A DNA stretch of 64,000 nucleotides from Myxococcales bacterium (GTDB lineage: Bacteria > Myxococcota > Myxococcia > Myxococcales > Myxococcaceae). Numbering within the stretch: position 1 is the stretch's first letter; each line of letters opens with the position of its first letter. Below, piece after piece: positions 1 to 64,000 of the stretch. The notes under the pieces were generated by a model. It made no database searches and was not told the origin of the DNA. It worked only from the letters and a program-made list of their open reading frames with translations. The stretch spans positions 1-64,000 of the forward strand of contig JACPVI010000071.1 of the NCBI GenBank assembly GCA_016191815.1, written 5' to 3'. The position numbers and the translations under genes were made by a program.

Positions 1-2
1 CC

Positions 3-683
3 GTGCGTCCCCTCGAAGTCCCCTCGGCCCTGTCTCTCCCGGCGCCCGTCGACGAGCAGGCCTCGGGTGCTGCCCCGCGCGAGCTGGGGGCGGCCACCTG
101 CCTCGTCGTGCCCCCGCCCAAGCCGCCCACCCTCGAGCCACTCAACGCGGAGCGGTATGCGCTGCGGATGAGCGTCGGCCCCGAATTCAAGCAGAGGCCG
201 GAGGTGGTGAAGTCCGCGTTGAGCCGCCGCGTGCCGGACGGCAACTTCGAGAAGGTGATGATGGAGTGCCTGTGCATCGCCCTCGACGTCTGCTCGCGGC
301 GCCGCCGCGGTGCGAAAGTAGCGCCGCCGGCTCTAGGCAGTTCCGGCCCGGAACTGAAAAAGTTACAGCCTCCGGTGAGGGACGGTGCCGCGGAGAGGGA
401 GAGACGCGAGCCGAGCCGGTACGTGCCGGTGGAGGTGCGGCGGCAGGTGTGGCAGCGGGACGCTGGCCGATGCGCCTTTGTGGGTGCCGGCGGGAGGCGC
501 TGCAACTCACGGCACCAGCTCGAAATCCACCATCTGAAGCCGTTTGCGCATGGTGGGGAGGCGACGCCGGACAACCTCATGCTTGCTTGCAAGCGCCACA
601 ACTCTCACTGCGCGCGCCTGGACTTCGGGGAGGCGTACATGGCGCGGTTTCAGATCTCGATTGCGGGCTTCGCTGCGAGCTGA
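3..683 (+). CDS. HNH endonuclease family protein (5' part outside window)
   Basis: The reading frame is open to the left edge, so the gene probably begins upstream; the GTG at base 3 is only the first start inside the window. About residues 45-95 resemble the helical region that precedes the nuclease in myxobacterial HNH proteins. A basic, low-complexity linker follows. The C-terminal HNH nuclease has the expected order: a Cys in RCAFVGAGG, an RRC, then IHHLKPFAHGG (metal-binding and general-base His) and PDNLMLACKRHN (the closing Asn/His). These are the residues of a metal-dependent DNA-cutting HNH fold. Such proteins are abundant orphans in myxobacteria; the biological target is unknown. 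The stop lies in DNA that also holds a decayed hydrolase fragment in another frame, so the C-terminus past about residue 215 may be junk. Confidence 0.8.
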   Translation: MRPLEVPSALSLPAPVDEQASGAAPRELGAATCLVVPPPKPPTLEPLNAERYALRMSVGPEFKQRPEVVKSALSRRVPDGNFEKVMMECLCIALDVCSRRRRGAKVAPPALGSSGPELKKLQPPVRDGAAERERREPSRYVPVEVRRQVWQRDAGRCAFVGAGGRRCNSRHQLEIHHLKPFAHGGEATPDNLMLACKRHNSHCARLDFGEAYMARFQISIAGFAAS

Positions 684-1010
684 TCCGCGAGGTGACCGGA
701 AGCCGGGACACCCACGTGGGCATCGTGCTCGAGGAGAACGGAGAACGCGTCGTCTGGGAGTCGCTCGGTCCGGTGAGGCCTGCTCCGCTCGCCGAGTTCT
801 TCGCCCGCGGAAGGGCGCAGGCGATCGCGGCGTATCGGCCAGTCCCGGAGCTTCGGGAGCGCCTGCCCGAGATCGCTCGCGAGGTGAGAGCCATGCGGCG
901 AGCTGATCGCCAAGCCATACGCCCGCGCGCTGGGGCGGGAGCTTGTCCCTGCCCACCCGCTCGGGTCCGGAGCCTTCGGGGCGCACGCCGACGCCTTGCG
1001 GTCAGCGCCT
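651..1010 (+). pseudogene. Remnant of a YiiX/YebB-like (permuted NlpC/P60) cysteine hydrolase
   Basis: No intact gene is present, but two conserved-looking peptides occur in two frames. From about 665, in the frame two bases ahead of the HNH frame, the reading is CELIREVTGS, THVGIVLEENGE and WESLGPVRPAPLAEF, which looks like the N-terminal half of YiiX-type enzymes (the His of SHVGIV is catalytic in that family). From 897, in the HNH frame, the reading is GELIAKPYARALGRELVPAHPLG, which resembles the C-terminal CSELV.KAY block, with the nucleophilic Cys position occupied by Gly. The middle of the domain is missing. The simplest explanation is a gene that suffered an internal deletion and frameshift and is now wedged between the HNH gene and the TetR gene. 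Family assignment is from memory of motifs. Confidence 0.5.
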
Positions 1011-1670
1011 CGCGCGCCTCGGGCTGGGCCGCCACCGCCCGCGCGCCGCGGCGGGCATCACCGACGCGAGCATCAACCCCTCCAGCACCGGCAGCGCGCG
1101 CGCGAGCGGGTACTCCTCGCGGAACAGCCGCTGGTGCAGGATGCCGCCCATGTATAGCCCGAGGAAAAGCTCGGCCCCACACTCGAGGTCGAGATCAGGC
1201 GGCACCACGCCCTCCTTCACCCCTTGCCTCAAGAGCGCGCGGACGAACTCTGCCACCCGCCCATAGGCGGCGCGCAGCACCCGCTCGACCTTCGGATTGG
1301 TGTCGGTCACCTCGGCGCCGATCACCCCGACCAGCAGCATCAGCTCCTGGTGGCGGTCGACGATGCGCGCCACGTGGTGGATCAGGGCCCGCAAGGTGGT
1401 GGCCGAGTCGGCGTGCGTGAACCCCTCCGCCTTCTGCGCCAGCTCCACCGCCAGCCGCGCCTCCAGCTCGCCCAAGACTCCAGCCAAGAGCGCCTCCTTG
1501 TCCTCGAAGTGCCAGTAGAGGGAGCCGGTGGTCATCCGGATCGCGCCGGCCAAATCCTGCATCGACGTCGAGGCGTAGCCCTTGCGCGCGAACAGCTTGA
1601 TCGCCGCGTCCACGATCGCCGCCCGCGTCCGCTCCGACTGCTCCTTCTTGCTCAACCCGGTGCGCGCCAT
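1002..1670 (-). CDS. TetR/AcrR family transcriptional regulator
   Basis: A 222-residue protein with the canonical TetR N-terminal helix-turn-helix: RTRAAIVDAAIKLFARKGYAS, then SMQDLAGAIRMTTGSLYWHFEDKEALLAGVL. The C-terminal all-helical ligand domain is not specific enough to name an effector. The chosen ATG at 1670 opens MARTGLSKKEQSERTR; an upstream in-frame ATG at 1688 would add six residues but has no better ribosome site. The gene diverges from a secreted Asp-box lipoprotein, and the 100-bp gap holds a perfect TetR-type dyad (1719-1736). Autorepression plus control of the lipoprotein is therefore the likely job. The last 20 residues are Arg/Pro-rich and may be poorly conserved. Confidence 0.9.
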   Translation of the reverse strand: MARTGLSKKEQSERTRAAIVDAAIKLFARKGYASTSMQDLAGAIRMTTGSLYWHFEDKEALLAGVLGELEARLAVELAQKAEGFTHADSATTLRALIHHVARIVDRHQELMLLVGVIGAEVTDTNPKVERVLRAAYGRVAEFVRALLRQGVKEGVVPPDLDLECGAELFLGLYMGGILHQRLFREEYPLARALPVLEGLMLASVMPAAARGRWRPSPRRARR

Positions 1671-1709
1671 GCCCCGAACCGTACACATAACGATGGGTTA
1701 GTATCCAGC

Positions 1710-1739
1710 TTGACGAAGATACTGACCGTTCAGTATGTA
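1710..1739 (+). promoter_or_regulatory. TetR-type operator overlapping a rightward promoter
   Basis: Bases 1719-1736 form a perfect inverted repeat, ATACTGA-N4-TCAGTAT, of the size and style bound by TetR-family dimers. It lies within a sigma70-like promoter: TTGACG at 1710-1715, an 18-bp spacer, TATGTA at 1734-1739, giving a start near 1746 and a leader of about 24 nt before the ATG at 1770. A repressor bound there would cover the spacer and the -10 box, and would also sit close upstream of the TetR gene itself. Confidence 0.75.
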
Positions 1740-1769
1740 TGCGCGCCTCCCACCACCCTGGAGGCTCCG

Positions 1770-4061
1770 ATGCGCGCGACCGTTCCCCTCTTCGTGATGC
1801 TCGCCGCGGGCTGTGCCAAGCCCACCCGCCCCTCGCCCAGCGAGCGCGACTCGTTGCCCCCCTGCGGCGAGCAGTGCGCCCAGGCCGCCTGCCCACCCTG
1901 GCAGAAGCTCTGCGGCGAGGCGTGCGTGGACGTGCAGAGCTCGGCGAGCAACTGCGGGGACTGCGGCGCGACCTGCGACGTTCCGAATGCCGCCGCTTCC
2001 TGCGTCTCCGGCCGGTGCACGGTGGGGCAGTGCGCCGCGGGGTTCGCCAACTGCGACCGGGATCCCGGCAACGGTTGCGAGGCCGACCTCTCATCGATCA
2101 AGTCGTGCGGCATCTGCGGAAACGTCTGCCCACCGGTGGCCCAGGGGTTCGTGGCCGCCTGCGACGAGGGGGTGTGCGGGGCCCAGTGCGCCCCCGGTAC
2201 GGTGCTCTGCGGCGATCGCTGCCTCTCGCAGTGCGAGAGGTGGAAGTGGGTGAACCCGACCCTCTCTCCCAATAACCTCTACACTGCGGCCTTCACCGAC
2301 GCCGAGGTCGGCCTGGCGGGAGGCGACAAGCAGCTCCTCCGCACCACCAACGGCGGGGCGAGCTGGACCGAGGTGAGCGGAAACCGGTTGGATCACATCG
2401 AGGCGATGCAGTTCCTCACCGCCACCCGGGTGGTGGCGATCGGCTTCAACCTGGTTCCGGGCAGCGCGCAGACCGCCGCGCAGGTGAGCGACGACTCGGG
2501 GCAGACCTGGCGCAGCCTGGCGGTGCAGACCGCGACGGGAAATATGGTGTTCGACCTCCACTTCGACGGCAGCAAGGGCGCCACGGTGGGCGCGGCGATG
2601 GGCGGCAACGGGCTTTTGCTGGTGACCGAGGACGGCGGAGGGAGCTGGGTCGACCGCTCGCCGCCGAACGCGAAGTGGCTTCACGGAGTGCACGTCCGGG
2701 GGCAGAAACTGTGGGCAGCGGGGGATTCCGGCCTCTACGTCTCGGAGGACCTTGGCCAGACCTGGGCCGCCCCGGTGCTTTCGACCGCGCAGGGGCTGCG
2801 CGGAGTGTGGATGCGCGACGGCCTGGTAGGCCTGGCGGTCGGCTACGGCGAGGAGATCTTCCGGACCGCCGACGGAGGCGCCTCCTGGGCGCGGGTGAAC
2901 GAAGGGCCCCACGACAACTGGCTCAAGCGGGTTCGCTTCGCCGACGCGACGCGAGCGATCGCGGTGGGCTTCGGCGGCGCGGTGTGGACCTCGAGCGATG
3001 CGGGGCAGTCCTGGTCGCTCCACACGCCCTATGCGGGCAGCTACCTGTTCGCCGTCCCGACGGTGGGAGCGCGCGCCTGGGCGGTGGGCACCCGCGGTGT
3101 GATCTTCCGCTCGGACGACTGGGGCGCGAGCTGGGCCCGGCAGACGCCCGGGTACAGCGCCGCCTTCCTGCGCATGTCGTTCCCCACTCCGCTCCGCGGT
3201 TACGCGGTGGGCGAGCTGGGCGGCATCGTGTACAGCGACGACGGCGGCAAGACCTGGGGCCTCTGTGCGGGCCAGTACGGCCCCTACGCCCAAGCCAATC
3301 CATCGATGGGCGTGCTCGGAAACTCGCTGCGCGCGGTGACGTTCATCGACGGGCTCGAGGGCTGGGCGGTGGGCGATCCGGTGAGGTCCAACGGCCAGAC
3401 GGTGCTGGCGGACTCGGTGATCCTGCACACCACCGATGGCGGCCAGACCTGGACTCTCCAGCCGTCGGGAACCCAGGCGTCCCTGCGTGCGGTGGGCTTC
3501 TCCTCGCCGCTCGAGGGCTGGGCGGTGGGGGCGAAAGGCACGGTGCTCCGCACGGTGAACGGCGGCGCGAGCTGGAGCTCGCAGCCGGGGCTCACGAGCG
3601 ATCTCACCGACATCGCGGTGCTCTCGGACGACGAGGCGTGGGTCTCCGGGCACCAACTCCTCGCGCACACCGTGGACGGGGGCGCGACCTGGACGAGGGT
3701 GAACAAGGCGCTCGGGATCCTCTACAGCGTTCGCTTCGTCGACGCGCTCACCGGCATCGCGGCGGGCACCGCGGCCGACCTGAGCTGCGGCTTCGAGCTG
3801 ACCCAGGATGGCGGCAAGAGCTGGACCACGGTGAAGACTCCGTTCAAGGAGTTCGCCTTCGCCGCGCAGCTCGCCCCGGACAAGCTGAACGGCGTGGCCG
3901 CCCTGGTGGGAGGGAAGATCCTGCGCACCAAGGACGGGGGAAAGACCTGGTTGCTCGATGCCTACCCCACCTTCCTCAGCCTGTTCGACGTGCAGACCGC
4001 GGGGCAGAGCTTCGTGGTCTCGGGAGAGATGGGCGGAATCCTGCGCGGGCCGTCCTACTGA
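1770..4061 (+). CDS. Asp-box/Ycf48-like repeat lipoprotein
   Basis: A 763-residue predicted outer-surface lipoprotein. The lipobox is LAAGC (Cys15). Residues about 30-155 are Cys-rich, with the CGDCGATCD and CGICGNVC motifs seen in myxobacterial surface proteins. From about residue 165 the protein consists of Asp-box repeats (S/T-x-D-x-G-x-S/T-W): at least twelve copies such as RTTNGGASW, YSDDGGKTW, HTTDGGQTW and RTKDGGKTW, alternating with GWAVG strands typical of Ycf48/BNR beta-propellers. Such propellers bind partners or glycans; most are not enzymes, so 'sialidase-like' would be over-annotation. The ATG at 1770 has CTGGAGG a few bases upstream and lies just downstream of the TetR-controlled promoter; the open frame reaching farther left runs antisense through the TetR gene. 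It appears to be a single-gene transcript. Confidence 0.85.
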   Translation: MRATVPLFVMLAAGCAKPTRPSPSERDSLPPCGEQCAQAACPPWQKLCGEACVDVQSSASNCGDCGATCDVPNAAASCVSGRCTVGQCAAGFANCDRDPGNGCEADLSSIKSCGICGNVCPPVAQGFVAACDEGVCGAQCAPGTVLCGDRCLSQCERWKWVNPTLSPNNLYTAAFTDAEVGLAGGDKQLLRTTNGGASWTEVSGNRLDHIEAMQFLTATRVVAIGFNLVPGSAQTAAQVSDDSGQTWRSLAVQTATGNMVFDLHFDGSKGATVGAAMGGNGLLLVTEDGGGSWVDRSPPNAKWLHGVHVRGQKLWAAGDSGLYVSEDLGQTWAAPVLSTAQGLRGVWMRDGLVGLAVGYGEEIFRTADGGASWARVNEGPHDNWLKRVRFADATRAIAVGFGGAVWTSSDAGQSWSLHTPYAGSYLFAVPTVGARAWAVGTRGVIFRSDDWGASWARQTPGYSAAFLRMSFPTPLRGYAVGELGGIVYSDDGGKTWGLCAGQYGPYAQANPSMGVLGNSLRAVTFIDGLEGWAVGDPVRSNGQTVLADSVILHTTDGGQTWTLQPSGTQASLRAVGFSSPLEGWAVGAKGTVLRTVNGGASWSSQPGLTSDLTDIAVLSDDEAWVSGHQLLAHTVDGGATWTRVNKALGILYSVRFVDALTGIAAGTAADLSCGFELTQDGGKSWTTVKTPFKEFAFAAQLAPDKLNGVAALVGGKILRTKDGGKTWLLDAYPTFLSLFDVQTAGQSFVVSGEMGGILRGPSY

Positions 4062-4141
4062 GCCTCGTCCCGAGAGCGCGAAGGCGTCTCGGCGGCGTGC
4101 CTCGCTCGAGGAGTGCCGCTTGTTGCACGCGCTGGACCGGT

Positions 4142-4684
4142 TCACCGGCCGCGCTTCCGTTTGGATCCGCGCGACGCCGCCCGGATGCGGGCGATCTCCT
4201 CCGGTTCGATTCCCAGCGACTCCAAGAAATCCTGATGCGCCTCGGGCTCGGTCTGCTCGAACTGCACGTGCCAGCGGTGCATGTCGGCCTCGGTCATGCC
4301 GCTCTTGCGCAGCAACTTCACCCAGCGCCTCTTGTCGAGCGCGCGCGTGCGCCGCTGGGTGCTGCGCGTCTGCAAGAGCCGAAGGAGCACCCGCTGCTGC
4401 TCGCGCAGTCGGGCGATCTCGGCGTTCACTGCGTCGACCCGGCGCTCGAGGGCCGAGGCGACCGCGTCGCGCGGGCCGTCGAGGATCTTCCGCGTTTCCG
4501 CGAGCGGCAGCCCGACCTGCCGGTACCGGCGGACCGCCTCGAGGCGCTCCACCTCGGCCGGTGAGTAGAGGCGGTAGCCCGCCGCCGTTCGCCCCCAGGG
4601 CCGGAGCACGCCGATGCGGTCGTAGTAGAGCAGCGTCGCCCGCGACAGCCCGAAGCGCTTCGCCAACCGGCTGATGGTGTCCAT
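4142..4684 (-). CDS. MerR family transcriptional regulator
   Basis: A 180-residue regulator. Residues 1-70 are a MerR winged helix: DTISRLAKRFGLSRATLLYYDRIGVL, then GRTAAGYRLYSPAEVERLEAV. A coiled-coil dimerisation helix (about 80-115) follows. The C-terminal 60 residues (RRWVKLLRKSG, MHRWHVQFEQ, HQDFLESLGIEPEEIARIRAASR) form a small helical domain that is about half identical to the separate protein encoded immediately upstream. No Cys ligand for metal is present, so a metal sensor is unlikely. The ATG at 4684 fits the usual MerR N-terminus; an open frame extends upstream but overlaps the neighbouring gene. It is co-directional with the small gene after a 56-bp gap, probably one transcript from the 5004-5023 region. 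Confidence 0.88.
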   Translation of the reverse strand: MDTISRLAKRFGLSRATLLYYDRIGVLRPWGRTAAGYRLYSPAEVERLEAVRRYRQVGLPLAETRKILDGPRDAVASALERRVDAVNAEIARLREQQRVLLRLLQTRSTQRRTRALDKRRWVKLLRKSGMTEADMHRWHVQFEQTEPEAHQDFLESLGIEPEEIARIRAASRGSKRKRGR

Positions 4685-4740
4685 CGGGATCTCGAAAGAA
4701 GCGGCCGCGGCGAGCACCGCGGCCACTGCCGTCTCCGGGG

Positions 4741-4941
4741 CTACGGCCGGGCCGCCGTGCGCGAGGCGGTGCGGATGCGCGTCACCTCGGCTGCCGGCAG
4801 GTCGAGCCACTCCAGGAAGCGCTGGTGGCCGTCGGGCCAGCGCTGCTCGAAGGCGGCGTGCCACCTATGCATCGCCGCGTCGTCGAGCCCCGCGTTGCGG
4901 AGCACTTCCACCCACTTCTGCTTGTTCACGTCGGTCGCCAT
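4741..4941 (-). CDS. Stand-alone copy of the MerR effector domain (66 aa)
   Basis: A 66-residue soluble protein (MATDVNKQKWVEVLRNAG...), with no signal peptide or membrane segment. It aligns end to end with the C-terminal domain of the adjacent MerR protein: KWVEVLRNAG versus RWVKLLRKSG, AMHRWHAAFEQ versus DMHRWHVQFEQ, HQRFLEWL versus HQDFLESL, and RIRTASR versus RIRAASR. The start at 4941 is preceded by GGAG at good spacing; an ATG at 4971 would add ten residues. It is the first gene of a two-gene leftward unit with the MerR regulator. Possible roles, by inference only, are to bind the same ligand, to form mixed complexes with the regulator, or to be the regulated output. Confidence 0.75.
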   Translation of the reverse strand: MATDVNKQKWVEVLRNAGLDDAAMHRWHAAFEQRWPDGHQRFLEWLDLPAAEVTRIRTASRTAARP

Positions 4942-5003
4942 GTTCGTTTCTCCATCGAGCGTCCTGCCCATCAGGACCCGATCGTTCTCGACTGTGAAGC
5001 GGT

Positions 5004-5023
5004 AGACGGGTCAATACCCGTCT
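5004..5023. promoter_or_regulatory. Perfect 20-bp dyad, probable MerR operator
   Basis: Two 8-bp arms, AGACGGGT and ACCCGTCT, are separated by four bases (CAAT), a perfect inverted repeat 63 bp upstream of the start of the stand-alone domain gene. On the minus strand the dyad contains TTGACC, a usable -35 element for leftward transcription, although no good -10 is evident at 17-19 bp. Position and symmetry suit autoregulation of the small gene/MerR pair. Confidence 0.65.
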
Positions 5024-5052
5024 CAGGCCGCGGCGACCAGCGAGGACCAATC

Positions 5053-5631
5053 GGCTACGCCAGCTTGCCCGTGTGGGGCAGCAACTACGCCCGGATGCTC
5101 CAGCGGCTCCCGAAGGTGGAGGACACCAACGCCGCCCGCCTCACCCTCTGGCGGGCGCTGGGAGATCTCTACCTCATGGTGCTCAAGCAGCCGCAGGACG
5201 CGCTGATGGCCTATCAGGTGGTGGCGGCGGGCCTGCCCGAGGACTCACCGCTGCAGGAGATGTTCGCCGAGCTGGCCGCGCGGAGGAAGGACAATGACTC
5301 CGCCTACCTCGCCGCGCGGGTGGTGAGCGGGCTCGTCGGCGACGCCGGCCCCGGCGAGCGGGAGATCCTCACCAAGCCCACTCCGTACGCCGGGAAGAAG
5401 GAGGTGGCCCAGCGGCCGCTCACCGAACGGCTGTGGGAGACCCACCTGCTCCACCCGAAGATCCGCGGGCCGATCTCCCAGCTCATGGCCATCCTCCTTC
5501 GGGCACTCACTGGCCAGCCGAGCTGTCGGGCGGCCCATCGTGAGCCGCTGGGCGTAGCGACGCCCCAGCTCGGACCGACCCCACAGCTCCCCTCCGGCTG
5601 GGGGGCGCTGGAGGCCGGAGCGGCCTTCTAG
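5053..5631 (+). pseudogene. Fragment of a large TPR-repeat protein
   Basis: Bases from about 5053 encode YASLPVWGSNYARMLQRLPK, RLTLWRALGDLYLMVLKQPQDALMAYQVVAAGLP and AYLAARVVSGLVGDAGPGE, which look like the middle of the long tetratricopeptide proteins common in myxobacteria. Nothing resembling an N-terminal part lies upstream; the open frame to the left runs antisense through the MerR-domain gene. After about 5500 (QLMAILLRAL) the reading becomes low-complexity until the stop at 5629-5631, so the C-terminal part is also lost. There is no convincing ribosome site. This looks like an insertion or deletion scar, not a working gene. Confidence 0.55.
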
Positions 5632-5647
5632 CGGTCGCGCTCCCGCC

Positions 5648-5669
5648 GACCGCCCGTGTCAGGGCGGTC
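5648..5669. terminator. Hairpin upstream of mutS
   Basis: GACCGCCC and GGGCGGTC form a perfect 8-bp stem around a six-base loop, 39 bp before the mutS ATG. There is no U-tract on either side, so this may be a weak terminator for the remnant gene or a structure in the mutS leader. Confidence 0.35.
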
Positions 5670-5707
5670 TGGTAGAGCTACCTCGCCCGTGCGATGAAGG
5701 AGGGTAG

Positions 5708-8416
5708 ATGGGCGGGGGCCAGGCCAGCCTGAAGACGGAAGCGGTCGCCCCCGAGGTCGACCTCGGCGCCTCCACGCCGATGATGCGCCAGTACCTGGAG
5801 ACCAAGGCGCAGCATCCCGACGCCTTCCTCTTCTTCCGGCTCGGCGACTTCTACGAATTGTTCTTCGAGGACGCCATCCGCGCGGCGGAGATTCTCCAGA
5901 TCACCCTCACCGCGCGCTCCAAGGGCAACGAGCGGGTCCCCATGTGCGGGGTGCCCTACCACGCGGCGCGGCGCTACCTGGCCAGGCTCGTCGAGGCCGG
6001 GCACAAGGTCGCCATCTGCGAGCAGGTGGAGGAGCCCTTGGGCCCGGGCATCGTCCGCCGAGAGGTGCTGCGGGTGATCACCCCGGCGATGGCGCTCGAC
6101 GAGGAGCTGCTCGAGGCCTCGGAGAACAACTTCCTCGCCGCGGTCGCGCCCAAAGACGGCGACAGCTTGGGCGCCGCCCTGCTCGACGCCTCCACCGGCG
6201 AGTTCTTGGCGCTCGCGCCGGCCTCGGAGGATGAATTGGTCGAGGAGCTGCGCCGGGCCGAGCCAAGGGAGCTGTTGGTCCCTTCGCGCTTGGCTGCCTC
6301 CGCCGAGCTCGAAGGGCTCAAGGCCGCGCTCTCCCGCCCCGTGCCCGTGGCCTCGGTCGAGGACGGGGCCTTCGACCCCTCCCGCGCCGCCGCCTTCTTG
6401 AAGGCGCATTTCCAGGTGGCCTCGCTCGATGGCTTTGGGCTTTCGGAATCGGGAGCCACCCGGGCCGCGGTTGGCGCCGCCGGCGCCGCGCTCCGGTACC
6501 TCAAGGACACCCAGCGCCACCCGGCCTCTCACGTGGACCGCATCAGCCTCGCAAGGCGCGAAGGCCAGCTGGTGATCGACGAGACCTCCCGGGCAAACCT
6601 CGAGGTGCTGCGGAGCCTGCGCGACGGCTCCCGGAAGGGCTCGCTGCTCGGAGTGGTCGACCGGACCGTCACCGCCATGGGCGCCCGGAGGCTCTCGAGG
6701 TGGCTCTCCGCGCCGCTCGGGCAGGTGGCGGCGATCGAGGCCCGGCTGGACGCGGTGGAGGAGCTCTCGGAGAAGAGCGTCTACCGGGAGGAGCTGTCTT
6801 TGGCGCTGAGGGGAGTCGCGGACCTCGAGCGGCTGTGCGCCCGGCTTTCGCTCGCGGCTGGCAACGCGCGAGACTTGAGGGCCCTGGGCCATTCGCTCGG
6901 CGCGCTGCCAAGGCTGTGCCAGGGGATCTCCCGGTGGGAGGCTGCGCTGCTCAAGGCCCTCCTCATGCCTCTGGAAGCTCCCGGGCTCGCCGAGCTTGGG
7001 GAGGAGATCGATCGGGCCGTCGTCGAAGAGCCGCCGGTGCCGCTCAAGGAGGGGGGCCTCATCAAGGCCGGCTACGCAGCGGAGCTGGACGAGCTGTTGA
7101 CCCTCTCCAGCTCGAGCAAGGACTTTCTCCTCAAGCTGGAAGCCCGAGAGCGGGGAAGGACCGGCATCGGCTCGCTCAAGGTGCGCTTCAACAAGGTGTT
7201 CGGCTACTACCTCGAGGTGACCAAGCCCAACCTCCATCTGGTGCCCAACGACTACGTCCGCAAGCAGACCACCGTGGGGGCGGAGCGCTTCGTCACCGAG
7301 GAGCTGAAGGAGCACGAGGAGAAGGTGCTCACCGCCGAGGAGAAGCGGTTCGAGCTGGAGTACCGGCTGTTCGAGGAGCTGAGGGCGAAGGTGGCGGCGG
7401 CGGCCCCCGCCATCCGCGGGGCGGCGGACGCGCTCGCCACCCTCGACGCGCTCGTGTCCTTCGCCCGCTGCGCCGCGGAGTACGGCTACGCCCGGCCGAC
7501 GGTGGACGAGTCGGAGGTGATCGAGATCGAGGCCGGGCGCCATCCGGTGGTGGAGCGAGCCTTGAAGGGCGAGCTCTTCGTCCCCAACGACGTGCGGCTG
7601 GACCAGAAGGAGTCGCAGATCCTGGTGATCACCGGGCCGAACATGGCGGGGAAGAGCACGGTGATGCGCCAGGTGGCGCTGATCGTGCTCCTCGCTCAGG
7701 CCGGCTCTTTCGTGCCCGCCAAGCGCGCGCGGATCGGGCTGTGCGACCGTATCTTCACCAGGGTGGGGGCGGCGGACAACCTGGCCCGCGGCCAGTCCAC
7801 CTTCATGGTGGAGATGACCGAGACGGCCAACATCCTCCACCACGCCACCTCGAAGAGCCTGGTGGTGCTGGACGAGATCGGCCGGGGCACCTCCACCTTC
7901 GACGGGCTGTCGATCGCCTGGGCGGTGGCGGAGCACCTTTGCGACCGGGTGGGGGCGAGGACCCTGTTCGCCACCCACTACCACGAGCTGACCGATCTCT
8001 CCCGGGAGAGGCCGAAGGTGAGGAACTGCTGCGTCGCGGTGAGGGAGCAGATGGGGAGGGTGATCTTCCTTCGGAAGCTGGTTCCCGGGGCCGCCAGCCG
8101 CTCCTACGGCATCGAGGTGGCCAAGCTCGCCGGGCTGCCGAAGGAAGTGGTCCGGCGGGCGAGGGAGATTCTCTCCAACCTGGAATCGGGAGAGCTGGAC
8201 GACGCCGGCCGGCCGAGGCTCACCCATGGAGCGGCGAGGGCTTCGATCGACCAGCTCGGCCTGTTCGCCTCGGAGAGGCCGGCGAGGCTCACCACCGCCC
8301 AGGAGAAAGTCATCGAAGAGCTGAGGCAGCTCTCGGTGGACGTTACCACTCCTCTGGAGGCGCTGAGCGCGGTAGCCCGGTGGAAGCGAGAGGTGAGCGG
8401 CAAGGCCGGCGAGTAG
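5708..8416 (+). CDS. mutS: DNA mismatch repair protein MutS
   Basis: 902 residues, the usual size for MutS. It recognises mispaired or slipped bases and starts mismatch repair with MutL. The mismatch-reading motif GDFYELF (Phe48, Glu50) is intact. The connector, lever and clamp regions follow. The ATPase has Walker A TGPNMAGKST near residue 641, DNLARGQSTFMVEM, Walker B VVLDEIGRGTSTFDG near 720, and the ATHYHEL switch. The C-terminal SIDQLGLF region looks like the start of the tail used for dimer/tetramer assembly and clamp contact. ATG at 5708 follows AAGGAGGG. It ends 7 bp from a convergent gene, with no clear terminator between them. Confidence 0.98.
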   Translation: MGGGQASLKTEAVAPEVDLGASTPMMRQYLETKAQHPDAFLFFRLGDFYELFFEDAIRAAEILQITLTARSKGNERVPMCGVPYHAARRYLARLVEAGHKVAICEQVEEPLGPGIVRREVLRVITPAMALDEELLEASENNFLAAVAPKDGDSLGAALLDASTGEFLALAPASEDELVEELRRAEPRELLVPSRLAASAELEGLKAALSRPVPVASVEDGAFDPSRAAAFLKAHFQVASLDGFGLSESGATRAAVGAAGAALRYLKDTQRHPASHVDRISLARREGQLVIDETSRANLEVLRSLRDGSRKGSLLGVVDRTVTAMGARRLSRWLSAPLGQVAAIEARLDAVEELSEKSVYREELSLALRGVADLERLCARLSLAAGNARDLRALGHSLGALPRLCQGISRWEAALLKALLMPLEAPGLAELGEEIDRAVVEEPPVPLKEGGLIKAGYAAELDELLTLSSSSKDFLLKLEARERGRTGIGSLKVRFNKVFGYYLEVTKPNLHLVPNDYVRKQTTVGAERFVTEELKEHEEKVLTAEEKRFELEYRLFEELRAKVAAAAPAIRGAADALATLDALVSFARCAAEYGYARPTVDESEVIEIEAGRHPVVERALKGELFVPNDVRLDQKESQILVITGPNMAGKSTVMRQVALIVLLAQAGSFVPAKRARIGLCDRIFTRVGAADNLARGQSTFMVEMTETANILHHATSKSLVVLDEIGRGTSTFDGLSIAWAVAEHLCDRVGARTLFATHYHELTDLSRERPKVRNCCVAVREQMGRVIFLRKLVPGAASRSYGIEVAKLAGLPKEVVRRAREILSNLESGELDDAGRPRLTHGAARASIDQLGLFASERPARLTTAQEKVIEELRQLSVDVTTPLEALSAVARWKREVSGKAGE

Positions 8417-8423
8417 GCGTGGA

Positions 8424-9317
8424 TCAGAGGTGGTAGAAGAACTCGAACGCGAAGACGCCCAGCGCCTCGAGGAGAGTGAGGCGGTTTCCGCGCTGCTTCG
8501 CCGCCGCGGCCACGTTCGGCTTCCCGTCCGGACCCGGCTCGTCCGGGCGAACCACGCACAAGAGCTTCTGCTTCACCTCCTTGGGCAATGCCAGCACCGG
8601 CATGCCTTTTTGGGAGGCCTCCACCGCGCCGGCGAGATCCGTCCTGTGCCACCCCCGCATCGGCCCCTCGTGGCGGAGCCAGTCGCAGGTCTGCGCCAGC
8701 GTCAGCTCCTTCGCCCCCACGAAGTGCGGCACCTCCGCGTTCATCGCCCGGGTGACGTCCCAGACGAAGATGTGGGCGCGCGGCTTCTCGGGCCCGTCCG
8801 GCTGGTAGCGCGGGTTATGGCCGACCGCGAACTGATCGATCACCAACCGGTATAGCTCCGGTGAGCGGCGGCCCTCGCGGCTCTGCACCGGGGCGTTGGT
8901 GGCGCGCCACAGCTCCGTAGAGGTCACCTCCTCGGCCGGAGTCTGGCCGTTGTAGGCGGCGCCGAGCGAGGTGGGCTCCTCGCCGTCGGGCTCCTCCTCG
9001 CGGGAGGGGCCGCGGGCGCGGCCGAGCACAGTCTCGAGCTGCGTGCGCTCGTCCTCCCCGTGGAAGGAAGAGGCCAGCCGGCGCTGGTGGTAGTGCGCGG
9101 CCGAAGGGTCCGCCTTCGCGGGCGGCGGCGGCGCAGGCGGAGCGGCAGCGGCGGGCGGGGCGGGCAGGGGTGCTTGAGCCGGAATGGAGCCGGTGGCGTG
9201 GCGCGGCGCCGAAGAGCGGCTCTGAAAGCCCGGCGAGCTCATTGTCCTCGGGGGGACGGCGGACCTCGGCCTGGGGCTGGCGCCCGAGGGAGAGGTGTCC
9301 TCGAAGTCGGAGTCCAT
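8424..9317 (-). CDS. CHAP/amidase-like domain protein with apparently lost catalytic residues
   Basis: A 297-residue protein. Residues 1-70 are Ser/Pro/Ala-rich and disordered. The C-terminal half (PELYRLVIDQFAVGHNPRYQP, AHIFVWDVTRAMNAEVPHFVGAKELT, CDWLRHEGPMRGWHRTD, KLLCVVRPDEPGPDG) resembles myxobacterial cysteine amidase/CHAP-like domains, whose motif reads (as I recall) C-N-I-F-V-W-D-V-T-R, followed later by a G-H-x-A-V-V-R-P block. Here the nucleophile position reads A-H-I-F and the catalytic-His block reads L-L-C-V-V-R-P, so both may be missing. This would make it a pseudoenzyme, perhaps a binding or regulatory protein. No signal peptide is seen. The start is uncertain; an in-frame ATG at 9368 adds 17 residues. 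Divergent from the amidase gene. Confidence 0.6.
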   Translation of the reverse strand: MDSDFEDTSPSGASPRPRSAVPPRTMSSPGFQSRSSAPRHATGSIPAQAPLPAPPAAAAPPAPPPPAKADPSAAHYHQRRLASSFHGEDERTQLETVLGRARGPSREEEPDGEEPTSLGAAYNGQTPAEEVTSTELWRATNAPVQSREGRRSPELYRLVIDQFAVGHNPRYQPDGPEKPRAHIFVWDVTRAMNAEVPHFVGAKELTLAQTCDWLRHEGPMRGWHRTDLAGAVEASQKGMPVLALPKEVKQKLLCVVRPDEPGPDGKPNVAAAAKQRGNRLTLLEALGVFAFEFFYHL

Positions 9318-9427
9318 CGGCCGGCGCCGATCCTTTGGCCCCCGTCCTCCGGCATCGTGCTGCGGCATTCCGGACCGCATTCTAGCCGCGAGACGCGGAA
9401 AATTTGCCCGCATGTGGGCGGTGGGCT

Positions 9428-9446
9428 CACACTGGATCCAAGTGTG
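9428..9446. promoter_or_regulatory. Inverted repeat just upstream of the amidase start
   Basis: CACACT-N7-AGTGTG ends 9 bp before the amidase ATG, in the divergent gap with the CHAP-like gene. It could be an operator or a hairpin masking the ribosome site; no Shine-Dalgarno sequence is otherwise obvious. Confidence 0.35.
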
Positions 9447-9455
9447 GGCTTGGCG

Positions 9456-11267
9456 ATGAGATGGAGATGGTGGGCTCTTTGGGCGTATCTGGCGGCGCCC
9501 CCCGCCTGGGCGGGAGAGGACGCCGCCGAGCCTGCCTATCAGCAGGCCCGCACCGCCTACTATGAGCTGAAGGGAGACGCGGAGAAGAGGAAGCTCCGGC
9601 ACCACTGGCTCAACACCGCCCGGAAGTTCGCACAGGTGGCGAGCCGCTACCCGACAAGTCCGAGGGCACCTGACGCCCTCTACACCGCCGGAGGGCTGTA
9701 CTCGGAGCTGAGCCAGTTGTCGGGGGACCGGGAGGACCAAAGCGCGGCCGTCACTTCCTACCAGAGGCTTCTCGAATCGAGCCCCGGGCACCGGCTGGCC
9801 GACGACGCGGCGTTCGCGCTGGCACACCTTCAAGCGGAGCGGCTGGGGGACGCGAAGGCGGCGCGGCGGACGGTCGAGGCGTGGCTCGCGAAGAGCGGCC
9901 GCGGCGACCGCGCCGGCGAGCTCAAGTCGTTCCTTGCCGGGCTACCCGGTGCCGACGCGCCCTCCGCGCCCGCCGAAGCCATTGCCAGCGGCGTCAAGGC
10001 GAGACCGCAGGCGCCCTCTGCGCCCGGAGGGCCAAGCGACCGAGTCAGCAGGGGGAAACCCGAGGCGCCCTCCGCGCCCGGAGGGAACTTCACCAGCAAG
10101 CGCAGTTCGAAGAGCGCGGAGAAGGCGGACGCCGAGCCCACCTCCCGGGCGAGCAAGGCGAAGCCCGAGGGAGGGTCGGCGCTCGCCGAGGCCATCGCCC
10201 GCGCCAGCGAGGCCAAGCCCGAGGAGAAGCCCGCACCCTCGGTGGAGCGGGGTGCGTCTCATCCTGAGCCAGCAGAGCTGACCGGTCGCCCAAAGCGGAG
10301 CGAAGCGGATTCGAGCGGCCTGTCCCGAGCGGAGTCGAGCGGCCGTCCTCGAGCTCACTCGGGCCGGACGGGAGCTGCTGTGCACAAGGAGAGCCACTCC
10401 CGCGAGGAGAAGGGCCTCGCCTTGCCCACCCTCAAGGACATCCAGGAGAAGCTGCGAGGGGTGCGAGTGGGCGAATCGGAGCCCTCTGAAGATCCTGCCG
10501 CCGCCCGGGTGAAAAAAGCCGCCGCCACCCTTGAGAGCGCCCCGGCCGAGGTGACCCTGGCCGAGCAGCTCGGCCTCAAGGTGCGCAGGGTGGTGGTGGA
10601 TCCTGGCCACGGCGGGCACGACACCGGCGCCGTGGGCTCCTCGGGGCTCGCGGAAAAGGAGGTGGCGCTGGGGATCGCCAAGCACCTCGCCGAGGAACTG
10701 TCGGACGCCGGCGTGGAGGTGGTGCTCACCCGCGAGGACGACCGCTTCCTCAAGCTGGAGGAGCGCGCGCAGATGGCCAACGAGGCGGCCGGCGACCTCT
10801 TCATCTCCATCCACTGCAACTCGGCGCCTTCGAAGAAGCTCCGCGGCCTCGAGACCTACAGCCTCAACGTGGCCTCCGACCGGTACTCGGTCCGGCTGGC
10901 CGCCCGGGAGAACGCCTCCTCGGAGAGGGGCATCTCCGACCTGGAGCTGATCCTCGCCGACCTCGCCACCAAGGCGAACACCGACGAATCCAGCCGGCTC
11001 GCCGAGCGGGTGCAGCGCGGCCTGGTGGCCCACCTCGGAGGCAAGTACAAGGGCATCAGGGACCTCGGCCACAAGCAGGCCCTCTTCTACGTGCTCCTCG
11101 GTGCGAGGATGCCCGCCATCCTGGTGGAGGCCGCGTTCCTTTCGAACCCCGAGGAGGAGAAGCTGCTCGCCCGCGAGGAGTACCGCCGCGACGTCGCGCG
11201 GGCGATCGCCTCGTCGGTGCTCGAGGCGTTCGGCGACCGGATGAGGCTGGCAAAGGCCGACTGGTAG
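9456..11267 (+). CDS. N-acetylmuramoyl-L-alanine amidase (Amidase_3) with N-terminal TPR region
   Basis: A 603-residue exported peptidoglycan amidase that cleaves the bond between muramic acid and the stem peptide, usually for daughter-cell separation. Residues 1-19 are a signal peptide ending at AWA. Residues 20-155 hold TPR-like helices (YQQARTAYYELKGD, ARKFAQVASRYPTSPRAPDALYTAGGLY). Residues 170-330 are a long low-complexity linker with repeated SAPGG and AS.AKPE units. The zinc amidase domain (about 375-595) has the ligands DPGHGG, EKEVALGI and SIHCNS, and the catalytic Glu in AILVEAAFLSNPEEE. The ATG at 9456 is chosen because it starts the signal peptide. glnD follows after a short gap that carries an imperfect duplication of this gene's 3' end. 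Confidence 0.95.
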   Translation: MRWRWWALWAYLAAPPAWAGEDAAEPAYQQARTAYYELKGDAEKRKLRHHWLNTARKFAQVASRYPTSPRAPDALYTAGGLYSELSQLSGDREDQSAAVTSYQRLLESSPGHRLADDAAFALAHLQAERLGDAKAARRTVEAWLAKSGRGDRAGELKSFLAGLPGADAPSAPAEAIASGVKARPQAPSAPGGPSDRVSRGKPEAPSAPGGNFTSKRSSKSAEKADAEPTSRASKAKPEGGSALAEAIARASEAKPEEKPAPSVERGASHPEPAELTGRPKRSEADSSGLSRAESSGRPRAHSGRTGAAVHKESHSREEKGLALPTLKDIQEKLRGVRVGESEPSEDPAAARVKKAAATLESAPAEVTLAEQLGLKVRRVVVDPGHGGHDTGAVGSSGLAEKEVALGIAKHLAEELSDAGVEVVLTREDDRFLKLEERAQMANEAAGDLFISIHCNSAPSKKLRGLETYSLNVASDRYSVRLAARENASSERGISDLELILADLATKANTDESSRLAERVQRGLVAHLGGKYKGIRDLGHKQALFYVLLGARMPAILVEAAFLSNPEEEKLLAREEYRRDVARAIASSVLEAFGDRMRLAKADW

Positions 11268-11348
11268 CGGAGGACGGGAGGGCTGCCGCCCGGTCGGTGC
11301 TCGAGCCCCCGTCATCCGCATGAAGCTGGCGGAGGCCGACTGGTGCGC
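11211..11348 (+). repeat. Imperfect tandem duplication of the amidase 3' end
   Basis: Bases 11211-11269, encoding the end of the amidase (SSVLEAFGDRMRLAKADW and stop), recur at 11291-11348 with a 79-80 bp offset: TCGGTGCTCGAG and GAGGCCGACTGG-type blocks match, with scattered substitutions and one indel. The second copy no longer carries the reading frame and lies immediately before glnD, whose start may have been redefined by it. Confidence 0.65.
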
Positions 11349-11366
11349 GGTAGTAAGCCAGCCCGG

Positions 11367-14036
11367 ATGTTCGATCTCTCCGCGCTCCTCCCGGTGCCAC
11401 CGCCGCTCACCCACCGGGAGGAGCGGCGAAAGATGCCCGAGCTTCCGCCCGGCGCGCAGGGAGACCGGCTCGAGCGCGCCCGCTCCTACCTCGCCGCCGT
11501 GCGCTCCAAGTCCGAGGAGTACCACCGCGCCCGCCTGGCGGGCCTCTCGGTGTGCCGGTTGATCACCGAGGGGATGGATCGGCTCCTCCAGGGGCTGTTC
11601 GCGGAGCTGTCGGGGGAGCTATCCGCCTCCGGGCTCTGCCTCGCCGCGCTGGGCGGCTACGGAAGGAAGGAGCTGGCGCCGAGATCCGACGTGGACCTGC
11701 TCCTGCTGCGCGGCGGGAAGGCGAAAGAGGCGCCGCTTATGGAGCTGGCCCGGCTCTTCACGACGCTGCTTTGGGACCTCAAGCTCCAGGTGGGCTGGAG
11801 CGCCCGCACCGCCTTCGAGTGCGCGGGTGCCGCCGAGGCGGACCATACCGTCCGCACCGCGCTGCTCGACTGCCGCTTCCTGGCCGGCGACCAAGAGGTG
11901 TACCGCGAGCTGGAGGGGAAGGTGCTGCACGAGCTGTTGGCGAAACGGGCGGAGGCCTTCATCGCCGACAAGCGGGCCGAGCTGGCCCAAAGGCGCGAGC
12001 GCTTCGGCGACTCGGTGTACCTGCTCGAGCCGCACGTGAAGCAGGGGGAGGGAGGGCTGCGCGATCTCGAGGCGGCGCTCTGGATCGCCCAGGCGCGCTT
12101 CCGCACCCGGGGGCTCACCGGCCTGCTAAAGAAGTCGGTGCTCCCCGCCTCCGAGGTGGCCACCCTCGGAGCGGCGCGGGATTTCTTGCTCCGGGTTCGA
12201 AACCACCTCCACTGCGTCACCGGCCGAAAAGAGGACCGGCCCACCTTCGAGCTGCAGGAAGCGGTGGCGCACTTTCTGGGCTACGCGCAGAGCGAGAGCG
12301 AGGGCCTGGCGGTCGAGCAGTTCATGCGGCACTACTACCTGTGCGCCAAGGCCATCCGGCGCGCGGCCGACAGCCTGATTGCCCGCTGCGAGGAGACGGC
12401 GCAGAAACCCGTTCGCGACGAGCGGCGCTTCGGGCCCTTCCGGGTGTTCCGGGGGCGGCTCACCGTCGAGGACGCCGGTCTGTTGCAGGAGGATCCCTCG
12501 AGCATCCTCCGGCTGTTCCGCGTCTCGGAGGAGGAGGGGCTCCCCCTCTACTCCTGGGCGCGCGATCAGGTGGCTCAGGCCCTGCCGGCGCTCGCGCGGG
12601 AGCGGGGTGGGCCCCGGGTGGTGGAGGAGGCGCTCGCCCTCTTCTCCCGGCCGGGCACCCGCGGGCAGTTCCTCTTCGAGCTGCACGAGGTGGGCGCGTT
12701 GGGGGCGCTCCTGCCGGAGTTCGGCCGGATCACCGCCCGCGCCAGCCATGACCTCTACCACGTGTACACCGTGGACCTGCACTCGCTGTTCGCCACCCGA
12801 AGGCTGTACCAGCTCCGGGCGGGGGACCTGATCGCGGCCGAGCCGGCGAAGAGCCGGGTGATGCAGGAGCTTTCGGATCCGCTCCCCCTCACCCTGGCCG
12901 CCCTGCTCCACGACTGCGGCAAGGGGATGGGCGGCCAGCACTCCTTGCGGGGGATGGAGTTCGTGCGGGAGGTGTGCCTTCGGCTTGGGCTCACCGTTCC
13001 GCAGCGGGAGCTGGTCGAGTTCCTGGTCCGGGAGCACCTCGCCATGAGCCATACCGCCCAGAGGAGAGATCTCGCCGATCCGGATCTCCTGGCGGACTTC
13101 GCCCGGCTGTGCGGCGGGGTGGACAGGCTCTCTTGCCTCTACCTGCTCACCTGGGCGGACATCAGCTCGGTGGGGCCAAACATGTGGACCGAATGGAAGG
13201 CGAGGCTCCACGACGAGCTGTTCCTCAAGGCCAGGGAGCGGCTGGCGCATGGGCGCTCCGAGGCGAGCGCGGCCCAGTCCAAGGAACGCCTGCTTTCGGC
13301 CTGGCGAAGCCTGATGGGCGAAGAGCGTGCATTGGCGCTCGCCGGCACGATGCCCGAGCGGTACTTCGCCACCACCGAGCCCAAGGAGGCGCTCCTCCAC
13401 GCGCGGCTTCTGGCGCGGGCTCGCCTGATGGCGCTATCCGCGGCGGTGCGGCAGCGGCGGGAGGGAGGCCACACCGAGCTGACCCTCTGCGCCACCGACC
13501 GGCCCGGCCTGCTCAAGCTCTTCACCGGCGTGTTGGCGGCCTACCGGATCGACATCCTCCGGGCGCGGGTCCTCTCCACGCGCGACGGGCTGGCGCTCGA
13601 CAGCTTCGACGTGCAGGGTCCGGGCGCGAAGCGGCTCGACGCCCCCAGGTGGCGCGCGGCGCGGGCGGACCTCTTTCGGGCTCTGGAAGGGAAGACCACC
13701 GTGGAGGAGGTGCAAAGGCGCCGCCGCACTACCGCGCTCTTCCAGCGGCCGCTGCCGAAGGTGCAAACGCACGTCAGCGTGGACAACCGCGCCTCGGCCA
13801 AGTTCAGCGTGGTGGACGTGCGCGCCGAGGATCGGGTGGGGCTGTTGCACGCCATCGCCTCCGCCCTCAGCGGCGCGGGGCTGGAGATCACCCTGGCGAA
13901 GATCGCCACCGAGGCGCACTCCGCGATCGACTCCTTCTACGTCACCCGGCGGGGGGAGAAGGTGGTAGCGCCCGAGGAAGTGGAGGCGCTGGTGGCCACC
14001 GTGCAGCGGGCGATCGAGGAGCTGCAGCGAGGTTAG
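11367..14036 (+). CDS. glnD: Bifunctional PII uridylyltransferase/uridylyl-removing enzyme GlnD
   Basis: About 889 residues, normal for GlnD. It senses glutamine and adds or removes UMP on PII proteins, linking nitrogen status to GlnB/GlnK. Domains in order: nucleotidyltransferase with GGYGRKEL and SDVDLLLL (near residue 95); GlnD-type linker helices (EPHVKQGEGGLRDLEAALWIA); HD phosphohydrolase with LLHDCGKGMGGQHS (near 513) for de-uridylylation; two ACT domains (TLCATDRPGLLKLFTGVL near 702, VRAEDRVGLLHAIASAL near 812) that bind glutamine. The start is ambiguous: ATG 11367 (MFDLSALLP) is preferred over GTG 11343, whose upstream sequence is the duplicated amidase tail. The next gene begins 6 bp after its stop. 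Confidence 0.95.
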   Translation: MFDLSALLPVPPPLTHREERRKMPELPPGAQGDRLERARSYLAAVRSKSEEYHRARLAGLSVCRLITEGMDRLLQGLFAELSGELSASGLCLAALGGYGRKELAPRSDVDLLLLRGGKAKEAPLMELARLFTTLLWDLKLQVGWSARTAFECAGAAEADHTVRTALLDCRFLAGDQEVYRELEGKVLHELLAKRAEAFIADKRAELAQRRERFGDSVYLLEPHVKQGEGGLRDLEAALWIAQARFRTRGLTGLLKKSVLPASEVATLGAARDFLLRVRNHLHCVTGRKEDRPTFELQEAVAHFLGYAQSESEGLAVEQFMRHYYLCAKAIRRAADSLIARCEETAQKPVRDERRFGPFRVFRGRLTVEDAGLLQEDPSSILRLFRVSEEEGLPLYSWARDQVAQALPALARERGGPRVVEEALALFSRPGTRGQFLFELHEVGALGALLPEFGRITARASHDLYHVYTVDLHSLFATRRLYQLRAGDLIAAEPAKSRVMQELSDPLPLTLAALLHDCGKGMGGQHSLRGMEFVREVCLRLGLTVPQRELVEFLVREHLAMSHTAQRRDLADPDLLADFARLCGGVDRLSCLYLLTWADISSVGPNMWTEWKARLHDELFLKARERLAHGRSEASAAQSKERLLSAWRSLMGEERALALAGTMPERYFATTEPKEALLHARLLARARLMALSAAVRQRREGGHTELTLCATDRPGLLKLFTGVLAAYRIDILRARVLSTRDGLALDSFDVQGPGAKRLDAPRWRAARADLFRALEGKTTVEEVQRRRRTTALFQRPLPKVQTHVSVDNRASAKFSVVDVRAEDRVGLLHAIASALSGAGLEITLAKIATEAHSAIDSFYVTRRGEKVVAPEEVEALVATVQRAIEELQRG

Positions 14037-14042
14037 ATCGCC

Positions 14043-14897
14043 GTGTGGAGGATCTCCGCCGCTCTCGCAGTCGCCGTGGCCGCCCTCCCGGCCTTCTCCC
14101 AGGAGCTTCCTGACCTCTCGCGTGTGCGTGGGATCCCACCGCCGCTGGGGCGAATCGACGACGTCCTGAGGCCTCCGCCGGAGGGAGGCCTGCCGGCCGA
14201 CGAGCGGGTGGCGGTGGGGCGGCTCGCCGGCTGCGAGGAGCCGCAGGCGCTCTTCCTCACCCGCTTCGTGAGCGGCGCCGCCCTGGCGGCCTCGCAGATC
14301 CAGGCTTGGCTCGAGTCGAAGGGTCCCGATGCTCCTTTGGGCCTCGAGCGGCGGTTGTTCGGTGGCCGCCCGCGGTTGGCCGAAGCGGTGCGGCGGGCGC
14401 AAAGTGGCGTCCCCACGGAGGAGGTGCCTTGCCCGCCGCTGCCGCTTTTGGACGGCTGGAAGCTGAGGGCCAAGAGGGCACCCGCGCGGCTGTGCCGTGG
14501 CGAGCGCGCGGGCCCGGGCGGCATCCACGCCTTCGTCGAACAAGGGGGAACCGGTTCATCGCGGCCCAAGCTCTCAACGCTTCCGGCTTCGAGGTCGCTC
14601 AGCCCAAGGCCGTTCGAGGGCGGGGCACGACCCGGGAGAAAAGCGGTGTCCGTCACCGCGTTGGTGCACCTCTCGCCGGCGCCGCTCGGACGCGCCGAAA
14701 GGTGCCGGCCCCGGTTGTCGGCGGTGCTCTTCGACGAGGGCGGCCATGCGCGGCTGCGCTACCACGCGGACTACGGCGCGGCGCTCTCGGTCGAGCTTTT
14801 GGGCGATGGGCGCCTCACCGTCGAGCTGACCTTCGATGAGGCGAGCGCGGTGTTCAAACCTTCCGCGAGCGAGATCCGCGTCAAGCGCTCGAATTGA
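14043..14897 (+). CDS. Secreted protein of unknown function
   Basis: A 284-residue frame opening with GTG 6 bp after glnD and starting with a signal peptide (MWRISAALAVAVAALPAFSQ). No family is recognised. The N-terminal third (DVLRPPPEGGLPADERVAVGRLAGC) and the C-terminal third (VTALVHLSPAPLGRAERCRPRLSAVLFDEGGHARLRYHADYGAALSVELL) read like real protein. The middle, about residues 155-205, is Arg/Pro/Ser-rich and could conceal compensating frameshifts. Probably co-transcribed with glnD. Confidence 0.6.
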   Translation: MWRISAALAVAVAALPAFSQELPDLSRVRGIPPPLGRIDDVLRPPPEGGLPADERVAVGRLAGCEEPQALFLTRFVSGAALAASQIQAWLESKGPDAPLGLERRLFGGRPRLAEAVRRAQSGVPTEEVPCPPLPLLDGWKLRAKRAPARLCRGERAGPGGIHAFVEQGGTGSSRPKLSTLPASRSLSPRPFEGGARPGRKAVSVTALVHLSPAPLGRAERCRPRLSAVLFDEGGHARLRYHADYGAALSVELLGDGRLTVELTFDEASAVFKPSASEIRVKRSN

Positions 14898-14940
14898 GCC
14901 CGGCCCTCGACTCCGCCCGGACTGAGAGCCCGGATCGAGG

Positions 14941-14963
14941 CAACTGATCGCGAGGATCAGTTG
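14941..14963. terminator. Hairpin at a convergent gene junction
   Basis: CAACTGATC and GATCAGTTG form a perfect 9-bp stem with a five-base loop. It overlaps the stop codon of the leftward lipoprotein gene and lies 44 bp after the stop of the rightward gene, the expected place for a bidirectional terminator, but neither side has a U-tract. Confidence 0.45.
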
Positions 14964-16339
14964 ATCCCAGGGTTCGTCTCCGGCGCTTGCACCGCGGTGG
15001 CTTCCCACTTGAAGTTGTCGATCAGCACCGCCGAATCGAGGATTCCATCGCCCTCGTCGAAGATGATGAAGCGCAGGGTCATTGTCTCCCCCGGCTTCAC
15101 CGGCGCCTTGGTGGTGAGCCAGCCGGTGGCCCCGCCCACGATGCGATTGGGCTGCAAGAAGCTCGGGTCGGCCTCCTCGTACCCGGTCTTGTCGAGCAGG
15201 CTGACCGGCTTGGTGCAGGTGTTCGACCAGCCCGGGCCGGAGGCGCTGATGCACACGTCGAAGAAGCCGTTGTTGATCGACATCACCTGGCCGTTGGCGT
15301 CATAGGAGATGTTGCAGGTGGGCCGCTGGGCGGTGGCCACGCACTGCCCGGGCGGCAGCTTGGTCTTGTCGAGCCCGTCCGACTCGAGGATGGCGATGAA
15401 CCTGTCGTTGAAGGCGGTGCAGACGAATTCGGGGTACTCCGCCGAGAAGAAGTTGAACTGGTAGCTGAAGCTCTTGGCGTTCTGGGGCACCTTGAGGGTG
15501 AAGCGCACCTCGCTCATGTCGTTCGCGGTCGGCGTGGACGACGGTGTGGCGCACTTCGGCGGCGCGTAGAGCGGGTGGGCGGTGGACTGGCTGAAGTCGT
15601 GGCCATCCTGGGGCGAGTAGGTGCTGCTGTCGAACTTGTCCAGCGCCTTGCCGGTGGTCAAGAGCGCCATCTTGCTGCCCTGCTTGGGCACCCACTGCGA
15701 ACCGAACTTGGTGCGGATGCCCCGGGCGGACGCGTCTCCGGCAATGAACTGGGAGCCGGTGACGAACGAGCACATCCCGAGCACCCTGGCAAAGTCCGCC
15801 GGAGTCACTGAGGTGGCCTGCGCGTCGCAGGTCCCCGCCGCCTCGTCCACCTGGCCATCGCAGTTGTTGTCCACCCCGTCCCCGGCCACCTCGATCGCCA
15901 AAGGGCCCACCAAGGGCTCCTCGTCGTTGCAGTCCTGGGGGAAGGGGGTGAGGTCCTTGTCGAAGTCGTTGCCCGGGGCCTTGTTGTCCACCTTGCCGTC
16001 GCAGTTGTCGTCGAGCTGGTTGAACAGCTCCGCCACGCCGGGGTTGATGCTGGCCCGCGTGTCGTCGCAGTCGCCCTGGCAGCTCTTGTAGCCGTCCGCG
16101 TCGAGGTCGAAGCCCTCGTCGGCCACGCCGTCGCAGTCGTTGTCGATGTTGTCGCCGCACACCTCCCCCACCGGGATGCAGCTTTGGCCAGTCCCGCCGC
16201 CTGCGCCCCCTCCGACTCCGCCGCCCGCTCCACCGCCCGCTCCGCCTCCGCCTCCACCGACGGACGAGTTGCCCGGCCCGCAGCCGAGCGATGCGACGGC
16301 GACCAGGAAAGAAACTCCGAAGAGAGTCGCGCGGGCCAT
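14957..16339 (-). CDS. MopI-type Cys/Asp-rich lipoprotein with choice-of-anchor-like C-terminus
   Basis: A 460-residue surface lipoprotein. The lipobox is ASLGC. A Gly/Ala linker of GGGA-type repeats (about residues 27-50) follows. Residues 55-175 carry putative metal-binding repeats of the MopI type: CGDNIDNDCDGVADEGFDLD, CQGDCDD, LDDNCDGKVD, VDNNCDGQVDE, with Asp/Asn spacing like calcium loops. The C-terminal domain (SYQFNFFSAEYPEFVCTAFNDRFIAILE, GWLTTKAPVKPGETMTLRFIIFDEGDGILDSAVLIDNF) is typical of myxobacterial surface proteins with a choice-of-anchor L-like fold. ATG at 16339 is preceded by GGGAG; the longer upstream frame has no ribosome site. Monocistronic. Confidence 0.85.
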   Translation of the reverse strand: MARATLFGVSFLVAVASLGCGPGNSSVGGGGGGAGGGAGGGVGGGAGGGTGQSCIPVGEVCGDNIDNDCDGVADEGFDLDADGYKSCQGDCDDTRASINPGVAELFNQLDDNCDGKVDNKAPGNDFDKDLTPFPQDCNDEEPLVGPLAIEVAGDGVDNNCDGQVDEAAGTCDAQATSVTPADFARVLGMCSFVTGSQFIAGDASARGIRTKFGSQWVPKQGSKMALLTTGKALDKFDSSTYSPQDGHDFSQSTAHPLYAPPKCATPSSTPTANDMSEVRFTLKVPQNAKSFSYQFNFFSAEYPEFVCTAFNDRFIAILESDGLDKTKLPPGQCVATAQRPTCNISYDANGQVMSINNGFFDVCISASGPGWSNTCTKPVSLLDKTGYEEADPSFLQPNRIVGGATGWLTTKAPVKPGETMTLRFIIFDEGDGILDSAVLIDNFKWEATAVQAPETNPGIN

Positions 16340-16649
16340 GGATGTCTCCCTTTCTATGAGGCCTCCCGACAGCGGCCGCCAATGATGCACAAAAGCCTAC
16401 CTCGATTTCAAGTGGCAGAACCGTACTTTCTGCTCTGTTTTCAATGGGTTAAGAGGCATTCCAGTAGGGCGATGTGGCTTGGGGTAGGACAGCGCGGAGC
16501 GTCGGGGCAAGGGATTTCGCGCGGTTTCGAAGCAGGCGGGCGAGCGGCGGTAAAGGTCCGTCACAAGCCATGGGGCGCGCTCGCCGCACCCGAAAAAAGT
16601 GAAAACCTGCGCCGTGCGGGTGTTACCGTGGCCTGCTGCCGGAGCAAAG
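16340..16649. other. 310-bp divergent intergenic region
   Basis: Separates the leftward lipoprotein from the rightward RimK-like gene. Bases 16383-16460 are visibly less GC-rich than the surroundings, as expected of promoters. No convincing -35/-10 pair, dyad or small gene was identified. Confidence 0.5.
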
Positions 16650-17597
16650 ATGAAGATCACGATCCTCTCCCGCTCGGGGGCCATCGCTTCGACCAGGCGG
16701 CTGGTGGAGGAGGCGCGGGCGAGGGGGCACAAGGTGCGCGTGCTCGACCCGGTGAAGGTGGAGATGCATCTGGATGGGCGGAGTGCCAACCTCTACTACC
16801 GGCGCTCGAAGCTCAAGTCGTGCGATGTGCTCATCCCTCGGATCGCCCAGTCGATCTCCAACTACGGTTTGGCGGTGGTGAACCAGTTCGCGATGCGAGG
16901 CGTGCCGCAACTGAACGGCGCCCAGGCGATCGCGCAAGCGCGGAACAAGATGAGATCGCTGCAGCTGTTGTCGGCGAACGGGATCGACATTCCCGCCACG
17001 GTGATGGCGCGCGACGCGGCGGACTTGAAGGCGATGGTCTCCTTGGTGGGCGGGGTGCCGGTTTTGGTGAAGCTTCTCCAGGGGCAGGAGAAGCACGGGG
17101 TGATGGTGTGCGAATCGCTCCAGTCGCTGGAGGCGGCGCTGGAGGCGATCCTCGGGCTCGGGCACAACCTGGTGGTCCAGCAGTACGTGAAGAGGACCGG
17201 GCACGACGTGCGGGTGTTCGTGGTGGGAGGCCGGGCGGTGGCGGCGGTGCGAAGGAGGGCGAGGGTGGGGCGGCTCTCGCGCACGCTCATCCGCGGGGCG
17301 CGGCTGCGGCGCATCGAGCCCACCGAGGCGCAGAAGCGGGCCGCCGAGCGTTCGGCCAACCTGGTGGGCCTCGAGGTCGCGGCGGTGGACCTGTTGGACG
17401 TGAAGGGCAAGCCGAAGGTCTTCGAGGTCAACAGCTCGCCGGCCATCTGCGAGATGGAGGAGGCGACGGGAGTGAATCTGGCGGGCCTGGTGATCGAGCG
17501 GGCGGAGGCCCTCGTCGAGGAGCATCGCCGGGCCCTCGAGGGGAGGCCCGCGGAGAAGCGCCGTCCCCGCTCTCCCCTCAAGGAGGGCGTGGCGTGA
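16650..17597 (+). CDS. rimK: RimK-family alpha-L-glutamate ligase (ATP-grasp)
   Basis: A 315-residue ATP-grasp enzyme of the RimK family, which adds glutamate to a C-terminal carboxylate (ribosomal protein S6 in E. coli). Visible family features: MKITILSRSG and STRRLVEEARARGHKVRVLDP at the N-terminus, DVLIPRIAQSISNYG, LNGAQAIAQARNKMRSLQLLSANGIDIP, the ATP-binding PVLVKLLQGQEKHGV with ESLQSLEAALE, the QQYV.....HDVRVFVVGG core, and the metal-binding VFEVNSSPAICEMEEATGVN (Glu and Asn ligands). ATG at 16650 follows GGAG at 16641. The true substrate here (S6 or another protein or cofactor) cannot be told from sequence. Confidence 0.88.
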   Translation: MKITILSRSGAIASTRRLVEEARARGHKVRVLDPVKVEMHLDGRSANLYYRRSKLKSCDVLIPRIAQSISNYGLAVVNQFAMRGVPQLNGAQAIAQARNKMRSLQLLSANGIDIPATVMARDAADLKAMVSLVGGVPVLVKLLQGQEKHGVMVCESLQSLEAALEAILGLGHNLVVQQYVKRTGHDVRVFVVGGRAVAAVRRRARVGRLSRTLIRGARLRRIEPTEAQKRAAERSANLVGLEVAAVDLLDVKGKPKVFEVNSSPAICEMEEATGVNLAGLVIERAEALVEEHRRALEGRPAEKRRPRSPLKEGVA

Positions 17598-17644
17598 ACA
17601 AGCCTTTGGCAGCGCCGTCGGTTCGGCGCCCGAGGAGAGAGAAG

Positions 17645-18079
17645 ATGAACCGGACCCTCTTGTTGGCCGCCGCGCCGATCTGGGCCGCCTGCAGCGCCCT
17701 GGCCGGGCCGGTGGATCCCACCACCCTCTACGAGCTCACCACCCAGGGCAGCACCGACAAGGTGAAGGCCGGCGAGAAGGGGGTGATGGTGATCGAGATC
17801 CGCTCCAAGGTGGGGGCGCACGTCTCCGAGGAGGCGCCGCTCAAGATCGAGCTGACCGGCCGGGAGGTGCGCCCCGAGAAAGACAAGCTCACCATCAAGG
17901 ACTCGGTGGGGAAGAAGGAGAGCGGGCAGCAGTACGCCAACCCGAGGTTCGAGATCCCCTTCCAGGCCGCCGCCGCCGGCAAAGGAGCGATGGAGGCGAA
18001 GGTCACCTTCTTCATCTGCACCGACAAGCTCTGCGTGCGGCAGCAGAAGGCGCTCAGGGTCGACGTGGAGGTGCTTTGA
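17645..18079 (+). CDS. Small secreted protein, DsbD N-terminal-like features
   Basis: A 144-residue protein with a signal peptide (MNRTLLLAAAPIWAACSALA) and a beta-rich mature part: GEKGVMVIEIRSKVGAHVSEEAPLKIELTG, ANPRFEIPFQAAAAGKGAMEAKVTFFICTDKLCVRQQKALRVDVEVL. The closing FFICTDKLCVRQ block resembles the F.C....C pattern near the end of DsbD N-terminal (thiol-disulfide) domains, so a redox or Ig-like periplasmic role is possible; this is only a resemblance. ATG at 17645 follows AGGAGAGAG. The stop overlaps the TTG that begins rlmB, so the two are probably translated together. Confidence 0.7.
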   Translation: MNRTLLLAAAPIWAACSALAGPVDPTTLYELTTQGSTDKVKAGEKGVMVIEIRSKVGAHVSEEAPLKIELTGREVRPEKDKLTIKDSVGKKESGQQYANPRFEIPFQAAAAGKGAMEAKVTFFICTDKLCVRQQKALRVDVEVL

Positions 18080-18921
18080 GTCGAGGGTCGAGGGTCGAGC
18101 GCCGAGCGCGAAGCGCCGAGCGAGGGGTCGAGCGCCACGCCGAGCCCCAGACGTCGGGGGAAGCTCGTCGAGAAGACGGCGGGCGCTGGGTGTATGGGTT
18201 GAATCCCGTGCTCGAGCTCTTGCGCGCCCACCCGGAGCGCATCGAGCACCTCTACCTCGCCGCCGGCCAGGTGCCCACCTCACATGCCGCCGAGATCCTC
18301 TCCCGCGCTCGTGACGCCGGCGTGCGCACTCATCGCGTCCCCAGGGAGCGGCTGGCGACACTCGCCCAGGGCGGCCTCCACCAGGGCGTCGCCGCCGAGG
18401 TCCGGCAGTTCGAGTACGCCGCACTCGAGGACTTGATCGCCGCCGCGCGCGAGTCCGGACGGCCGGCGCTAGTCGTGGTCCTCGACGGCATCCAGGATCC
18501 GCAGAACCTCGGCGCCATCGTTCGGTCCGCCCACGCCCTCGGCGCCCACGGAGTCGTCCTTCCAAAGGACCGCGCCGCTTCCGTCACCGGCGCCGTCGCC
18601 AAGGTCTCCGCCGGCGCCGTCGAACACACTCGCATCGCCCGGGTGGTCAACCTCTCTCGCGCCCTCGAGGAGCTCAAGGCCGCGGGGCTGTGGGTGCTCG
18701 CCGCCGTGCCCTCCGCCGAACGCCCGCTCTGGCAGCTCGACCTCAAAGGGCCCCTCGCCATCGTCGTCGGCGCCGAGGGGACAGGCGTGCGCGAGGGCGT
18801 CAAGAAGCACTGCGACCTCTTGGGCGCAATCCCGATGATTGGGGCGGTCGCCTCGATGAACGCCGCCGCCTCCGCCGCGGTGGTCCTCTACGAGGTGGCC
18901 AGACAGCGCGCCCTCGGGTGA
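18076..18921 (+). CDS. rlmB: 23S rRNA (guanosine-2'-O-)-methyltransferase RlmB (SpoU family)
   Basis: A SpoU/TrmH methyltransferase. RlmB methylates the 2'-OH of G2251 in 23S rRNA using SAM. The substrate-binding N-terminal domain begins at WVYGLNPVLELLRAHPERIEHLYLA. SpoU motifs follow: motif 1 VLDGIQDPQNLGAIVRSAHALG, motif 2 LAIVVGAEGTGVREGVKKHCD, motif 3 IPMIGAVASMNAAASAAVVLYE, forming the knot. The reading frame can start at TTG 18076, overlapping the preceding stop, but the first 35 residues (RGSRVERRARSAERGVERH) are encoded by a heptamer repeat tract and match no family sequence. Translation may instead start near 18190 (GTG of VYGLN), giving about 243 residues, the E. coli size. Confidence 0.93.
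   Translation: MSRGSRVERRARSAERGVERHAEPQTSGEARREDGGRWVYGLNPVLELLRAHPERIEHLYLAAGQVPTSHAAEILSRARDAGVRTHRVPRERLATLAQGGLHQGVAAEVRQFEYAALEDLIAAARESGRPALVVVLDGIQDPQNLGAIVRSAHALGAHGVVLPKDRAASVTGAVAKVSAGAVEHTRIARVVNLSRALEELKAAGLWVLAAVPSAERPLWQLDLKGPLAIVVGAEGTGVREGVKKHCDLLGAIPMIGAVASMNAAASAAVVLYEVARQRALG
18077..18138 (+). repeat. GTCGAG-type heptamer repeat tract, copy 1
   Basis: Runs of GTCGAGG/GTCGAGC and decayed GCCGAGC heptamers in direct orientation, lying exactly at the junction between the small secreted gene and rlmB and read through by the rlmB frame. Confidence 0.7.
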
Positions 18922-18971
18922 GGGCGAGAGGAAGAGGCGCCTCCTTTGGGGTGTTCTGCTCGGGTTCGAGC

Positions 18972-19000
18972 TTGACTCGCGCTCGGACCTTCCCGTAAAA
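18972..19000 (+). promoter_or_regulatory. Promoter of the tRNA/rpmG/secE locus
   Basis: TTGACT at 18972-18977, a 17-bp spacer and GTAAAA at 18995-19000 give a good sigma70-like promoter with a start near 19007, 44 bp before the first tRNA. It is the only strong promoter seen ahead of the four tRNAs, rpmG and secE. Confidence 0.65.
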
Positions 19001-19050
19001 GGCTCACCCCTTTGGTCGGTCGGCGGTTTCGTTTGGAGTTACGGAGCTTT

Positions 19051-19123
19051 GCCGGTGTAGCTCAGTCGGTAGAGCAACTGATTTGTAATCAGTAGGTCGC
19101 GGGTTCGAGTCCCGCCGCCGGCC
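19051..19123 (+). tRNA. tRNA-Thr (anticodon TGT)
   Basis: Acceptor stem GCCGGTG with CGCCGGC, D arm GCTCAGTCGGTAGAGC, anticodon stem ACTGA/TCAGT around the loop TTTGTAA, T loop GGTTCGAGTCC. CCA is not encoded. First gene of the tRNA cluster. Confidence 0.95.
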
Positions 19124-19172
19124 CTGAACCTTCAATACGGCGGAGAGCTGCGCACAAGAAGGAGGAAGACAC

Positions 19173-19256
<84 letters not shown>

Positions 19257-19274
19257 CTTGAAGGCGAAAAAGAC

Positions 19275-19350
19275 GCGGGCATAGCTCAGATGGTAGAGCG
19301 TCAGCCTTCCAAGCTGAATGTCGTGGGTTCGAGCCCCATTGCCCGCTCCA
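19275..19350 (+). tRNA. tRNA-Gly (anticodon TCC)
   Basis: Acceptor GCGGGCA/TGCCCGC, anticodon stem TCAGC/GCTGA with loop CTTCCAA, T loop GGTTCGAGCCC. The 3' CCA is encoded at 19348-19350, unlike the first two tRNAs of the cluster. Confidence 0.95.
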
Positions 19351-19385
19351 GGTTGTCGGCAAAGAGGAGCCAAAGAGAAAAACAA

Positions 19386-19461
19386 GCCCTGATAGCTCAG
19401 ACGGCAGAGCGCGTCCTTGGTAAGGACGAGGTCTCCAGTTCAATCCTGGATCAGGGCTCCA
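19386..19461 (+). tRNA. tRNA-Thr (anticodon GGT)
   Basis: Acceptor GCCCTGA/TCAGGGC, anticodon stem GTCCT/AGGAC with loop TGGTA inside TTGGTAA, T loop AGTTCAATCCT, encoded CCA at 19459-19461. In related genomes this tRNA is usually followed by tuf; here rpmG follows after 33 bp. Confidence 0.95.
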
Positions 19462-19494
19462 TTTCGCAGCAGGAGCTATCGGAAGGAAGCAGCC

Positions 19495-19659
19495 ATGCCG
19501 AAGGGAATGAGGAGCTTCGTCTCGCTCGAGTGCACGGTGTGCAAGGAGCGGAACTACGTCACCACCAAGAACAAGAAGAAGCAGCAGGACAAGCTCGAGC
19601 TGAGCAAGTATTGCAGGCGGTGCCGGAAGCACACCGCCCACAAGGAAGGGAAGATCTAG
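19495..19659 (+). CDS. rpmG: 50S ribosomal protein L33
   Basis: 54 residues ([21 protein letters not shown]...), normal L33 length. Two Cys pairs, CTVC and CRRC, make it the zinc-binding form. ATG at 19495 follows GGAAGGA. It lies between tRNA-Thr(GGT) and tRNA-Trp and must be released from the tRNA precursor by processing on both sides. Confidence 0.97.
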
Positions 19660-19669
19660 CGCGCCGTAC

Positions 19670-19742
19670 AGGCCAGTAGCTCCAACGGTAGAGCAGCGGT
19701 CTCCAAATCCGCGTGTTGGGGGTTCGAATCCCTCCTGGCCTG
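19670..19742 (+). tRNA. tRNA-Trp (anticodon CCA)
   Basis: Acceptor AGGCCAG/CTGGCCT, anticodon stem GCGGT/ATCCGC region with loop CTCCAAA, T loop GGTTCGAATCC, discriminator G. 3' CCA is not encoded. Ten bases after the rpmG stop and 19 before secE. Confidence 0.95.
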
Positions 19743-19761
19743 CAAGTTACGAGGAGCATCG

Positions 19762-20202
19762 ATGGCGGCCAACGAAGCCACAGCGCAGGCGAACCGGTCG
19801 GGGCTCGATCCCAAGCGGCTGGTGGTGATGTTCTACCTGGTGGCGGGCGCGGTGCTGGCGATGTTCCTCGGCAACGTGCTCGAGCCGCTCTGGGCGCAGG
19901 TCGGCTGGCGCAACCCCGAGGTGATCGAAGGGCTGGACATACAGGTGACGACGCTGTTGGGCGTCGGCCTGGCGGTCGCCTTGGGGGCCTTCGCGCTGTG
20001 GAACCCGAGGCTCAAGCAGCTCTCGCTGGAGGTGGCGAGCGAGCTGATGAAGGTGACCTGGCCGAGCTGGGCGGAGACCAGGGTTTCGACGGTGGCCGTG
20101 GTGATCGCGTCTTTGGTGGCGGCGGTCATCCTCTACGGCATGGACATGTTGAGCTACCAGGTGATGGTCGAATGGCTGCCGAAGTTTTGGGGGAAGCTGT
20201 GA
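19762..20202 (+). CDS. secE: Preprotein translocase subunit SecE
   Basis: 146 residues, longer than single-helix SecE. Three hydrophobic segments are visible: about residues 20-42 (LVVMFYLVAGAVLAMFLG), 62-82 (TTLLGVGLAVALGAFAL) and 115-135 (VAVVIASLVAAVILYGM). The conserved amphipathic/helix block LMKVTWPSWAETR (the KVTWP signature) precedes the last one. SecE clamps SecY in the membrane export channel. ATG at 19762 follows ACGAGGAGC. The stop overlaps the nusG start as GTGA. Confidence 0.97.
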   Translation: MAANEATAQANRSGLDPKRLVVMFYLVAGAVLAMFLGNVLEPLWAQVGWRNPEVIEGLDIQVTTLLGVGLAVALGAFALWNPRLKQLSLEVASELMKVTWPSWAETRVSTVAVVIASLVAAVILYGMDMLSYQVMVEWLPKFWGKL

Positions 20203-20747
20203 CCCCGGAAAAGAAGTGGTACGTGGTGCACACGTACTCGGGTTTCGAGAACAAGGCGAAGAAGAGCCTCGAGGAGAAGATCAAGCTCGAGGGTCTCCAG
20301 GAGCAGTTCGGCGAGATCCTGATCCCGATGGAGCAGGTGGTGGAGATGGTGAAGGGGGAGAAGAAGACCTCCAAGCGCAAGTTCTTCCCCGGCTACATCC
20401 TGGTGCAGATGGAGATGAACGATCGGACCTGGCACCTGGTGAAGAACACTCCGAAGGTGACGGGCTTCGTGGGAGCGGCGCCGAACAAGCAGCCGCCGCC
20501 GATCACGGACGCCGAGGTGCAGAGGTTGACCACCCAGATCTCCGAAGGGACGCTCAAGCCCAAACCGAAGGTGCAGTTCGAGGACGGCGACACGGTGAGG
20601 GTGATCGACGGCCCATTTGCAAACTTCAACGGGGTGGTGGAAGAAGTGAACCCCGACAAGGGCCGGGTGAAGGTACTGGTATCGATTTTCGGCCGCGCGA
20701 CGCCGGTCGAGCTCGACTTCATGCAGGTAGAGAAAACCGGAGGTTGA
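20199..20747 (+). CDS. nusG: Transcription termination/antitermination factor NusG
   Basis: 182 residues. The NGN domain (KKWYVVHTYSGFENKAKKSLEEKI ... RKFFPGYILVQMEMND ... VKNTPKVTGFVG) binds the RNA polymerase clamp; the C-terminal KOW domain (FEDGDTVRVIDGPFANFNGVVEEVNPDKGRVKVLV) contacts Rho or S10. GTG 20199, overlapping the secE stop and preceded by a strong GGGGGAAG, is preferred over an in-frame ATG at 20172 that would add nine residues. Confidence 0.97.
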   Translation: MTPEKKWYVVHTYSGFENKAKKSLEEKIKLEGLQEQFGEILIPMEQVVEMVKGEKKTSKRKFFPGYILVQMEMNDRTWHLVKNTPKVTGFVGAAPNKQPPPITDAEVQRLTTQISEGTLKPKPKVQFEDGDTVRVIDGPFANFNGVVEEVNPDKGRVKVLVSIFGRATPVELDFMQVEKTGG

Positions 20748-20751
20748 TCCG

Positions 20752-20818
20752 CTCAAGCGCCGAACGGGCGCTCGACGCACGCCGCTCGACACTCGACGCT
20801 CGACACTCGACAGTTTTC
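20752..20818 (-). repeat. GTCGAG-type heptamer repeat tract, copy 2
   Basis: Consecutive GCTCGAC/ACTCGAC heptamers (the reverse complement of copy 1) fill most of the nusG-rplK gap, immediately after the nusG stop. Confidence 0.7.
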
Positions 20819-20834
20819 CCACGGAGCACGCGCA

Positions 20835-21278
20835 ATGAAGAAGGTCATCGGCCAAGTCAAGCTGCAGATCCCTGCAGGAAAGGCGAACCCGGCGCCGCCC
20901 ATCGGCCCGGCGCTCGGCCAGCAGGGCGTGAACATCATGGAGTTCTGCAAGCAGTTCAACGCGCAGACCCAGGCCCAGGCGAAGGACGCGCTGATCATCC
21001 CGGTGGTGATCACCGTCTATGCCGACCGCTCGTTCAGCTTCATCCTCAAGACGCCGCCGGCCTCGGTGCTGCTCAAGAAGGCGGCCGGGCTCCACACCGA
21101 GAAGAAGAAGGGCTCGGGGGCCCACACGCCGGGCAAGGAGAAGGTCGGGCAGATCACCAAGAAGCAGCTCGAGGAGATCGCCAAGCTCAAGCTCACCGAC
21201 ACCACCGCCGCCAGCCTCGAGGCGTGCATGCGCACCATCGCTGGCACCGCCCGGTCGATGGGCATCGACGTCGTCTGA
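20835..21278 (+). CDS. rplK: 50S ribosomal protein L11
   Basis: 147 residues: the N-terminal [30 protein letters not shown] loop (thiostrepton/EF-G region) and the C-terminal rRNA-binding domain [36 protein letters not shown] ... [20 protein letters not shown]. It is part of the GTPase-associated centre. rplA follows after 10 bp. The normally close nusG-rplK linkage is interrupted only by a repeat tract. Confidence 0.98.
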
Positions 21279-21288
21279 GGAGACCGCC

Positions 21289-21999
21289 ATGCCCCACGGA
21301 AAGAGATTCGAAGCGGCTTCCGGCAAGGTCGATCGCAACAAGCGCTACACCATCGAGGAGGGCTTCAAGGTCCTCAAGGAGACCGTCGAGGTCGGCAAGC
21401 CCAAGTTCGACGAGACCGTCGACGTCGCCATCAACCTGGGGGTCGACCCCAAGCACGCCGACCAGATGGTCCGCGGCGCGGTGGTGCTCCCGCACGGCAC
21501 CGGCAAGAGCAAGCGGGTGGCGGTGTTCGCCAAGGGCGACAAGCAGAAGGAGGCGCAGGACGCCGGCGCCGACGTGGTGGGAGAGGCCGACCTCGCCAAG
21601 CGCATCGAGGAAGGCTTCATGGACTTCGACACCGTCGTCGCCACTCCGGACATGATGGGCGTGGTCGGCAAGCTGGGGAAGATCCTCGGCCCGCGCGGGC
21701 TGATGCCCAACCCCAAGGTCGGCACCGTCACCGTGGACGTGGCCAAGGCGGTCAAGGAGGCCAAGGGCGGCAAGATCGAGTTCAGGGCGGAGAAGGCCGG
21801 CATCATCCACGCCCCGCTCGGCAAGGCCTCCTTCACGGCGGAGAAGCTGAAGGACAACTTCAACGCCCTGTTGGACCTGGTGATGAAGCTCAAGCCGGCC
21901 ACCGCCAAGGGCGTCTACCTCAAGGGAGTGGCCGTCTCCACCACCATGGGGCCGGGCGTCAAGATCGACCCTGGAGAGATCGTCGCCCGACACCGGTAG
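21289..21999 (+). CDS. rplA: 50S ribosomal protein L1
   Basis: 236 residues: [31 protein letters not shown] at the N-terminus, [19 protein letters not shown] in domain II (the L1 signature), and the closing GPGVKIDP. It forms the mobile L1 stalk at the ribosomal E site and in many bacteria represses its own operon. ATG at 21289 follows GAGGAG. Confidence 0.98.
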
Positions 22000-22229
22000 G
22001 CCGTGCGGCCAAGGCCTCCGTCGGCTGGCTGACGCCAGGCTGGCCGGCACTGCCCGAAGGTCGGAACAAAAGGACTGGACTTTTGCCCCGCCCTTGCGGT
22101 ATGGGCGCGGCTCTTTGCAAACACGACGCCAAAGTCGATGAGACCGAACGCGTCACTTCCCTGGACGCTGACAGCAGGGACCCGGAGCCTCTTGCGAGGC
22201 GACCCTTTGGCAACCCGCGAGGAGCGTGG

Positions 22230-22367
22230 GGTGGGCGCAGCGCACGAGGAGCCGAGTTCAAACGGCCATAAGAGGCCAGCCCTGCCGAGACAGGAGAGGG
22301 CTCTCCTGGCGGAGAATCTCGCTCTTGCGCTTGGTGCCAGGCACGCTGGCGAGGAGGTGAGTGAAAA
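22230..22367 (+). promoter_or_regulatory. Probable L10 leader (autoregulatory RNA) before rplJ
   Basis: rplA and rplJ are separated by 368 bp with no gene. The distal part has the sequence CCTGCCGAGACAGG at 22281-22294 followed by GAGAGGGCTCTCC, which matches, from memory, the kink-turn hairpin style of bacterial L10 leaders, where the L10/L12 complex binds and represses its own mRNA. GAGGAGG at 22351-22357 is the rplJ ribosome site. In bases 22000-22230 an AAAAG-N7-CTTTT repeat near 22067 is the only other structure seen. Confidence 0.55.
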
Positions 22368-22880
22368 GTGCTGAAGAGCGAGAAGGAACAGGTCATCAAG
22401 GAGCTGAACGAGAAGTTCGGCCGCGCCAAGACGGCGGTCCTGGCGGAGTTCCGGAAGGTCAACGTCGACACGGTCACCCGGCTGCGGAAGAAGCTCCGCG
22501 ACGGCGGGGTGGAGTACCGGGTGCTCAAGAACACCCTGGCCAAGCGGGCCGCCAAGGGCACCTCGGTGGAGCCTCTGTCCGAGCAGTTCGTGGGGCCGGT
22601 GGCGGTGGCGATGAGCTACGACGACGTGGTGGCGCCGGCGAAGATCCTGGCCGACTTCATCAAGGGCCTCGAGACGATCAAGCTTCGGGGCGGGGTGGTC
22701 GAAGGCAGGAAGATCGACGCCGCCCAAGTCCAGGCGCTGGCGAGGATGCCGGGGCTCAACGAGCTGAGGGCACAGCTTTTGGGCCTCATCAACCTGCCGG
22801 CCCAGAGGCTTCTGAGGACCATCCGCGAGCCGAGCGCCCGGCTCAGCCGCACCGTGAAGGCCTATTCGGAGAAGAAGTGA
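22368..22880 (+). CDS. rplJ: 50S ribosomal protein L10
   Basis: 170 residues: EKEQVIKELNEKFGRAKTAVLAEFRKVNVDTVTRLRKKLRDGGVEYRVLKNTLAKRA is the rRNA-binding domain, followed by FVGPVAVAMSYDD; the C-terminal helix that carries L7/L12 dimers ends SRTVKAYSEKK. It starts with GTG at 22368. rplL follows after 71 bp. Confidence 0.97.
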   Translation: MLKSEKEQVIKELNEKFGRAKTAVLAEFRKVNVDTVTRLRKKLRDGGVEYRVLKNTLAKRAAKGTSVEPLSEQFVGPVAVAMSYDDVVAPAKILADFIKGLETIKLRGGVVEGRKIDAAQVQALARMPGLNELRAQLLGLINLPAQRLLRTIREPSARLSRTVKAYSEKK

Positions 22881-22951
22881 GCGAGCGCCCTCTCCTTGTG
22901 AGAGTGGGGCAACCGTCCAACTTTTAGATACGCAGAGAAGGAAGACAGCCA

Positions 22952-23329
22952 ATGGCAGACCTGAACGCGATCGTAGATAGTCTCTCCGCCCTCACGGTGA
23001 TGGAGGCGGCGGATCTGGTGAAGAAGCTGGAGGAGAAGTGGGGCGTCTCGGCCGCCTCTGTGGCGGTCGCCGCCGGTCCGGCAGCCGGAGCGCCAGCCGC
23101 TGCTGCCGCCGAGGAGCAGACGGAGTTCACCGTGATCCTGGGCGCGGCCGGGCCGAACAAGATCAACGTGATTAAGGAGATCCGAGCCATCACCGGGCTG
23201 GGCCTCAAGGAGGCCAAGGACTTGGTGGAGGGCGCTCCCAAGACGGTGAAGGAGGGCGTCTCCAAGGACGAAGCGAAGAAGCTCAAGGACCAGCTCGCCG
23301 GGGCTGGAGCCACCGTCGAGGTCAAGTAG
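22952..23329 (+). CDS. rplL: 50S ribosomal protein L7/L12
   Basis: 125 residues: N-terminal dimerisation region ([32 protein letters not shown]), an Ala-rich hinge, and the C-terminal domain [68 protein letters not shown] that recruits translation GTPases. Start at 22952 follows GAAGGAAG. Confidence 0.98.
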
Positions 23330-23353
23330 CCGCACGACAGACTGAGCGGCCAG

Positions 23354-23384
23354 GCCGGCGTCCTTCGTGAAGGGCGCCGGCTTT
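23354..23384 (+). terminator. Hairpin between rplL and rpoB (attenuator-like)
   Basis: GCCGGCG (23354-23360) pairs with CGCCGGC (23375-23381), with an inner CCTTC/GAAGG stem, then a short TTT. It sits 24 bp after the rplL stop and 20 bp before rpoB. The short U-run suggests partial termination, as known between rplL and rpoB in E. coli, to lower polymerase output relative to ribosomal protein. Confidence 0.6.
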
Positions 23385-23403
23385 GCCTGTTAAAGGAATC
23401 CGA

Positions 23404-27621
<4,218 letters not shown>

Positions 27622-27663
27622 ACGTTTTTCAACCTTTTCGCAGCAAAGAGACGGAGCCCACTA

Positions 27664-31866
<4,203 letters not shown>

Positions 31867-31881
31867 CAGTCCTGGCCAGGC

Positions 31882-31932
31882 GAAAAAAAACGCCGCGACT
31901 CCGTGAAAAGGGGGAAACACGGAGCCGCGGCG
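31882..31932 (-). terminator. Strong intrinsic terminator oriented leftward, beyond rpoC
   Basis: Bases 31891-31905 and 31918-31932 form a 15-bp stem with one mismatch around a 12-base loop. On the minus strand the stem is followed directly by eight T (A-tract 31883-31890), a textbook intrinsic terminator for leftward transcription. Rightward, after rpoC, the hairpin has no U-tract. No leftward gene lies just to the right. Confidence 0.75.
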
Positions 31933-32144
31933 GGTGCCCACCATAGGCTTGCCGGGAGAGCCTGACTTCAATCGGCGCGCCACCGGCGAGAGCGGGCAAC
32001 CTGCCCAAGTGAGGACCGTTTTCGTCTCTGCGCTTCTGGCTTTTCAACCCGGAGGATGGTGCGCGCGCACTCCGCTTGCGCTCCGAGCGCATCCTTCCGG
32101 GCGCCCTGAAAAGTTACGCCCACGCCGCAATGCGTCACGGCTCC

Positions 32145-32172
32145 TTGACGTTGTTGGCGCGCTGCGTTATCC
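32145..32172 (+). promoter_or_regulatory. Promoter of the phasin-like gene
   Basis: TTGACG at 32145-32150, a 16-bp spacer and TTATCC at 32167-32172 precede the ATG at 32215 by about 40 nt. The rest of the rpoC-phasin gap (31933-32144) contains no recognisable gene. Confidence 0.55.
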
Positions 32173-32214
32173 GTTTGCTTGCCGCCGAACAGGCGGCGCC
32201 ACAAGGAGCGGGAC

Positions 32215-32616
32215 ATGAAGAACGGCAAGGGGCACTCGCTGCAGCAGTTCGTGAAGGGGCAGCTGGAAGAGGCGAGGGAGCGCTTCGACAACTTCGAGAA
32301 GGAGGCCGAGCAGGTCCTCAAGAAGCTGATCGCCAGGGGAAAGGCCCAGCGGAAGGAGCTGGAGGGATTGATCGTGAAGCTCAACGCGGGCGAGCTGCTC
32401 TCCAGCCCGGCGGTGAAGCAGCTCGGCAAGAGGGCAAGCCAGGCGAGGAGCGAATTGCGGAAGCGGCTGGACTTGCTCCAGGCGAGGGTGGTGCAGGCCT
32501 CGGGCGTGGCCACCCAGAGGCAGGTCAGGGACATCAACCGCGAGCTGGGGAGGCTCTCCAAGAAGCTCGACACGCTGATCGGCAAGCGGGCCGAAGCTCG
32601 CCAGCCGACCGCGTAA
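32215..32616 (+). CDS. Phasin-like helical protein 1
   Basis: 133 residues, almost wholly helical and rich in Lys/Glu/Ala/Gln: HSLQQFVKGQLEEARERFDNFEKEAEQVLKKLIARGKAQRKELEGLI ... LGKRASQARSELRKRLDLLQARVVQ. No signal peptide. Pattern and size fit phasin/PhaF-type proteins that coat polyhydroxyalkanoate granules, or a general coiled-coil protein. ATG at 32215 follows AAGGAGCGGG. A second protein of the same kind follows 129 bp later. Confidence 0.6.
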   Translation: MKNGKGHSLQQFVKGQLEEARERFDNFEKEAEQVLKKLIARGKAQRKELEGLIVKLNAGELLSSPAVKQLGKRASQARSELRKRLDLLQARVVQASGVATQRQVRDINRELGRLSKKLDTLIGKRAEARQPTA

Positions 32617-32745
32617 GACTACGGAATTACAATGAAAAGCAGAGCCGGCGGGGTGCGACTTTCCTCGCCGCCGGCGCTTGTGGTTGACTGCGTGGAGCCC
32701 ACCTCCCGGGGTGGGAGAAGTTCTTCCACGCCCCGGAGACAAGCC

Positions 32746-33090
32746 ATGGAAAAGGAAGAGAGCGTCAAAGAGAAGCGGCAGCTTCCCGAGCTGTTCGAGA
32801 AAGTCTGGGGCCAGGCCCTCCTCGCCGTGTCGACGGCGGAGGAGGAGGCCTCCAGGGTGGTGGGCAAGCTCGCGGACGTGGCGGGGTGGAGCCAGGACGA
32901 GGTGAAGCGGCAGGCGAAGGAGCTGGGGGAGAGGCTGGCGTCCCAGCGCCGAGACATCGAGCGGAGCGTGGAGGAGGGCGTCAAGCGCGCCCTGCAGAAG
33001 TTGCGCGTTCCCCGCCGCGAGGAGGTCGCGGCCTTGAACGCACGAGTTGAGCAGCTCTCCAAGCGCGTGGAGGCGCTGGGGCAGAAGTGA
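32746..33090 (+). CDS. Phasin-like helical protein 2 (PhaF/PhaI type)
   Basis: 114 residues: ESVKEKRQLPELFEKVWGQALLAVSTAEEEASRVVGKLADVAGWSQDEV, an amphipathic helix region, then LRVPRREEVAALNARVEQLSKRVEAL, the 'IP.R.EV..L..R...L' coiled-coil tail characteristic of the PhaF/PhaI phasins that contact granules and DNA. ATG at 32746 follows CCGGAG. No phaC synthase is in this window, so granule function is inferred only from the family. Confidence 0.65.
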   Translation: MEKEESVKEKRQLPELFEKVWGQALLAVSTAEEEASRVVGKLADVAGWSQDEVKRQAKELGERLASQRRDIERSVEEGVKRALQKLRVPRREEVAALNARVEQLSKRVEALGQK

Positions 33091-33134
33091 TTTCGCAGTA
33101 GGGGCGCGGCGGCCGGACCGAGGCAACAAAGGGG

Positions 33135-33797
33135 ATGAGGAAGCTCGCCAGGTGGGCCCAACTGCTGTCGCGCGGCTGCGGGGTGCTTCCCCTGTTGGCG
33201 GCGTTTGCCCTGTCGCTTTCGCCCCGGCCCGCGAGTCAGGTAAAGCCGGTGGAGCCGGCGCCGCTGCCGGCGGACTACCCGGTGATCGACTCGGTGCTGG
33301 CGCGGAGGGCTCCGGAGCTGGGGCTCATCCTCAGGCAGCAGCTTGCGATCGCGATCGCCGAGGAGTCGCGCAAGGCCGGGTACGATCCGCTGCTCGCGGT
33401 GGCGGTGATCGACGTGGAGTCGGATTTCGACGAGGCGGCGGTGTCGCCGAAGGGCGCCCGGGGGCTCATGCAGATCAAGCCCTCCACGCTCTACTTCCTC
33501 GCGGAGAAGGAGGGGCTAAGGCTCTCGCGCGAGGAGGTGGAGTCGGACCCGGCGCTCTGCGTGCGCCTGGGAATCCGCTATCTGCGCTCTTTGCACGACC
33601 GCTTCGGGGAGCTGGATCTGGCGCTGATGGCGTACAACGCCGGGCCCGCCCGGATCCGCGAGGCGACGAAGGCGGGGGAGCTGGACTTTTTCCGGCGCTA
33701 CCCCGCGCTCGTCCGGCGCGACTTCCGCAGGCTCAGGGAAGGTGAAGGGCTGGGCGGGGACTGGGCGCTGGCGCTCAGGACACCTGCGGAACGTTGA
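33135..33797 (+). CDS. Lytic transglycosylase, SLT domain
   Basis: 220 residues with an N-terminal hydrophobic segment (CGVLPLLAAFALSLS) serving as signal peptide or anchor. The SLT catalytic domain spans about 70-185: catalytic Glu95 in VIDVESDFDEAAVSPKGARGLMQIKPST, then LGIRYLRSLHDRFGELDLALMAYNAGPARIRE. These enzymes cleave the glycan strands of peptidoglycan to anhydro-muramyl products. ATG at 33135 follows AAAGGGG. Downstream gap is 159 bp. Confidence 0.92.
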   Translation: MRKLARWAQLLSRGCGVLPLLAAFALSLSPRPASQVKPVEPAPLPADYPVIDSVLARRAPELGLILRQQLAIAIAEESRKAGYDPLLAVAVIDVESDFDEAAVSPKGARGLMQIKPSTLYFLAEKEGLRLSREEVESDPALCVRLGIRYLRSLHDRFGELDLALMAYNAGPARIREATKAGELDFFRRYPALVRRDFRRLREGEGLGGDWALALRTPAER

Positions 33798-33956
33798 GCG
33801 CCGGGTCCTCCGGACGAGAGCGCCCGTTGGATGGCCGGCTGAGCTTCGCTGGGAGCGGCGGTATCGACGCTGAGCGTGACATGGCGCCGCGGTTCAGCTA
33901 CCTTCCGCGCCCTGTTCGCGTTCCCAAGGGGGGTGCCCATTCATAGAAGGGAAGCA

Positions 33957-34774
33957 ATGCCCACGAGGAAGTCGGAGGCTGCCAGGCCACCGGCGCCGCA
34001 GGAGGCGGCTGCGGCTTTTCGCAACACCGAGCCGGCCCGCAAGGCGCTCGAGCCAGCCGAGCTGTTGCCGATCAACGTCGATATTCCCCGGGCGGTGTCG
34101 ACCGCGCTGGGCACGCTCGGGCCGCTCGCGGAGCTGCGGCCTCGCATCATAGCGGAGCTGCCCAAGCACCCGCTCCACATCCTCGAGGGGCTTCGCGAGC
34201 TGGCGATGGCGGCGTGGTACGCCCATCTCCGGGTACTGCCCTCGCGGTCCCCAGTTCGGTGCAGGCATTGATCGATCAGGCCACGCCCCTGCGGCAACAC
34301 CTGATGGTCGCCGCCGAGGCGCTGGCTTTCGTGAACCTGGTGAGCGGCGAGAGGGTGGGGGAGATCCGCTCCGGCAAGGGGCATCTGGATCTGGCGGGCG
34401 ACCTGGTGGCGCTCTCCGCGCTGTTCTCCGACCACTGGGACCAGGCGAACGGCAGGACGGCGGTGCGGCGGGAGGAGATCGAGCGCGCCGCCACGCTTGG
34501 GCCGGAGCTCTTGGTCGCGCTCGGGGCGCGGGAGCAAGAGAAGGAGATCATGCCCACCGAGGCAAGAGACGCGCGTGTGCGTGCCTTCACGCTGTTTTCC
34601 AGCGCATACGGCGAGTGCCGGCGGGCGGTGGCCTACCTTCGCTGGCATGAGGGAGATGCGGAGGAGATCACTCCTTCGCTCTTCGCCAGTCGCTCCGGCT
34701 CGCGCAAGCCGGGCGCCGATGCGGCGGAGACCACGGTGGGTGCGCCTGCTCCTACGGCTCCGGTGACCCCATAG
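33957..34774 (+). pseudogene. Frameshifted gene of an unrecognised helical protein
   Basis: Two overlapping frames together make one plausible protein. From ATG 33957 (after GAAGGGAAG) the first frame reads EPAELLPINVDIPRAVSTALGTLGPLAELRPRIIAELPKHPLHILEGLRELAMAAWYAHLRVLP and stops at 34271. The second frame takes over between about 34239 and 34256 with SSVQALIDQATPLRQHLMVAAEALAFVNLVSGERVGEIRSGKGHLDLAGDLVALSALFSDHWDQ and runs to 34774. The joined product would be about 270 residues, helical and soluble, of a kind I associate with uncharacterised myxobacterial proteins. There is no clear slippery heptamer, so mutation or a sequencing error is likelier than programmed shifting. Confidence 0.6.
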
Positions 34775-34839
34775 GGTGAAATGTAGGTGGCCAGCGGTTT
34801 CGTCGGCTTTCTAGAGCTCCAGGCCGCGCCACCGAGGGA

Positions 34840-35155
34840 AGGCGGACCGCTCTCGGAAGTCCAGTTCGGGCACGGGAGGGCGGTTCGAGCGCGTCCTGCG
34901 TGTAACTTCGTGACGGTCAGGGCGGTCCGACCGCCTTCTGCCGTGTAGCTTCACGACAGTCGGGGCGGTCTGACCGCGGCCCTCCGCATGAGTTCTGCAC
35001 AGTAGGAGCGGTTCGACCTCCCCAGCTTTCTGGGCCCGTGGCAGTAGTAGCGGTTCGATCGCGTGGAACCGGTCTCGGACGTGGTTGCCCCCGCCGGCAC
35101 CGCGCCTTGCGGCGGGCCCAGGTGGTGGAGAGAGGGTAGCGGCTCGGACCACACC
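34840..35155 (+). repeat. Degenerate tandem array, 42-43 bp period
   Basis: Units beginning GGGCGGTYYGA recur at 34878, 34920, 34963, 35006 and 35048 (spacings 42, 43, 43, 42), with weaker copies at about 34840 and 35137. Each contains an imperfect palindrome such as GGCGGT-CCG-ACCGCC, and a second block like CGTGTAGCTTCACGAC is shared by neighbours. No gene is present from 34775 to 35258. The array abuts the RHS promoter. Confidence 0.7.
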
Positions 35156-35214
35156 CCCCCCCCCGATTTGTGCGACAAATATCACATTGAGTCTTTGGTT
35201 CGGTTCTCTACAAT
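35154..35214 (+). promoter_or_regulatory. RHS gene control region: C11 tract, dyad and promoter
   Basis: A run of eleven C (35154-35164) is followed by a perfect dyad ATTTGT-GCG-ACAAAT (35166-35180) and then by a near-consensus promoter, TTGAGT (35187-35192), 16-bp spacer, TACAAT (35209-35214), predicting a start near 35221 and a 38-nt leader to the RHS ATG. The stretch is strikingly AT-rich for this genome. The dyad lies directly upstream of the -35, where an activator or repressor could act. Confidence 0.7.
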
Positions 35215-35258
35215 TCCTGCGACGAGGCCGCCGAACTGCCGCCGCGAAAGGGGAGCCC

Positions 35259-38200
35259 ATGAAGGAGCGCATCCGGGGTGCGGGCTTGCTTCTCGCTGTT
35301 ATCGCCGTCTCCTTCGCTCTGACGCCTCACAGCGCGGAGGCTGCTTGCCAGGGGGCCGCCGGGGAGCATATGGAGAACACGACTGGCGGCGTCTTCTACA
35401 TCTGCGGCACCGACGCCACCGATGAGAATCATCCGCCCAGCATTGTCACGTACGAGTGCGTGTGCTCGGGGACGTCTGACTGCGTCACGCCGTTCGGTTT
35501 GGGGTACGCCAGATTCCCGCCCAACCAGGGCGGCGCCGGCGAGTACCAATGCTGCGCAACCACCCTGACGACTTGCGAGACCCAGAAGAAGGAGTCCGGC
35601 TACGGGACCAGCAACCGCTGTCCATCCGGCGCGCCCGGCTGGCCGTGCTCCGAAGGAGCCGGCTGCACCGTGCCCGGCAAGCAGGGGCACTGCTCGCAGG
35701 GAGAGTGCAAGACGAAGGACGCAAGCGCCAACAGCGACAAGGCGTGCTCGAGCAACGGCGAGCTGGCCTTGGAGTTCGGGACCGAGTGCAAGCCGCGCCC
35801 AGGCATCGAGCGCTCCGAGACGTGCAACGGTGACGACGACAACTGTGACGGGCACGTCGACGAGGGCTGCGGACCACCCGATCCGCCACCGCCGCCCCTC
35901 GACGGCCCGCTGCCGCTCGACGGCCCGCTGCCGCCCCCGGACCCGAATCCCGAAGGGCCCAACTGCTACGACAAGACGAGCGGCCCGGTGGACTTGGCGA
36001 CGGGCAACATGTTTTTCGGGCCCATCGAGCTCGCCTCCTTGCCGACGCCCACCGGCGCGCGGCTCCGAATCGCCCTCTCCTACAACAGCCGGAAGCTGAC
36101 GGCGGGGGCCCTCGGCATCGGGTGGACGATGAATCTCGAGCAGGAGGCGCGCCCCGGCTCGCCGGACTTCATCTACCTCGACGGGAGCGGCGGAGCCACC
36201 GCCTTTCCACGGCCGCTCGCCATCGCGGCCGATGAGAGACTGCAGGGTGCTCGAGTTTTCCCAGACACCGCGCTTGTCTCCCGCGCCCGAAATGGCGCCA
36301 ACCTCGGCCTCTACCTCGCCCGGGCCACCGAAGAAGTGTGCGACGCACTCGGCCGGTGTTTTCCCGTCCCCACCACCCAGCCCCGAGTGGCCTTCGCGGA
36401 CGGCAGCCGCGCGGATTTCACCGAGGCCGGGAAGCTGACCGGTTTTCTGGACCGCCAGGGCAACCCAGTGGGCGTCGAGCGGGACGCCACCTCCGGCGTC
36501 CCCGCGAAGTTGCTGCAGGGCGCGAGGGCGGTGGAGCTTCAATACGTGTTTGCCGGCGGCCGCGTCACCGGAGCCACCGCCTCCGTCAAGGCGGGCAGCG
36601 CAGCCGTCGACATTTCACGCGCCGTCATCGACTCGGACGGCTACCTGACGGCCATCTGCTCCGTGGGCCAAGCAGGCACGCCGGGCAACAACTGCACCTG
36701 GCCCGGCGAGTCGAGCAGCCCGTGCAGTGGCCCCGGAGAGCGGGCGCTCTGGAGATTCAAGTACCAGCAGGTCTGCACCAAATCCGGGTGCGAGCCGGTG
36801 AAGCGCCTCTCGGAGGTGATGGACGAAACCTGCGCGGTGGTGGAGCGCAACCAGTACGGCCTGGTTTCTGGCGTTGGCGTGGCCGTCACCTCGAGCTCCA
36901 CCACCACCGAGTCGCTGAGCCTGAGCTTCATTCCGGACGCGACGAAGCCCTTCCGTGTCGCGGAGGTGCAGCTGACGCAGGCGCTCAGCCCGGCTACCCC
37001 GCCCCAGGGCAGCCTCCAGCCGGCCTTCGTTGGGCCGTCCATTGCGAAGTTGGACGGGCTGGTGTGCCGGGTGGCGGATGTGTCGGGCAGTTGCGGCTGC
37101 GGCCCCGCGATGGCGCGCGGCTGGTTCCGCGACGAGTTTGGAGCGCCCAGGGTGTCCTCCTTCACCAGCGCCGAGTCGCACACCTCCTACTCGAGGGCGC
37201 CCGGCACTTCTCTGGACCCACACCGCTTCGGCTTGGTGACGCAGGAGACAAGGACGGATGCCAGCGCCTTCGCCTCCGGCAGCAAGGTTTTCACCTACGC
37301 CTACCAGCACCCGACGGTGCGGCGGCCCACCGTCATCATCGAGCCGGGCGCGAGCGGCACCACCAAGCAGACCGTCTACGACTTCGACGATGACGACCCC
37401 GCCCACCCGTGCGTGGACGGCCAAACTCCGCAGGCTGGCACCCCGCTCATTCCCAACGAGAAGCCCACGCGCTTTCTCTGCCGCATCGCCGAGATGGCCG
37501 ATGCGGCCGACTCCACCACCTGGCGGGTAACGCACTTGAGGCACGACGCCGCGGGGAGGGTGCTTCGGGTGGAGGGCCCGTCGGGAGTGGTGGTGCACGA
37601 GTACTACCCGGACAACGACGCCGACTCCTTGCGCGCGGGCATGTTGAAGAAGACGTCGCGGGTGGGAGGCGGCGTCACGCTGGCGACGACATTTTCCGAC
37701 TACCACTCCACTGGCCAGCCCAGGCGGGTATCGGGTCCAAACGGCGAGGTGACTCTCTTCGAGTACGACGAGCGCGGGAGGGTGGTGAAGCGCACGGCCC
37801 CCGACGGGGCGGTGACGCTCACCTCCTACGAGGCGAATTCGAAGCCCAGTGCGGTGGTGCTGCCCAGGGGCAACTCCATCCACTTCACCTATGGGACGGG
37901 CGCCGACGAGCTCGGTCGGCTTGTGGAGGTGGCCTGGCACGAGGGCGCCACCCGGACGACGCGGTTGGTCCAGCGCCGGCGCCTCCTCTATGACAGAGGC
38001 GGAAACGTCCTCCTTGAAGAGCATTTCGAGGGCAACAGCAGCACCCCGGTGCGGCGGATTCAGCGCGACTACGACGAGGCACACCGGGTGGTGCGAGAAT
38101 TCGGCGCCGACTTGGCGGACAAGAAGGAAAACTCGTACCACCACGGCCGGCTCTCGAAGGTGGTGGACGAGCTCGGCCGGCCGACGGACTTCGCCTTCGA

Positions 38201-41200
38201 CGGCTTCGGGCGCCTGCGCCGGGTTTCCGCCCCGCTCGGGGCGGTGACGGCATACGGCTACGACTCCCGGGACAACCTCACCTCCGTCACCGACGCCAAC
38301 GGCAACACCACCTCCTACGCCCACGACAGCTTCGACCAGCTTCTCTCCGTCACCTCGCCCAACACCGGTTTCACCTCCTACCGCTACACTCCCGACGGGC
38401 TATTGGCCGAGGTGGTGGATGCGGAGGCGAGAAAGAAGCTCCAGGCGGTGGAGACGGCTTACGACGGCCTGCGCCGGCCCACGGCGGAGAAGCTGATTCA
38501 GTACGTCGAGGTGCCGGTGCCGTGTCCTCCACTCACCATCTGCGAGCCGCAGTTGCGGCGCGCCGGCGAGAAAGCGCTCGTGGCCTTCGGCTACGACGTG
38601 GGCGCCAACGCGCTGGGGCGGCTATCCTCGGTGGACTTCTCCGCCGGGAAGGTGGCCTACGGCTACGACGCCGCGGGCCGGCTGGAGCGGGAGAGATGGA
38701 CACTGAGCGGCCTCTCCACTCCACTGGACTTCGACTACACCTACCACCCCGGAGGCGCCCTGGAGAGCCTCGCCTACCCGCCGCAGACTCCCGGCGAGGA
38801 CAGGCTTTCCCTGGAGGTGGACTTGGGCTTCGATGAAGAGGTGTCGGAGCTGCGGCTGGGAGGCAAGGTGCTGGCGCAAGGAGTGGCCCACCACCCCTTC
38901 GGCGGAGGGGTGAAGCGCTTCACCCGCGGCAATGGCCAGGTGACGGGCATCGGGCAGGACTTGCTCGGCCGGCGCACCTCGGTGGAGGGGAAGCCGCTCA
39001 ACCTGGGCTACACACTCTTCCCCGACGGCGAGGTGGACACCGTGACGGAGGGCGGCGACGTCGCGCGGACCAGGAAGTACGGCTTCGACAACCTCAGACG
39101 CCTCACCAGCGCCTCGTACACCGCGCCGGGGGTGACGGCTCCGCTCCTCTCCGAAAGCTACGACTACGACTTGGCGGGCAACCGGCTCCTCAAGACGCGC
39201 GACGGGAAGCAATTCAAGTCGGAGTTCGACTTGAGGAGCGGGACGCAGACGCCGGCGAACGACTTGCTCCGGAAGGTGGTGGACCCGTCGGCCTCGGGGG
39301 AGGAGTGCCGCGGGCCGGGCGCGAGTGCCGAAGCGGCTGGAGGCGGAAGCGGGAAGCCGGCCGGACAGGGTGGCGGCAACGGCAAGGGAAACGGCGGGGG
39401 AAAGGGCAAGGGCGCCGAGCAGGGTGGTGGCCAGGGGAAAGGAGGCAGCGCCTCCTGTCCGGGCGCCAACGGCGTGCGGAACAGAAACCTCGCTGGCGTG
39501 GAGGCCGGGTGGAAGGAGCTGCTCCGGGCCACGAGGCAGCTCGTCTTCGACTTGCCGCTTCTTTCGGAGGAGGAGATGTACAGCCGGACGCAGGAAATCC
39601 TCCAGGGCCTCTCGAAGTGGATGGAGGAATTCGACATCTCCGCGCCGGCGCTGCATGCCATCCTCCTCTCCGCCCGGCACGGGAAGGAGTCCTTCGCGGA
39701 CGTCTTCCTGGAGTTTCTGAGGAGGCGGGCCGAGGGCAAGGCCTTCGGCGATGAGGACTTGAAGCTTCTGCAGGCGCTCGTCAACCTCGCGGAGAAGGCG
39801 CAGGTGCGGGAGGCGGGGGCAATCGACCCGCGGTGGGAGTACTCCTACAACGCCTCGGGCGACGTGGTGGAGACGAAGTACGTGGTGCCCGGGGAAGTCA
39901 TCCCCCAGAGCGGCGGCCGGCGCTTTCCCGACTTGGAGACGGTGTACTGCTTGGGCTACGACGAGCTGCGGAGGCTTACCGGGGTGGAGTACCTGACTCG
40001 CCTCGTTGCGCCGGGGGCCTCGCCGGCGTGCCAGGACACATCGCGGGTGACGCTGGCGGAGTACCGGTACGACTTCGAGAATCGCCGCGTCTACAGCAAG
40101 GTGGCGGGCAAGGAGGTGTTTTCGCTGTATGGGCCTTCCGAGGAGCTTCTGGCCGAGGCGTCGGCGTCGGGGGTGGTGGAGCGGCTCTTCGCATACCTGG
40201 AGGGAGAGCCATTGGCGATGGTGGTGACGAAGGAGGGGACGGCGCTTCGGCCCTCGACCCCGCCCCAGCCGGGCTGCTCTTCGGCGGGAGCCGGCTACAC
40301 CACGCTGGCCGTCTGCCTCGCGCTACTCGTCATCGCGCTCCGGCGGCGAAACGGGCGCGGCGCGGTCCTCTCGGCGCTGCTTGTCTTTGCGGTGCTCGCC
40401 TCCACCTGCGGACCGGTGGAAGGCACCAAGCCGCACGGACACGGCTCGGCGAAGAAGAAGCCAGGGCGCGGGGCATCGCTCAAGGACCCGCTGTACTTCT
40501 TTCACAACGACAGGCTGGGGACGCCGGTAAGGCTGACGGACGAGAAGGGGAAGGTGGTGTGGCGGGCGGAGTACCGGCCGTTCGGGGACTTGCAGAAGTT
40601 GGAGACGGACCCGGATGGCGACGGGGTGCACGTGGAGAACCCCTTGCGCTTCCCCGGCCAGTACGACGAGGCCATCGCCGCCCTGCTCCAGGCCCAGGGC
40701 CCCTACTACAACTGGCATCGGTGGTACTCGCCCGACATCGGCCGGTACCTCCAAGTAGAGCCAAAGCTGCAGTACCCGCAGTTCGCGTGGGCGCGGGCGT
40801 CGGCGGGAGGAACTATGCCCGCGTTCTCATACGCATACGACAACCCGCTGATCTACGTAGACCCTACTGGGTTGCAGGGGACCTGTGCCGGAGGACGCTG
40901 CGCTGCGATCAACTCGATGGGCGAGCTCGCCGAGGCTGGAGGAAAGGCCGCGCGGGCGGCCGCAGCCGCAGCAGCAGCCACTGCCGCGGCCTCGCAGACG
41001 AAGTCGTGCGACATTGCGACGACCGAGACAAAGGAAACCGAGGATCCGTATAACAAGTGCAGCGAGCAGCTCACCTCGTGCAGCCGTTGCTGTAGTATGA
41101 AGATCAAACCGATCGCACCGGACAAGTTTCCGACGTGCATTTCCGAGTGCCTATTGGTTTTTCACATTGCTTGTCGGGAAAGCACCCGACCGCCGAGTGC

Positions 41201-41330
41201 TGGCCCGGCAATCTGCGCAATCCATGAGCTTCGTGGATCGCCTCATCGCTCCGCTTCGCCTGGTACGAACGGCTCGACAGGGCCGTTCCGTTTGGTCCGA
41301 GTATCTTCTTTCCAGCAGCGGGCCGGCTGA
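35259..41330 (+). CDS. Giant secreted RHS-repeat protein with polymorphic C-terminal tip
   Basis: 2023 residues. Signal peptide at 1-28 (LLLAVIAVSFALTPHSAEA). Cys-rich region 30-190, a MopI-type CNGDDDNCDGHVDEGC near 198, and a Pro linker. A DUF6531-like start CYDKTSGPVDLATGNMFFG (about 235) is followed by RHS/YD repeats (FEYDERGRVV, YGYDSRDNLTSVTDANGNT and many more). Insertions: a Gly/Lys-rich linker (about 1360-1400) and a helical block (about 1408-1524). Two adjacent hydrophobic segments (about 1680-1718) precede the RHS core (YFFHNDRLGTPVRLTDEKG ... DIGRYLQVEP ... YAYDNPLIYVDPTGL, about 1743-1872). The final 150 residues are a variable tip with a poly-Ala helix and at least nine Cys. RHS proteins form shells that hold a toxic or adhesive tip. 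ATG 35259 follows AAAGGGGAG. Confidence 0.9.
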   Translation: MKERIRGAGLLLAVIAVSFALTPHSAEAACQGAAGEHMENTTGGVFYICGTDATDENHPPSIVTYECVCSGTSDCVTPFGLGYARFPPNQGGAGEYQCCATTLTTCETQKKESGYGTSNRCPSGAPGWPCSEGAGCTVPGKQGHCSQGECKTKDASANSDKACSSNGELALEFGTECKPRPGIERSETCNGDDDNCDGHVDEGCGPPDPPPPPLDGPLPLDGPLPPPDPNPEGPNCYDKTSGPVDLATGNMFFGPIELASLPTPTGARLRIALSYNSRKLTAGALGIGWTMNLEQEARPGSPDFIYLDGSGGATAFPRPLAIAADERLQGARVFPDTALVSRARNGANLGLYLARATEEVCDALGRCFPVPTTQPRVAFADGSRADFTEAGKLTGFLDRQGNPVGVERDATSGVPAKLLQGARAVELQYVFAGGRVTGATASVKAGSAAVDISRAVIDSDGYLTAICSVGQAGTPGNNCTWPGESSSPCSGPGERALWRFKYQQVCTKSGCEPVKRLSEVMDETCAVVERNQYGLVSGVGVAVTSSSTTTESLSLSFIPDATKPFRVAEVQLTQALSPATPPQGSLQPAFVGPSIAKLDGLVCRVADVSGSCGCGPAMARGWFRDEFGAPRVSSFTSAESHTSYSRAPGTSLDPHRFGLVTQETRTDASAFASGSKVFTYAYQHPTVRRPTVIIEPGASGTTKQTVYDFDDDDPAHPCVDGQTPQAGTPLIPNEKPTRFLCRIAEMADAADSTTWRVTHLRHDAAGRVLRVEGPSGVVVHEYYPDNDADSLRAGMLKKTSRVGGGVTLATTFSDYHSTGQPRRVSGPNGEVTLFEYDERGRVVKRTAPDGAVTLTSYEANSKPSAVVLPRGNSIHFTYGTGADELGRLVEVAWHEGATRTTRLVQRRRLLYDRGGNVLLEEHFEGNSSTPVRRIQRDYDEAHRVVREFGADLADKKENSYHHGRLSKVVDELGRPTDFAFDGFGRLRRVSAPLGAVTAYGYDSRDNLTSVTDANGNTTSYAHDSFDQLLSVTSPNTGFTSYRYTPDGLLAEVVDAEARKKLQAVETAYDGLRRPTAEKLIQYVEVPVPCPPLTICEPQLRRAGEKALVAFGYDVGANALGRLSSVDFSAGKVAYGYDAAGRLERERWTLSGLSTPLDFDYTYHPGGALESLAYPPQTPGEDRLSLEVDLGFDEEVSELRLGGKVLAQGVAHHPFGGGVKRFTRGNGQVTGIGQDLLGRRTSVEGKPLNLGYTLFPDGEVDTVTEGGDVARTRKYGFDNLRRLTSASYTAPGVTAPLLSESYDYDLAGNRLLKTRDGKQFKSEFDLRSGTQTPANDLLRKVVDPSASGEECRGPGASAEAAGGGSGKPAGQGGGNGKGNGGGKGKGAEQGGGQGKGGSASCPGANGVRNRNLAGVEAGWKELLRATRQLVFDLPLLSEEEMYSRTQEILQGLSKWMEEFDISAPALHAILLSARHGKESFADVFLEFLRRRAEGKAFGDEDLKLLQALVNLAEKAQVREAGAIDPRWEYSYNASGDVVETKYVVPGEVIPQSGGRRFPDLETVYCLGYDELRRLTGVEYLTRLVAPGASPACQDTSRVTLAEYRYDFENRRVYSKVAGKEVFSLYGPSEELLAEASASGVVERLFAYLEGEPLAMVVTKEGTALRPSTPPQPGCSSAGAGYTTLAVCLALLVIALRRRNGRGAVLSALLVFAVLASTCGPVEGTKPHGHGSAKKKPGRGASLKDPLYFFHNDRLGTPVRLTDEKGKVVWRAEYRPFGDLQKLETDPDGDGVHVENPLRFPGQYDEAIAALLQAQGPYYNWHRWYSPDIGRYLQVEPKLQYPQFAWARASAGGTMPAFSYAYDNPLIYVDPTGLQGTCAGGRCAAINSMGELAEAGGKAARAAAAAAAATAAASQTKSCDIATTETKETEDPYNKCSEQLTSCSRCCSMKIKPIAPDKFPTCISECLLVFHIACRESTRPPSAGPAICAIHELRGSPHRSASPGTNGSTGPFRLVRVSSFQQRAG

Positions 41331-42000
41331 CCTCGCCGAGATCAGACGCCTGCCTCGAGTTCTGCGCGTGGTAAGTTGGCGTCGTGTTTGGCGGCAAGCC
41401 GGAACTCACGAGGCCCGTGAGTACGCGCTCTGCGAACTCGCCGAGCTCCGTTCCACGCCGCGAGGCCTCACCGCGTACCTCTGGAAGTGCGTCGATGACC
41501 AGAGATTCTCGAGCGCGGCGAACCTCCTGAGCGCTTGCGAACCGGTACTGTCGGAGACGACGACGCGGCAACTCCTCGGGCTGCTCGCTGAGCGTTCGCC
41601 AGTCAGCGACCGTCGTGAGATCGCAATGACGCTGCTTTGTTGTGGCCGGCGGACGTTGCGGATGCAGACCTTGCTCGCCACCTCTGGCATTTGGGATTGG
41701 AGGCGGCTGATTCCCCGCGAAGCCGGAGCGGTCCCGATAACACTTTGCCTTCCGCCGAAGTGGAGGCTGCAGTGCGATCGCTGCGTACGCTTCGGCGTTC
41801 CGCCCAAGCTCGTCGTTGGGCCCAAGGGCACGATTTGTTGGGCATGCCTCTCAAAACTCGAGTCGCATGCTCCAGGGGAACCAGAGTGCCTGCTGTGCGG
41901 TCACGCTGGATCCGCACTTTGTGCTGTGTGCGAGCCACAGGTGCGGTCCCTGTTGGCCAGAACCCCAGGCCCCGCGCAACCGCCATGCGGCTCCGTGTAG
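41224..42000 (+). CDS. Unknown protein with ClpX-like zinc finger; candidate RHS immunity partner
   Basis: 258 residues from ATG 41224 (MSFVDRLIAPLRL), overlapping the end of the RHS frame by 107 bp. Residues about 15-160 are helical and HEAT-like (YLLSSSGPADLAEIRRLPRVLRVVSWRRVWRQAGTHEAREYALCELAEL). The C-terminal 80 residues contain CDRCVRFGVPPKLVVGPKGTICWACLSKL, resembling the C4 zinc ribbon at the N-terminus of ClpX, then CLLCGHAGSALCAVC. No signal peptide, so cytosolic. Position directly behind a polymorphic RHS tip is where immunity genes occur, but the sequence matches no immunity family I know. Base composition is lower in GC than the flanks, suggesting transfer with the tip. Confidence 0.6.
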   Translation: MSFVDRLIAPLRLVRTARQGRSVWSEYLLSSSGPADLAEIRRLPRVLRVVSWRRVWRQAGTHEAREYALCELAELRSTPRGLTAYLWKCVDDQRFSSAANLLSACEPVLSETTTRQLLGLLAERSPVSDRREIAMTLLCCGRRTLRMQTLLATSGIWDWRRLIPREAGAVPITLCLPPKWRLQCDRCVRFGVPPKLVVGPKGTICWACLSKLESHAPGEPECLLCGHAGSALCAVCEPQVRSLLARTPGPAQPPCGSV

Positions 42001-42026
42001 TGGACCTGGAGCACAGTCTCGATTGA

Positions 42027-44795
42027 CTACCGGAGCGCTAACCCGGGCGGGACGGTGTCGCTGAGCGCGCGGGCCTCGTCGGCCTCGCTCAGCTCCACCA
42101 CCTCCCGGAGCATCCTCGTCCATTCCTCCGGCGCTCCGGCTCGGCCCAACGCGGCCATCGCGCTCGCCCGCAGCTCGTCGTCGAGATCCCGCGACCGGTC
42201 ACCGGTGAGCCGCGCGAGCTGGGCGAGGGCGAACGGCGCGCCTTCCACCTTCGTCAAGCCGAGCTCGAGCAAGAGCGCTACCCAACTCCCGGCCAGCTCC
42301 GGCTCGACGGTGCGGTGGCCGCTCCCGTAGATGGGAGCTCGGGCCCCCAGCCGCCCCAGCGCCCAGGCCCACGGCCCACCCGACTCCGGCGAGGCCCGAA
42401 GGCGCGCGGCGATCCACCCGCCCAGCTCGGCCTTCTCCGCTGGCTCCAGGTGCTCGAGCGAGGCGGCGGCGCGGATCATCTCGTCGAGGCCCTCGGGTTG
42501 TGGACCCCTGAGCCGCTCCTTCGCCTTGGAAGCCTCGGGGGGGACCCTCCGGGCGAGGTGAGGCCGCAGGTACTCCCAGATCCGCCGCTGCGGCTCCACC
42601 GAGAGGCCTCCAGCCACCCGCCGCCACATCACCCAGAACTCGATCCACACCGCCTTCTCCGAGTGGTTCTGCACCAGCTCGGAGAAGAGCCTGGCGGTCT
42701 GCTCGCAGCGCCAGGCATCCAGCGGGTAGCCGAAGCCCGGCCGGAGCGAATAGCCGAGCAAGTGGAAGAAGACGCGCTCGTGGTCCGCGGATCGCCGCCG
42801 CTTGGCCGCGCCCGCGACCAGCGCGCTCCACAGCTCCCGCAACACCGGCAGCCTCCAGCCCTCGCGGGGGCCGAGCACCTTCTCGAGAGAGCGCCCAAGC
42901 TGCTTCACGTCCTTGGGGCCGACCGGGAGCGGCTTGTGGCCGAACACGCGGTGGATCTGCTCCGACGCTTCGGCGAAGCGCGCCGGCATCGACTCCGTCA
43001 CCGTGAGCGCGGTGCTCGCCTTGTCCCCCCGCAGCTCGAACTCCAGCCGCCAGCGCTCGATGGTTGCCGCGGCGTGGCAGAACAGCTCCAGGGTGCCAAT
43101 CTCTGTGAGAGTGGCGGCGAGGTGCACCGACGCGGCGGCGCTGCGCGGGTCTGCGCCCTTGAGCAGGGTGTGGATCGGCGGAAGAGGGCGGAAGGCCTCC
43201 CCTGACAGCTCCACCACCTCTCCGGGACGGTCGACCCGGTCCGCGGTGGTCGAGTAGAGCTGGAAATGGACCGGCCGCCCGAGGGTCAAGGTGAAGCTCT
43301 GGGCGGCGAGGTCGACCGACTGCCCTTCCTCGAAGCCGCGAGGGATGAGACAGACCCCACGCCGCTCGCCTCCGGCGACTCCCACGAAGTAGGCCCTCGC
43401 CGCGCCGCCGCCGATCTTCTTGCCGAGGCCCCGGCGGGCGAGCCCGTAGCAAGCGGCGCCCCGCGCCACCGCGAGATCCAGCGAGTCGTGCGCGAGCAGG
43501 GGAATGCGCGGCGAGGACGGCCAAAAGCCGGAGACCGCCTCCACCAGCGCATCGCAGAGGGCAGGGGAGTTGAAGACGCCTCCGTTGAGGAGGATCGCGT
43601 CGGGGCGGTTGAGCCCCTCTGTCGCAGCGGCCCCCCCGAGCGCCTGTCGCGCTGCCTCGGAGTGCGCGCGCAGGAAATCCGCCAGATGCCGGGTGATGGC
43701 GGGATCCTGGGCGTAGGGGAGCCCCAGCTCCTTGAGGGCCGCGCGGCTGCCGCGCCGGGGTGGCTCGTCGGGAGCGGTGCGGGGGAAGAAGCCGCGGGCG
43801 ACCACCGCCTCCACCTCCGCGCGGGTCAGCTCCGCGGCAAGCGTGGCGCCGACGAGCTTGCTCCCGCTGCCGGCGATGGAGACCGCGGTGCGCTCCGGCG
43901 CCATCGGCGAGAGCAGGGTTTCCTTGGCGAGCCGCGCGGCCTGCAAGAGCTGGATCCACTGGCTCGCGGCGAACCGCCCTCCGGTGCCCGCCAGCTTCTC
44001 CTCGAGGAGGTTGGCGAGCGCCGCGTCCATGTTGTCGCCGCCCAGCATCAGGTGCTCGCCCACCGCGATCCGGCGGAGCGCCGGTCCCTCCGGGAGGGCC
44101 TCCACCTGGACGAGGGTGAAGTCGGTGGTGCCGCCGCCCACGTCGACCACCAGCACCAGCCGCACACCGGCCAGGGCGCGGGAGAGATCGCTCCGGTGCC
44201 GGGAGGTGAAGTCATAGAAGGCCGCCTGCGGCTCCTCGAGCAGCACGAAGTGCCCAAGGCCGGCCTGCCGGGCGGCGCTGACGGTGAGGGCCCTCGCGGC
44301 CTCGTCGAAGGACGCCGGGACGGTGAGCACCACTTCCTGCTCGGGAAGGGGCGTCTGGGGGAAGGCGGCGGTGAAGGCGTTCGACAGGTGCGCAAGCAGC
44401 AGTGCGGAGGCCTGGACCGGCGTTAGCTTGTGGACCTCGGCGGGCGCGCCCCAGGGGAGGATCGGCGCCTGACGGTCCACGCCGGGGTGGCAAAGCCAGC
44501 TCTTTGCGGAGGAGACCAGCCTCGAGGGCACGCGCGCTCCCTGCCAGCGGGCGAGCTCGCCCACCACCCGAGGCGGATCTGCCGGGCCACCCCAGGGCAG
44601 CGCGAGGGCGCGCTCGGGCAGCTCGTGGGGCGAGGGAAGGTAGACGCAGGAGGGCAACAGCGGGCGCGCGCCGGCCTCGCCGGGCCGCACCAGCTGAACC
44701 ACGGGAAAGTCCCGCACCGCCGCCCGCTCGCCCCCGGCCGGATCGACGAAGGCCAGCGCGCAGTTGGAGGTGCCGAGATCGAGGCCGATGATCAT
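42027..44795 (-). CDS. Hsp70-family ATPase with DUF3731-like C-terminus
   Basis: 922 residues. The N-terminal 450 residues are an actin/Hsp70 ATPase: phosphate loop 1 IIGLDLGTSNCALAF, EVVLTVPASFDEAARALT, phosphate loop 2 VLVVDVGGGTTDFTLV, GEHLMLGGDNMDAALA, and NGGVFNSPALCDAL. The canonical DnaK substrate domain and EEVD-type tail are absent; instead there is a long helical C-terminus (WRLPVLRELWSALVAGAAKRRRSADHERVFFHLLGYSLRPGFGYPLDAWRCEQTARLF) that matches, from memory, DUF3731. Start at ATG 44795; the longer frame upstream runs through a repeat tract. It is the last gene of the leftward DUF2760-Hsp70-Hsp70 unit. Cellular clients are unknown. Confidence 0.88.
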   Translation of the reverse strand: MIIGLDLGTSNCALAFVDPAGGERAAVRDFPVVQLVRPGEAGARPLLPSCVYLPSPHELPERALALPWGGPADPPRVVGELARWQGARVPSRLVSSAKSWLCHPGVDRQAPILPWGAPAEVHKLTPVQASALLLAHLSNAFTAAFPQTPLPEQEVVLTVPASFDEAARALTVSAARQAGLGHFVLLEEPQAAFYDFTSRHRSDLSRALAGVRLVLVVDVGGGTTDFTLVQVEALPEGPALRRIAVGEHLMLGGDNMDAALANLLEEKLAGTGGRFAASQWIQLLQAARLAKETLLSPMAPERTAVSIAGSGSKLVGATLAAELTRAEVEAVVARGFFPRTAPDEPPRRGSRAALKELGLPYAQDPAITRHLADFLRAHSEAARQALGGAAATEGLNRPDAILLNGGVFNSPALCDALVEAVSGFWPSSPRIPLLAHDSLDLAVARGAACYGLARRGLGKKIGGGAARAYFVGVAGGERRGVCLIPRGFEEGQSVDLAAQSFTLTLGRPVHFQLYSTTADRVDRPGEVVELSGEAFRPLPPIHTLLKGADPRSAAASVHLAATLTEIGTLELFCHAAATIERWRLEFELRGDKASTALTVTESMPARFAEASEQIHRVFGHKPLPVGPKDVKQLGRSLEKVLGPREGWRLPVLRELWSALVAGAAKRRRSADHERVFFHLLGYSLRPGFGYPLDAWRCEQTARLFSELVQNHSEKAVWIEFWVMWRRVAGGLSVEPQRRIWEYLRPHLARRVPPEASKAKERLRGPQPEGLDEMIRAAASLEHLEPAEKAELGGWIAARLRASPESGGPWAWALGRLGARAPIYGSGHRTVEPELAGSWVALLLELGLTKVEGAPFALAQLARLTGDRSRDLDDELRASAMAALGRAGAPEEWTRMLREVVELSEADEARALSDTVPPGLALR

Positions 44796-44796
44796 G

Positions 44797-44942
44797 AGAG
44801 TCGAGCGTCGAGCGTCGAGCGTCGAGGGCACGCGTCGAGCGACGTCCAGCGCTCGACCGTTCTCAGTCGACCTGCGGGCGTCAAGGGCGCTCGACGGCCG
44901 CTGGACGGCTCACTCGACACTAGACCCTCGACTGTCGACCTC
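44797..44942. repeat. GTCGAG-type heptamer repeat tract, copy 3 (both orientations)
   Basis: Perfect GTCGAGC heptamers begin at 44801 and, after a degenerate centre, GCTCGAC/ACTCGAC/CCTCGAC units run in the opposite sense to 44942, so the tract could fold on itself. It fills the gap between the two Hsp70-like genes and supplies the last residues (VDSRGSSVE) and stop codon of the upstream one. Confidence 0.7.
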
Positions 44943-46805
44943 GTCGCCACCTCTGATCCTCACACTCAGCTCCAGTTTCCACCGGCCGGCGCCGCCGTTC
45001 TCCAAGCAGCGAAGCTCGAGGGAACCCAGCTCCGTCACCGCCGCCTGCAGGTTCACCGGCACCAGCCGGCCTTCTTCTCCCGCCCGCCCCGGCAGCGCGG
45101 TTTCGATCGGGGAGAGCTCCTGTAGATCTTCCTCGGACGCCACGTCCTCCAGCGTCGTCCCCACTCGATCGTCCCGGCGCACCGAGGAGCAAAAGAAGCG
45201 AAAACGCGTCGGCTCCCCCACCCATAGGCCGAACTCCTGCGGCGGGACGTCGGCCTGCGTGCCTTCCTCCATCCCGAACGGCGCCACGCACACCGCCCGC
45301 ACCTGCGGCTCTACCCCGGGCACCGCCGGCATCGCCGCCTCCACCCCCACGTAATACGAACGCGCCGTCCCTCCGCGGATCCGCAAGCCGTGCCCACGCC
45401 TCACGAAGCCGTAGTAGGCCGCACCCCGCGCCACCGCGAGGTCCAGGTCCACTCCCTCCAACTCGCGCGCCGGCCCTCCTCCGTCTGACTCCAGCCAGCC
45501 GTTCAAGACCTCCAGCACCCGCGCCTTGAGCGGCCCCGCCTTGAATACCCCTCCGTTGAACAGCACCGCCGTCGGATGCACGAAGGAGCGGCCCGACAGC
45601 TCCACCGGCACCTCCCTCGCTCCCGCCAACGCCTTCGCCTGCCGCGTCAGGAACATGCCCAGGTGCCTCGTCACCGCCGGGTCCTGGGCATACGGCAACG
45701 CCATCTGCGCCAGCCCCACCCGCCGAGCCGTCGCCGGCACCTCGGAGTGACCCACCCGGGGAAAGAAGCCGTCGGTCAAGAGTGACTCCAGCTCGGAACG
45801 CTCGAGCACCGCCTTCACCGTCGCACCCACCAGCGAGGAGCCTCGACCGGGGACCGCCACCGTCACCTCGCGCAGCGCCGCGTCCGCGAACAGCCGCTCC
45901 TTCGCCACCCGGCATCCGTGCGTCAACGAGGTGAGCTGCCAGCCGTCCAGCTTCTTGCCCTCCTCGGACAGCTTGCGCGAGAGCGCGTGCGAGAGGGCCA
46001 GATCCATGTTGTCCCCGCCCAGCAGGATGTGATCCCCCACCGCCAGCCGCGACAGCCCAAGCTCTCCCTGGTCCTCGGACACCGCGATCAGCGAGAGGTC
46101 CGTCGTCCCGCCCCCCACGTCCACCACCAGGATCACGTCCCCCACCTTCACCTTCTTGCGGAAGGAGTCGCCCAACAGCTCCAGCCAGGCGTAGAGCGCC
46201 GCCTGCGGCTCCTCCAGGAGCACCACCTCTCCGAGCCCCGCCTTCGCCGCCGCCTCCAGCGTGAGATCCCGCGCCGCCGCGTCGAAGGACGCCGGCACCG
46301 TCACCACCACCTCTTGCGCACCGAGGGCGTTCTCCTCGTCGCTCCGCGCGAAGGCGTGATCCCACGCCTCCCGAAGGTGCCGCAGGTAGCGCGCCGACGC
46401 ATCCAGCGGAGAGACCCTCCGCACCTCCGGCGGAGCCTGCCAGGGGAGCAGCGGAGCCCGCCGGTCCACCCCTCGGTGGCAAAGCCAGCTCTTCGCCGAG
46501 GACACCAGCCGCGCGGGCACCGTCGCCCCGTGCGAGCGCGCCAGCTCTCCCACCACCTCGTGGCTGTCCGGGTCCCAGGGCAGCGCCAGCCCCCCAGAGG
46601 GGAACTCGCTCGACGATGGCAGGTAGAGGAACGAGGGGAGAAGCAAGCGCTCCTCGACCGTCCCCGGGGCGGTGAGCTGGGGCAGGGGAAGCACCGCCTG
46701 CGCCCTCCCGCGCGGCTGCGGCCCTGCCTCGGCCCGCTCGAGCGAGAGGTAGGAGAGCGCCGAATGCGTCGTGCCGAGATCGATGCCGATCGAGTACCGG
46801 CTCAC
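44910..46805 (-). CDS. Hsp70-family ATPase, short form
   Basis: 631 residues from GTG 46805. Motifs: SIGIDLGTTHSALSYL (phosphate 1), EVVVTVPASFDAAARDLTLEAA, VILVVDVGGGTTDLSLI (phosphate 2), GDHILLGGDNMDLALSHAL, and FNGGVFKAGPLKARVLEVLNGW (adenosine side). It shares with its neighbour the insertion LVSSAKSWLCH.GVDR.AP.LPW, so the two are paralogues. The C-terminus is a beta domain (TELGSLELRCLENGGAGRWKLELSVRIRGG) resembling the first part of an Hsp70 substrate domain and then ends abruptly in repeat-derived residues. Translation is coupled to the DUF2760 gene (GTGA overlap). No J-protein or GrpE lies nearby. Confidence 0.88.
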   Translation of the reverse strand: MSRYSIGIDLGTTHSALSYLSLERAEAGPQPRGRAQAVLPLPQLTAPGTVEERLLLPSFLYLPSSSEFPSGGLALPWDPDSHEVVGELARSHGATVPARLVSSAKSWLCHRGVDRRAPLLPWQAPPEVRRVSPLDASARYLRHLREAWDHAFARSDEENALGAQEVVVTVPASFDAAARDLTLEAAAKAGLGEVVLLEEPQAALYAWLELLGDSFRKKVKVGDVILVVDVGGGTTDLSLIAVSEDQGELGLSRLAVGDHILLGGDNMDLALSHALSRKLSEEGKKLDGWQLTSLTHGCRVAKERLFADAALREVTVAVPGRGSSLVGATVKAVLERSELESLLTDGFFPRVGHSEVPATARRVGLAQMALPYAQDPAVTRHLGMFLTRQAKALAGAREVPVELSGRSFVHPTAVLFNGGVFKAGPLKARVLEVLNGWLESDGGGPARELEGVDLDLAVARGAAYYGFVRRGHGLRIRGGTARSYYVGVEAAMPAVPGVEPQVRAVCVAPFGMEEGTQADVPPQEFGLWVGEPTRFRFFCSSVRRDDRVGTTLEDVASEEDLQELSPIETALPGRAGEEGRLVPVNLQAAVTELGSLELRCLENGGAGRWKLELSVRIRGGDEVDSRGSSVE

Positions 46806-47359
46806 GGCAGTTCAACCTCCGCCGGCGCGAGGATCTTCGGGTCGATCGCCGCGGGAGGCGGAGGCAGCTTCACCTCCCTCGCGGCCCAGCCATGGTGCTT
46901 GAGCGAGCCCTTGAACGGCGGCTGGCCGGCGACGTTGCCGGTCAGCCGAATCCGCTGCGCGTCGAACCCGGCGGCCACCGTGACGCTCGCTCCCTCGGCC
47001 TCGGGCAGCACCGGCTCGATCGCCAGGTATTGCCCCACCACCTTCCGGCAGCCCTCGTGCACCACCCGCGCCGCGGCGCCCACTTCGGCGTCGGAGTAGC
47101 CGGCGATCTCCTCCTGGAGGAAATCGATCAGCCGGCCCTCCCGCTGCAGCATGGAGAGCAGAAACAGCCCCGAGGCGTGCGCCTTCTCCGGCGGCACCTC
47201 CTCCTGCGGCTTGGCCGCTGGCGGAAGCTCCGGCGCTCTTCGGGCCCGGTAGGCCGGCGCGATCGCCAGAGCGAATCGCGCGTCGAAGAGAATCCGCATC
47301 AGGCAGACGAACGCCATCGCCAGCCGGGCGAAGAAGGAGAGCGCGGCCGTCTCGTTCAT
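46802..47359 (-). CDS. DUF2760 domain protein
   Basis: 185 residues: SFFARLAMAFVCLMRILFDARFALAI near the N-terminus, a Pro-rich segment, then ASGLFLLSMLQREGRLIDFLQEEIAGYSDAEVGAAARVVHEGCRKVVGQYLAIEPVLPEAEGASVTVAAGFDAQRIRLTGNVAGQPPFKGSLKHHGWAAREVKLPP. That pattern is the DUF2760 family, which is found next to Hsp70-like genes in proteobacteria and is uncharacterised. ATG 47359 opens the protein; upstream frame is antisense to another gene. First gene of the leftward unit, overlapping the short Hsp70 start by 4 bp. Confidence 0.85.
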   Translation of the reverse strand: MNETAALSFFARLAMAFVCLMRILFDARFALAIAPAYRARRAPELPPAAKPQEEVPPEKAHASGLFLLSMLQREGRLIDFLQEEIAGYSDAEVGAAARVVHEGCRKVVGQYLAIEPVLPEAEGASVTVAAGFDAQRIRLTGNVAGQPPFKGSLKHHGWAAREVKLPPPPAAIDPKILAPAEVELP

Positions 47360-47444
47360 GGCCGCCCGGATAGAGGAAGGCGCCTGCGAATGCACTCGAA
47401 ATTTTCCCCGCCCGTTCCCGTTTCCACAGCTGCCGCCGCGTCCC

Positions 47445-47474
47445 TTGACAGGCGGGCCTACCTGCCGGTGAATG
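47445..47474 (+). promoter_or_regulatory. Promoter of the secreted-protein/tgl/recO unit
   Basis: A perfect TTGACA at 47445-47450 with TGAATG at 47469-47474 (18-bp spacing) in the divergent gap. A start near 47480 would exclude the ATG at 47472 and support initiation at 47502. Confidence 0.5.
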
Positions 47475-47501
47475 CTCAAGTTTTTCGAGAGGAAAAGCGC
47501 A

Positions 47502-48098
47502 ATGTGCTCCCGACTGCTCGCTGTTTGTGCCGCGCTGGCTCCCCTGGCGGCGCCTGCCGGCTCGGTGTACCTGAACAACGTCAACATCGACGGAGTGACC
47601 AACCAGCGGTTCGAGAAGGTCTCGGTGCGGATCGATGAGAAGGGCAACGTCTTCATCGACGCCCCCGGCTACGCGGTGAAGGCGGTGGAGGGAGCTCCAC
47701 GCCAGACGCCCCGGCCGGACGACCCAGGGCCCGGCACGCTCACCCGCCGCTACTGGATGGTCACCGAGCAGACCGTCCCGGGGATGACCGAGTATGACGT
47801 CGACGTGTACATCAACGCGAAGTGGATCCGGAAGCTCCGCAACAACGAGGAGCAGATCGTCACCGAGATCACCAAGCACCTCACCCCCGGGAAGAACACC
47901 GTGCTCCTCACCGCGAGGAAGGTGCCGGTCGGCCAATCGCGGAAGAGCTTCTCGCCCGAGCACGTGTTTCGGGTGATCATCGGCGAGGGCAACGTGGGGG
48001 GCGACAACGTGATGATCGACAGCCCGCTGGTGAAGTTCGAGCGCAGCGCGGCGGATACCGCCGACGTCTCCCAGGAATACACTTTCTCCACCCGCTGA
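47502..48098 (+). CDS. Secreted protein of unknown function
   Basis: 198 residues from ATG 47502, preceded by GAGAGGAAA; an ATG at 47472 adds ten residues but would be upstream of the predicted transcript start. Signal peptide MCSRLLAVCAALAPLAAPAGS. The mature protein is beta-rich: VYLNNVNIDGVTNQRFEKVSVRIDEKGNVFIDAPGYAVKAVE, YWMVTEQTVPGMTEYDVDVYINAKWIRKLRNNEEQIVTEITKHLTPGKNTVLLTARKV. No family is recognised. It heads a run of tightly spaced rightward genes that includes tgl. Confidence 0.75.
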   Translation: MCSRLLAVCAALAPLAAPAGSVYLNNVNIDGVTNQRFEKVSVRIDEKGNVFIDAPGYAVKAVEGAPRQTPRPDDPGPGTLTRRYWMVTEQTVPGMTEYDVDVYINAKWIRKLRNNEEQIVTEITKHLTPGKNTVLLTARKVPVGQSRKSFSPEHVFRVIIGEGNVGGDNVMIDSPLVKFERSAADTADVSQEYTFSTR

Positions 48099-48099
48099 C

Positions 48100-48558
48100 G
48101 TGTTCGCCATCGACGACAGGCTGAGGGGCCTCCCCGCCACCCGCGATCAGGTGGTGGCGGTGCACCAGTCGATCAACTCGCCCCACCTGGCGGTGCCGGG
48201 GAAGAGGGCCGGGCCGGCCCAGGCGTACATCGTCGGGCTCCGCAGCGGGGCGGGCTTCTCCGTCTACGTCTACCTGCACCTCGGAGACAGCGGCGACTGC
48301 GCGATGTACGTGCCGAGCCGGCGCAACCTGGGGCCCGAGGAGTACCAGCAGCAGGAGAACGATGCCCTGGGCTTCGTCGAGTCGATGGGCTTCATGATGG
48401 ACAACATGAATTTCCGCGGCCTCACGCCCGAGGACCAGGAGGAGATGCTCAAGGCCCTCCCCGTCTTCCAGCGCGAGCCCCGGGCGCCAAGCGGCGAGAA
48501 GGGCCCCTCCCGGCCGTCGAAGAGCGTGCTCCTGGGGAGGCTGCTCGCCTCGTTCTGA
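48100..48558 (+). CDS. Unknown protein upstream of tgl
   Basis: 152 residues starting with GTG one base after the preceding stop. Soluble, no signal peptide: RLRGLPATRDQVVAVHQSINSPHLAVPGKRAGPAQAYIVGLRSGAGFSVYVYLHLGDSGDCAMYVPS, then GPEEYQQQENDALGFVESMGFMMDNMNFRGLTPEDQEEMLKALPVFQR. No family is recognised. Its close coupling on both sides (1 and 8 bp) suggests a link with Tgl and type IV pili, by position only. Confidence 0.75.
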   Translation: MFAIDDRLRGLPATRDQVVAVHQSINSPHLAVPGKRAGPAQAYIVGLRSGAGFSVYVYLHLGDSGDCAMYVPSRRNLGPEEYQQQENDALGFVESMGFMMDNMNFRGLTPEDQEEMLKALPVFQREPRAPSGEKGPSRPSKSVLLGRLLASF

Positions 48559-48566
48559 GGGAAAAG

Positions 48567-49319
48567 ATGCCCAGAAACCTCGCCCCGCTGTGCGTGCTCG
48601 CGCTGTGGCTGCCGGCCTGCCGGCACTTCCCATCGGAGAAGGACATCCAGGGAGCGCAGATCCACTACGACCTCGGCGTGCAGGCTCAGCAGTCCAACCC
48701 CCAGGCCGCCTACCAGGAGTTCGAGCGCGCCCTCGAGCTGGATCCGAACTTCGCCGAGGCCCACAACGCCACCGCGCTGTTGCTCCACCTCTCGTTCGGA
48801 AAGCACGACGAAGCCGAGAAGCACTACCAGCGGGCGCTGGAGATCCGCCGGGACTTCTCCGAGGCCAAGACCAACCTCGGCAACCTCTACTTGGACATGG
48901 GCCGGTACGACGAGGCCGCCAAGCTGTACGAGGCCGCGCTCAACGACATGCTCTATCCGACTCCCTTCATCGCGCAGGGGAACCTGGGCTGGGCGCTCTA
49001 CAAGAAGGGCGAGGTGGATCGGGCGATCGACCAGATCAAGTCGGCGGTGACGATCAACCCCAAGTTCTGCCTCGGCCACCGGAACCTGGGGCTCATCTGG
49101 GGCGACCGGGGCGACCAGGAGCGCGCCTGCCAGAGCTTCGGCAAGTACCGCGAGGCGTGCCCGGAGGTGGCGGACGCCAACTACCGCGAAGGCGTGTGCC
49201 TGGCGCGCTCGGGCCAGCTCGCCTCCGCCCGGGAGCGGTTCGACGCTTGCCTCTCCAAGGCCCCGAACGACGCCTTGAAGGACGACTGCCGGCGCTTGCG
49301 GGAGGAGCTGGCGCAGTAG
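48567..49319 (+). CDS. tgl: Social motility TPR lipoprotein Tgl (PilW/PilF-type pilotin)
   Basis: 250 residues, matching the size of Myxococcus Tgl. Lipobox LPAC (Cys18). The rest is TPR repeats: HYDLGVQAQQSNPQAAYQEFERALELDPNFAEAHNATALLL, HYQRALEIRRDFSEAKTNLGNLYLDMGRYDEAAKLYEAAL, GNLGWALYKKGEVDRAIDQIKSAVTINPKFCLGHRNLGLI, and two more. In Myxococcus Tgl is an outer-membrane lipoprotein needed to assemble the PilQ secretin and can pass between cells by contact. ATG 48567 follows GAGGGAAAAG. The other pil genes are not in this window. Confidence 0.85.
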   Translation: MPRNLAPLCVLALWLPACRHFPSEKDIQGAQIHYDLGVQAQQSNPQAAYQEFERALELDPNFAEAHNATALLLHLSFGKHDEAEKHYQRALEIRRDFSEAKTNLGNLYLDMGRYDEAAKLYEAALNDMLYPTPFIAQGNLGWALYKKGEVDRAIDQIKSAVTINPKFCLGHRNLGLIWGDRGDQERACQSFGKYREACPEVADANYREGVCLARSGQLASARERFDACLSKAPNDALKDDCRRLREELAQ

Positions 49320-49323
49320 CCCC

Positions 49324-49710
49324 ATGGACTTCTCCGACTTCGGCCGGTACTTGGCGCAGCAGCGGGAGTTGCGCGGCATGTCCCGTGAGGACGTCTCCAG
49401 GGCGACCAAGATCCCCGCCACGCTCATCGTCGCGCTGGAGAGTGGGCAGGTGGACCGGCTCCCCGCGCGGGTGTTCGTGCTCAACTACGTGAAGGCCTAT
49501 TCGCAGGTGATCGGCCTGTCCTCCGAGGAGGCGGTCTTGCGCTTCGAGGAGGTGGACTGCACCGTCCAGTCCACCCCTCCGCCCGCGGCGCTGGAGCGCG
49601 ACAGGCGGCGAAAGGCCTACCGGACCCTGGCGCTCCTCCTCATCGGGTTGGCCGCCGGCGGCTACGCGCTTCTGGTGTTCCTGGGGCACCTCCCCTCTCC
49701 GGTGCGGTGA
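49324..49710 (+). CDS. RodZ-like helix-turn-helix membrane protein
   Basis: 128 residues. N-terminal HTH of the RodZ/HTH_25 type (FGRYLAQQRELRGMSREDVSRATKIPATLIVALESGQVDRLPARVFVLNYVKAYSQVIGLSSEEAVLRFEE), a short basic linker, and one transmembrane helix (TLALLLIGLAAGGYALLVFL) near the C-terminus. It is much shorter than full RodZ and lacks the periplasmic beta domain. Four bases after tgl; its stop overlaps the recO start. Confidence 0.85.
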   Translation: MDFSDFGRYLAQQRELRGMSREDVSRATKIPATLIVALESGQVDRLPARVFVLNYVKAYSQVIGLSSEEAVLRFEEVDCTVQSTPPPAALERDRRRKAYRTLALLLIGLAAGGYALLVFLGHLPSPVR

Positions 49711-50441
49711 TGGAGCGGTTCCGCGAGCGGGCGCTGGTCCTCTCCACCTTGGACTACGGGGACGCCGACCGGCTGGCGACCCTCTTCACCGCGGGGAGAG
49801 GGAAGCTGACCGCGTTCGCGGCCGGGGCGAGGAAGAGCAAGCGGCGCTTCGCGGGAGCGCTCGAGCCGTTCACCCTGCTCCAGGTCCAGCTGGTGGAGCG
49901 GCGGGGCGAGACCTATCGGCTGGATGCGGCCGAGGTGGAGGCCACCTTCCCCGCGGTGCGCGCGGACCTGCCACGGATCGCCCGGGCGCTCTACTCTTTG
50001 GAGCTGTGCCGGGAGCTTTTGAGGGAGCGCGAGCCGCACCTCGAGCTGTTCGAGCTTCTGCTCGCGTACCTCGAGGCCCTGGAGGGCGGCGCGGGGCCGA
50101 CCTCCCTGGTGGGGTTCGAGCTGTCCGCGCTGGCGCGGGCGGGGCTGATGCCGCGGTTCTCTCCCTGTGCGGTGTGCGGGGGCCCGACCGGCGAGCGGCC
50201 GAGGTTCGACCCGGATCACGGGGGCGTGGTCTGCGAGGGCTGCGCCTGGGCGTCGCCGCAGTCGGTGCCGATGTCTCCCACCGAGGTCGAGGCTTTGAGG
50301 GCCCTGCAGGCCGGAGCGCGCACGCCGTTACCGAGGGAGCTGCGCCACCGCGCCCGAGCGCTGCTCAACCTGTTCATCGCGCACCACCTGGGGCGGAAGC
50401 TCAAGAGCGTCGATTTCCTGAGCCAGGTCGGGTTCGACTGA
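49707..50441 (+). CDS. recO: DNA repair protein RecO
   Basis: 244 residues, usual RecO length. OB-fold N-terminus (RALVLSTLDYGDADRLATLFTAGRGKLTAFAAGARKSKRRFAGALEPFTLLQVQLVER), helical middle, and zinc site CAVCGG with CEGC. RecO loads RecA onto SSB-coated DNA together with RecR. GTG 49707 or the adjacent ATG 49710 starts it, overlapping the previous stop. Confidence 0.93.
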   Translation: MMERFRERALVLSTLDYGDADRLATLFTAGRGKLTAFAAGARKSKRRFAGALEPFTLLQVQLVERRGETYRLDAAEVEATFPAVRADLPRIARALYSLELCRELLREREPHLELFELLLAYLEALEGGAGPTSLVGFELSALARAGLMPRFSPCAVCGGPTGERPRFDPDHGGVVCEGCAWASPQSVPMSPTEVEALRALQAGARTPLPRELRHRARALLNLFIAHHLGRKLKSVDFLSQVGFD

Positions 50442-50756
50442 TGAGCGCCGGCGAGCTGCCTCAGTTGCTGGGCCACGAGCCGGATTGACTCGGGCGCGCC
50501 TTGGGGCCAGTGGACTGTCGTTCTCCAGGACAGTGGGGCTCGGTGCAGGCGCCTTCATCTCCGGTCGGACCTCTACCCTACGGAGACTGCTGAGCTTTTT
50601 CGTCCCGCAAAGAGCGCCTTCGCCTCGCTCGGGCTCCGGATCGGAGCGGGGACAATCCAGCGGGCGCCGCGGCAGGGCGCGCTAACCGGCCGAAAGCACG
50701 TGACGGTGCGCCAGTTGCTTTCACCGGCTCCGTTTTCGGATTTCTGGAGGTGACCG
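50442..50756. other. Intergenic region before a microprotein gene
   Basis: 315 bp without a recognisable larger gene. It holds an ACTGTC/GACAGT hairpin near 50513-50533 and, at the end, the GGAGG ribosome site (50746-50750) of the following 29-codon gene. No clear promoter was identified. Confidence 0.5.
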
Positions 50757-50846
50757 ATGCTGACCTTCTTGATGCTCTCGGGGATCTTCGCAGGCACCCT
50801 CTACATCCTGCTCAAGGACCACCGGAAGTACTACCCGAAGTACTGA
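50757..50846 (+). CDS. 29-residue membrane microprotein
   Basis: ATG 50757, 7 bases after a perfect GGAGG, opens a 29-codon frame: MLTFLMLSGIFAGTLYILL then KDHRKYYPKY. The first 19 residues form one transmembrane helix and the tail is basic and aromatic, so the tail should face the cytoplasm. It ends three bases before the stop of a convergent gene. Function unknown; the ribosome site and sharp hydrophobic/basic division argue for a real gene. Confidence 0.6.
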   Translation: MLTFLMLSGIFAGTLYILLKDHRKYYPKY

Positions 50847-50848
50847 CT

Positions 50849-52288
50849 TCAGGGCGCCGCGGTGGCGGGGCAGAACCCCGAGGAGGGGGCGCAGGCGCGG
50901 AAGTACTCGTGTGGGTCGCCGGTCGAGTCGGCGCAGTAGTACTGGGTCCCCTCCTCGTTCTCCACGAGGAACCCCTTGCACCGCATCGTCTCGCCCACCT
51001 GGCGCGGGTCCGAAGGGCAGCTCGCCCCCTCGGACGAGCAGGTGAAGATCACCCCTCCACAGTCGAAGCCGCTCGGGCAGTCCTGCGCCGCGGTGCAGTG
51101 GACACCGCAGAAGCGGCGGTTGGCCTGGCCCTCGGCGACGAAGGCCAGACAGGAGGCGACCGAGGGCGAACCGCACACGCCTGGGTTGGTGGTGCAGTCC
51201 ACGCAGTCCACCCGGCCGGTGCGGAAGGCGCAGGCCCCGCTGGTGGTGGCGCAGAACTGGTTCACCGGACAGGACTGATTGATCCGGCAGTAGGTGAGGC
51301 ACAGGCCGTTCACGCAGGCCTGCTTCTGCGGGCAGTCCCCGTCGCGCCGGCAGCCCGCGCGGCAGGCGGACACCGCCGCGCTGCAGATGCTCCCCAGCGG
51401 GCAGTGATCGTCCAGCGTGCACGAGGCGAGCCCCGAGAGGACGCAGCGGTTGGTGGTGACGTCGCAGTACATCCCGCTCGGGCATTCCAGGTTGGAGGTA
51501 CAGGAGGTGATCGACTGGCAGAACCCGAGCAGGTTGCAGTAGGTGCCCGCGGGGCAGCCGGCCTGGCCGGTGCACAGGCACGCCCCGCTGGCCCGGTCGC
51601 ACACCTTCCCGGGCCCACAGGAGACGTCGTCGATGCACACGCAGCGCTCGCGGTCGGGGTCCTTCTTGTAGCCCTGCGGGCAGCAGGCGTCGCCCACGCA
51701 GACGCAGGCCCTCACCTGCGCGCTGTACTTGTAGTTCGGAGGGCAGCACTCGTCCGAGGCACAGACGCAGTCCTTCTTTTGCGGGTCGAATCGATAGAGG
51801 CCGATGCCCGCATCCACCTGGGTGAAGAAGGGGCAGCACTGGTCCGAGGCGCACTCGCAGGAGCCCTTCTCCACCTCGAACTTGAACCCTTGGGGGCAGC
51901 AGGCGTCGCCCCAGCACTGGCAGGCCCCGGCGTCGGCGTCGAAGCGGTAGTCTTGCGGGCAGCAGTCCTCGGCCCCGCAGATGCAGCGGCCGGCGTCCGC
52001 CTCCCAGACGTGGTCGGCGGGGCAGCAGCCCCACTCGCCGCACACGCAAGTCTCCGTCTCGGCGGTGTACCGGTATCCCTTCGGGCAGCACTCGGTGCTC
52101 CGGCAGACGCACACCCCCTGCTCGCAGCTCATCCCGGTGGGGCAGCCCTCGTCGGTCGCGCACACGCACTTCTCGCCGTCGTGGGTGTAGCCCACCGGGC
52201 ACTCGGCGTTCAGCGCCGTCCTCGCGCACGAGGCGGCCCATACCGAAAGCCCGGCGAGCAGCAGGCAGCTTGTGGCCCGGAGGTTCAT
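50849..52288 (-). CDS. Cys-rich lipoprotein with seven CCP repeats
   Basis: 479 residues. Lipobox WAASC. About residues 50-240 contain seven tandem units of roughly 28 residues, each with CxCxxxxCCPxxY (ECCPKGY, GCCPADH, DCCPQDY, ACCPQGF, QCCPFFT, ECCPPNY, ACCPQGY). Further Cys-rich modules resemble Dickkopf/EGF-like spacing (CPAGTYCNLLGFCQ, CPSGMYCDVTTNRC, CPLGSICSAAVSAC). More than 70 Cys in all, presumably disulfide-bonded outside the cell. ATG 52288 overlaps the stop of the vWA lipoprotein gene (ATGA), so the two are co-translated and likely work together on the surface. Confidence 0.85.
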   Translation of the reverse strand: MNLRATSCLLLAGLSVWAASCARTALNAECPVGYTHDGEKCVCATDEGCPTGMSCEQGVCVCRSTECCPKGYRYTAETETCVCGEWGCCPADHVWEADAGRCICGAEDCCPQDYRFDADAGACQCWGDACCPQGFKFEVEKGSCECASDQCCPFFTQVDAGIGLYRFDPQKKDCVCASDECCPPNYKYSAQVRACVCVGDACCPQGYKKDPDRERCVCIDDVSCGPGKVCDRASGACLCTGQAGCPAGTYCNLLGFCQSITSCTSNLECPSGMYCDVTTNRCVLSGLASCTLDDHCPLGSICSAAVSACRAGCRRDGDCPQKQACVNGLCLTYCRINQSCPVNQFCATTSGACAFRTGRVDCVDCTTNPGVCGSPSVASCLAFVAEGQANRRFCGVHCTAAQDCPSGFDCGGVIFTCSSEGASCPSDPRQVGETMRCKGFLVENEEGTQYYCADSTGDPHEYFRACAPSSGFCPATAAP

Positions 52289-53385
52289 GTCTTGAGGAAG
52301 GCGTACTCGATCCGGACGATCGCCCCGGGCGGCGGAATGAAGTTGCCGAGGAAGACGACGCTGTAAGAGAGGAGCCCGCTCGAGCTCGTCTCCTCCCAAA
52401 GTTGCCAGCCGTTCACCACGTCCTTGGGCACCGCGACGCCGTTCACCTGCACCGAGAGCGTCTCCGGCAGCGGCTTGAGCGAGAGCGGGAAGACCCTCCG
52501 CAGCGTGTTCAGCGCCTGGGCGATCCGCACCAGCGTCGTTTCGAAGCTGGCGTCGCAGATCGAGCCGATCACTCCTCCGGTCTTCTGCGCCACCTGGCTG
52601 TAGCGGAAGGCGGGCTCGGCGAGGCCTCCGAAGTAGATCTGCTCCCCTGGCGGGAAGCAGCCGCTGGGCGTGGTGCCTCCGATCACCGAGAAGGAGACCA
52701 GACCCTCGTTGCCCTTGCCCTTGGTCGAACGGAGCGCGCGCGCGTAGTAGGCAGTCTCCCCGTAGCTCGAGTCGTCCTCGTCGCTCACCGCGATGATCGC
52801 CAAGGCCGCCTTCGGCCGGAGGAAGCCCTCGTTCGGGCCACCCACGTCGATGTTGGGCTTGGTCACCGCGAACTCGGCCATCCTCAGGCCCTGCTCCCAG
52901 CGCGTGCGCGAGTCCGGGAAGGTGGCGTTGGCCTGGAAGACGGACCTCGGATCCGGGGTGGTGTTCTTGATGATCTTCGTCGCGCCTCGCAGCCGCCCGC
53001 CGTCGGTGGCGTTGGTGCTGGTGACTCCCATCTGGAAGTCCACGTTCAGCTTCAACAACTCCTGGAGGAAACGGTCGAAGTTCCCCAAAAGCTGCGCGCG
53101 CTGGTTCTTCATCGATCCGGAATCGTCGAGCACCCAGAGGATGTCGACGATTCCGTCCGATTGCTTGTGGACGTCGACCTGAGTGGCGTCGATGCGCTTG
53201 GGGTCGCGGATCTCCACGCGCTGCGTCACCGACTGGTCCACCTTCGGCGGCAACAGCTCCACCGGCGACAGGCGCGGCGGCTCCACCGACGGGACCGCCG
53301 GCCCACGCCCGTTCTCCCGGCCTACGGGGTCGCAAGCCGCGAGCAACAGCACCACGGCCAGGCGCCTGAACGGAACGGAGACCAT
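52285..53385 (-). CDS. von Willebrand factor A domain lipoprotein
   Basis: 366 residues. Signal peptide and lipobox VVLLLAACD from ATG 53385. The vWA domain starts at GIVDILWVLDDSGSMKNQRAQLLGNFDRFLQEL, with the MIDAS motif DDSGS; ALAIIAVSDEDDSS supplies the later Asp of the metal site. vWA/MIDAS domains bind protein partners through a divalent cation. The C-terminal part (LPETLSVQVNGVAVPKDVVNGWQL, GAIVRIEYAF) is beta-rich. First gene of a two-gene leftward unit with the CCP-repeat lipoprotein; divergent from another lipoprotein across 203 bp. Confidence 0.88.
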   Translation of the reverse strand: MVSVPFRRLAVVLLLAACDPVGRENGRGPAVPSVEPPRLSPVELLPPKVDQSVTQRVEIRDPKRIDATQVDVHKQSDGIVDILWVLDDSGSMKNQRAQLLGNFDRFLQELLKLNVDFQMGVTSTNATDGGRLRGATKIIKNTTPDPRSVFQANATFPDSRTRWEQGLRMAEFAVTKPNIDVGGPNEGFLRPKAALAIIAVSDEDDSSYGETAYYARALRSTKGKGNEGLVSFSVIGGTTPSGCFPPGEQIYFGGLAEPAFRYSQVAQKTGGVIGSICDASFETTLVRIAQALNTLRRVFPLSLKPLPETLSVQVNGVAVPKDVVNGWQLWEETSSSGLLSYSVVFLGNFIPPPGAIVRIEYAFLKT

Positions 53386-53588
53386 CGGAGGCCGAGACGA
53401 TTGCGTGACTGGGTCCAACTAGCAAGCCGCGAGCCCAAGGAGAGTCCGACTCGCCCGGAGGAATTTCGGCACCTTCCCCGGCGCACGCCGGCACGCCCAT
53501 CGAAAAACCGTGGCGCCGGCGCCAGTTGCGCCCTTTCCCCAATCGGCCTAGGAAGGTTGCGGGGCCGGCCGACCGAAAGGCCCGGGCA

Positions 53589-54914
53589 ATGCGACGACTC
53601 CTCTCACCGCGGCCAATGCGGGCGCTCGCACTGGCGTCGATCGCCGCGCTCGCCTGCGCTTGCCGTTGCGGCCCGTCGGATCCGACTCCGGTGACTCTGC
53701 GGCTGAAGAACACCTCCCGCGAGGCCCTCTTCGTGGACGAGGCCGAGGGCAGGGGCGGCCTCCGCGTACAGCGCAACGTCGCCGGCGGCTGGTTCTCCTT
53801 CGTCGAGCAGCCCCGCTGTCCCTGCCAGGCGTGCGAGCAGATCTGCCAGGGGTGCCCTTGCGACGGCGGCACCGCCACGCCGCTCCTTAGGAAAGTCCCC
53901 GCCGGAGAAACCTTCGAGCGGCAGTGGAGCGGGCTGGTGCAGGTGAACCAGGTGGCGAGCTGCCGGCGAATCATCGGCGGCTCCCCTTGCCTCCGGAGCG
54001 AGGTGGCGCCTTCCGACGAGCGCTTCCGGCTGGAGCTGTGCCATTCGCCTTCCGCGCCCGACTTCCAGGTCATCGACGGAGGCCTTTTGGCTCCGGGGGT
54101 CCTCCCGAGCCAGTCTTTGAGCTGCGTCTACCGCGAGTTCCGCCCGATGGACGGGGTGGCCGAAGTCAGCCCGGAGCGCGGCGCCGACTGCGCCGGCCAC
54201 GCCGACTGCATCAAGAAAGACGAGCTTTGCTTCGGGGGCGCCTGCACCACCGCCTGTCCGGCCCACGGTTTACCCGAGATCGGCGCGGCCTGGCAGCTTC
54301 GCGTCGGCGAACCCGAGGACCAGGGCTTCTTCACCCGCAGCGTAGGCGCCGACGGCGCGGTCGACTACTCCGGGGTGGGGAAGGTGAGCTCGGTCGTCTA
54401 CCAGAACGGGACGATGACCGTGCGGCTCGCCCGCACCGGCGCGGCGGGTGAGACTTTGGGCGGGACGCTCTACCTCACCTTGCCTCCCGGCTATGCGTCG
54501 CCGCTGAGCCAAGGCCTCACGGTGTCGGTGCGGGTGCTCGACGCTTCGACCAGCGCCAGCTTCGACCAGCGCGCGCTGGTGATGCGGGAGCTGGATGGGG
54601 GGTTGGTGATCGCGGCAGACACCGCGCAGCTCTCGCCGCTCCTCGGGCCGGCGGAGACGGCGCCTTTCACCGTGGCGTCCGGCTCGAGCCCGGTGGCCTG
54701 CCAGCACCAGGACTGCGGAAAGCGGCTCTACTACACCACGACCTTCGCCGGAGGCACTGCCCCGGTGGAGTTGGAGCCCGGAAAGAGCGAGGCCGAGCTA
54801 GCCGGCGGCGCCCGCTACCTTTTGCTCAACGTCGCCAACTTCTCCTACCGGTCGGGCAACTGCCGGCCTTCGGCGCTGATGCCCTACGCGATCCTACGGG
54901 AGCAGGGAGGGTAG
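53589..54914 (+). CDS. Lipoprotein of unknown function, Cys-rich
   Basis: 441 residues from ATG 53589. Signal peptide with lipobox ALACAC. Cys clusters at [15 protein letters not shown] and [27 protein letters not shown]. Otherwise beta-rich ([65 protein letters not shown]). No enzyme family is recognised. Followed after 6 bp by the receiver-cyclase gene, with which it may be co-transcribed. Confidence 0.8.
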
Positions 54915-54920
54915 CGTCCG

Positions 54921-55907
54921 ATGCCTCCGCTCACGGTGCTGGTGGCCGACGAAGACCCGATGGCGCGTGCGGCGCTGCAGGAGATCTACGCCTCGGTGGG
55001 CATGTCTTCACTCGCGGTGGCGAGCGGCGAGGCCTTCTTCGCCGAGCTGTCCGCCCGCGTGCCCGACTTGTGCCTCTTGGACATGTTCCTGCCGGATCTC
55101 TTCGGGACCGCCGCCATCGAGCAGATCAACTCGCGGCCGGAGCTGGCCCGCGCTGCGGTGATCGCGATGAGCTCCCGGCAAGATCCCAACGTGCTGGTGC
55201 AGGCCCTGAATGCGGGCGCCGACGATTTTCTCTTCAAGCCGATCGCCGGAGAGGAGCTGATCGCCCGGAGCCGAATCGCCATTCAGCGGCGGAGGAGCAC
55301 CTCGCCGCTCGGCGGAACACGAGGCAGCAGGCGAAGGGACGTGACGACGCTGTTCTGCGACGTGCGCGGCTTCACCGCGGTGGCGGCCACCTTGGATCCG
55401 GAGTGGGTGGTGGAGCTCTTGAACGCCCTCTTCGAGCGGCTGGTGGCCCACGTCGACGCGCGGGGCGGGGAGGTGGACAAGTACCTGGGCGACGGTCTGC
55501 TCGCCTTCTTCGGGGCCAGAAACGGCGCGGAGGACAAGGAGCTGCACGCGCTCGAGGCGGCGCTGGCGATGGTCTCCACCGCCGAGGACTACTCGCGGGA
55601 GAGCCTGGTGCTCGGCGGCCGGCGGCTGGCGGTAGGAGCGGGCATCGCCACCGGCGAGGTGGTGATCGCCCCGGTGGGCGCCTTCGAGCGAAAGCAGGTG
55701 ACCGCGATCGGCGACTCGGTGAACCTTGCCTCCCGGCTGCAGGCCGTGGCCGCCGAGGGCGAGGTGTTGATCTGCGAGCGCACCTTCCAGCGCGCCCAGG
55801 GCGCGGTCTTGAGCCCCGGCCCTCGGCGGGTGGAGCTCAAGGGCATTGCCGGCGAGCCCTTGGTGTACCCGGTGACCGGCGTGCGCCCCGAGGCCTGGCT
55901 CAGGTAG
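54921..55907 (+). CDS. Response regulator fused to a class III adenylate cyclase
   Basis: 328 residues, cytosolic. Receiver domain 1-115 with acidic pocket Asp10/Glu11/Asp12, phospho-acceptor Asp54 in LLDMFLPDL and Lys106 in FLFKPI. Class III cyclase domain about 140-320: metal Asp147 (LFCDVRGFT) and Asp191 ([13 protein letters not shown]), adenine-selecting Lys187 and Asp265, transition-state Asn268 and Arg272 (GDSVNLASR). All residues for cAMP synthesis are present, so phosphorylation probably switches cAMP production. No cognate histidine kinase is adjacent. Confidence 0.92.
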
Positions 55908-55948
55908 CGGCCACCCGGCGGGTCCGGCCTGTTATGTTCCCCGCCCCC

Positions 55949-56906
<958 letters not shown>

Positions 56907-56914
<8 letters not shown>

Positions 56915-59006
56915 CGACCTCTTGCTGGAGATCGGCACCGAGGAGCTTCCGGCTTCCTCCATCGAGCCGGCCCTGGAGGACCTGGAACGCGTCTTTTGCG
57001 AGCGCTCCGCCGCTTCGCGCCTGCCGCACGGCGAGGTGAGGCGCTTCGGCACCCCGAGGAGGCTCGCGCTCTGGGTGCGCGCAGTGGCAGATCGGAGCGC
57101 CGATTCTTCTCGCGAGGTGCTCGGCCCCTCGGTGAAGGCCGCCTTCGGCCCCGATGGCAAGCCCTCCCGGGCGGCGGAGAAATTCGCCGAGAGCCACCAC
57201 CTTTCGGTGGGCCAGCTCGCGCGAGCGCAGACGCCGAAGGGCGAGTACCTGGCCGCCCATCTGGAGGAGAAGGGCCGCCCGGCGGCGGACCTCCTCAAGG
57301 AGGTGCTGAACGCGGCGGTCCACGGCGTCAGCTTCAAGAAGTCGATGCGCTGGAGCGACGTGGAGGTTGCCTTCGCCCGGCCGGTGCACTGGATCGTCGC
57401 GCTGTTGGGCGAAGAGGTGCTGCCGGTGGTGTTCGGCGACGTCCGGAGCGGCCGGCTCACCATGGGCCACCGCTTCCTCTCGGCGGGACCTTTCGAGCTG
57501 CGATCGCCGGCGGACTACGAGGCGGCGCTCGAGCGTGCCCATGTGGTGCCGGACATCGCCAAGCGGAAGAAGCTTCTCCGGGACAAGGTGGCGGAGCTGG
57601 CGAAGCGGGGCGGGGCCAGGCTCCTCGAGGATCCGTCGCTGCTCGACCAGGTCACCCAGCTGGTGGAGCTGCCTTGCCCGGTGCTGGGCTCGTTCGAGGA
57701 GCGTCACCTCGATCTCCCTCCGGAGGTGCTGATCCAGGAGATGAAGAGCCACCAGCGCTACTTCTCCCTCCTGGACGAGCGGGGAAAGCTCTCGCCCAAG
57801 TTCATCGCGGTCTCCAACACGCCGGTGCGGGACGACCAGCTCTCGCTCCGCGGGTACGAGAGGGTGCTGAGCGCCCGCCTCACCGACGGCCGCTTCTTCT
57901 TCGACGAGGACCGGCGGACGCCGTTTGCCGACCGGGTGGAGAAGCTCGCCCGGGTGGTCTGGCAGGGAAAGCTCGGGAGCTACGCCGACAAGGTGGAGCG
58001 GATCCGCGCGCTGGCCTTGCACCTCGCACAGAAGACCGGGCGAGGCGACCAGCGCGCCACCATCGAGCGGGCCGCCACGCTGTGCAAGGCCGACCTCGTC
58101 ACCGGCATGGTCGGCGAATTCCCCGAGCTTCAGGGGGTGATGGGCCGGGAGTACGCGCGCGCCAGCGGCGAGAGGGAAGAGGTCGCGGTGGCCATCTACG
58201 AGCACTATCTCCCGCGCGGCGCCGCCGACGCGCTGCCCTCGCAAGACCCGGGGGCGCTGATCGGGCTCGCCGACCGGCTGGACACCCTCTGCGGCATCTT
58301 CGCCATCGGGAAGATCCCCACCGGGGCGGCCGACCCCTTCGGGCTCAGGCGCGCATGCCTGGCGGTGATCAACATCACCCTGGGCCGGCATTACCGCTAC
58401 TCGCTCTTTGGCGCCATCGCCGAGGCGCTGAGGGCCCTCGCCCCGAAGCTGGCCGACGTGAAGCGCAAGGGCGGCGAGCCCCCGGTCGAGGCGCAGCTGC
58501 TCGATTTCTTCCGCGCCCGGCTCAAGGCCCTCTGGTCCGAGGGAAGCCGCGCCGACGTGGTGGAGGCGGTGCTCTCGGCGGGGTTCGATGACCTGGTGGC
58601 GGCGAGGGCGCGGCTCTCCGCCCTCTCGCAAGTAGTCGGCCGCCCCGACTTCGCGCCGCTGGCCATCGCCTTCAAGCGGGTGGTGAACATCGTGGAGAAG
58701 CAGGCCAAGGACGTCGAGCCGGGTCCGGCGGACGCCGAGAAGCTCGCCGAGCCGGCCGAGCGGGAGCTTCACTCGGGCTATCTCCGGGTGAAGGCCCGGG
58801 TGGACGAGTTGGTTCGAGCCGACGACTTCGCCGGGGCGCTCAAGGAGATCACCGCCCTCAAGCCTCCGGTCGACGTCTTCTTCGACAAGGTGATGGTCAT
58901 GGCGGAGGATAGGAAACTCAGGGAAAACAGGGTGCGGCTGCTGACGGAGATCGGGGCTCTGTTCAGCCAGGTGGCGGACTTCTCCAGGATTCAGGCCGAG
59001 GCATGA
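56907..59006 (+). CDS. glyS: Glycine--tRNA ligase beta subunit
   Basis: 699 residues from GTG 56907. [22 protein letters not shown] at the start is typical of GlyS. The HD-like and anticodon-binding regions follow ([81 protein letters not shown]). Together with GlyQ it charges tRNA-Gly. Its stop overlaps the next lipoprotein ATG. Confidence 0.98.
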
Positions 59007-59416
59007 GCAAGCGGATGGCCGCGATCGTTCTGGCGCTGGGCGCGTCAGCGTGCGGGCCGCCGCCCGCCCAGGTGGCGGGCACCTACAGCGGGCAGCAGAA
59101 CCTGATCGTCACCGGCGGAGCGGGGGAGGCCGGCTCGGAGGTCATCTCGGTCACCCAGCAGGGAGGCGAGATCAAGTTCACTCTTGGGCTATGCCAGGTG
59201 AAGGCGGTGGCGGACACCACCGCGAGCTTCCGGGTCGAGGGCTTCCGCTGCACCAAGTACCTCGCTTCGCAGGCATGGGAGCTGATCGGCGACGATGGGA
59301 AGAGCAAGGTGAGCGCGAATTCGAGCAACCTCTCGGTGGCGATCTCCGGCCGCGCCAAGAGCAACCAGGTGGAGTACCCGTTCAGCTGGGGCTTCAACGG
59401 CGCCCGCGGCTTCTGA
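59003..59416 (+). CDS. Small lipoprotein translationally coupled to glyS
   Basis: 137 residues; lipobox GASAC (Cys17). The mature part is beta-rich (GTYSGQQNLIVTGGAGEAGSEVISVTQQGGEIKFTLGLCQVKAVADTTASFRVEGFRC), lipocalin-like in feel, with two Cys. ATG 59003 overlaps the glyS stop (ATGA), so it is expressed with the synthetase although the link is probably one of position, not function. Confidence 0.78.
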   Translation: MSKRMAAIVLALGASACGPPPAQVAGTYSGQQNLIVTGGAGEAGSEVISVTQQGGEIKFTLGLCQVKAVADTTASFRVEGFRCTKYLASQAWELIGDDGKSKVSANSSNLSVAISGRAKSNQVEYPFSWGFNGARGF

Positions 59417-59603
59417 GAGCAGACAAAGCCTCTCTACCTCCGACTCGGGTTCGCCCGCCCCCAAGGCCCAACCGGAGTCTGAGAGAGGGACGGGGTGAGG
59501 GGTCGGCTGGCCGAACGTCGCCCCGCTCCACCGACCCACGGCCGAGGCGGCGCCCGCCCGCCCGCCGATTCCGCCCGGGAGGTTGAAGCTCGAAAGGAAG
59601 GGC

Positions 59604-59702
59604 ATGGAGAGTTACGACCTCCCGAGCGCGACCCTGCTCCTGCTGGCGGCGCTGTTGCTCGTCGTGGCGGCGCTCCTCCGGCGGGCCGAGCGCGCTCCCT
59701 GA
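59604..59702 (+). CDS. 32-residue membrane microprotein
   Basis: ATG 59604 follows AAAGGAAGG. The frame reads MESYDLPSATLLLLAALLLV, VAALLRRAERAP: a short acidic start, one Leu/Ala-rich transmembrane helix and a basic tail. Length and ribosome site favour a real gene. The tail orientation suggests C-terminus in the cytoplasm. The surrounding 59417-59835 holds nothing else recognisable. Confidence 0.5.
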   Translation: MESYDLPSATLLLLAALLLVVAALLRRAERAP

Positions 59703-59835
59703 GGCGGCGGCCGGAGGCCGGACCTCGACGCGCTCGGCCTGGAGCTCGCCCCGAGCCATGACGTGAGGCAGGAGCAACCCGACGGATTGTCCTGTTGCCC
59801 GGCGCGGTGGCCGTCCCTACACTGCGCGCCCCTCG

Positions 59836-61194
59836 ATGCGACGGATCGTTCTCCTGCTGCTAGTGACTGCCTGCTGCGTCCCCGCCGGTGAGCCCGTCAT
59901 TCCGCCGCAGGGGACCCTGTACTTTCCGGCCGGAGTGGTACACCTGGACTCGCCGGACTCGCCCGAGGGCTTTCTCTACGTCGCCAGCGTGAACACCGAC
60001 CGGCGATACGATTTCGGCTCGGTGACCGCCATCGAGCTCTCGAACGTGGGGAGTCCGGACACCGGGCTCCCGGCGATCGGCGCGACACCTAACGGGGGCC
60101 CACTGTTGATCCCGGAGCTGAACGTCGCGGATAGGGGCGTCGCCGCCATCGACAGTTTCGCCGGAGAGATGGCCGCGTTCCGCCCCCCGGATGGAGGGAG
60201 CCCGCTCCTGTTCGTCCCCACGCGCTCCGAGCGCAGCCGACTCAACGTGATCTTGGCGTCGGGTCCGCTGCTCTCGTGCTTTGGCGACGGTCAGGGCCAG
60301 AACTGCTCCGCTTCCGCTGCTTCGCTGGTCGCGTTCGAGAAGACGGCCTCCGACGGTGGCGCGAATCCGAGCGGTCTTCCCCGGGCGCCCGAGCCGTTCG
60401 GGGTGGGCATCTCGCGGGACGGGCAGGGCGAAGTGTTCGTCACCCACCTCGAATCCGCCGACTCGCCCCCGGGGAGCCGGGGCAACTTCAAGACCTACCT
60501 GGTCAAGACGAGCGCCGGGAACCCGACGATCACCGAGCAAAGCTTCATCGGGCTGGGAGGCGGAGGCACGCACAGCGTCGAGGTGGGGGCGCGCTACGCC
60601 TACGTTACCGGGCGCTTCCTCAATCCCTTTGGTCACCTCCTCCGCCTGGTGGACCGCCAGACGGAGGAAGTGCTGTTCACCAGCCTGGAGGATGTTTTCC
60701 GGGCGCGGGAGGCGCGGGGCATCGCGCTCGGTTCCAACGAACGTCGCCTCTACATGGTCGCGCGGGAACCGGACGAGCTTCTGGTGGTCGAGCTGGAGGC
60801 CATCACCACCGCCTCGCCCACGGTCCGGATCGTCCGACACGTGCCGCTCCCCAGGGGCCCCAACCAGGCGCGTGTCATCGAGCGGGCGGGGCGCGGCGAT
60901 CTGGTGGTGGTGAGCTGTTCCACGGCCGGGGTGGTGGCGATCTACGACGACGATGCCGGTGTGCTGGTGAGCCAGCTCTCCGGCGTGGGAGCCCAACCGT
61001 TTGGACTGGCGGTGAGCCGGCGCGGAGCCGGGGCGAGGCTCTTCGTCACCAACTTCGGCGACGGGCGAGTGGCGGTGATCGATCTCCCGGATGTCTCGAG
61101 GCCCGACCAGGCGCGGCTCGTGGCGCACTTGGGAAAGCCACACGTTTGCCACACCAGCCCGGACGACCCCGAATGCACGAAAGGGGCGCAATGA
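59836..61194 (+). CDS. Secreted beta-propeller-like lipoprotein
   Basis: 452 residues. Signal peptide with lipobox LVTAC. Repeated WD/YncE-like blades: GFLYVASVNTDRRYDFGSVTAIEL, FGVGISRDGQGEVFVTHLES, THSVEVGARYAYVTGRFL, RGIALGSNERRLYMVAREPDELLVVELE, RGDLVVVSCSTAGVVAIYDDDAGVLVSQLSGVGAQPFGLAVSRRGAGARLFVTNFGDGRVAVIDLPD. Ends with a CHTSPDDPEC disulfide-type pair. Its stop overlaps the start of the next, related gene. Confidence 0.82.
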   Translation: MRRIVLLLLVTACCVPAGEPVIPPQGTLYFPAGVVHLDSPDSPEGFLYVASVNTDRRYDFGSVTAIELSNVGSPDTGLPAIGATPNGGPLLIPELNVADRGVAAIDSFAGEMAAFRPPDGGSPLLFVPTRSERSRLNVILASGPLLSCFGDGQGQNCSASAASLVAFEKTASDGGANPSGLPRAPEPFGVGISRDGQGEVFVTHLESADSPPGSRGNFKTYLVKTSAGNPTITEQSFIGLGGGGTHSVEVGARYAYVTGRFLNPFGHLLRLVDRQTEEVLFTSLEDVFRAREARGIALGSNERRLYMVAREPDELLVVELEAITTASPTVRIVRHVPLPRGPNQARVIERAGRGDLVVVSCSTAGVVAIYDDDAGVLVSQLSGVGAQPFGLAVSRRGAGARLFVTNFGDGRVAVIDLPDVSRPDQARLVAHLGKPHVCHTSPDDPECTKGAQ

Positions 61195-63236
61195 GGCGCG
61201 TGCTCGGAGCCGCGGCGAAGGGCGGGCCTCGACCGGGCTCGGCCCGAGCGGAGCCGCGGAAAAGATCCCTCTCCGGGCGATTCTATCTGGCCCCGCTCGC
61301 CGCGCTGATGCTGGCCGGCTGTCCACCGCAGCAGACGGCGACGCCGGCGAACATCTCCGGGACGGTGGGCATGCTGCAGGTGGGGCAGCTCCTCTTCGTC
61401 ACCTCTTCCGATCGGCACGAGCTCCGGGCGCTCGACCTCTCCATCCCCGACACCCACGACTGGGTGCGGGCGCCAAACGCGCTGGAGCCGCTGTCCATCC
61501 CCGTGCTGGACCGGCCCTCAGGGCTCGTTCGCGACGTCCGCTATTCGGACGACCCGCCGGACAGCGGCACCCCCGCGGTCGAGATCGTGGGACCGTACGT
61601 GTACGCGATCAGCGCCGGGGCCCCGGAGATCTCGATCGTCTGGGCGAACTACACGAAGCCAGACGGAGGACTTCAAGAGGAAGCGAAGGGGCAGCTCACC
61701 GAGCTGATGCGGCTCCCCACGTCCGCGCCGGTCACTGCGGTCGCGGCGCGCGGCCCCGCGGACGGCGGACCCAGCACGCTGTACTTCGCGACCTTCGAGT
61801 CGTCCGGGGCCTCGACCTGGTCGCTTCCCGTCCGACCTCCGAACGACCTCGCCGACGCCGGGCCGGGGAGCGTCCTCGCCGGGCAGAAGCTGCTGGCCAG
61901 CGCCGCGGGCGAATCGGTATCGGCGCTCTTGCCCTTGCCGAGGGGCAGGCTGGTGATCGCTACCCGCAAAGAGGCAGGGAGGGGAGGGCGCACCGTGCTG
62001 CTCGATGAGGCGACCCTCGCCACCACTCCGCTGCCTTTCCCGGGGCCGGTGCGCCACCTGGCCACCCACGAAAGGTCCGCCGCGCTGGCGGGCGAGGCCG
62101 GACAGAACGTGTTCGGAATACTGGAAGAGACCGTCTGCTCCCCGACCGGCTGCGGAGGCTTGCTGGCCGTCGATGTCGGGCAGACGCCTCCTTCCATCGC
62201 CAGGGACTACATGTCCGACGGGGGCCGCAACACCATGGTGCCCATCCGGTTCGGCGACGGGCTGGTGCAAGGGCTGGCCCTCGCCTCCGACGTCTCCATC
62301 GCTCAGCCGGACGGCACCGCCGCCACCTTGCCGGTGCTCGGCCTCGCCACCACCTCGACCGGAGAGATCTTCATCTTCAACGCCGGGGAGCTGCGCCAGA
62401 TCGACACAGACGGGAATTCCGGTGGGGTGAGCTTGCAGTCGATCACGGTGCTCGAGGCCGACGGCAGCCAGCGGCCCTATGCGGAGTTCGACGGCGGCTT
62501 CCGCGGGCCCATCTTCGATGACCCGAATACTACGGATGTCGATGAGAACCCGGCGGCCGCCGACGGCGCCGCGCGCGACGAGCTCATCTCCCTCACCTTC
62601 GAGGGTCGCATCCCCGGGCTGATCGACGTGCCCACCCCGAATCCGCCGGGGACGCGGTTTTCCGCCGAGCAGGCCTCCCGAGCCGCGCCCGGCGATCGGA
62701 TTCTCTTCGCCGGCACCCCAGGCGCGGGAGTGGACGGGGGAAGCGGATGCGAGAAGGCCGTGGTTGCGGTGGAGCCCGCCGCGATCGTCACCGAACCCAT
62801 CCCCCCAGGCTGCGAGTCGCCATTCACCGTCCGCGCGTCCGGCAGGCAGCCCTACGTGGTAGCCGGCAGCGCCACCGGCTTCATGGGTCGGGTAGGTAAT
62901 AGTCAGTCGTTTGTCTACACCGGCGAGTACTTCCACCATCCGGACGGGGTGGACACCAGCAAGCCGCAGCTCGAGCTCGAGATGGGCCCAGGCGGCGAGC
63001 TGAGCCGCGACGACCGATACCTGATCCCCACGCAGAGCGGCTTCGCCCCCTACGTGACGGCGGTAGACACCGAGCTGGCGAGCATTGGCCGCAACCTCTT
63101 CCACCCCGGCTCGGTGGTGATCAACAAGGCGGGCTCGCGGATCCTGGTGGCCTACCCACCGGCCGACATGGTCCTGGAGCTTAACCCTGCCCTGCTAACC
63201 CCCGGCTTGGTCCGAAACGTCGTGCCTTATCGGTAG
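61191..63236 (+). CDS. Secreted lipoprotein of unknown function, propeller-like
   Basis: 681 residues from ATG 61191, overlapping the preceding stop (ATGA). An Arg-rich n-region of about 35 residues precedes the hydrophobic stretch YLAPLAALMLAGC, a long but acceptable lipoprotein signal; a start farther in could trim it. The mature protein alternates beta blades (VGQLLFVTSSDRHELRALDLS, VEIVGPYVYAISAGAPEISIVWAN, GRLVIATRKEAGRGGRTVLLDEATLATTPLPFPGPVRHLATHE) with an insertion containing CSPTGCGG and a C-terminal part ending GSVVINKAGSRILVAYPPADMVLELNP. Likely partner of the preceding protein. Confidence 0.8.
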   Translation: MRRVLGAAAKGGPRPGSARAEPRKRSLSGRFYLAPLAALMLAGCPPQQTATPANISGTVGMLQVGQLLFVTSSDRHELRALDLSIPDTHDWVRAPNALEPLSIPVLDRPSGLVRDVRYSDDPPDSGTPAVEIVGPYVYAISAGAPEISIVWANYTKPDGGLQEEAKGQLTELMRLPTSAPVTAVAARGPADGGPSTLYFATFESSGASTWSLPVRPPNDLADAGPGSVLAGQKLLASAAGESVSALLPLPRGRLVIATRKEAGRGGRTVLLDEATLATTPLPFPGPVRHLATHERSAALAGEAGQNVFGILEETVCSPTGCGGLLAVDVGQTPPSIARDYMSDGGRNTMVPIRFGDGLVQGLALASDVSIAQPDGTAATLPVLGLATTSTGEIFIFNAGELRQIDTDGNSGGVSLQSITVLEADGSQRPYAEFDGGFRGPIFDDPNTTDVDENPAAADGAARDELISLTFEGRIPGLIDVPTPNPPGTRFSAEQASRAAPGDRILFAGTPGAGVDGGSGCEKAVVAVEPAAIVTEPIPPGCESPFTVRASGRQPYVVAGSATGFMGRVGNSQSFVYTGEYFHHPDGVDTSKPQLELEMGPGGELSRDDRYLIPTQSGFAPYVTAVDTELASIGRNLFHPGSVVINKAGSRILVAYPPADMVLELNPALLTPGLVRNVVPYR

Positions 63237-63252
63237 CTTGGCCTCGGCCAAG
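63237..63252. terminator. Perfect hairpin after the propeller-like genes
   Basis: CTTGGCC-TC-GGCCAAG begins at the stop codon of the preceding gene. No U-tract follows directly, but an AT-rich stretch (GATATCTTTA) comes 10 bp later. It could be a weak terminator or an operator for the FHA gene. Confidence 0.4.
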
Positions 63253-63299
63253 GCTTGCTGATATCTTTACTTGCCCTCGGTTCGCTCTAGTCTTTGGCG

Positions 63300-64000
63300 A
63301 TGATGGACCCAAGCACACGACCTGCGCGCAAGGTCTCGATTGCTGACCACATCTGGGACGCCTTCGAGGAGATGGCGTCGTCGATGGGGACCGACCGCGA
63401 CGGCCTGATCAACCAGGCCATGTTCATGTTTGCCCGCCTCAACGGCTTCCTCGACGCGGCGGCCAACGGCGCCCGCGGCAACGGGGCCGTCCCGGCGCCG
63501 GCGCGCGCGGCGAGCCCTCCGGCGGTGGCGGCGGCTCCGGCCCGTGAAGCGCCGCCTGCCCGGCCTGCCCGTCCCCCCGAGCCTCCGGCGCAGAAGCTCG
63601 ATGACGATCCGGTTCGGCGGGAGGTGGCCGAACGCGTCCTCGAGACCGCTGCCGAACTGGAGCGGCTGATCAAGGGCAAGAGCTCCAACGCCGACATCTC
63701 CGCCGAGGAGCCGCCTCCCGAAGACGAGATGGGGATGGAGATGGAGGACGGCGCGGCGGACTCCAGCGCCGGCGGCAACCTCTACCTGATGGCCGAAGGC
63801 GGCGAGCTGGACAAGATCGCCAAGGACCGCTTCATCATCGGGCGCGGCAAGCACTGCGACTTCGTGATCAACTCGGGCAAGGTGTCGCGCGAACACGCGG
63901 TGGTAGTCCGCGAGGGCGCCGACTTCTTCATCGAGGATCTGGGCTCCTCCAACGGCACCTGGTTCAACAAGCAGCGCATCAAGCGCCGCAAGGTCGAAGA
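63300..64000 (+). CDS. FHA domain protein (3' end outside window)
   Basis: Frame opens at ATG 63300 (a second ATG at 63303) and is still open at the window edge after 233 codons. Residues 1-55 (RPARKVSIADHIWDAFEEMASSMGTDRDGLINQAMFMFARLNGF) resemble a ribbon-helix-helix-like or small helical module. An Ala/Pro-rich linker and an acidic segment (EEPPPEDEMGMEMED) follow. The FHA domain begins near 155: FIIGRGKHCDFVINSGKVSREHAVVV, DFFIEDLGSSNGTWFNKQRIKRR, with the phosphothreonine-binding Arg, Ser-Arg-Glu-His and Ser-Asn-Gly motifs intact. It should read phospho-Thr made by Ser/Thr kinases, abundant in myxobacteria. Confidence 0.9.
   Translation, partial: MMDPSTRPARKVSIADHIWDAFEEMASSMGTDRDGLINQAMFMFARLNGFLDAAANGARGNGAVPAPARAASPPAVAAAPAREAPPARPARPPEPPAQKLDDDPVRREVAERVLETAAELERLIKGKSSNADISAEEPPPEDEMGMEMEDGAADSSAGGNLYLMAEGGELDKIAKDRFIIGRGKHCDFVINSGKVSREHAVVVREGADFFIEDLGSSNGTWFNKQRIKRRKVE

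Follow-up and report, generated by a model that had tools for sequence, protein, structure and literature searches.

Operator and enhancer arrays described elsewhere hold activator sites set at whole helical turns. For homopolymeric tracts near promoters, the length of a C-stretch in Bordetella pertussis influences transcription of the surface genes fim2, fim3, and fimX; this stretch belongs, together with the fim box, to a defined promoter element, and its alleles differ among strains (PMC1891110). An influence on transcription is also considered very likely for a Bordetella tract 5 bases upstream of the -35 of bhuR (PMC1891110). In Helicobacter pylori, sabA carries a T-tract near its -35 with documented length variation, acting as a rheostat; shortening the A-tract 3 nt from the -35 of hp_0350 altered promoter activity, and shortening the T-tract 30 nt from the -35 of pyrG was without effect (PMC4081817). 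For myxobacteria, the literature we searched on homopolymeric phase variation yielded only work on low-complexity protein regions.

Here we describe the region upstream of a gene for an RHS-repeat protein in a 64-kb window, by which we mean the whole stretch of DNA that was analysed. Like the Bordetella fim genes, the RHS gene has a C homopolymer upstream of it in a high-GC genome; however, 22 nt separate the tract (eleven consecutive C, hereafter C11) from an intact -35 downstream. The arrangement resembles sabA in that a homopolymer precedes the -35 and parts the core promoter from elements farther upstream, but the tract is of C and 22 nt distant, whereas that of sabA is of T and close to the -35. 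By analogy, 22 nt would fall between the effective (3 nt) and ineffective (30 nt) distances in H. pylori. With regularly spaced operator or enhancer arrays the locus shares near-palindromic cores, 42–43 bp apart, upstream of a promoter; it differs in that its array is a single locus in the genome and in the family (a set of 96 genomes, with no congener among the genomes searched).

We lean, a little beyond even confidence, towards an ordinary regulated promoter of a lineage-specific RHS gene, with an operator-like array and a C11 tract that is probably passive. Sequence, spacing, statistics, uniqueness, and the absence of the cassette from relatives are observed; promoter activity, regulator binding, and passivity of the tract are what we infer. 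Smaller than a case of phase variation would be, but useful, is the finding of an operator-like array ahead of an RHS gene within a lineage-specific cassette: its four-turn spacing is fixed, and it occurs at one locus only.

Layout and predicted promoter of the upstream region

The features of the region, in window coordinates, are as follows.

34880–35062, + strand: regular array of five near-palindromic cores (0 of 100 shuffles reach five copies; locus-specific in genome and family)
35139–35151, + strand: degenerate sixth core copy, GCGGCTCGGACCA (from sequence)
35154–35164, + strand: C11 homopolymer (from sequence, genome rank, and expectation)
35166–35180, no strand: perfect dyad ATTTGT-GCG-ACAAAT (from sequence), centred about -48 from the predicted transcription start
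35187–35214, + strand: sigma-70-like promoter, with -35 TTGAGT at 35187–35192, N16, and -10 TACAAT at 35209–35214
35247–35255, + strand: likely ribosome-binding site, AAAGGGGAG (from sequence)
35259–41330, + strand: gene for an RHS/YD-repeat protein of 2023 aa, ATG at 35259
33800–47470, no strand: lineage-specific cassette, from the SLT gene to the gene at 47472 (absent at that position in Myxococcus, Corallococcus, and Citreicoccus)

The eleven C, the perfect 6-3-6 dyad, and TTGAGT-N16-TACAAT are all present, just as the original prediction had described them. It had also placed C11 between the array and the dyad with no gap; the five in-phase copies, however, stop at 35062, 91 bp short of C11, and only the degenerate sixth copy adjoins the tract. 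This copy retains 2 of 6 dyad pairs and, at 89 bp (8.5 turns) from the fifth, does not share the helical phase of the array; it is possibly a chance resemblance.

The promoter had been called strong; it has 9 of 12 sigma-70 consensus bases (Myxococcaceae promoters can differ from this consensus) and no extended -10. In its favour, it is the one sigma-70-like match within 18 kb (31800–49800), with 0.6 expected, and it lies in AT-rich surroundings: 35165–35214 (50 bp) is 62% A+T inside a window of 68% G+C, and the most AT-rich 50-bp stretch of all 64 kb begins at 35166. As the sole match in 18 kb, set in the 50 bp of the window that are richest in A+T and followed by a likely ribosome-binding site and a signal-peptide-like start, 35187–35214 is a credible predicted promoter. 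A housekeeping-type promoter at this position would start transcription at about 35221, ~38 nt upstream of the ATG.

The dyad occurs once in the genome, and a whole-genome search for a dyad regulon returned no second site with at most one mismatch. When the AT-rich surroundings were shuffled with their composition preserved, arms of at least 6 arose in 8.8% of cases with loops of 0–10, and in 4.1% with loops of at most 4; because chance accounts for about 4–9%, the dyad taken alone is weak evidence, suggestive rather than strong.

No intrinsic terminator was found in 34700–35400, and a known RNA family was rejected, with matches at chance level only. Translational phase variation, in which the tract would sit inside the coding sequence, was likewise rejected: the open frame reaches back as far as 35085, but GC content by codon position is not coding-like there, and the likely ribosome-binding site and signal-peptide-like start belong to 35259.

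The array of five cores

The array is the most significant part of the region. Its cores (GCGGTTCGAGCGC, GCGGTCCGACCGC, GCGGTCTGACCGC, GCGGTTCGACCTC, and GCGGTTCGATCGC) follow the near-palindromic pattern GCGGTYYGAnCGC, each with dyad symmetry at 4–6 of 6 positions, and start at 34880, 34922, 34965, 35008, and 35050—spacings of 42, 43, 43, and 42 bp, or four helical turns. Tandem Repeats Finder describes the array as a 43-bp unit in 2.4 copies. The intergenic region was shuffled 100 times with dinucleotides preserved, and five in-phase copies never arose; the shuffle maxima for in-phase cores were four when 4 mismatches were allowed and two when 3 were allowed. Pairwise identity among the cores (15 nt) is 67–93%, whereas the spacers are similar at the shuffled level, except in copies 1 and 2, which are alike over the whole 43-bp unit, with similarity dropping downstream; this contrast of core and spacer is partly circular, as the core limits were picked after the copies had been seen.

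The paired pattern GCGGTYYGA-N32-35-GCGGTYYGA has four matches at the locus, all in the array, and 8 elsewhere in the 96 family genomes, which is about the control count. No second array above control was found in the genome or in those 96 genomes. We read the array as putative, regularly spaced protein-binding sites, judging from its sequence; we know of no regulator for GCGGTYYGACCGC. For a general regulator it would be odd that its sites, array and dyad alike, have no second occurrence in the genome.

Five near-palindromic 13-bp sites, four turns apart, would form a same-face array at about -335 to -165, most likely bound by a dimeric, cooperative regulator that would control the RHS gene. 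From the centre of the nearest in-phase site to that of the dyad is ~117 bp, and at this distance contact would probably need DNA looping.

Given the spacer sequence shared by copies 1 and 2, a decaying tandem repeat is a possible origin of the array. In its fullest form, which we think unlikely but worth weighing, the array would be a decaying minisatellite with no regulatory role, the tract and dyad would be neutral intergenic sequence, and the promoter alone would matter. The similarity of copies 1 and 2 over the full unit, falling downstream, would fit such decay, as would the lack of a comparable array in genome or family and of a regulon for the dyad. However, copies 4 and 5 retain both the core and the 42–43-bp spacing with spacers at the shuffled level, and neutral decay is disfavoured because it should spare neither core nor spacing. 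The operator-like reading remains the one we prefer.

Other repeat classes were also considered. CRISPR was rejected, as the cores are 15 nt long at 67–93% identity, which is unlike CRISPR repeats; tRNA-derived repeats were rejected with no tRNA near the array. Locus L055 (17529–17638) has a 32-bp tandem array of 3.4 copies, 94% alike, which is one of few in ~600 kb with a period that is not a multiple of three.

The RHS gene and its cassette

The RHS protein begins with a signal-peptide-like N-terminus and a Cys-rich N-terminal region, followed by DUF6531, RHS repeats, and an RHS-associated core; the last two are matched by PF05593 (2.1e-36), PF03527 (1.1e-13), and TIGR03696 (6.3e-11). Among solved relatives, RHS-type proteins such as Tse15 and Tse5 come nearest to it by sequence. 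The protein is probably exported, and is a probable cell-surface or contact-dependent protein. For a C-terminal toxin domain after the RHS core, Pfam and NCBIfam gave no significant match, only weak sub-threshold ones. The C-terminal end (window 40800–41330) is a Cys-rich stretch and not a known toxin domain; the overlapping downstream ORF at 41167–42000, a possible partner gene, matches no family.

A search with an N-terminal piece of the RHS protein gave no orthologue, only short matches in 4 relatives, and GTDB contigs likewise yielded none. Conserved upstream DNA, sought in 40 relatives, amounted to a single 28-bp GC-rich match. Near the starts of its other RHS genes, the genome shows no C/G run of at least 7 and no array core.

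Comparison loci in Myxococcus, Corallococcus, and Citreicoccus were reached through homologues of the phasin gene. The order in these relatives is rpoC, phasin, SLT, and then, within a few hundred bases, the homologue of 47472–48098, followed by that of 48567–49319. The window has ~13.6 kb extra between SLT and 47472, containing the RHS gene, its entire upstream region, and two Hsp70-like genes. Because these ~13.6 kb are missing at the same position in the relatives, the cassette was probably inserted in this lineage. The Hsp70-like genes are adjacent and both on the minus strand, at 42027–44831 (with DUF3731) and 44910–46805.

Upstream of the array, the gene at 33957–34774 has an apparent frameshift near 34235, where GC content by codon position switches frame; in relatives, the homologues of its second half are contained in open frames ~270–460 aa long. 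The frameshift is either a real mutation or an assembly error.

Rarity and possible role of C11

Among the matches listed (100 of 109), C/G runs in the 6.8-Mb genome number 53 of length 8, 11 of length 9, one of length 10, and three of length 11, along with one C17 run at a contig end; among these same matches, no internal C/G tract is longer than C11, which ties with two others. All remaining C/G runs of the window are of 7 or fewer, and in a 400-kb sample run counts drop ~5- to 6-fold per extra base from length 5 to 7. Markov models of order 2, 3, 4, and 5 predict 2.6, 3.2, 1.5, and 0.28 runs of at least 11, and at least three internal ones are observed; order 2 is that of the Bordetella tract screen (PMC1891110). 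C11 is rare yet unremarkable under the usual null, and an outlier solely against the fifth-order model. A run of at least nine C followed by TTGA-N18-20-TANNNT occurs at three other places in the 96 family genomes, against four control matches; the combination of C-tract and promoter in the family is at chance level.

As C11 ends 22 nt upstream of the -35, it is next to the promoter. It lies upstream of the core promoter, in the stretch that joins this to the array, and is most likely a passive spacer, perhaps one of unstable length. One C gained or lost would rotate the array by ~34 degrees relative to the promoter, and an effect is mechanically possible.

The original prediction took slippage of C11 as a classic route to phase-variable expression. 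The parts are real; no result here has C11 switching the RHS gene on or off, the indirect evidence ranges from neutral to negative, and phase variation of this gene through C11 is on balance unlikely. In the version we regard as distinctly improbable, C11 would be prone to slippage and act as a rheostat or switch: with each change in its length the array, along with any regulator bound to it, would rotate and shift against the promoter, creating clonal variation in RHS expression. This would suit a tract that is joint longest of the internal C/G tracts among the matches listed, has a credible -35 at a distance of 22 nt, and precedes the gene for a large, probably exported protein; it would also suit the fifth-order expectation (0.28, with at least three observed) and the precedents of the Bordetella fim promoters (PMC1891110) and Helicobacter sabA (PMC4081817). 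However, lower-order Markov models show no excess of such tracts, the C-tract and promoter are not enriched together across the family, the other RHS genes of the genome are without tracts, and the pyrG tract of H. pylori, 30 nt from its -35, is without effect (PMC4081817). A shade less probable again is a contingency locus in a social myxobacterium, where C11 slippage between the helically phased five-site array and the promoter would tune or switch RHS cell by cell. If true, homopolymer-based phase variation, best known in host-adapted bacteria, would extend to a large-genome myxobacterium and reach a probable cell-surface or contact-dependent protein.

Very improbable, finally, is an error of sequencing or assembly in the length of C11, with the true tract shorter or longer: the assembly is a draft in 89 contigs, one contig opens with a C17 run, and the gene just upstream looks frameshifted near 34235, but the other C/G runs of the window are of 7 or fewer and two more internal tracts of this length occur elsewhere in the assembly.

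Three other long G tracts of the genome have positions of their own. The G11 at L011 1501–1511 (G000:C11:27086–27096) begins six bases past the -10 of a promoter-like TTGACT-N17-GACAAT; it lies about at the expected transcription start and is a possible transcript-slippage site. A G10 at L013 1501–1510 (G000:C36:2567–2576) is within a long open frame for a repeat-rich, surface-like protein, ~1000 aa in the stretch read and open at both ends, and a change in its length would shift the frame. The G11 at L014 1501–1511 (G000:C56:37653–37663) falls where a histidine-kinase frame ends, just ahead of the start codon of a response regulator, and its length sets the end point of the kinase frame.
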